30,148 bases of DNA, taken from positions 17,765-47,912 of IMG/VR virus record IMGVR_UViG_3300030102_001157; one strand, given 5' to 3'. Source of the DNA: a virus. The position numbers and the translations under genes were made by a program. The notes under the pieces are model-generated. The model was given only the letters and a program-made list of their open reading frames with translations, made no database searches and was not told the DNA's origin. Shown here in pieces: positions 1-30,148 of the stretch (position 1 is the stretch's first letter; every line of letters starts with the position of its first letter).

Positions 1-2
1 AA

Positions 3-896
3 GGAACTCTACGGTCATTCAGCATAGGTGGACAAGCAATATCAAAGAAACAAAGGAAATCGGAGGAATACGGGGAATACAACGAGATTGATAGTCTTGA
101 ACTACATGAAGTAACAATCTGTGAAAAAGGAATAAACCCCGAAGCGAAATTCGACATATTAAAACACGAAAATGGAGGTGATAATTTGTCAGAAAAACTA
201 GAAAGTGCATTGGAGGAGTTGAATGGTCTGCTAAAGCAGGTTCAGGAAGCAACTGGTGCAACAATTGAAACAGAAAAAGTTGAAAAGGAAGAAATGGAAA
301 TGATGGAAGAAGAAAAGATGGAAGAAGAGGACAAAATGATGTCTGAGGAGAAGATGGATGAAGACGAGGATAAAATGTCTTACAAAGAAGATGAAGACAT
401 GGAATCTAAGGCTCTTGATGTTGACGCTCCTAGAGATGCTGGAAATGAGGCTGGCGAGAACGTTGTAGTAGCGGGTAGGCCAACTCCAAGACCAGCAGCA
501 TTAGGCAATGTAGCAAAAGGTCTAGATAACTCAGACTTTACTACTCTTGACCTCTCTGCCGAGAACGTTGAGAAAGCATACGAGCAGTATCGTGCTGAAC
601 AACTTGAGAAGTTGGCATACGACAACCTCTCAAAGCAGTTTGAGGCTAGGCTCGCTGAAGAGATGGAAATGAAGAAGTCTCTAGCAGAGAAAGCAGAGTA
701 CGATGCACACTCAGAGGTATCTGCTCTGAAACAAGAGTTTGCAGAACTACGCAAGGCTCTAACCGCAGAGAAGGATGAAATTCGCAAGGCTACATCAGTA
801 GCAATGGAACTACCTGAAGGTTTCCCAACCACACCTGATGCTGTGGCTGAGATGTCTTGGGGAGATATCCACAACCTTGCAAGGAGAGTGAACTAA
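3..896 (+). CDS. Prohead protease (S78-like) C-terminus fused to scaffold, 5' partial
   Basis: The reading frame is open from the left edge, with no start codon and no stop, straight into the scaffold coding region. The first ~54 visible residues match the C-terminal pattern of HK97-type prohead serine proteases (peptidase S78/U35): a leading segment LRSFSIGG, then an acidic linker, then IDSLELHEVT followed by INPEA. In the family this reads roughly 'LrgfSiGf ... I..leLyEvSlv..PaNPEA'. These enzymes cleave scaffold and capsid precursors inside the prohead. The catalytic His and most of the enzyme lie upstream of the window. The fusion of protease to scaffold with a nested scaffold-only product resembles lambda C/Nu3 and the herpesvirus protease/scaffold. 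What is seen: the continuous frame and the motif. Inferred: that the fused product is made. Confidence 0.78.
   Translation, partial: GTLRSFSIGGQAISKKQRKSEEYGEYNEIDSLELHEVTICEKGINPEAKFDILKHENGGDNLSEKLESALEELNGLLKQVQEATGATIETEKVEKEEMEMMEEEKMEEEDKMMSEEKMDEDEDKMSYKEDEDMESKALDVDAPRDAGNEAGENVVVAGRPTPRPAALGNVAKGLDNSDFTTLDLSAENVEKAYEQYRAEQLEKLAYDNLSKQFEARLAEEMEMKKSLAEKAEYDAHSEVSALKQEFAELRKALTAEKDEIRKATSVAMELPEGFPTTPDAVAEMSWGDIHNLARRVN
174..182 (+). promoter_or_regulatory. Perfect Shine-Dalgarno site for internal scaffold start
   Basis: GGAGGTGAT is fully complementary to the conserved 3' end of 16S rRNA and ends 3 nt before the TTG codon at 186. It lies inside the open protease frame, so it supports internal initiation of a separate scaffold protein. 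Confidence 0.75.
186..896 (+). CDS. Capsid scaffolding protein, internal in-frame start
   Basis: A 236-residue product starts at TTG 186, chosen because a perfect GGAGGTGAT site sits just upstream. Residues ~1-25 look helical. Residues ~28-75 are an extreme Glu/Asp/Lys/Met tract (EEEK, MEEED and MDEDED blocks). After a Pro/Gly/Ala-rich linker (~80-110), residues ~120-212 form a charged, heptad-like helix expected to be coiled coil, and the end (PEGFPTTPDAVAEMSWGDIH) is a short compact tail. High helix content, strong acidity and position directly before the major capsid gene are typical of scaffolds. In the family, the scaffold guides capsid polymerisation and is then degraded by the protease. 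It shares its reading frame and C-terminus with the protease fusion. There is no clear sequence homologue; the function rests on position and composition. Confidence 0.75.
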   Translation: MSEKLESALEELNGLLKQVQEATGATIETEKVEKEEMEMMEEEKMEEEDKMMSEEKMDEDEDKMSYKEDEDMESKALDVDAPRDAGNEAGENVVVAGRPTPRPAALGNVAKGLDNSDFTTLDLSAENVEKAYEQYRAEQLEKLAYDNLSKQFEARLAEEMEMKKSLAEKAEYDAHSEVSALKQEFAELRKALTAEKDEIRKATSVAMELPEGFPTTPDAVAEMSWGDIHNLARRVN

Positions 897-897
897 G

Positions 898-2289
898 ATG
901 AGTGCATACATTAACACATTGAAAGACCTAGAAGCAGCCACTTACGGTTACGCTGGCGCACAGGGCAATGCCCTTTTGAAGTCGTCAGGTGTTGTCGGTG
1001 GTTTCGGAACGCCCCATGACGCAGCAAGCAACCCGTTTACGGCATCTGCTGCTGGTTTGGGAGACCTCTACAACGTTCTTTACGGACAGAAAGTTTGGTC
1101 AATGCTTAACCAAGAGGTTAACGCTTTGTCTATGCTTGCAAAGAGGCCATACACATCTAGCGGTTGGAGAGTTCTAAAGAGCCGACCTGCTGGTGGAAGT
1201 GGAAGTGCATTCGGTATTGGAAGCACTGACCCCGGTACTGACACTGCTGACCTATCAGGTATCAGACCTGACAGAATTGGTGGTGTTGCAGAGAACGCAA
1301 CTCTTGGTGGAGATTCTTCATTCAGAGCATTGTCTCCTGAGTACACCAAACTATACGTCAGCCCAAAGACTGTTGCTCACTTGTTTGAGTTCTCAGAACT
1401 TGGTATGGAACTTGCTGCTATCGATGATGGTGTAGGTGACATTCGTGCTATCGTTAGAGAGGACATGGGTAAGCACCACGCTGAAGTTCAGCAGAAGATG
1501 CTACTAATGCCACTTGAGCAATACGATGCTGGTTTCGCTGACATCGACAGGAACTACACTTCTCTAATGAAGATAGTTTCGTCTGCTGCTGAGATTGCTG
1601 CAATGTATAACGACAACCTACTAGACACTGCTAAGGAAGACGCAGGTACGGATGCAGTTGTTGATGATGTTGTAAGGCTATTCGGTACTGCCCGAACTGT
1701 CAACATCACTGGTTCGCATGGTAGCAACGAGGCAGCAGTAGGTGTTGCTTCCTTCTTGGATGCAGAGGTTGACTTCGGTGCAGGATATGCTTCGGGTAAC
1801 GCTAGGGTTCTAACTCTAAGCCTACTTAATGACATGATTCGCAGAATCCGTCAGAATGGTGGAAACCCGAAAGTCATACTAACTGGATATGACACGGTAC
1901 AGGCTATCGCTGACCTATTGCAGAGCCAAGAGAGGTTCATGGACAGGAAGGAGATTGTTCCAACCCACAACGGAGTTCGTGGAGTCAAGGGACAGGAAGT
2001 TGGTTTCAGAGTTGCAACATACTACGACATACCAATTATCCCAACCAAGGACATGCCTTCCACTGGTGCAAACACAACCAACGAGTTGAGTGACATACTT
2101 CTGCTAGACACAGACCATCTGTGGCTATCAGTCATGAAGCCTACACAATACTTTGAGGATGGTATCACTAGTGGAAACCCATTCGGTGTTGGCAAACTTG
2201 GAAACCAAGGAATGTATCGAACTATGGGAGAAACCGGATGTTCGTTCTTCAAGGCCCAAGGTAAAATCACCAACATCAAGAGTGCTTGA
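898..2289 (+). CDS. Major capsid protein, HK97 fold
   Basis: A 463-residue protein, starting at ATG 898 with AAGGAG at 881-886, one base after the scaffold stop. The N-terminus is Gly/Ala-rich and extended. Residues ~148-205 (YVSPKTVAHLFEFSELGMEL, then IVREDMGKHHAEVQQKML) look like the strand plus long spine helix of the HK97 P-domain. Near the C-terminus, DIPIIPTKDMP (~378-388) and ILLLDTDHLWLSV followed by PTQYFED (~400-421) match the A/P-domain ending common to HK97-fold capsid proteins of phages and archaeal tailed viruses. Residues ~208-325 contain a less conserved Ala/Asp-rich stretch that may be a surface insertion. There is no N-terminal delta domain, consistent with a separate scaffold. 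The protein assembles the icosahedral shell. Codon use is very regular (GGT, GCT, GAC, AAG), as expected of a highly expressed gene. Confidence 0.85.
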   Translation: MSAYINTLKDLEAATYGYAGAQGNALLKSSGVVGGFGTPHDAASNPFTASAAGLGDLYNVLYGQKVWSMLNQEVNALSMLAKRPYTSSGWRVLKSRPAGGSGSAFGIGSTDPGTDTADLSGIRPDRIGGVAENATLGGDSSFRALSPEYTKLYVSPKTVAHLFEFSELGMELAAIDDGVGDIRAIVREDMGKHHAEVQQKMLLMPLEQYDAGFADIDRNYTSLMKIVSSAAEIAAMYNDNLLDTAKEDAGTDAVVDDVVRLFGTARTVNITGSHGSNEAAVGVASFLDAEVDFGAGYASGNARVLTLSLLNDMIRRIRQNGGNPKVILTGYDTVQAIADLLQSQERFMDRKEIVPTHNGVRGVKGQEVGFRVATYYDIPIIPTKDMPSTGANTTNELSDILLLDTDHLWLSVMKPTQYFEDGITSGNPFGVGKLGNQGMYRTMGETGCSFFKAQGKITNIKSA

Positions 2290-2318
2290 TTAAGATAACA
2301 ATTAAGTGATGACGTAAA

Positions 2319-2356
2319 GTAGTGGCCTCTGCCCGTAACAGGGCAGGGGTTACTAC
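2319..2356 (+). other. 16-bp mRNA hairpin after the major capsid gene
   Basis: Arms 2319-2334 (GTAGTGGCCTCTGCCC) and 2341-2356 (GGGCAGGGGTTACTAC) pair over 16 bp, with three G-U wobbles and a 6-nt loop GTAACA. It lies in the only gap longer than 60 nt in the head module. It is followed by an A-rich, not U-rich, stretch, so it is not a textbook intrinsic terminator. An mRNA 3'-end stabiliser or processing site for the abundant capsid transcript is an inference. Confidence 0.7.
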
Positions 2357-2380
2357 CAACAAAAAAATAAGGTGATTATG

Positions 2381-2869
2381 ATGGCGAATGTAAAGTTGAA
2401 AGAACACAGAGCAACAGGCCCACTTCTACTAAGAAGAGGCGGGGAATCGTATGCTCTAACAGCACAAGAAGACACGCATGTTCCATTGAGAATAGCGGCA
2501 GGAATGCTCGGAGATGAAGGTCTCCTAGTTGAGTTCAATGCAGGAGATGAGAAAGACGTTCTAAATGCAAACGACAGAACTCTAGAACTACTAAGAGAAG
2601 AGTTCGGCTTAGAGGGTGACGCTAAAGCAATTCACGCAGCAATGTTCCCAAAGAAATCACTAGCCGCTAAAGCGGTGAAGGCTGTGACACCAGCACCAAA
2701 AGAAGAGGTAAAGGTAGAAGAGCCAGCAGAGGAAGAGCCAGCAGAAGAGGCTCAGGATTATTCACTTCTCACAGTAAAACAACTGAAAGTTATACTGGAA
2801 GAGAAAGGACTTTCCACAGATGGAAAGAAAGCAGATTTGGTGGAGAGACTAAGTGCGGGGGATGAGTGA
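2381..2869 (+). CDS. SAP/HeH-domain protein following the capsid gene
   Basis: A 162-residue protein. Two upstream in-frame starts (GTG 2372, ATG 2378) are disfavoured because AAGGTGAT (2369-2376) must act as ribosome binding site; ATG 2381 has the best spacing. Residues ~1-60 are probably a small beta domain (PLLLRR, ALTAQED, LLVEFNAGD). Residues ~85-125 are Lys/Ala then Glu/Pro/Ala-rich, a flexible acidic linker. Residues ~127-160 fit a SAP/HeH/LEM-type helix-extended loop-helix (LLTVKQLKVILEEKGL, then GKKADLVERL), a small fold that often binds nucleic acid. Small proteins with such C-terminal domains are often encoded beside capsid genes in tailed viruses; their exact role is not well fixed. 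It could be an internal head or connector protein that contacts packaged DNA. Confidence 0.65.
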   Translation: MANVKLKEHRATGPLLLRRGGESYALTAQEDTHVPLRIAAGMLGDEGLLVEFNAGDEKDVLNANDRTLELLREEFGLEGDAKAIHAAMFPKKSLAAKAVKAVTPAPKEEVKVEEPAEEEPAEEAQDYSLLTVKQLKVILEEKGLSTDGKKADLVERLSAGDE

Positions 2870-3168
2870 TGGGAACTCCTACCTGTCAAACCAGTGGAGT
2901 TCTATCAACTTCAACAGTGGTTGCTGCACATCATTGTAAGATAATGAGTCTTCATGCAACATCAACTGCTAACGCACTATTCACTGTCAAGATTTGGGAC
3001 AGTAACAATTCAACAACTAGCGGAAAGAAGGAGGTAGCAAGACTGCAACTACATGCAGGTGGAACTGCTCAAACTATTGAGCAAGACCTACATGGTGTTC
3101 TAGTCGCTAATGGCATCTATGCACAGATAGCGACAGGAACTGGAACGATTTCAGTCAACTTTGCTTGA
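2869..3168 (+). CDS. Small beta-rich virion protein, possible capsid decoration
   Basis: A 99-residue protein. The start is ATG 2869, which shares its A with the TGA stop of the previous gene; a GTG three bases upstream is possible. It is rich in Thr, Ser, Ala and Val, lacks membrane segments and reads as alternating beta strands: KIMSLHATST, ALFTVKIWDS, EVARLQLHAGG, TIEQDLHGVLVANGIYAQIA, TISVNFA. The pattern 'polar strand ... HGV..ANGIY..I..GTGTI.V.F' recalls short beta-sandwich structural proteins found in many marine phages next to head or tail genes. A decoration role is inferred only from position after the capsid gene. Confidence 0.6.
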   Translation: MGTPTCQTSGVLSTSTVVAAHHCKIMSLHATSTANALFTVKIWDSNNSTTSGKKEVARLQLHAGGTAQTIEQDLHGVLVANGIYAQIATGTGTISVNFA

Positions 3169-3177
3169 GGTGCTTTC

Positions 3178-3603
3178 ATGCCAAGTATAGATACAGATAC
3201 CCGGCTAGTAATGACAGTTCTCTTCGTTGGTGCAATTAGTGGCATTAACGTCTACTTCTTTTCACAGTATGGTTCAACCTTCGTTAATGCATATGGTCCT
3301 TATCCTGTCGCTGTCATATTCGGTGTTTTGACAGTAGGTGGGATAATGATATTGAAGGCATTATTCGATTTGATACTAAACGACTACATTGAGGATTTCC
3401 TACTTCAGCGACAAATCAACGCTTATTGGAACAGAAAGGCAAGAGACGAGGACAACAGAAAGAGAGTGAGGGAATCCATGAGAAACTTCCAACAGCAGTT
3501 TGGAGTTCCTATGGTTTACGGAGACAATGTTCTACCTAATCTCCCACAGACCCAAGAGACACAAACTGTTAGTCCTACTTTCCTGACAGGTTTCAATGAG
3601 TGA
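3178..3603 (+). CDS. Membrane protein with two transmembrane helices
   Basis: A 141-residue protein. GAGGTG (3167-3172) overlaps the previous stop and lies 5 nt before ATG 3178. Residues ~10-30 (VMTVLFVGAISGINVYFF) and ~42-66 (YPVAVIFGVLTVGGIMILKALFDLIL) are clear transmembrane helices. They are followed by a strongly basic, amphipathic segment (~75-105, RQINAYWNRKARDEDNRKRVRESM) and a Gln/Thr/Pro-rich tail. The hairpin-like topology with a charged helix is not diagnostic. It sits directly upstream of another membrane protein and a GTPase, which suggests a membrane-linked function. Holin is possible in principle, but the position inside the head module and the long charged tail argue against it. 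Confidence 0.65.
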   Translation: MPSIDTDTRLVMTVLFVGAISGINVYFFSQYGSTFVNAYGPYPVAVIFGVLTVGGIMILKALFDLILNDYIEDFLLQRQINAYWNRKARDEDNRKRVRESMRNFQQQFGVPMVYGDNVLPNLPQTQETQTVSPTFLTGFNE

Positions 3604-3608
3604 TTAAT

Positions 3609-3830
3609 ATGGTTAGTGAAATCTTATTCGGGATGGATGAATCCACTCTCGCATATGATTTACAAAGGGCGCACTCTGCTGACGTTTGGTTTCTAAGAGC
3701 AAGGTTTTGGCTTTGGGGAACACTATCATCCATTGCTTGTTTCTTTCTAGGACATGCAGTTGCGGTGTTTGGAGTCAACCTGTTCTCAGGTGGATGGCAT
3801 GTACTAAGTTCCCTTTGGGGCGGTCATTGA
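3609..3830 (+). CDS. Small single-pass membrane protein
   Basis: A 73-residue protein starting at ATG 3609, with SD-like GAGTGAT at 3598-3604 overlapping the previous stop. An in-frame GTG at 3600 would add three residues. Residues ~1-28 are amphipathic (ESTLAYDLQRAHSADVWFLR). Residues ~30-56 (RFWLWGTLSSIACFFLGHAV, continuing AVFGVNLF) are strongly hydrophobic and likely span the membrane; the end is Gly/Trp/His-rich. Its function is not recognised. It is sandwiched between the two-helix membrane protein and the GTPase, so the three may form one unit. Confidence 0.5.
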   Translation: MVSEILFGMDESTLAYDLQRAHSADVWFLRARFWLWGTLSSIACFFLGHAVAVFGVNLFSGGWHVLSSLWGGH

Positions 3831-3884
3831 CTTCTCAACCATTTTAATGCTCTTCGACATCCGACTCACTGACGAGGTGATAGT

Positions 3885-4556
3885 GTGTCGGTAATGGCAG
3901 GTTTCGCAATACTTATTGTAGAAGCAATGAACAAGTTGTATAATCGTCTTCATGCTATCAATTTCGGTATTTATGGAGCAAGCAAAGCAGGTAAAACCAC
4001 ACTACACAAGCAACTGACTACTAGAGGAGAAGTTCCTGAAATACAGAAAAGAACAGTAGGTAGACATAGAGCGACTAGAAAGTTCGTGAAGATAGATGGT
4101 GATGCACATACTGTAAAGACAGCAGACATTGGTGGGCAGACAGTATATTGGGGTGAATGGGTCAAAGACATGCGTAGTAGACATGTCAAGTATGTCATAT
4201 TCATGTTTGATGATAGGCATCTTAGTAAGCACTACGATATCGAGCAACAACTCTGCTGGACATTCCTAGTAGATACAATCTGCAATAAATACTGGGAAAC
4301 TGGTGGTAGAAAAAAGAAGAAGCAAGACCATGACTTTCCTTTGGCAGTTGGTCTTTGGGCAAACAAGTATGACTTATGGAAAGACAAATACCCATTCAAC
4401 GGAAAAATCGAAGACCATCCTATCTTTGAATCATTCAAGCCGGGACTTCAGAAACTAAATGATGCAGGTATTCCTTGTCACAAATATATCGTCAGTGCCA
4501 AGTCTGATTCTGAGATGGTATACCGAGGAGTCCTAACAATGATAAAAGACTACTAG
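3885..4556 (+). CDS. Arf/Ras-like small GTPase with hydrophobic N-terminal helix
   Basis: A 223-residue protein. The start is GTG 3885, with GAGGTGAT at 3874-3881; ATG 3894 is an alternative. The GTPase motifs are in order: G1/P-loop GASKAGKTT (31-39), candidate G2 threonine at T57 (RTVGR), G3 DIGGQ (81-85), G4 NKYD (160-163) and G5 SAK (204-206). DxGGQ in G3 is the hallmark of the Arf and G-alpha branches, and the P-loop context (GKTTLHKQL) also resembles Arf (GKTTLLKQL). Residues ~1-22 form a hydrophobic or amphipathic helix placed where Arf proteins carry their membrane-binding helix. A basic insert (RKKKK, 142-146) lies between G3 and G4. In the family such proteins are GTP-dependent switches. 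No GAP or exchange factor is visible. It follows two membrane proteins. Nucleotide binding is well supported; the viral role is unknown. Confidence 0.85.
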   Translation: MSVMAGFAILIVEAMNKLYNRLHAINFGIYGASKAGKTTLHKQLTTRGEVPEIQKRTVGRHRATRKFVKIDGDAHTVKTADIGGQTVYWGEWVKDMRSRHVKYVIFMFDDRHLSKHYDIEQQLCWTFLVDTICNKYWETGGRKKKKQDHDFPLAVGLWANKYDLWKDKYPFNGKIEDHPIFESFKPGLQKLNDAGIPCHKYIVSAKSDSEMVYRGVLTMIKDY

Positions 4557-4571
4557 TTAGTCAGGGTAGAC

Positions 4572-4590
4572 AGGCTCATGGCGTGAGCCT
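4572..4590 (+). other. Short perfect hairpin upstream of the zinc-finger gene
   Basis: AGGCTCA (4572-4578) and TGAGCCT (4584-4590) form a perfect 7-bp stem with a 5-nt loop. The stem would bury GTG 4583, which is the far-upstream in-frame start of the next gene, and leaves AAAAGGAG (4594-4601) and ATG 4613 free. No U-tract follows. Confidence 0.5.
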
Positions 4591-4612
4591 ATCAAAAGGA
4601 GTTGAAAAAAGA

Positions 4613-5305
4613 ATGGCAATGCAACAATTTCAGCCTCCAAGTCTTATTGGAGCAACGAATGCAACAGTCAATACAAATGGTATCAATCCCTTCTTAGACC
4701 GCTTTACTGCGGCTAGGGCGGCTGGTCCTGTAATGGCTTATGAATACAAGGCGATGAAGCCTAAGAAGCAACTGAAAGAGATAGTGAAGGTATTGAAACC
4801 TGAGAAGAAAACATTTCTCAAGATACCTTATGGTTTCAAGTACAACTACAAAGACAGATGTGTGATATGTGGAACACAGAAATTTTGGACAGCAGATGAT
4901 ACTAGGAGACCTCCACTTCCACTGCACAAGGTTCGCAAGGGATATCCAATGAGAGGGACTTACTGTGAGAAACATGCAGCGATACACATGCAGTATGAGA
5001 TGCTAGAGCAGCAGATACTAGCAGAAGAACATGGTCTTTCATTCAGTGCTTACATACCCTCTGCCAAGAGTCTGAATCCAGTTAATTTAGTGAAGTCAGG
5101 ACCACTTACCACTTTGAGGCAAGAGGACATCAATTCCCTTGCTTCTTTGGGTTGGAATATATCTCCTCCACAGAATGCTTCAGCATCTCCCGAAGAGCAG
5201 TTATATTCTCTCATGATTCAGCAATCAGCCATGTCAGAGAGAGTTAAGTCCTTATTGACGAAGGGTGTCGAAGTGCCTGTCGAGACAACGGAGAGTGAAG
5301 CATAA
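4613..5305 (+). CDS. Zinc-finger-like protein of unknown function
   Basis: A 230-residue protein from ATG 4613, which has AAAAGGAG at 4594-4601; a GTG at 4583 would add 10 residues but lies in a hairpin. The central part carries CVIC (residues ~83-86) and CEKH (~118-121) separated by 31 residues, a CxxC...CxxH arrangement that fits one zinc-binding site, with another His four residues later. The region before it is Lys-rich and may bind nucleic acid or protein (KPKKQLKEIVKVLKPEKK). After the site there is a helical stretch (MQYEMLEQQILAEEHGL) and a Ser/Pro-rich tail. No family is recognised. It is located between the GTPase and an orphan low-complexity protein, and overlaps the next start by 1 nt (TAATG). 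Confidence 0.65.
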   Translation: MAMQQFQPPSLIGATNATVNTNGINPFLDRFTAARAAGPVMAYEYKAMKPKKQLKEIVKVLKPEKKTFLKIPYGFKYNYKDRCVICGTQKFWTADDTRRPPLPLHKVRKGYPMRGTYCEKHAAIHMQYEMLEQQILAEEHGLSFSAYIPSAKSLNPVNLVKSGPLTTLRQEDINSLASLGWNISPPQNASASPEEQLYSLMIQQSAMSERVKSLLTKGVEVPVETTESEA

Positions 5306-5997
5306 TGGGACTATTCGGAACATCAAACTCAGCACTATCAACGCAAATGAACTCAATGAGCCAACAGAATTTCAAATCTGTCAACAACTTGTTGACGCTT
5401 CAAGAAAACCATGTGGAAGAGTTCTTCCAATATCACGGAGAACAATTCTTGAATGCCTTTGAGCAACTACTAGAGGATGTGACTACAAGAGTAGTCAGTC
5501 AGATGCTAGTCAAACTCAAGATGGTATCCAACAACAATGGAGACTTGGAGATACACCCTGACTCTCTAGCAGAGTTCACGACTATCACGCAAGAGAACAT
5601 AGACTTGGATATTGTCAATCTACTAGCGACTGCTGTTAACTCAGAAGTCATCATGCAGAGAAGAATGGCAAAACAACAGTATCTTGAATCTCAGGGTTTC
5701 ACTTCTCCTTCACAAACTGGCGGGGGTGGGATGCCAATGAATCCACAGGGACTAGACCCTTCACAAATACAGGGTGGTAACATGGCAGTTGGTATGAACA
5801 ACGCTATGATGCAACAGCAAATGGCATTCAACAACCAATCAGGATATCCTGTTCCTCCATCGGGTTATGACCAAATGAACAACCCGTATTGGATTGACCC
5901 TGCTACTGGTCAACCAACGTATACTCCACCACAAAGCGGTCTTGGTCTAGCACAAGGAATAGGTAAAGCCGTAGCATGGGCAAAGTGGTTGGCGTAG
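5305..5997 (+). CDS. Orphan virion-type protein with Gln/Asn/Met-rich tail
   Basis: A 230-residue protein that starts at ATG 5305, overlapping the previous stop. Residues ~1-125 look all-helical and moderately acidic (HVEEFFQYHGEQFLNAFEQL, IDLDIVNLLATAVNSEVIMQ). Residues ~135-215 are low complexity, rich in Gly, Met, Gln, Asn and Pro (GGGGMPMNPQGL, MMQQQMAFNNQSGYPVPPSG), and the C-terminus ends in a short hydrophobic helix (IGKAVAWAKWLA). I do not recognise it. A disordered Q/N-rich tail capped by an amphipathic helix would suit a multivalent internal head protein, but that is speculation. Confidence 0.55.
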   Translation: MGLFGTSNSALSTQMNSMSQQNFKSVNNLLTLQENHVEEFFQYHGEQFLNAFEQLLEDVTTRVVSQMLVKLKMVSNNNGDLEIHPDSLAEFTTITQENIDLDIVNLLATAVNSEVIMQRRMAKQQYLESQGFTSPSQTGGGGMPMNPQGLDPSQIQGGNMAVGMNNAMMQQQMAFNNQSGYPVPPSGYDQMNNPYWIDPATGQPTYTPPQSGLGLAQGIGKAVAWAKWLA

Positions 5998-6012
5998 GTT
6001 GGGGCTAGATGA

Positions 6013-7251
6013 ATGAGCGAGACTGTCATTATAGATACTGAAGTTATTCCAAGCGTGGAAAGAACTTATGAGTTGACCAAAGAAAATGTCGCTGGTTTCA
6101 ATGGTGAGGCTAGAGAACTAGCCGATGACTATCTCATTCCATTTCTATTCAGTGGATTTCCTGCTAACTTCAGAAGAGGCGATGATGCCGACCTAGTTAG
6201 AACTAGAACTCGGAGACTACTGAGTGTAGGTGCTAAGAAGTTTGAGAATGAAGATGAATTCAAGTTCTTCAAGAAGCACATGAAGAAACTATTCACTACG
6301 ATAAAAAATGAAGATGTCCTTTCTTCAGTAGACAGGAATGATACTCTCAAATCCTCTAAGGATGTCTTTGGTCAAGAGAGAACTAAAAAAGAAAAGGATG
6401 AAGACGGCAAGGTGAATGTAGTTTTAGATACTAGCAAGAATCTACTCTATGATAATCTAAAGGGAAAGAAATTCAGGGAACTTACTGAACCTGCTAAACT
6501 TGGTGCTGCGTATACTGGCGGGACGGAAAAAGGGATGGCATTCAGAGGAAAACTAGAACGTGGTGTAGAACCAAAAGACCTGATTGACCAAAAGAAACTA
6601 TTAGAAAATACTAAACTTGCAAAAAATGAAAAAAAAGCAACATACACAATAGAAATGAAGGAATACTATCGAGAACTGTTCAAGACTATGGGCATGGATG
6701 TTGATGATAACTTTGCTACGACAGCAAGGAGAAAGGAAACACAATACCCGACAAAATATCTTGAGACCAAGATAGAAGAACAACTCACTCCAATTCAGGG
6801 AAAGAATCCATCGGATATAGCAGGACTCAAAACCACATATGACACTAATGATAATGTAAAGATGGGCGAGATAAACGAGAATGGAGACTTTGAGCCATAC
6901 ATCGGAAGATTAGATACGTTAAGGGATAAAGCAATAGATGCGTTATTTGAAAAAAATAAGATAGAAGGTTTGCTTAAATTGTTCATGTCAGGAATAGGTG
7001 GATACTTCTTCAGACCTGTTGGTGACGACCAAAGAATAAACATCAATGATGTAATCATAGAGGTAGATTTTGGTTCTTCTATGAAACCTAAAGTCACTGT
7101 CACTCAGACTAATGATGAACTAGATTTGAAACTAATATCACAGAAACAGTTTGTTCAAACAAGTGGGTTAGAAGGAACTAAACCAGTGGCAAAGGTAGCA
7201 AGCATAAATAGACTGGTGCGTAGTATGGACAGATATATATCGAGGTTGTGA
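6013..7251 (+). CDS. Orphan protein in the head module, unknown function
   Basis: A 412-residue, highly charged protein starting at ATG 6013 after a 15-nt gap; only a weak purine tract (GTTGGGG) precedes the start. Residues ~1-95 look helical. The middle (~100-250) is Lys/Glu/Asp-rich with short helices (DQKKLLENTKLAKNEKKATY). Residues ~310-390 seem to form a compact alpha/beta domain (LLKLFMSGIGGYFFRPVGDD, INDVIIEVDFGSS, KVTVTQTNDELDLKLIS). No catalytic motif or membrane segment was found. The gene is more A/T-rich and uses AAA more than its neighbours. It lies between the low-complexity protein and the connector, so a minor head or internal protein is the default guess. Confidence 0.5.
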   Translation: MSETVIIDTEVIPSVERTYELTKENVAGFNGEARELADDYLIPFLFSGFPANFRRGDDADLVRTRTRRLLSVGAKKFENEDEFKFFKKHMKKLFTTIKNEDVLSSVDRNDTLKSSKDVFGQERTKKEKDEDGKVNVVLDTSKNLLYDNLKGKKFRELTEPAKLGAAYTGGTEKGMAFRGKLERGVEPKDLIDQKKLLENTKLAKNEKKATYTIEMKEYYRELFKTMGMDVDDNFATTARRKETQYPTKYLETKIEEQLTPIQGKNPSDIAGLKTTYDTNDNVKMGEINENGDFEPYIGRLDTLRDKAIDALFEKNKIEGLLKLFMSGIGGYFFRPVGDDQRININDVIIEVDFGSSMKPKVTVTQTNDELDLKLISQKQFVQTSGLEGTKPVAKVASINRLVRSMDRYISRL

Positions 7252-7253
7252 AG

Positions 7254-8330
7254 ATGAGTAAACTATCCTCCCCAAGTGATTTTACCAACATTAACGTGAA
7301 CTATTCCCAAGGTAGGGGATTCTATACTACTCACACTGATGTATCTCAGTTATTGCAGATAGCACCATTCAGTTCCTCCACAACACCCTCAATCGCTGAA
7401 GTAGGTAGTCTCATCAAAAGAGCAGAGGAGAGAGTCGATGATGTCGTAGGACATTCATATCGACCAGTAATCTATCACAATGAGTTCCATAACTTTGAGT
7501 TCTTCAGACATGGGGCATACCCGATTCAGAGATACAAGGACTATGTTGGCTTTGTTCAATTAGAGAGAGCAGATGTTCAGAAGATAGTCAGGCTAGAAGT
7601 TTGGAATGGTTCACAGTATATCGACCTAGCATCTGCAACTGCTAGAGTGAAAGTTCCCGCAACTCCTCAAAGTGGTGCTTGGGTCATATCGTTGGGAGTT
7701 GGGGCATACACTTTCAATATAACAAAGGGAACAGACTTCTTTGATAACTATGGACCTAAGACAACCGCTAGTCAGATAGCAGATGCAATCAATGAGGTCT
7801 TCCCACATAAAACTGCCAAGTTCACTGGTGAGACTGCTGCTAAATCTGTCACTGCGAATGGTGCTTCCTCGGTGAACATATCTGATTTCTTCTACGCAAC
7901 GACAGACAGCGAAGCAGGAGATACAGTTGTAATCTCATCCTTGCTTCTAAGTGATGATGGTTCTGCTTGCACAATCTCCTCTACTGTTGGAACTACTACT
8001 CCATTTACAGACCACCAAGACCAAAGAAGACTTGGAGACTATTGGACAATGGGCAAGGATGGCAAGATATTCTTCAGACAAGAATACCCACACCTACATT
8101 CTAACTCAATAAGAGTCGTGTATGTAAGTGGTGAGTCTAGAGTACCAGCAACCATACAAGATGCAGCAACTAAGTTAGTTGCGGCTGAAGTCATACGACA
8201 TGACGACAACTCCATCCTAATTGCCGAGACAGGTTCTAACATCGACCTAAAGACGAAGCATGACATTCTACTAGAAGAAGCCAATGCAATATTGAATGGA
8301 AAGAAGGATGTAATACATTTCATTCTGTGA
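7254..8330 (+). CDS. Head-tail connector, gp6-like, with inserted domain
   Basis: A 358-residue protein from ATG 7254. GAGGT (7242-7246) fits this start better than the GTG at 7248. An early helix (EVGSLIKRAEERVDDVVGHSY, ~45-65) and a final helical pair (~298-345: IQDAATKLVAAEVIRHDDNS, then HDILLEEANAIL) match the helical frame of HK97 gp6/lambda W-type adaptor proteins, which bind below the portal. Ordinary members are ~100-120 residues. Here ~150-180 residues of beta-rich sequence (~100-285; VQKIVRLEVWNGSQYIDLAS, AYTFNITKG, SQIADAINEVFPHKTAKFTG) sit between the two helical parts. Position two genes before the tail tube supports the call; exact family membership is an inference. Confidence 0.6.
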   Translation: MSKLSSPSDFTNINVNYSQGRGFYTTHTDVSQLLQIAPFSSSTTPSIAEVGSLIKRAEERVDDVVGHSYRPVIYHNEFHNFEFFRHGAYPIQRYKDYVGFVQLERADVQKIVRLEVWNGSQYIDLASATARVKVPATPQSGAWVISLGVGAYTFNITKGTDFFDNYGPKTTASQIADAINEVFPHKTAKFTGETAAKSVTANGASSVNISDFFYATTDSEAGDTVVISSLLLSDDGSACTISSTVGTTTPFTDHQDQRRLGDYWTMGKDGKIFFRQEYPHLHSNSIRVVYVSGESRVPATIQDAATKLVAAEVIRHDDNSILIAETGSNIDLKTKHDILLEEANAILNGKKDVIHFIL

Positions 8331-8334
8331 TACT

Positions 8335-8529
8335 ATGACTGAAGACCTGAAAATCCTAGATGCCATTGCAGATAACATTAGAGAATCTAGGGCTGTAATG
8401 GATGATTTATCGATATACGGTGTGTCTCTAGGTATGTCTCAAGAACAGATTGATGCGGAAGTTAGAGAGGCTCTAGTGTCTCATATGGAAAAAGTCATAG
8501 AGAAAAAAATGCAGAAGATGTTTAGGTGA
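8335..8529 (+). CDS. Small helical protein in connector region
   Basis: A 64-residue, acidic, probably fully helical protein (DLKILDAIADNIRESRAVMD, IDAEVREALVSHMEKVIEKK). ATG 8335 follows the connector stop by 4 nt, with GTGAT at 8327-8331. No family is recognised. Its stop codon is embedded in the AGGTGAT ribosome binding site of the next gene, so translation is probably coupled. A minor neck or assembly factor is possible from its position. Confidence 0.5.
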   Translation: MTEDLKILDAIADNIRESRAVMDDLSIYGVSLGMSQEQIDAEVREALVSHMEKVIEKKMQKMFR

Positions 8530-8533
8530 TTGA

Positions 8534-9067
8534 ATGGATGAAGTAACTTTGATTATCAGACTTCTACAAGATAATTGGACTTCTTCAGCCTCGGCCTTAG
8601 TTAGTGCTGGTGAGATAACTGCCAGTCACAATGCCACACCTAAGTTCATTGACATACGCTCAATAGAACCACAAGAAGGTAGGAGAGTAGACATAGACTC
8701 GGAATCGGTAATAGTAGTCTTTGAGGACAGTGCATCATCATCATATCCGACTATCGATTATGCAGTCAGGAACGAGGACTTCACATTCACCCTGCATTTA
8801 CGAGTTTTACATAGAAGAGACATGACCAGTAACACGTTTTCTAGAGATAGGTTACAGGCATTATACAGGATAGTCAGATACATACTTGAGAACAATTCTT
8901 TTAGGCCAACTGTCTATGCAACACCCGCCGATAACACTTCGGCGGTCTTAGGAGATGCAGATTTAATACGACTAACATCGAGAAGTGAAGCGAATGATAG
9001 AGGGAAAAGACTATTGGGATATAAGATTGGAGTGGAGTTAAAGCGGTTTGCGAGAGCGACAGTGTGA
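8534..9067 (+). CDS. Neck/tail-terminator-like protein
   Basis: A 177-residue protein starting at ATG 8534, with AGGTGAT at 8524-8530. The first segment (VTLIIRLLQDNW) is an amphipathic helix. Central strands (FIDIRSIEP, SVIVVFED, FTFTLHLRVLH) flank a helix (RDRLQALYRIVRYILENN), and a last strand (LLGYKIGVELKRF) closes the domain. This alpha/beta order, the size and the place immediately before the tail tube gene match tail terminator or head-completion proteins (lambda U/HK97 gp10 type), which cap the tube and join it to the head. The call relies on synteny and secondary-structure pattern, not on a diagnostic motif. Confidence 0.55.
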   Translation: MDEVTLIIRLLQDNWTSSASALVSAGEITASHNATPKFIDIRSIEPQEGRRVDIDSESVIVVFEDSASSSYPTIDYAVRNEDFTFTLHLRVLHRRDMTSNTFSRDRLQALYRIVRYILENNSFRPTVYATPADNTSAVLGDADLIRLTSRSEANDRGKRLLGYKIGVELKRFARATV

Positions 9068-9077
9068 GGGAAAATAA

Positions 9078-10649
9078 ATGGTAAGTAATGAAGTGTTTGT
9101 AGGTGCTAATGCACAAGTAGGTTTTTGTCCTGAGTTAGATTTGTTTTTCCCGAAGGGTGATATCGACAACGCAACAAAAACAACATTCACGCTATCAAGT
9201 GGACAACAAGCAGATACGTTACTAGTTGCAGACCTATATGCTGGATGCATGGCTAAAGTAGACAGGGATAATACTGACAATGAGACAGAATACAGAATGA
9301 TAGTATCAAACACTACTAACACAGTTACCCTAGATGCTGCCGTTACTTCAAGTGGAACTAACACTCACAATCTAACTATAATGGCATTCGGCGCACCTGC
9401 CTACGCAAAGAAGACATCAGGAGGCTCTCCTTTGATTCAGTCAGATAACTGGGTAGGACTTGTCAACACATTCACACCACCTAATGTAGAGGTGGAGATG
9501 AAGCAACTAAATCTAGCAGTTGCTGGTGGTAGGAACTTCGATTACCAGTACAAGGGAGCAGAGACAGTCAGTGGTGGCTCGCTCGACCTATCCCTGAACA
9601 ACGGGTCTTGGTTGTATTACGCTCTTGGTAAAATAACAAACCTAGCAGTTACAGCAGGTGGCAGTGGCTCACATTCAGGTGCTGCTGGTTCACAGAACGG
9701 AATAGGTTTCACTGTTGGAAGTGCCAGTGGTAGGAAGGTTGTAAGAGTGATAGGAAGGAACATGTATCCTGAGATATTCGTTGGTTCTGATGGTAGTGGA
9801 GAAGATATAGTAGACCCTGCTACCGTACCATTCAATGACAACGGTGCTACATTTAGTTACACTATTGAGGAAGCAGATAACGATGTTCTACCATCATTCG
9901 CTCTTGATGTGGTATACAGGAAAGCAGGTAGTCGTACTACATCATCTGCACTAGACTCACTCACACCGAATGAGAACATGTACTCTAGAATCTTCACAGG
10001 ATGCCAAGTAAATAGCCTAGCACTCAACTTTGAAGAGGGACAAGAACTCAAGTCAAGTGTAGAACTAGTAACAAGAAGAGCATTTGATGCACCTAATGGA
10101 TACATACCACTAGGAGGAAACGGTGCTGACTTATCTGCTCCATCAAACACATCAGGCGGAACTGGTATGCACAATTACAGTGCAACATTGACTGACAACT
10201 ACCCGTTCCTATTCTCAGACGGAAGCATCACACTATTCGGTCAGTCTATGGCTAGAATCAAGACTGGTTCTCTAACGATAGCAAACAACCTGACACCTCA
10301 GAGATTCATTGGTAACTACAACAGGCAAACCATGTCTGCTCACATACCCGGACAGAGGACATACGAACTCAGTCTAACCATGTTAATCACAGACACGAAA
10401 CTTTGGGATGAGATGAGAAGTGCCAACGAATCAACTGGTACTCTACGATTGAAGTTTGAGAAAGATAGTGGTGAGAAGATAGACTTGCAATTTGCAGACT
10501 ACACAATAAATTCAGTAAACGTGCCTTTCCCTGAAGACAAGGGTGCAGTAGAGGTAGAGGTAACTGCTTCTGCTAGAACTTTGAGTTCGTGCAACTATAC
10601 TGGAAAGTGGGCTATTTACAACATCGGTGGTCAGGCAACAGGTAATTAG
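9078..10649 (+). CDS. Major tail tube protein
   Basis: A 523-residue protein from ATG 9078 with GAGGG at 9066-9070. It is Ser/Gly/Thr/Asn-rich and beta-dominated. Segments such as TVSGGSLDLSLNNGSWLYYA (~158-177), a FTGCQVNSLALNFEEG motif (~308-323) followed by ELKSSVELVTRR, and LSLTMLITDTKLWDEM (~433-448) fit the tail tube pattern 'f.Gc.vnsl.l....g..l...v.lv.r'. Typical tube proteins have 150-300 residues, so this one has extra domains: the N-terminal ~100 residues (VFVGANAQVGF, TKTTFTLSSGQQAD) may be a surface domain. The protein polymerises into the tail tube. A sheath protein was considered because of the length, but no second tube gene follows. Confidence 0.75.
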   Translation: MVSNEVFVGANAQVGFCPELDLFFPKGDIDNATKTTFTLSSGQQADTLLVADLYAGCMAKVDRDNTDNETEYRMIVSNTTNTVTLDAAVTSSGTNTHNLTIMAFGAPAYAKKTSGGSPLIQSDNWVGLVNTFTPPNVEVEMKQLNLAVAGGRNFDYQYKGAETVSGGSLDLSLNNGSWLYYALGKITNLAVTAGGSGSHSGAAGSQNGIGFTVGSASGRKVVRVIGRNMYPEIFVGSDGSGEDIVDPATVPFNDNGATFSYTIEEADNDVLPSFALDVVYRKAGSRTTSSALDSLTPNENMYSRIFTGCQVNSLALNFEEGQELKSSVELVTRRAFDAPNGYIPLGGNGADLSAPSNTSGGTGMHNYSATLTDNYPFLFSDGSITLFGQSMARIKTGSLTIANNLTPQRFIGNYNRQTMSAHIPGQRTYELSLTMLITDTKLWDEMRSANESTGTLRLKFEKDSGEKIDLQFADYTINSVNVPFPEDKGAVEVEVTASARTLSSCNYTGKWAIYNIGGQATGN

Positions 10650-10692
10650 GAGGCGTGACCAAGTTAGGGAACGCTATCCGATTTTTGATTCC

Positions 10693-10722
10693 ACCAACAC
10701 GTTTGTTTGTTGGTATATTTTG
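10693..10722 (+). terminator. Possible intrinsic-type terminator after tail tube gene
   Basis: ACCAACA (10693-10699) pairs perfectly with TGTTGGT (10708-10714) around an 8-nt T-rich loop and is followed by ATATTTTG. It lies in the 88-nt gap between the tail tube and the chaperones. It could act as an attenuator that lowers expression downstream of the abundant tube protein. The stem is short, so it is moderate evidence only. Confidence 0.4.
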
Positions 10723-10737
10723 TAGGTGGAAAGAAAA

Positions 10738-11106
10738 ATGACAGAAAAGAAAATTGTAAATGATAAGAATACGCTGTTCGCAAGAATGGCAACCGAAAGC
10801 CATCATCTCAGGGTTTCCCCTGATAGTGATGAGTACCTCCAAGTTTGGGTGAAAGAGCCAACTTGGTTACAGGTAGAACAGGCATTGTCGTCTGTTATGG
10901 ATGTGGATGCTCAAGGACAAACCTTGGGAATCAACCTTAACAAGATGTATCGCTTTATGGTTGAGAACTTCGTAGAGAAGACAGAGCCTCAACTAAACAC
11001 TACCGACTTAATTAGACTCAACCCGTACATCGGGGCGCAACTAAAAGAAATTCTCCCTAATCCATTCTTGGATGTCATGGGGGATGATACGGGAAACGAA
11101 AACTAG
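10738..11106 (+). CDS. Tail assembly chaperone, G-like
   Basis: A 122-residue protein. ATG 10738 is chosen over the GTG at 10726 because AGGTGG (10724-10729) overlaps that codon and must serve as ribosome binding site. It is mixed alpha/beta at the start (HHLRVSP, EYLQVWVKEPTWLQVEQALS), then helical (INLNKMYRFMVENFVEKTEP), ending acidic (GDDTGNEN). Position between the tail tube and the tape measure, the size, and the slippery heptamer just before its stop identify it as the short product of the conserved G/GT chaperone pair. In the family these proteins coat the tape measure during tail assembly and are not in the virion. Confidence 0.75.
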   Translation: MTEKKIVNDKNTLFARMATESHHLRVSPDSDEYLQVWVKEPTWLQVEQALSSVMDVDAQGQTLGINLNKMYRFMVENFVEKTEPQLNTTDLIRLNPYIGAQLKEILPNPFLDVMGDDTGNEN

Positions 11107-11309
11107 TTCGGAGGGCTTTGAAGGGTGGAAAGGTTGATGCAGTTATGGGGATGAAGATAATGCTCTATACATACTGCACTGCTTTTTCCGTTGACCCTAA
11201 AGACGCATATGAAACACCAGCGACCTTAATTAAGGAAATGCTGGAAATACATGGTGAAGTGAAGAAGATAGAATCGGAGGAACTAGATAAAGCAAGAAAG
11301 GGGATGTGA
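10738..11309 (+). CDS. Tail assembly chaperone GT, -1 frameshift fusion
   Basis: The ribosome would read frame 1 from 10738, slip back one base on GGGAAAC (11091-11097) and continue in the frame open from 11088 to the stop at 11307-11309, giving about 190 residues. The T part (VDAVMGMKIMLYTYCTAFSV, then TLIKEMLEIHGEVKKIESEE) is helical and resembles the length and helical character of T domains. An independent TTG start at 11118 behind GGAGGG (11110-11115) could also produce a 63-residue T protein alone, but it is only 2 nt from that motif. The frameshift is the conserved expression mode for this pair in long-tailed phages. Seen: slippery site and overlapping frames. Inferred: the slip itself. 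Confidence 0.7.
11091..11097 (+). promoter_or_regulatory. Programmed -1 frameshift slippery heptamer
   Basis: G GGA AAC in the frame of the upstream chaperone is a canonical X XXY YYZ site; after the slip the tRNAs re-pair with GGG AAA. It sits 7 nt before the zero-frame stop (TAG 11104-11106). A GGGGG run (11079-11083) lies 7 nt upstream and could act as a stimulatory internal Shine-Dalgarno site. I did not find a convincing downstream pseudoknot. Confidence 0.75.
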
Positions 11310-11314
11310 TTTAG

Positions 11315-13306
11315 TTGAGTGGAGTGCAAGACGACATTGACGAACTAAGGAAGTCCTTCAACGACATAGACAAATCTATTCTCGATGGTGCTAAAGAATT
11401 TAGAACTCTCTCAGAATCCATAAGTAAAACAAATGCAGTTTTAGGCTCAAAGAACTGGGTAATTTTCTCAAGGTTCATCTCAGGAACTCCTCTTTGGAGA
11501 GTTCAGAACAGAATCAAAGCAACAGTGATGTTGCTGAATGAACTGCAATTAGCAGGAGAGAAGAGAAGAACTGAACAGGCAAAGGAACTGAAGAACTTCT
11601 CTAAACTCGCTAAACTCCAAAGAGACAACGTAGGAATACAGGATACTCTGAATAAATTGAAAGAACTCTCAACTAAAACAGATGAGAAAAGCGTAGAAGA
11701 ATACCAAAAACAGATGGATGCATTAAGGCAAACCTCGGAAATATTCGATGGATTAGTTTTCAAATTACATGATGAAAACGATGCAATAAAGGAAATGAAT
11801 AGAACAATATCTGCTCAAGTAAAAATGGGCGAAAAACTTCAGGAACAAGCGAAAGAGGCAGCGAGCCTTAGAAAGAAAGAGGGAGAAGGAGAGTTTCAAC
11901 ATCTTGGAAGAATGATGAAGTTTAGAATGAAAAACAACAGCATGATGAAGTCATTCGCTAAATTCAAAGAAAAAACAGACAAAAAAGGATTTGCCTTCAC
12001 CAATAAAAAATATCAGAAAGAAATAAAACTCACTGAAAAAATGAAGAGCATTGCTGCTAAGGCAGGACTAGACCCACAGGAGTTGTTGCGAAAAGATGGT
12101 TCAATGAAAGACCCAACCTCTGACAGAAATAAAAAGGGAGTAGCGATGAGAAGAGGTTCTTCAGGAAAGGTACTAGACCCCAAACAATTCAAAGCACTTC
12201 AGGAATTACACAAACTCGGAAAAAAACAGAATAGCCTGAGTAGACGGTCATACAGAATGATGGCTGCACCATTCAAAGCAATGACTGGTTTCTTCAAGAA
12301 AGTATTAGCAAACATGTTCAAGTTGGTATTCTATGCTACTGCACAATTCATGAAGATGTTATTGCTATTGTTAGTGACAGTAGCCGCATTCAAGATGATT
12401 CAGCCATTCTTAGGCAACATCAAAGACGCTCTTGAAATGGCTGTCAAGGTTTTACTAGATGGATTGGCATTGATATGGAGTGGGTTGAGTAACATATGGG
12501 AAGGCATATCAATGATGGTAGACGCTATAATGAATCCAAGTCTATCGGGTTTCTTTGAGGGATTATGGAAATTACTGACAGGTATGGCACAAGTTGTTGT
12601 TGGTCTATTGCAAGTGGTGTTCGGAACTATAATCGCTGCTGGTTTAGGTTTCATATCTAGTCTGTTTAGTGACGGCGTTGAGAAAATCGGCGGAGGCATA
12701 CGAGGAATAGCAAGTGGAATCGTCAATGTGGTCAAGGGAGTCTCAGGAGTGGCTGCTGGAATACTACTAGTTGTTGGAACTATTGGACTGCTAGTTGGTG
12801 CAGCGTTTGCTCTTCCTGTACTGATTACTGCTGCCGTTCTTGCTGGAATCTACATATTGGTTACTAAGTTTGAAGGATTCTTTGTGGACTTACTTACTGT
12901 CATAGGTGAAGGTATTTCAAAGATTAAAGAGATACTTATCGGGCTTCCAAAAGGAATCGGTGATGCAATCAAGAATATCGGTGGTGGGATAAAGAAAGGA
13001 ATCGGTAAGATTGGTGGCGGAATAAAGGATTTCGTTGGTCTATCAACAGGAGGCAAGATAAGTCAAAGTGGGATGGCAATCGTTGGAGAGAAAGGACCGG
13101 AGTTAGTTACACTTCCTAGAGGGGCGCAAGTACACTCCAATTCACAATCTAAAGCAATGGCATCCTCAGTTACTAATCACATAACTGTGCAAGTAACAGG
13201 TAGAGTAGGTGCAAGCGACACAGAGATACGAGATATCGCAAACAAGGTTGCAAAGGAAATCAACACAAGAATGAATAGAACGTCAACATCGGTGGTGAAA
13301 TTCTAA
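11315..13306 (+). CDS. Tail tape measure protein
   Basis: A 663-residue protein starting at TTG 11315, preceded by GATGTGAT. Residues ~1-330 are charged and helical with predicted coiled coil (~85-190). Hydrophobic helices lie at ~334-362 (MFKLVFY, MLLLLLVTVAAF), ~425-450 and ~476-518, and a Gly/Ile/Lys-rich segment with GGGIKKGIGKIGGG follows at ~548-572. The motif GEKGPELVTLPRG (591-603) is the C-terminal signature found in very many tape measure proteins. It is placed directly after the chaperones. The tape measure sets tail length and enters the host membrane during genome delivery. At the usual ~0.15 nm per residue the tail would be near 100 nm. The hydrophobic segments may help DNA passage. 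Its stop overlaps the next start (TAATG). Confidence 0.88.
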   Translation: MSGVQDDIDELRKSFNDIDKSILDGAKEFRTLSESISKTNAVLGSKNWVIFSRFISGTPLWRVQNRIKATVMLLNELQLAGEKRRTEQAKELKNFSKLAKLQRDNVGIQDTLNKLKELSTKTDEKSVEEYQKQMDALRQTSEIFDGLVFKLHDENDAIKEMNRTISAQVKMGEKLQEQAKEAASLRKKEGEGEFQHLGRMMKFRMKNNSMMKSFAKFKEKTDKKGFAFTNKKYQKEIKLTEKMKSIAAKAGLDPQELLRKDGSMKDPTSDRNKKGVAMRRGSSGKVLDPKQFKALQELHKLGKKQNSLSRRSYRMMAAPFKAMTGFFKKVLANMFKLVFYATAQFMKMLLLLLVTVAAFKMIQPFLGNIKDALEMAVKVLLDGLALIWSGLSNIWEGISMMVDAIMNPSLSGFFEGLWKLLTGMAQVVVGLLQVVFGTIIAAGLGFISSLFSDGVEKIGGGIRGIASGIVNVVKGVSGVAAGILLVVGTIGLLVGAAFALPVLITAAVLAGIYILVTKFEGFFVDLLTVIGEGISKIKEILIGLPKGIGDAIKNIGGGIKKGIGKIGGGIKDFVGLSTGGKISQSGMAIVGEKGPELVTLPRGAQVHSNSQSKAMASSVTNHITVQVTGRVGASDTEIRDIANKVAKEINTRMNRTSTSVVKF

Positions 13307-14034
13307 TGGGAGTAGGAGACAATTATACGAACTTCAGCGTTTGGCTGGAACTACAAAGAAGAAATGAAGAAGGCGGGGATAGGGCAATCAACAGAATACC
13401 CTTGTTTGTGACTGAGATTCAAATAGCCACATCCAAGAGCGTTCCGACTATTCCTGTTCCGTTTGCAAGTATAGGAACTGGAAAGTCTGAGACACTGGCC
13501 TTTGATATGGGATTAGCAAGCAAGACGGTTAGTTTGACTGGTGTTTTCTTGAATCAGAAACTATCCAAGAACTCAGGGGAGACAGTTGTTCATCCTACTC
13601 TATCGCCCTTTGAGATGGCACAGTTGATTCACTCTTATGTCGATAGCAGTGCAGCACAGGATGACCAAGCAATGAACAAACTGATTATCCTAATACCTAG
13701 CAGAGTAGACACTAACTTTCTACCACACACAAGTACGAGTGAATCAGATGATATCAACGCACTTCCTCAGATACCATTCACCTTTGAGAACAGAAGATAT
13801 GATGAGAGGTTTAAGAGAATAGCGAACAACTACCTGCCATCTGCTCTAGAGATAGATGAGTCACCATTAGAGGCTTTCAGCAATATGGCGGAGGCTGAAG
13901 ACCTCTTGGGTATGACTGGCTTCATTCGCTCCTTGAATACCACATTCAGTGGTGAGCAACCTAACGAGGTTAACTTCAATCTTGATTTTGAGATAGCCAC
14001 AGTATTAGCGGAGAACCCGATTAACAGTTTGTAG
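13306..14034 (+). CDS. Distal tail/baseplate protein
   Basis: A 242-residue protein beginning at ATG 13306, overlapping the tape measure stop by one base. The N-terminal half has beta strands (FSVWLELQRR, IPLFVTEIQIATS, ETLAFDMG, KTVSLTGVFLNQK). The segment 'SKTVSLTGVFLNQ' resembles the strand of distal tail or tail-completion proteins in which the tail-tube-like fold recurs. The C-terminal half is mixed, ending in FSGEQPNEVNFNLDFEIATV. The position immediately after the tape measure is that of the distal tail protein (Dit/lambda M type) that forms the hub ring. No enzyme motifs are visible. Confidence 0.55.
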   Translation: MGVGDNYTNFSVWLELQRRNEEGGDRAINRIPLFVTEIQIATSKSVPTIPVPFASIGTGKSETLAFDMGLASKTVSLTGVFLNQKLSKNSGETVVHPTLSPFEMAQLIHSYVDSSAAQDDQAMNKLIILIPSRVDTNFLPHTSTSESDDINALPQIPFTFENRRYDERFKRIANNYLPSALEIDESPLEAFSNMAEAEDLLGMTGFIRSLNTTFSGEQPNEVNFNLDFEIATVLAENPINSL

Positions 14035-14042
14035 GGATTATT

Positions 14043-16616
14043 ATGGCATCAACAGCACATGTAGGAGAAAGTAGAGCATTGGTCTTTCCTGTAATGTGCA
14101 ATGGATATCTACAATTAGATTACAGTGAGAGTAATACTTCCAACTACAAACACAATCTATGGGGTCACAAGGATGAGGGGTTCACCTTTGAGGCAATAGT
14201 TTCTCCTTATGATGTGAATGGGATTGGTCATAGAACAAGTGGTCAGGGAAGACTTGATAGTATCAAAACTCCGCCTAGCCCAAACCTCTCGCTAGATGAC
14301 CATGCAGATACAACCTCAAACTATCAGAGTGTCAGTTACTTCGGCTCAGGAAGAAACACACACAAAATGATGCTGTTTCACAATCCGTACTTTCAGTTCT
14401 ACTTGGAGAACACAACTTCCTCTAACTTCAATCAACCAGCAGAGTACAAACTGGTGTGCAAGTTGATTTCAGGAAGCAAGACCCATACGATTGAGAGCGA
14501 TGCAGTAATAACATCCTCAAATCGATTGAAGGGATACTATGACTCAGGAGGTTTCTATGAGAACGGAGGATTAGTATCTACTAAGACGCAACTATCTACA
14601 AGTGCAAACGCACCAAATGAACAAGCGACAATAACAATAGGTGGAAACCTAAATTCATTCACAAACACTGAGGCTGTTCCAGTGACTCTAGGAACGGGAA
14701 CGATAGAAATTGACGCAGTGCCATCCAGTGTCAGTGGAGCAATGGATACTGCTGGCTCATCAGGAACTGCTGCAACAGCGAAGATAACATTCAGCACTGG
14801 TTGGAGTATTACTCCCATGCCACTTATTGCAGGTGGTTTTTTCACTGCTGCCAATAACAACAATGCTGTAATCCTGAGAAACAGACAAACAGGAACAGGT
14901 GCTAGTGCTAATAAAACATATAGATTCTTTATTACGGATACATCTTCTTCGGGTAATTTCCCTTCAGCAATGCAAGGTAGTGGTGCTGAGATAAAGACAT
15001 TCAGTGATTTGGTTCTTTTAGGAGTGAACCTTGAAGACTTGAATAATGCAGGTTACGTTGATACAGATGTTTTTGTTCCCATAACAGGGGCTGATGGGAA
15101 CATTAAGACAAATGCACCTACTAGATATATGTTAACGGCTGCTATCAATTTAGTTAATGGTAGCGGAAGCAACCCAAGTAGCGGATTAGACATAACTGCT
15201 ACCACCACTCTTCCTCCTAGTGGTACTGCTCCTGCTGCTGATGGGGTAATAACTCTCGCTCAAGATGCAGTTGGAGCAGCAGGAAACAACAGTACGACTC
15301 CGAACACTGGCCCTGTTATTGGTTCTAGTATTGCGAATGGTGGTAAACTGGCTGCTACCACGTTTGGGGATAACTCTTCTGACACAACCATTGTTGTCGG
15401 TACAGATGCCACAAGTGGGACAACAGTTGATGCTAAGATTACAATATCGATGAGAGGAACAAGTGGGTCTCTTCAATTTAGAAGATTCAAGTTCGTTGCT
15501 AGTGGAGTAAATGGACAAGCAATATCAGGGACTTCTCCTACTGTATACAGAGTCAGAGCATTTAGTACAACTAATGCCACTGCAACTTCGTTAAGAAATG
15601 CCATAAATACGGTGTTTGGCGCACATAGTCAGTTTGATGGCACTCAAGCAGCAGTAGGAACAGGAAGCAACGCTAATGTAGTCACTATAACCTCACCAGC
15701 AACAGGAACACAATCTAACCAATCGATAACAAAGACCAGTAATTACAACTCAGTAGTAACCATTGGCAGTAATCCATTTTCTAATTTCGTTGCAGGTTCT
15801 TCCGCAGTTACCCCTACTGCATTCATAACAATAACAGACTCTGCTGGAAATGTTGTAAGATACAAGCCTAGTAAGGGACAGAATGGTGAAAGTACAGGTT
15901 CTACTGGAACTGAGAATAGTGGTGTCACATACTTTCTAAACGATGCTTCTAGCACAACCAATACTGCAACTAATCTAAGGACTGCAATAGCCAGTCCAAA
16001 TGGTCATGCTCAGTTCAGTCCTGCGATGAATGCATCCTCAAGTAGCAACGTAGTGACTGTTTCAGCAACAGCACCAACTGGAAGTCATGCATTGGCTAGA
16101 ACATCTAACATGACCTCAGTTACTTTATCTTCATTCAGTGGTGGTGCTGGCAATGCGTTTTCCGTTAGTTCAGGTGAGGCTGATGGTATTGGTGCTGGAA
16201 ATCAGGTCTTCAATAATGTAGGTGTACTAGTTGGAACTGTTTCATCAGTAAGTGGCAACAACATCACCCTAACTGCTGCTCCCGCTACGCCTATTACCTC
16301 AACCATGTATGTGTCACAACCGAGAGAAGCACTGTATCTTGAACAGTTGAATAAGGTTTCTTGCTCTTTCGATAAAAGACACGTTAACCTTTACTTGAAC
16401 AATGTGCTAGTGCAGAAGAAGAAACTAGACATTGAGAACTTTGAATTTGATGATGTGGATTGCTACATAGGACAGGATGGCTCAAACACGAATACTCAGT
16501 TCATGGGTGAGTTGTATGAAGTTACAATGCACAAGGGACTTCAGCCATGTGCTACTATATCCACCTTAACACCTAACTTTGGTGACACATTGTTCTACTA
16601 TACTTTTGGTGATTGA
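14043..16616 (+). CDS. Tail protein with split lectin-like domain and inserted beta repeats
   Basis: An 857-residue protein from ATG 14043; only a weak AGGGATT precedes the start. Residues ~49-160 (FTFEAIVSPYDVNG, FQFYLENT, YKLVCKLISG) and ~765-835 (VSCSFDKRHVNLYLNNVLVQ, CYIGQDG, FMGELYEVTMHKG) together read like the two halves of a concanavalin-A/LamG-type jelly roll, where '.FD...v.LYlNn' and 'FxGeLyeV.lyk' are recurring elements. Between them lie ~600 Ser/Thr/Gly/Asn-rich residues with at least two related beta units (~463-587 and ~594-706, sharing TTN-AT-LR-AI, H-QF and NVVT motifs). It probably sits at the tail tip and binds cell-surface glycans. The split-domain reading is inference. 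Confidence 0.6.
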   Translation: MASTAHVGESRALVFPVMCNGYLQLDYSESNTSNYKHNLWGHKDEGFTFEAIVSPYDVNGIGHRTSGQGRLDSIKTPPSPNLSLDDHADTTSNYQSVSYFGSGRNTHKMMLFHNPYFQFYLENTTSSNFNQPAEYKLVCKLISGSKTHTIESDAVITSSNRLKGYYDSGGFYENGGLVSTKTQLSTSANAPNEQATITIGGNLNSFTNTEAVPVTLGTGTIEIDAVPSSVSGAMDTAGSSGTAATAKITFSTGWSITPMPLIAGGFFTAANNNNAVILRNRQTGTGASANKTYRFFITDTSSSGNFPSAMQGSGAEIKTFSDLVLLGVNLEDLNNAGYVDTDVFVPITGADGNIKTNAPTRYMLTAAINLVNGSGSNPSSGLDITATTTLPPSGTAPAADGVITLAQDAVGAAGNNSTTPNTGPVIGSSIANGGKLAATTFGDNSSDTTIVVGTDATSGTTVDAKITISMRGTSGSLQFRRFKFVASGVNGQAISGTSPTVYRVRAFSTTNATATSLRNAINTVFGAHSQFDGTQAAVGTGSNANVVTITSPATGTQSNQSITKTSNYNSVVTIGSNPFSNFVAGSSAVTPTAFITITDSAGNVVRYKPSKGQNGESTGSTGTENSGVTYFLNDASSTTNTATNLRTAIASPNGHAQFSPAMNASSSSNVVTVSATAPTGSHALARTSNMTSVTLSSFSGGAGNAFSVSSGEADGIGAGNQVFNNVGVLVGTVSSVSGNNITLTAAPATPITSTMYVSQPREALYLEQLNKVSCSFDKRHVNLYLNNVLVQKKKLDIENFEFDDVDCYIGQDGSNTNTQFMGELYEVTMHKGLQPCATISTLTPNFGDTLFYYTFGD

Positions 16617-16617
16617 T

Positions 16618-19600
16618 ATGGCTAAAGCAAATGGAACTTTTACCTATCCGATGTCCTCTCAGAAGAATATCGCTGATGCTGGTTCAAACTACGATAACAT
16701 ACTATCTGAGTTTAGCACTGGAACAGCATTCAGAGATGTGACTGTCAATCCCATCCTGAAGACAACTCATGTTGATTCAGAGAATATTACCTCATCAGTT
16801 ACTTCAGTGCCATCAGCGATATTTACTGAAATAAGAAAAGGACCACATGATAGCAGCATCTCAAATGACTCAAACACAGGCATAGGAAACAGGATACTGC
16901 CTGTAAATACAACTCTTTCTGATTATGGAATTGCTAGAGACAATTCTGCCCCATTCAAAATAAAGGTGTATAGTTCTGATGCAAGTGGCGATACTAACAG
17001 AAAGTTCGTCTACAATACTCAAGATTCTCCTGATACAGATACACTAGGAATTGACATAGACAACTACGATTACTTCATCCTACTCAACCCATCCATAATA
17101 CAAGACACCAGTTCTACGACTCAGACATCTGTTAGACCACATTTTGCAAAGGTAACAGGAATAACTAGTTTCAATGAGTTTGGAGATGGATTAGAGTTTT
17201 CACCTAAGTATCCAGTACCAATACCAAAAGGAACTCAGTTTGAGGTATTCAAAGGACCAGCAAAAACAGCGACTGATGTAGTTGCTGTAAGTTATGGTCT
17301 AAGAGGCGATGCCAATGCAAATACTGACAACTACGATGTACTCAATTTCGTAAGCAAGCCTACGTTCTATTTTTACAATGACAGACTTGAGCAGAGTGAC
17401 CAGTTAGATTACATGGAGAAGTACACTCTAACTAGGCTACGATGGTTTTCTACTCTAACTAATATAACAATCACGGATACTGATGCACACACCAAATATC
17501 AAGAAGGCAGTAGTTCTGTTAGATTTGAGGTTGCTAATTCCACTCATACCGATATACTATGTGAAGGAATGTCCATCTTCAATAGCAGTAACGTATTCTT
17601 AGGAAACATCAAAGATATTACTGGAAATTTCTTTCAATTGGATTTTGCTAGAATAGCGATAAGTGCAGATACAAGTAATTCTCAGACATATAAAATCGGT
17701 AGGGGAATACAGAACATAGTATTCAGAACTGAAGCAAGAATAAAGGGAACAATACCAAACAAAGGCAGACAGAAGTTAGATGCGGTACTTGTAGATAATT
17801 TGAGAAACACTGACAACTCGGATAACAACTTCAACCCTTCCTTTTGGAGAAAGGCATTCGTTAATATGAGAAGACATGAGCAAGATAGCACTACTGCTAC
17901 TGTTGATGCAAATCACTTTGATGGAGAGTTGAATGGCCCTGCGAGATACATCACATCAGACCCAAGACCCTTCAGGAATGATAAGATAAGCCCGATGTCG
18001 GATATCATAGTCAATAGCCCAAGAAACAGAATGAGCAAGATTGCAAAGATGATAGGACTCAATAACTCAGGGATGTTACCTCATAAAATACAAAGGGGTC
18101 AGAAACTCAAAGTCCTTCACACTAAATTCAGTGATAAGACTACAATGAAGGAACTACCAGTATTGGCCTCTAAGACTACTGGTGCAAATACTATCACTTT
18201 CACACAGATAGATTCAGCCCATGACTATCAACTATCTGAGAAACTACCAGTTAACTCAATCATAGAGATAGGAGACTACCATTATGTTGTTCAGTCATTT
18301 GCTAGTAAAAGTTCAGGTAGTCAGGTTCTAACAACTAAGGCTCGCAAGACGAAAACAGAGAACACTTTCAGTTCAGGAGCAACAGTTCATGAGTTTACGA
18401 ATTTAGTTCCAAAGGTTGTATTTTGGACAGGCGTACTAAATACCGATGGTTTTGACTCTGAAACTGATGTCATATATGCAGACAATCACCGATTGTCCGT
18501 ATCAGATTCTACAATTAACAAGGAAAATACCAAGTTTTACAACTCAAGAATTACTTTCAATTCACTTTCACATCATGAGAACCTCGTTGACTTCATTGAT
18601 AGAAACATGCAATACGTCAAGATTCAAGACGCAAATAGGAAGTTCTATCAGAGTTCCAACATCCAAAGGTTCTACTATTATGATAACTCATTCAGTCTTC
18701 AGCAAGAGGCATTTAGTGGAATAGTAGAATCTACTGATAACACGACTGAAAATGGTCTATCCACCATGATTATCGAAGGTAGAGACAATTCATCTGCGTT
18801 ACTTAACAAGTTGGTTAACAGAAACCTCAACCATACTGAGGATATGCTATTCAGCAGTTTGAACCCTGTTCTTCCTCAAGTTGGAGATGTTGCAAGTAAT
18901 GTATCAGTATTCAACACCGCTTCATCACCTCGTACTGGTAAAATTACTTGGCCTACTAGTAGTGGAGATAAAAACGCCCCGAAACATTCCATCGCTGTAA
19001 TGACGACTGGTGAGATAGTAGGGGAAGTGGAAAGCAAGGCCACAGTTGGTAGTAATTATGAGGTCACTCTAAAACACGCAGCGATTCACAGTGGAAGCAA
19101 TAAGAACGTCAGATTCATTGACCCATACAGGTTCGCTAACTATCTATCAGGGGTAAAGGCACTCAGTAGCAATCCTCAGATTACATCTACCACTGACTTC
19201 AAGGGAGTGAGTGACAAAGGAGTGGTTTTCCAAGATAGCGTTAGTTTCTTCAGAGCAGATGACGGAACACTAAGCACAAGAAAACTAGAGGGAGCATCAA
19301 ACACAGTTGATACGGTTGGTGCTACATCTAACAGTTCAATACACAAACTAGGCTCTTTCGTGAATAATAGGACACTTGGTTTCGACATAGGCGAAACAAT
19401 TAGCATAGATGAATTATCTAGCACACTATCATCGGCAGATTCTGTGTTTGGATTTAAGCCAGTAAATGAGTCAGGTGTAGATACTGAAGATATCAGTATC
19501 ATGTCTTTAGCAAGTGAGTCGTATGATGTCGTCTCCTTTGAGAGCAAGGATGATGGGGGAGCAACAATGGAGATTGCACCAAGATGCCCGTTGGTTCTAG

Positions 19601-22600
19601 GTAGAGTAGTGAACAATGAGGATGATACTAGAAGCAGCCACTCGTTCTACCTATTGAATACTCCAATAAACAATGGCGGATTCTTACACAGGCTTACGAG
19701 ACATACTTTACAGAAAATATACACTAGTGACCATGCATACAGATATTGGGATTTACAGAAGTTTAGTGATGGAACTCTGATTGGCAAGGATGCTGGAATA
19801 TACAAATCAGCATCCAAGATAAACTCCTATGCCATATCGCACCCGATAGACACCGATGGAACACTTGGTAGTTCTACATACATAGCAGATAACAGACCCC
19901 TTCTAGGCAGCAACTTCCTAGATGATGACTTGACTATGTTGAACACTGCATCAGGCCCATTCGTGGATGATGGTGGTGGTGCTGATAAGACCCCACCACA
20001 GAAATCTCTGTTGACCCGAACATCAACTGTTGGTTCAACAGTGCCGATTTCATCTAGTGTCTTGAAGAACATAGATGACAAGGCACAGGTGTATGAGATA
20101 TACAGCACAGGTGACTTGTATCCTTACTCTAAGTTGAGGTACAATAATCTCTCAGCAAACACCCTTGAATTCAGTCAACTAGGTTGTCTTCTGCAATCAG
20201 AGGGAACGCAGTCAGCAACGGTGGTAAATCACAGGGACTATGATGGAACAACCCGAATGACTGACATACGAGATGGTAACTTTGAGGCTGTACCCATAAA
20301 GTCTGCAACTAAGACAACCGACCAACTAAAGAGATTCGGTATTGCTAGATTAGTAGAGGCTACATTCGACTGGCACTTCAATCCAGTTGATTCTGATAAC
20401 CTACCGACACCTGAAGAGTCAGAAGTGACGTTCTTAACCTATCAGATGTTCAAGGCTAGGACTCCTGCTACTAATCTGACTCTAAGCATAGCCAATGTTG
20501 GTAACACTTTCAATATCATACAACTACAACATACTACTGGCTCTAGCATTACTCTGAGTGCTGGTGATGCGATATTCAGAGTGGACACTGGTGAGATGGT
20601 CGGATACAAGAAAAGTGGTTCTGATATAACAATCGCAAGTGGAAGTGCTGTTGCCATCAATTCAGTAAACAACACTTGGCAAGCGATGAGTGGATATCTT
20701 AACACAAGTGATGGCGTTACTAATGTACCAGTATACATAAGTCCTGAATACAGGAACTTGACCTTCACTTCTCCAATCTTCAAGGGAGTCTTGAAGGATG
20801 AGGAGATAGACAATCAGAAAGAAGGTAAAACTGACCTGACAAGCATATTCCTAGTTAGACCCAACTATGAGTCAACAGGTTTCTCCTTTGCTAATCTCAG
20901 GGGAGATGACGTTACCACAACTCTTAGTGGAACTTACGCTGCTGGTAGCACCAGTCTGTTTTTGGCAAATGCCTCCAACTTCTCTAGTGCAGGTGTTGGA
21001 GAAGTGAATGGGGTCAGAGTTCGTTGGTCTAGTAAGAGTGGAAACACCCTGACTCTAGATACAAATGCAGATGACAATTTCTTCTATCTAAATAAACAGC
21101 AAGTAAGTTCGGGTACGTCTATAATTGAGTACAAGGATAACTTCGATGCACCGAATATTCTTTTCCCAATCGTCTTTCATACTCTACGTTCTGCTTCTAA
21201 TCAAGGAAATACGGATATAAGTCCCTATCATCCTGATTATGCTTGGAGTAGTCATGCAGATTTCGGAACTGAAAATTACTATCACTCATCGAGAGTTTTA
21301 GCGAGTAATGTTTCCAATAAAACAACTTCTAGTGGCCTAGTTGACTTGGATAAGTTCGGCTACTCTGATGACGCAAATCCATATAACAACTGCATTGGTG
21401 TTTTCAGGAATATAAGAAAGGTGTCTACATCAGGCCCAAATCCTGACATGATTCAAACTAGTGCTAGGCTAGGCGTAAACACGACATCAGATTACACTAA
21501 TTGGTTAGGTGCTAGTGACATAAGTTCTACTCAAGTCTATCAGAACACAAGAAACACAATTGCCTTTCAAGAGGGAAGTAACTACTACTCTCTAAGTGGT
21601 ATCAACAGCATGAGGAAGGATATGGTTTCCAGTGTCAATAATAGGAACATAACGTTCTTGGAATCATTGGAGGATGAGCAGGTATCAGGAAAGAGAGAGA
21701 CATATCACCGTGATGCTACTACTAGCGGTGGTGGAATATACAAGGCTCAGATGCTAGTCAAACCATTCTTGGACACTGGTGATAGCAATGTCAGTGTCAA
21801 CGATGGTCTTGGTCAGGATTCCAAGACGCTAACAATCAACATAGAGAGCAATACCTCACAGCACAATTGGCTATCATATGTTCCGAATCTAACAGGGTAC
21901 TATCTAGTTCCTGAAACGGGATATGACAATCTAAACCAAGTCACTAACGGAGCAATCTTTAACCCATCTCTAGGTGCTACTGACCCTGCTATGTTAGGAA
22001 GTAGAAGGGAGTTAAACTCAACAGGTATTATCAGAATAGAATCACATACTCAAGGGCAGGTATCTTTCACTGACCCTACTATTGACCATGTTATAGTTGG
22101 AAGTTCCGCTTTCGACAGTGATATGATTTACAGACTCATGAGGTTTGCAGAGACAACCCTCAGAGATACTCCTAATGAAATAATACTCAATAGGCTTCAC
22201 TATACTGGTTTGGATTACAGTCTGACACCATCTAGTTTTAGAACAGGTAAAACAAAAGCAGTTAGACACTTTGATGAGAAGTTGGCTGAAGGGGTTCTAT
22301 CGATGTATGTTGTATTGAATACAGATACGTTGGGAGGTTCTTCTCTTGGTACTCAGTTCACTAGTTCTATGTTATTTTCAGTAAATCCCCAACTTGCACA
22401 TGCAATCATAGGATGTGATAGTGGTTCAACATTTGACATGTTCATCACTGACGGAACTAACAAACAGAGAAAGAGAGTAACCTATACCTATGGTCTCTCA
22501 GAGGACCAAAGGTTGCGTGAGTCAAAACTGACATTCAATGACACACTCACTGGTAATGGAATCGTATCCTTTTCTGAAATAGTAAATGTGGAGTTAGATA

Positions 22601-23817
22601 GAAAACCTGACCTAAACAACATCTCCTCTTGTCATATAGGAACAACCATGCTAGTTGGAGAAGAGATTGAGACTGCCATAGACAGGATAGCGAAAGAGGC
22701 TGGAATGACTACTGATACCATCCAAACCCAATCGGTATTCACAGGAAACATAGTCAGTAGCGTCAACAACAACATAGTAACATGCAAGAAGGCTGTTGTT
22801 GGTATAGAAGCAGGTGATGTGATATATACACATGAGGGCTTACCAATAGGCAAGGTAGCAAGTGTTTCAGGTAGTAGTATAACATTCAATGATGTTGACA
22901 ATGACCCTGATATCGACCTTTGGTATACTCCATTGGTCAATGACGAACTGATAAGGAGAGAGAAAAAGACATTCATTGCCACAAATAACTTTACCGAGGT
23001 ATCTGCATTTGATGCGATGAATATACTAGCAAGCAAGAAGGAGATGGATTTCAACGTAGACGGAAAACACATAGACTTCAGGAAACTAGGAAGAATAGAC
23101 TTGTTGGTTAAGAAGAAGATAAGTTACAAGACTAATAGACTATTCAAAGTGGAAACTAATGCTGCTCTATTTGCAAAGGCAAGTAAAGTGACAGTCGTAG
23201 GTGATAGAGTCAGTCAATCTGCATCAGAGGATATAGATGGAACAGAGATAACATTCGTAGACTCAACAATAAAGACAAGACAGGATGCCTTAGTTAGAGC
23301 AGTTGAGTTGTTGCAACTGCACAATAGCGATACTAGAAGAATTAAACTCACTTTGGAAAGAAAGGGGTTGGAAACACTGGAAGCAGGAGATGTAGTCAGC
23401 CTAAGTTTCGATGCACAGAACATACCTAGTGGAAACTACATAATATTTGAGATAGAAAATGTTCTATCAAGTCAAATAACAATGACAGTTGGAACATTCG
23501 ACAAGACAATAGCAGAGAGGCTAACTGAATTAGGAACTGGACAGAGACAGAACACTGCCACTACTTTCAGTAAGAATAAGGTCACAGGAGGAGACACTAC
23601 TCTCTTTGTTGATAAAATGAAGATAGAGGTAACTAATGTCACTTACACAATATCAGGAACAAGTGCAGTATCCAACGTTGGGTTTGATGCGAAGGTGGGT
23701 TTCTTTGATGACGGGGCTTCCGAGAACCTAGATGCTGAACTAGACAGCAGTGGAACAGAGGTTGGGTTCAGTAGAGGAAACGTAAGTGTGATAATAAAAT
23801 ATGATAGCGAGGATTAA
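16618..23817 (+). CDS. Giant baseplate hub/tail protein
   Basis: A 2399-residue protein. ATG 16618 is chosen because GGTGAT at 16608-16613 precedes it; a TTG at 16579 inside the upstream gene has no such site. It is rich in Ser, Thr, Asn and Asp with beta structure throughout and no membrane segments. The C-terminal ~300 residues contain DFNVDGKHIDFRKLGRIDLL, a helix DALVRAVELLQL, and LETLEAGDVVSLSFDAQNIP followed by GNYIIFEIENV, a pattern common at the end of gp27/Gp44-type hub and minor tail proteins ('l.pGd.V.l'). The N-terminal ~700 residues contain further hub-like strands (PKVVFWTGVL, FSGIVESTDNT). Large insertions between hub domains explain the size. The protein probably closes the tail tip and organises the adhesins. 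Confidence 0.65.
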   Translation: MAKANGTFTYPMSSQKNIADAGSNYDNILSEFSTGTAFRDVTVNPILKTTHVDSENITSSVTSVPSAIFTEIRKGPHDSSISNDSNTGIGNRILPVNTTLSDYGIARDNSAPFKIKVYSSDASGDTNRKFVYNTQDSPDTDTLGIDIDNYDYFILLNPSIIQDTSSTTQTSVRPHFAKVTGITSFNEFGDGLEFSPKYPVPIPKGTQFEVFKGPAKTATDVVAVSYGLRGDANANTDNYDVLNFVSKPTFYFYNDRLEQSDQLDYMEKYTLTRLRWFSTLTNITITDTDAHTKYQEGSSSVRFEVANSTHTDILCEGMSIFNSSNVFLGNIKDITGNFFQLDFARIAISADTSNSQTYKIGRGIQNIVFRTEARIKGTIPNKGRQKLDAVLVDNLRNTDNSDNNFNPSFWRKAFVNMRRHEQDSTTATVDANHFDGELNGPARYITSDPRPFRNDKISPMSDIIVNSPRNRMSKIAKMIGLNNSGMLPHKIQRGQKLKVLHTKFSDKTTMKELPVLASKTTGANTITFTQIDSAHDYQLSEKLPVNSIIEIGDYHYVVQSFASKSSGSQVLTTKARKTKTENTFSSGATVHEFTNLVPKVVFWTGVLNTDGFDSETDVIYADNHRLSVSDSTINKENTKFYNSRITFNSLSHHENLVDFIDRNMQYVKIQDANRKFYQSSNIQRFYYYDNSFSLQQEAFSGIVESTDNTTENGLSTMIIEGRDNSSALLNKLVNRNLNHTEDMLFSSLNPVLPQVGDVASNVSVFNTASSPRTGKITWPTSSGDKNAPKHSIAVMTTGEIVGEVESKATVGSNYEVTLKHAAIHSGSNKNVRFIDPYRFANYLSGVKALSSNPQITSTTDFKGVSDKGVVFQDSVSFFRADDGTLSTRKLEGASNTVDTVGATSNSSIHKLGSFVNNRTLGFDIGETISIDELSSTLSSADSVFGFKPVNESGVDTEDISIMSLASESYDVVSFESKDDGGATMEIAPRCPLVLGRVVNNEDDTRSSHSFYLLNTPINNGGFLHRLTRHTLQKIYTSDHAYRYWDLQKFSDGTLIGKDAGIYKSASKINSYAISHPIDTDGTLGSSTYIADNRPLLGSNFLDDDLTMLNTASGPFVDDGGGADKTPPQKSLLTRTSTVGSTVPISSSVLKNIDDKAQVYEIYSTGDLYPYSKLRYNNLSANTLEFSQLGCLLQSEGTQSATVVNHRDYDGTTRMTDIRDGNFEAVPIKSATKTTDQLKRFGIARLVEATFDWHFNPVDSDNLPTPEESEVTFLTYQMFKARTPATNLTLSIANVGNTFNIIQLQHTTGSSITLSAGDAIFRVDTGEMVGYKKSGSDITIASGSAVAINSVNNTWQAMSGYLNTSDGVTNVPVYISPEYRNLTFTSPIFKGVLKDEEIDNQKEGKTDLTSIFLVRPNYESTGFSFANLRGDDVTTTLSGTYAAGSTSLFLANASNFSSAGVGEVNGVRVRWSSKSGNTLTLDTNADDNFFYLNKQQVSSGTSIIEYKDNFDAPNILFPIVFHTLRSASNQGNTDISPYHPDYAWSSHADFGTENYYHSSRVLASNVSNKTTSSGLVDLDKFGYSDDANPYNNCIGVFRNIRKVSTSGPNPDMIQTSARLGVNTTSDYTNWLGASDISSTQVYQNTRNTIAFQEGSNYYSLSGINSMRKDMVSSVNNRNITFLESLEDEQVSGKRETYHRDATTSGGGIYKAQMLVKPFLDTGDSNVSVNDGLGQDSKTLTINIESNTSQHNWLSYVPNLTGYYLVPETGYDNLNQVTNGAIFNPSLGATDPAMLGSRRELNSTGIIRIESHTQGQVSFTDPTIDHVIVGSSAFDSDMIYRLMRFAETTLRDTPNEIILNRLHYTGLDYSLTPSSFRTGKTKAVRHFDEKLAEGVLSMYVVLNTDTLGGSSLGTQFTSSMLFSVNPQLAHAIIGCDSGSTFDMFITDGTNKQRKRVTYTYGLSEDQRLRESKLTFNDTLTGNGIVSFSEIVNVELDRKPDLNNISSCHIGTTMLVGEEIETAIDRIAKEAGMTTDTIQTQSVFTGNIVSSVNNNIVTCKKAVVGIEAGDVIYTHEGLPIGKVASVSGSSITFNDVDNDPDIDLWYTPLVNDELIRREKKTFIATNNFTEVSAFDAMNILASKKEMDFNVDGKHIDFRKLGRIDLLVKKKISYKTNRLFKVETNAALFAKASKVTVVGDRVSQSASEDIDGTEITFVDSTIKTRQDALVRAVELLQLHNSDTRRIKLTLERKGLETLEAGDVVSLSFDAQNIPSGNYIIFEIENVLSSQITMTVGTFDKTIAERLTELGTGQRQNTATTFSKNKVTGGDTTLFVDKMKIEVTNVTYTISGTSAVSNVGFDAKVGFFDDGASENLDAELDSSGTEVGFSRGNVSVIIKYDSED

Positions 23818-23819
23818 AG

Positions 23820-24197
23820 ATGACGATAACGAATACAGGAGCAAACGAAATAGCAGACCATATAGCGGCTACTTACAGGGTGGTAGCAATAGGAAATGGT
23901 GGAGACACAACTTCCCTGCAATCTACTGGTTTGAATAGTTTCGTTAGGATGAAGACAGGAATAATACCCAATGTCGCAGGTTCTTCTCTGATATACAACG
24001 TGAGTTTCACTGGTGCGGAGATACCATCTTCAGGAGTATCCGAACTTGGTATATTCAAAACAGGAACAGGTGAGAGTAGTGGAACGACCCCACCTAACGG
24101 TATTTTATTGAGCCGAGTCACCTTCACAAACACCGGAGTAGTTGGGTCAAGTGACACGGTTTCATTTCAAGTAAGGATAGAGGTGGGTAACGAATGA
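23820..24197 (+). CDS. Tail fibre-base / collar-like beta protein
   Basis: A 125-residue protein with GAGGAT just before ATG 23820. It starts with a short helix (GANEIADHIAATYRVVAIGN) and continues with strands: FVRMKTGIIP, LIYNVSFTGAEI, VSELGIFKTG, ILLSRVTFTN, TVSFQVRIEV. The order 'helix - aIGnGg - fvRm - f.v.f...e - selGiF - lLsRv.f - v.f.v.i.v' is a pattern of short phage proteins encoded just upstream of fibre genes. Its stop overlaps the fibre start by 4 nt (ATGA), so expression is coupled. It likely links fibre to baseplate. The pattern recognition is from memory of similar marine phage proteins. Confidence 0.6.
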   Translation: MTITNTGANEIADHIAATYRVVAIGNGGDTTSLQSTGLNSFVRMKTGIIPNVAGSSLIYNVSFTGAEIPSSGVSELGIFKTGTGESSGTTPPNGILLSRVTFTNTGVVGSSDTVSFQVRIEVGNE

Positions 24198-27100
24198 CAT
24201 CGAATACAGGAATAATAAGTGGAATGGATACCAGCGTAGCACAACTGAAAGACGGTGTTGACAATATTCATAGTGGTATAATCAAATCACTTCAAGCGGC
24301 TACTGGTGATAACAGAGGAGTAGATGGATTTGATTTAACACAAGGCACAAGCGGTGTTCCAGCCACTACTAGATTCACTGTTAGTAGCGGTAAGTTTCTC
24401 AGAAACGGAAAGTTGTTTTCTATTGGGACTCAAACTAATCTAGATACTACCACTAACACGATACAAAGCGGAAGTTCTGATTGGTATGGAGTAATCGTAG
24501 TCTGCGATGGTACAGAGAGTGGAGAAATAGCAAATACGTTGCAGTGGAGACATGGTGCAGTCACAGGATACAATCTTAGAAACACATCTGCCACTGTTGC
24601 AGAATTAAAGGGTGGAGACATACCAATCATTGTTGTTCAGATTGCTGCTGCTTCTGCTAGTAATGTATTTCCTAGAAAACATCAGTATCTACCATACGAA
24701 CAAGCAGACAGGGAGTTCTCTGCATTTGACTCAGGAACAGAGAGACTGAGAATAAACAAGGGAGGAACTTTGACACACACTCCTAGTTCTACTGCATACA
24801 CACTAACTCTTCCCTCTGCTAGTGGAACAGTTGCTTTGACATCCGACCTATCAAATCTAGCAGCAGGTAGTCTAGCAAGTGGTGCAGTGACTAATGCTAA
24901 ACTTGCAGACAATGCAGTTACAGAAACCAAGATACAAGAAGATGCTGTTACGTTTGTAAAGATGCAAGACCTATCTGCTGCATACAAGTTAATTGGGACA
25001 GGAAGTGTTTCAGGGCAAGTATCTGAAGTTTCAATTGAAACAGGTCACATATCTGATAACGCTGTTACTAATGCCAAGATAATTGATAATGCTGTTACTT
25101 CAGCAAAGATTGCTAATTCTACAATAGTATCGGGAGACTTGGCAAGCGGAGCAGTAACGCTGGACAAAATGGCTGATATCGCTGAAGATAGAATACTCGC
25201 AAGAATAGCAAGTGGTACAGGAAATGTTCAGGCAATTACTCCGACTCAGTTAAGGACTTTAATCAATGTAGAGAACAATGCCGATGTCACTAACACTGCT
25301 AGAGTAAAGTCTGCTTTAGGTGGAGACTTAGGTACTGATTTTACAATAGGAGAGAGTAACGATGTTACTACTGTTGCTGGTAATCTTACAGTAGCAGGAG
25401 ATTTGACTATCAGTGGAACTACAACTACAATCGATTCAAACAACGTCAACATAGGAGATAGGATAATCACCCTAAACTCAGATTTGACAGGTACGCCACC
25501 AGCATCTGAAGACGCAGGGATAGAGATAGAAAGAGGAAGCCAGTCTAATAAGTCGCTAGTTTGGGATGAAAGTGCAGGAAGATGGACAGTAGGTTCTGAG
25601 ACATTCGTTGCAGGAACATTCATCGGTAATCTAACTGGAACTGTGACACATGCTACTGCTTTGGCTACCTCTAGAAACTTCTCGATATCAGGAGATGTCA
25701 CTACCTCTAATTCAGTATCCTTCGATGGTACTGGAAACGTTGCATTGGCTACTAGTCTTGCAGCAGGAGTTGTAGATACTGCGGAACTTGCTGATTCAGC
25801 CGTTGAAACCGCTAAGATTGCAGACCTAAATGTTACTAGAGGTAAGATTGCAAATGATGCCATAGACTCAACTAAACTTGAAAATGATGCGGTGACTAAT
25901 ACAAAGATAGCAGATGATGCTGTTAGAACTGCTCATATCGCAGATGACCAAATCACTGCTGACCATATGGCAAACAACTCTGTGATTCAAACTGCAATTG
26001 CGGATAACGCAGTAACAAATGCAAAACTGGCGGGTAGTATCTCTCAATCCAAGATATCAAACCTAACTTCAGACCTAGCAGGAAAACAGGCAACATTGAC
26101 GTTTGGTGCTGGTCTATCGAACTCAGGTGCTACGATAAACGTAGACATTAGTGAGTTGAGCGTTGAGAATGGAATAGACAAAGACAATGACCATTTGATG
26201 TTCAACGACAATGGAACTCTGAAAAAGACGACCTTGACCAATATATTCTCCAAGATAGGTACATCAGACCTACCAAGTATTCCCGCTTCTAAGATAACAA
26301 GTGGTACATTTGCTGTCGCTAGGATACCCAACATAGCAACTAGCAAGATAACAAGCGGAACATTTTCCACATCTAGAATCGCAGATAATGCAGTTACATT
26401 CGACAAGGTTCAGGATATTGCATCAGGTGTACTTCTAGGTAGAACTACTAGTGGTACAGGTGGCATAGAGACAATTTCAGCGTCTGCTGCTAGAACATTC
26501 CTCAATGTGGATACTGCTGGAACAGACAATTCAACAAATGTTACTCTAGCAGGAAGCAGAAATTATCTGACTTTAAGCGGTCAGCAAATCACATTAGGTG
26601 AGATAGACATCTCAGATGATACAAATCTAGTGGCAGGAACTAACATATCACTATCAGGAGATACTTTGAATGTAGATACCGACTTGTCCAATTACAATAA
26701 CTCTACCTCCGGTTTCCTAACTGCACACCCCACTATATCCAACGCACAATCTAACACCACTAACACAGGTAGAACCTACATTCAGAATCTAACATTTGAT
26801 TCCAATGGTCACGTTATTGGTGTAGCAACTGCTACTGAGACTGTTACGGATACTCAATACTCAGTCGGTGATGGTGGTCTATCACAGAACAACTTCACTA
26901 ACAGCCTAAAAAGCAAATTGGATAACATTGCTGATAATGCAAATAACTTCATCCTACAACATGCCAGTGACTCTACATTAGGTGGAATAAAGGTAGGTAG
27001 CAACCTAACCATGAATGCAGGTACAGGAGTGCTGTCTGCCGATACTCAATCCGATATCAACTTCACTTCAGCACTGAACACCAAGTTGGCAGGTATAGCA

Positions 27101-30100
27101 GCAGGAGCAACTGTTGGTGCAGACTTCTCAAGTAACGTATCAAACATCTCAGTCACGAATGCTCAACTCGCTGGTAGCATAGCGAACAGTAAACTGGCAA
27201 ACTCATCTGTAACAATCAATGGAAGCACCGTTGCTCTAGGTAACAGTATTACTCTCACAACTGCAAACGTAGCAGAAGGCTCAAACCTGTACTATACGGA
27301 TGAAAGAGTAGATGACAGAGTAAACGCCTTGCTAATTGACGGTGAGGGAATAACAACGACCTACAATGATGCAACTGGTGAATTGACGATAGATGCTGAA
27401 GACGCAACTGCATCAAACAAAGGAGTAGCGTCTTTCGCTAGTGCTGATTTCGATATTAGTAGCGGGGCAGTTAGTGTAAAGTCAGGAGGAATAACAAATG
27501 CACAACTGGCTGGTTCTATTGAGAATGACAAACTGCTGGCTATCGCACAAGGTAAGGTAACTGGTCTTACAGCAGCCTTGAATGCAAAGATAGAGAGTCT
27601 TAGTGACCTAAGTGTAACTGCTTCTGCCGCAGAGATAAACATATTAGATGGGGTGACAGGAGTATCTGCTGCTGAGATTAATCATCTAGATGGAGTGACA
27701 TCATCCATACAGACACAACTCAATGCAAAACAAGCGGCTGGTAGTTACCTTTCGACATCCTCAAGCATCTCAGACTTGTCAGATGTAAGTGGATTGGATA
27801 CAAGTCTGACGAATATAGGTGGACATAACACATCCATTCCAACTAGCACTGCTGTAAAGTCATATGTGGATGTTCAGATATTCGATGCTATTGATACTCA
27901 GTATACATTGAGTGCTATTGATGGTGCTACATCGAATGCTAAGAAACTTGTACTCGATGGTATAGATGGCTCAAGAACAACCATTGGTTTTCAAGGAGTA
28001 GGAAACATCTCAGTTTCAAGAAACGACTTGGGGTTGACAATCGATTCAGTAGCCAAACCAGTAACTTCAGCAGCATTCAGTGGCAATACCTTAACTATGA
28101 CAAAGACAGATAGTACGACATTTACTGCTACTATACCTGATGCAACAACATCTGCTCATGGTCTGATGACTGACGACCAGTTTGATAAACTGGCTGGAAT
28201 TGAAGCGGGAGCAAATGTCACTGACAAAGAGAATGTTGTCGCTGCTCTTGCACTTCTCGATGAGAGTGATACTCTACACATTGGCGATGCTGGCAATGAC
28301 ACTACTGTTAGGGTTAGGGGCAATCTCTTTGTTGATGGGACAACTACAACAGTGAATCAAACTAAGGTAGAAGTTCAGAATGCATTCGTCTTTGAGGGGG
28401 CTACTGCCGATGCTCACGAAACGACCCTGACGATAGTTGACCCAACTGCTGACAGAACAATTAGCCTACCAAACATAAGTGGAACTCTGATTACCACTGG
28501 TGATACAGGAACAGTATCTTCAGGTATGGTTGCAACAAACGCAATAACGAATGCCAAGTTAGCCGACAACTCTGTTGATACTGCTGAGATAAAGAACAGT
28601 TCTGTCACAGAAAACAAGATAGTAAGTTCTGCAATCACTCATTCAAAGATATCAGATGGAGCAGTCACTACTGCTAAGATTGCTCTTGGAGGTGTGAATA
28701 CACCAAGACTCGCTGATGATGCGGTTACTCCTGCTAAGATAAGCGTGTTCGATGACAACCTAGTAGCAACCACCACGCATATCCTGATTGGGAGTGGTAA
28801 TGAGTTTGACAACTATCCATTGTCAGGTGACATCACTATGACAAACACAGGTGTCACATCGATTGGTAGTGGTAGAGTAACAACATCGATGTTAGCAAGC
28901 AATGCTGTCGCATTTGACAAACTACCGACATTAACTGGACCTGCATTCATTGCTAGGAGTGCAAGTGGAACAGGAGATGTAGAGTCAGTTAGTGCTGCTA
29001 ATGCTAGAACCATGTTAAACGTGGAGGATGGTGCTGATGTAACTGATGCAACAAATGTAGCGGCAGCAGGAGCAGTGATGGATTCTGACTTCACATCTAA
29101 CGGATTACTTAGAAGAACAGGTGCAGGGAGTTACACAGTAGTTGCAGTTGATGCTTCAGGTCATCCTAGTATATCCGCAGCAAGCGATAGTCTCAACTCA
29201 GGAAGAACATACATACAGGATATCGAACTTGATAGCAATGGTCATGTAATTGGTTTGGCTACTGCTACCGAGACAGAGGTAAAGAGAACACAGCAGGAGA
29301 TTGAGGACTTCGTTGGTGGGATGGTCACAGGCAATACTGAGACTTTCATCACAGTTAGTTACAGGAATAGTGATGGAACACTTGACTTTGAAGTTCCTGT
29401 AAAAGACGAAGACGATATGGACTCTAATTCTGCAACGCATCTCGCTACGCAACAATCCATCAGGGCGTATGTGGATACCAAAGTATCGGATTTAGTCAAT
29501 AACGCACCTGAATCATTAAACACTCTCAGAGAGATAGCAGACGTACTAGGAAATGATGCTAACATAACAGGTACGATAATCGATGCTCTTGGGAACAGAT
29601 TGAGAGTTGACACGGCTTCACAGGGACTTAGTGGAACACAGCAATCCAATGCTAGAACCAACTTAAATGTGGATGTGTCGGGAACTGACAATTCAACACC
29701 AATGACATTAGCATCAGTAAACAACAACTATCTCAGTGTATCAGGAACTGACAATCAGACAATAACTGCTGGTGTTGTGCCTATCTCACTGGGAGGAACT
29801 GGGGCTACAACTGCGGCTGCTGCAAGAACTGCGTTAGGAGTAGATGCTGCTGGAACACAGGTCTCAACGGATGTCACATTAACTGGCAGTGGTAACTACT
29901 TGAGTATCAGTGGACAAACAATCACAGTTGACCCAATAGACATCTCGGATGATACTAACCTAACTGCTGGAACTGGTTTGACCCTAAGTGGAGACACACT
30001 AAACGTAAATGCTGCACAATCAGGAATAACAAGCGTTGGAACACTATCCTCTCTAACTGTATCAGGAGATGTCACAGTAGACACTAATGATAACACATTC

Positions 30101-30148
30101 AAGATAGATACAACGAACAATCGTGTGGGCATTGGAACAGCAGTACCC
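24194..30148 (+). CDS. Tail fibre, modular, cyanophage-like, 3' partial
   Basis: The frame is open from ATG 24194 (GAGGTGGG at 24180-24187) to the right edge: 1985 codons without a stop, so the true end is outside. Residues ~1-170 form a distinct N-terminal domain (MTSNTGIISGMD, WYGVIVVCDG, IPIIVVQIAAAS) that probably attaches to the baseplate. The rest consists of Ser/Thr/Asn/Ala-rich repeats: many 'DNAVTNAKLAD' units, 'SAAEINILDGVT' (27618-27700, twice), 'GDLTISGTTTTID', 'SGTDNST.VTLAG', 'DISDDTNL' and 'NRVGIG' at the edge. I recognise these as modules of trimeric fibres in marine cyanophages and pelagiphages. The role would be host adhesion. The receptor-binding tip or intramolecular chaperone, if present, lies beyond the window. 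Confidence 0.82.
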   Translation, partial: MTSNTGIISGMDTSVAQLKDGVDNIHSGIIKSLQAATGDNRGVDGFDLTQGTSGVPATTRFTVSSGKFLRNGKLFSIGTQTNLDTTTNTIQSGSSDWYGVIVVCDGTESGEIANTLQWRHGAVTGYNLRNTSATVAELKGGDIPIIVVQIAAASASNVFPRKHQYLPYEQADREFSAFDSGTERLRINKGGTLTHTPSSTAYTLTLPSASGTVALTSDLSNLAAGSLASGAVTNAKLADNAVTETKIQEDAVTFVKMQDLSAAYKLIGTGSVSGQVSEVSIETGHISDNAVTNAKIIDNAVTSAKIANSTIVSGDLASGAVTLDKMADIAEDRILARIASGTGNVQAITPTQLRTLINVENNADVTNTARVKSALGGDLGTDFTIGESNDVTTVAGNLTVAGDLTISGTTTTIDSNNVNIGDRIITLNSDLTGTPPASEDAGIEIERGSQSNKSLVWDESAGRWTVGSETFVAGTFIGNLTGTVTHATALATSRNFSISGDVTTSNSVSFDGTGNVALATSLAAGVVDTAELADSAVETAKIADLNVTRGKIANDAIDSTKLENDAVTNTKIADDAVRTAHIADDQITADHMANNSVIQTAIADNAVTNAKLAGSISQSKISNLTSDLAGKQATLTFGAGLSNSGATINVDISELSVENGIDKDNDHLMFNDNGTLKKTTLTNIFSKIGTSDLPSIPASKITSGTFAVARIPNIATSKITSGTFSTSRIADNAVTFDKVQDIASGVLLGRTTSGTGGIETISASAARTFLNVDTAGTDNSTNVTLAGSRNYLTLSGQQITLGEIDISDDTNLVAGTNISLSGDTLNVDTDLSNYNNSTSGFLTAHPTISNAQSNTTNTGRTYIQNLTFDSNGHVIGVATATETVTDTQYSVGDGGLSQNNFTNSLKSKLDNIADNANNFILQHASDSTLGGIKVGSNLTMNAGTGVLSADTQSDINFTSALNTKLAGIAAGATVGADFSSNVSNISVTNAQLAGSIANSKLANSSVTINGSTVALGNSITLTTANVAEGSNLYYTDERVDDRVNALLIDGEGITTTYNDATGELTIDAEDATASNKGVASFASADFDISSGAVSVKSGGITNAQLAGSIENDKLLAIAQGKVTGLTAALNAKIESLSDLSVTASAAEINILDGVTGVSAAEINHLDGVTSSIQTQLNAKQAAGSYLSTSSSISDLSDVSGLDTSLTNIGGHNTSIPTSTAVKSYVDVQIFDAIDTQYTLSAIDGATSNAKKLVLDGIDGSRTTIGFQGVGNISVSRNDLGLTIDSVAKPVTSAAFSGNTLTMTKTDSTTFTATIPDATTSAHGLMTDDQFDKLAGIEAGANVTDKENVVAALALLDESDTLHIGDAGNDTTVRVRGNLFVDGTTTTVNQTKVEVQNAFVFEGATADAHETTLTIVDPTADRTISLPNISGTLITTGDTGTVSSGMVATNAITNAKLADNSVDTAEIKNSSVTENKIVSSAITHSKISDGAVTTAKIALGGVNTPRLADDAVTPAKISVFDDNLVATTTHILIGSGNEFDNYPLSGDITMTNTGVTSIGSGRVTTSMLASNAVAFDKLPTLTGPAFIARSASGTGDVESVSAANARTMLNVEDGADVTDATNVAAAGAVMDSDFTSNGLLRRTGAGSYTVVAVDASGHPSISAASDSLNSGRTYIQDIELDSNGHVIGLATATETEVKRTQQEIEDFVGGMVTGNTETFITVSYRNSDGTLDFEVPVKDEDDMDSNSATHLATQQSIRAYVDTKVSDLVNNAPESLNTLREIADVLGNDANITGTIIDALGNRLRVDTASQGLSGTQQSNARTNLNVDVSGTDNSTPMTLASVNNNYLSVSGTDNQTITAGVVPISLGGTGATTAAAARTALGVDAAGTQVSTDVTLTGSGNYLSISGQTITVDPIDISDDTNLTAGTGLTLSGDTLNVNAAQSGITSVGTLSSLTVSGDVTVDTNDNTFKIDTTNNRVGIGTAVP
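26507..26677 (+). repeat. Fibre module A, first copy
   Basis: A 171-bp in-frame unit encoding the order DTAGTDNST, VTLAGSRNYLTLSGQQITL, IDISDDTNL, LSGDTLNVD. It recurs at the same length at 29840-30010, and partly at about 29672-29775, inside the tail fibre gene. Confidence 0.7.
26754..26850 (+). repeat. Fibre module B, first copy
   Basis: An in-frame unit encoding GRTYIQNLTFDSNGHVIG followed by VATATET. It is matched at 29188-29281 (GRTYIQDIELDSNGHVIG, LATATET). The two copies differ in flanking order, as expected of module shuffling. Confidence 0.65.
29188..29281 (+). repeat. Fibre module B, second copy
   Basis: The second copy of the GRTYIQ...DSNGHVIG unit in the fibre gene. It is followed by a distinct segment (QQEIEDFVGGMV, then AYVDTKVSDLVNNAPESLNT) typical of fibre genes in marine T4-like phages. 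Confidence 0.65.
29840..30010 (+). repeat. Fibre module A, second copy
   Basis: The second 171-bp copy, encoding VDAAGTQVST, VTLTGSGNYLSISGQTITV, IDISDDTNL, LSGDTLNVN. The protein order is nearly the same as at 26507-26677 but many codons differ, so the copies are old or were acquired separately. Confidence 0.7.

Follow-up and report, generated by a model that had tools for sequence, protein, structure and literature searches.

Ras-type switches are central to eukaryotic membrane traffic. In Haloferax volcanii and other archaea, ArvA (OapA) is an Arf-like GTPase predicted to carry an amphipathic helix at its N-terminus; its loss in Haloferax results in fewer vesicles and its overexpression in more, and it is encoded with ArvB and the zinc-ribbon protein ArvC, the latter being a proposed GAP (PMC10927574). 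This Arf-like switch for vesiculation has a wide distribution among the Euryarchaeota (PMC10927574). As far as could be found, viral Ras-type GTPases have previously been known only from giant viruses of eukaryotes, and among tailed viruses of archaea the Magrovirales, which infect marine Poseidoniales archaea, are described as having 90-110 kb genomes, an archaeal replisome, a two-part family B polymerase and an HK97-type head related to that of the Druskaviridae (PMC10768690, PMC12999244). Here, a Ras-superfamily GTPase is described that lies in the head-tail gene block of a virus most likely belonging to this last group.

The window, that is, the whole stretch of DNA analyzed, comprises 30,148 nucleotides (positions 17,765 to 47,912) of the 47.9-kb virus record IMGVR_UViG_3300030102_001157; near-complete relatives are about 90-103 kb in length. 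A relative that was examined whole encodes a family B polymerase in two ORFs, an RFC small subunit, TFB, DNA ligase and ribonucleotide reductase domains, and the capsid protein is related to that of Haloarcula tailed viruses including HCTV-1. As TFB, the RFC small subunit, the two-ORF polymerase and the halovirus-related capsid all indicate a virus of archaea, the archaeal host that the initial annotation set as a condition is supported, and by gene content the virus is an archaeal tailed virus. It is most likely a magrovirus, since the relatives agree with the description of Magrovirales in genome size, replisome, split PolB and HK97-type head, and from this we infer a Poseidoniales host.

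Some further features of these viruses can be recorded. A chaperonin gene is present in part of the GTPase-bearing clade and absent in part, and the 184,733-base contig 3300021958_000021 holds the GTPase gene and the chaperonin gene in two copies each, separated by about 90 kb; this contig is probably a concatemer or an assembly artefact that fuses two viral genomes. Upstream of the window, record positions 10914-12623 encode a protein of 569 aa in which a domain of the PAP2 lipid-phosphatase type is recognized (E 8.6e-12), a possible second link to membrane chemistry in the same virus. At record positions 6446-7783, between terminase and portal, a 445-aa ORF with no Pfam match contains a LAGLIDADG-like stretch (AFIDSDGYI), which suggests a homing endonuclease or similar mobile element. 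The last part of the window (24194-30148) is taken up by a very long ORF that resembles a tail fibre and contains numerous degenerate repeats of xDNAVTxAKIA type.

The GTPase gene (3885..4556, + strand) encodes a 223 aa protein assigned to the Ras superfamily by its motifs, relatives and predicted fold. The start codon is GTG, a choice backed by the N-terminus M-S-x-M-x-GF that is kept in relatives and by a Shine-Dalgarno-like gaggtga (3874..3880, + strand). A predicted hydrophobic helix occupies residues 2-22 (3888..3950), in which G6, F7 and E13 are invariant; the G1 P-loop GASKAGKTT (residues 31-39; 3975..4001), the G2 threonine T57 within R-T-V-G (4053..4055), G3 DIGGQ (residues 81-85; 4125..4139), G4 NKYD (residues 160-163; 4362..4373) and G5 SAK (residues 204-206; 4494..4502) then follow, so that the five small-GTPase motifs first noticed in the sequence are all present and in order. 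Relatives were confirmed in IMG/VR by three overlapping scans (124, 151 and 342), and motifs were counted in 213 full-length viral relatives that are 55-100% identical to the GTPase of the window. G1 (GxxxxGKT), G3 (DxGG), G4 (NKxD) and G5 (SAK) are kept in 213 of 213, and G2 reads TVG, TEG or TIG in 212 and TTK in one. The catalytic G3 residue at position 85 is Q in 67 relatives and E in 146, with no other residue seen and at least three switches between the two on the tree; W92 is invariant. Such motif conservation, together with a catalytic position restricted to Q or E, is the sequence pattern of a working enzyme. The dN/dS of 0.03 is the lowest among the 12 head and tail genes tested, the capsid gene being at 0.15.

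An AlphaFold2 model built with 56 relatives (pLDDT 73, pTM 0.72), which replaced a shallow-alignment model of pLDDT 62, predicts the element order a0-b1-a1-b2-b3-a2-b4-a3-b5-a4-b6-a5 of Ras-type proteins; the switch I segment (48-61) is modeled with low confidence. With element limits of 2-22 for a0, 25-31 for b1, 75-83 for b3, 154-160 for b5 and 198-203 for b6, the element order has b1, b3, b5 and b6 terminate, on their C-terminal side, in G1, G3, G4 and G5, respectively, and in Ras proteins the nucleotide pocket is lined by these strand-end motifs. The structure prediction called for earlier thus yields a GTPase fold in which G4 and G5, at strand ends, are expected to line the pocket. Foldseek returned 1,231 PDB matches at E<=1e-3, and the best 50 of the 1,231 are all small GTPases or G-alpha proteins. 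The top target TM-scores among the matches listed are 0.78 for 6ii6_D, a 164-residue chain within a bacterial effector complex that is probably an Arf, 0.76 for Arl1, and 0.72 for both Arl8b and Rab5. Motifs and modeled fold agree well past chance in identifying a Ras-superfamily GTPase; an unrelated P-loop or ATPase family is ruled out by the invariant NKxD and SAK and by the fold matches.

Placement within the superfamily is less direct. Scans of Pfam, NCBIfam and PHROGs gave sub-threshold yet consistent small-GTPase matches (small_GTP, Roc, MMR_HSR1, SRPRB). NCBIfam small_GTP matches 36 of 36 members of a diverse alignment, its best E of 2.6e-6 falling under the curated cut-off, and the GTPase of the window scores 27.3 bits against a cut-off of 42.5 for small_GTP, 22.8 against 27 for Roc and 21.2 against 21.9 for MMR_HSR1. 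The profile search proposed at the outset therefore points to small GTPases rather than to an unrelated P-loop family, but always below the cut-offs; as fold and motifs are in place, the failure to reach the Pfam and NCBIfam cut-offs is read as the mark of a divergent family. The Pfam Arf model (PF00025) matches 12 of the 36 members, with a best E of 2.5e-4 (3.8e-5 in another scan), and in the records searched no match exceeds the cut-off; the Pfam G-alpha cut-off is not reached either, and scores level with Arf are obtained for the models of Ras, Roc, MMR_HSR1 and SRPRB. The best PDB profile matches (E 0.04-0.06) are Arl8 and 8oun, a 189-residue "GTP-binding protein" which we take to be an archaeal Arf-related protein.

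Arf- and G-alpha-like traits are nevertheless seen in the GKTTL of G1, the T-x-G of G2 and the DxGG[QE]xxxxxxW of switch II. Pairwise z values, which are indicative as they were obtained with single references, are 6.1 for SAR1A, 4.7 for KRAS, 4.0 for GNAI1 and 3.5 for ARF1. With the same single references, and hence again as an indication, residues 1-120 favour SAR1A and KRAS, and for residues 75-175 the alignment is specific to GNAI1 (z 4.4 compared to at most 1.1 for the others). The G5 SAK is Ras-type. An Arf-type myristoylated Gly2 followed by an amphipathic helix was not found in the GTPase: nearly all members have Ser2 instead, and the moment of the N-terminal helix is not beyond that of shuffles (p 0.09). 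The hydrophobic helix of the initial annotation is thus predicted at residues 2-22, but its amphipathic character is not significant. The Arf/G-alpha branch named in the same annotation fares similarly, in that motifs and TM-scores speak for it, and the sub-cut-off Pfam Arf matches, the higher z values of SAR1A and KRAS than of ARF1, and SAK speak against it. In view of the PF00025 scores, Ser2, SAK and the equal Ras, Roc, MMR_HSR1 and SRPRB matches, no Arf membership is called; motifs and fold suggest but do not prove an Arf-like protein, and by sequence and model the GTPase is a new, unplaced Ras-superfamily family with Arf-like features.

The gene order is capsid, SAP protein, g4, g5, g6, GTPase, g8, g9, g10 and adaptor. 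The GTPase is thus flanked by head and tail genes, in agreement with the structural operon of the initial annotation. The block is bordered on the left by a major capsid protein of SU10/HK97 type (898..2289, + strand), with the SAP-domain protein 3' of it (2372-2869, E 5.4e-12), and on the right by g11, a probable head-tail adaptor by position (7248..8330, + strand), a homologue of which is also found in haloviruses and in relatives that lack the cassette. SAP-like proteins occur near the same position in cassette-less relatives as well. The cassette itself consists of g5, g6, the GTPase, g8 and g9 and spans 3178-5997. Its first member, g5 (3178..3603, + strand), has 141 aa; of its two hydrophobic segments one lies near residue 10 and the other near residue 44, and its tail is helical and charged. 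The second, g6 (3609..3830, + strand), of about 73 aa, has at least one hydrophobic segment. Downstream of the GTPase, g8 (4613..5305, + strand) has an invariant CxxC...CxxH and is a probable zinc protein, and the 230 aa g9 (5305..5997, + strand) has an apparently helical N-terminal part, a Q/G-rich middle and a C-terminal ...AWAKWLA. The conserved end of g9, YWIDPxTGQxxYxPP...WAKWL, resembles a WW-type motif plus an amphipathic tail. Directly 3' of the cassette, g10 (window 6013-7251) is hypervariable amid strongly conserved neighbours, being detectable by tblastn in 9 of 90 loci and ranging from 412 to 962 aa.

The order is constant in 202-212 of the 213 loci, so that related viral contigs carry the same gene at the same place, with same-strand neighbours g5 in 210, g6 in 212, g8 in 209 and g9 in 202 of 213; in relatives the median gap between the end of g6 and the GTPase start is 4 bases. 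No GAP or zinc family, PF09845 included, matched g8 among known families, no sequence match to holins was found for g5 or g6, and PADLOC returned no defence system match. In nine cassette viruses ArvB/OapB (PF09846) has no match, and ArvC/OapC (PF09845) has sub-cut-off matches only, which lie away from the cassette and in two of three cases contain an internal stop. With no ArvB and no credible ArvC, the viral cassette is not an ArvABC system.

In analyzing presence and absence, contigs fetched by their capsid gene are free of carrier bias, where contigs fetched by the GTPase hide viruses that lost it. Among capsid-fetched contigs with enough sequence, the GTPase is present in 41 of 41 marine contigs of one clade and in none of 10 of halovirus type. 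A second capsid scan revealed 33 related contigs with capsid and adaptor in which the GTPase, g5, g6, g8 and g9 are jointly missing, the median capsid-adaptor distance falling from 5.8 kb with the cassette to 4.1 kb without it. Elsewhere in ten cassette-less records (32-94 kb) the GTPase, g5 and g8 were not found; the positive control lies outside these searches, the same kind of profile having recovered 21 of 21 carriers in a separate scan. The cassette occurs or is missing as a whole, and is absent in the halovirus type and in two related marine clades; an earlier supposition that all related marine viruses carry the GTPase was refuted by these two clades. When 61 representatives are placed on a capsid tree, the carriers of the GTPase make up one side of a branch (support 81), and one change with no loss suffices for the GTPase. 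By these sequences the cassette was gained once, in one viral clade, a feature that goes beyond the initial annotation. The 223 aa gp117 of HCTV-1, in the same region, was considered as a diverged GTPase and rejected, being the counterpart of the adaptor g11.

No GTPase homologue was found in 50,697 phage records, searches of annotated phages and plasmids were likewise negative at E<=1 and E<=10, and PHROGs gave no significant match, which upholds the earlier remark that no standard tailed-virus head or tail gene is of this type. The viral fold matches listed for the GTPase are all from giant viruses of eukaryotes. The magrovirus and marine archaeal virus literature searched does not mention a GTPase, and the gene tables of Philosof 2017 and Prabhu 2025 could list one. 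One scan with a narrow query produced a sole genome-contig match, the Maricaulis MAG contig NZMJ01000101.1, in which viral synteny is kept; a bacterial gene was rejected, as this is a viral contig of the GTPase group, seemingly mis-binned into a bacterial genome.

The GTPase may act as a late membrane-associated GTP switch that works with the other cassette proteins in assembly or egress, the favoured but tentative reading, to which we give somewhat less than an even chance. It would be expressed late together with g5, g6, g8 and g9, lateness being suggested by position; the GTP form would use its hydrophobic N-terminal helix and/or g6 and g5 to dock at the cytoplasmic membrane of the host, and may there recruit g8 and g9 as well as virion or host components. 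Hydrolysis at Q/E85, possibly helped by g8, would reset the protein, and the late step served could be egress, the deforming of the membrane or the formation of vesicles, or membrane-sited assembly. The membrane siting is suggested by the membrane-type neighbours and the hydrophobic helix, whose moment is not significant. Motifs, modeled fold, dN/dS, cassette linkage, a single gain, hydrophobic segments and the ArvA precedent by analogy argue for such a switch; the helix moment, the lack of ArvB and of a credible ArvC, the absence of a known family for g8 and the existence of relatives that do without the cassette argue against it. A more specific form, in which an Arf/ArvA-type remodelling switch has entered the core genes of a tailed virus as a five-gene, GTP-driven module for egress or membrane deformation, and in which g8 might be a zinc regulator resembling a GAP, is considered unlikely at present.

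Of the other explanations, a soluble GTPase of head assembly, acting as a checkpoint or chaperone, whose hydrolysis times head completion or head-tail joining or which is packed in the virion, is likewise rather doubtful; it would account for the constant order between capsid and adaptor genes and for the strongest constraint of the block, but relatives with homologous capsid and adaptor lack the GTPase and the immediate upstream partners g5 and g6 resemble membrane proteins. As head-tail assembly with this capsid type is independent of the cassette, a clade-specific step is likelier than a general capsid role. Improbable to a further degree is interference with the host, in which the GTPase mimics or titrates a host pathway, for instance of ArvA type, against superinfection or vesicle-borne receptor decoys, or rewires the envelope. 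Very strong constraint across much of the protein and the wide euryarchaeal distribution of the Arf-like switch (PMC10927574) are in keeping with this, but for an accessory gene aimed at the host one would expect a position outside the structural block and occasional loss or replacement, and no loss is seen within the clade. Still less probable is a timer of lysis or egress, by which g5 and g6 form a holin-like membrane lesion at a moment set by the GTPase with g8 and g9: two small membrane proteins do lie directly upstream, g6 being so closely spaced from the GTPase, and magroviruses are thought to be lytic (PMC10768690). Against this, neither g5 nor g6 gave a sequence match to holins. To our knowledge no lysis system employs a Ras-type GTPase, which also counts against the timer. 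The sub-threshold Pfam matches and a few weak AAA matches could be cited in favour of an inert relic, or of a different class of P-loop protein, but this is very improbable given motifs kept in 213 relatives, the Q/E-only catalytic residue and the fold matches to small GTPases and G-alpha.

A strongly conserved Ras-type switch that is fixed in a clade of abundant marine viruses of archaea points to a step of infection, at the membrane or in the host, that is under GTP control, and we know of no studied phage that uses one. The five-gene module defined here bears on how viruses without known lysis systems exit archaeal cells; were the ArvA-type remodelling module true, it would have no precedent among viruses of prokaryotes.

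In comparing the locus to known systems, Druskaviridae (HCTV-1) and cassette-less magrovirus-like relatives have homologous capsid and adaptor genes but are without the GTPase, g5, g6, g8 and g9. Giant viruses of the mimivirus-like, pithovirus and marseillevirus groups likewise encode Ras-superfamily GTPases; however, their hosts are eukaryotic, and their genes, named as Rab, Ran or Ras type, have no fixed place in a head-tail block. With Arf, Arl, Sar1 and G-alpha the viral protein shares GKTT, the T-x-G switch I, DxGG[QE] with a downstream Trp and the N-terminal helix, differing in Ser2, SAK and, in most members, Glu for Gln. Unlike ArvA, it sits in a head-tail block with the extra membrane proteins g5 and g6; like ArvA, which was compared by description, it is a small GTPase of archaeal context with Arf-like traits and an N-terminal hydrophobic or amphipathic helix, and where the ArvA operon has the zinc-ribbon ArvC, the viral g8 carries CxxC...CxxH. 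By analogy, ArvA is thus the nearest functional precedent.
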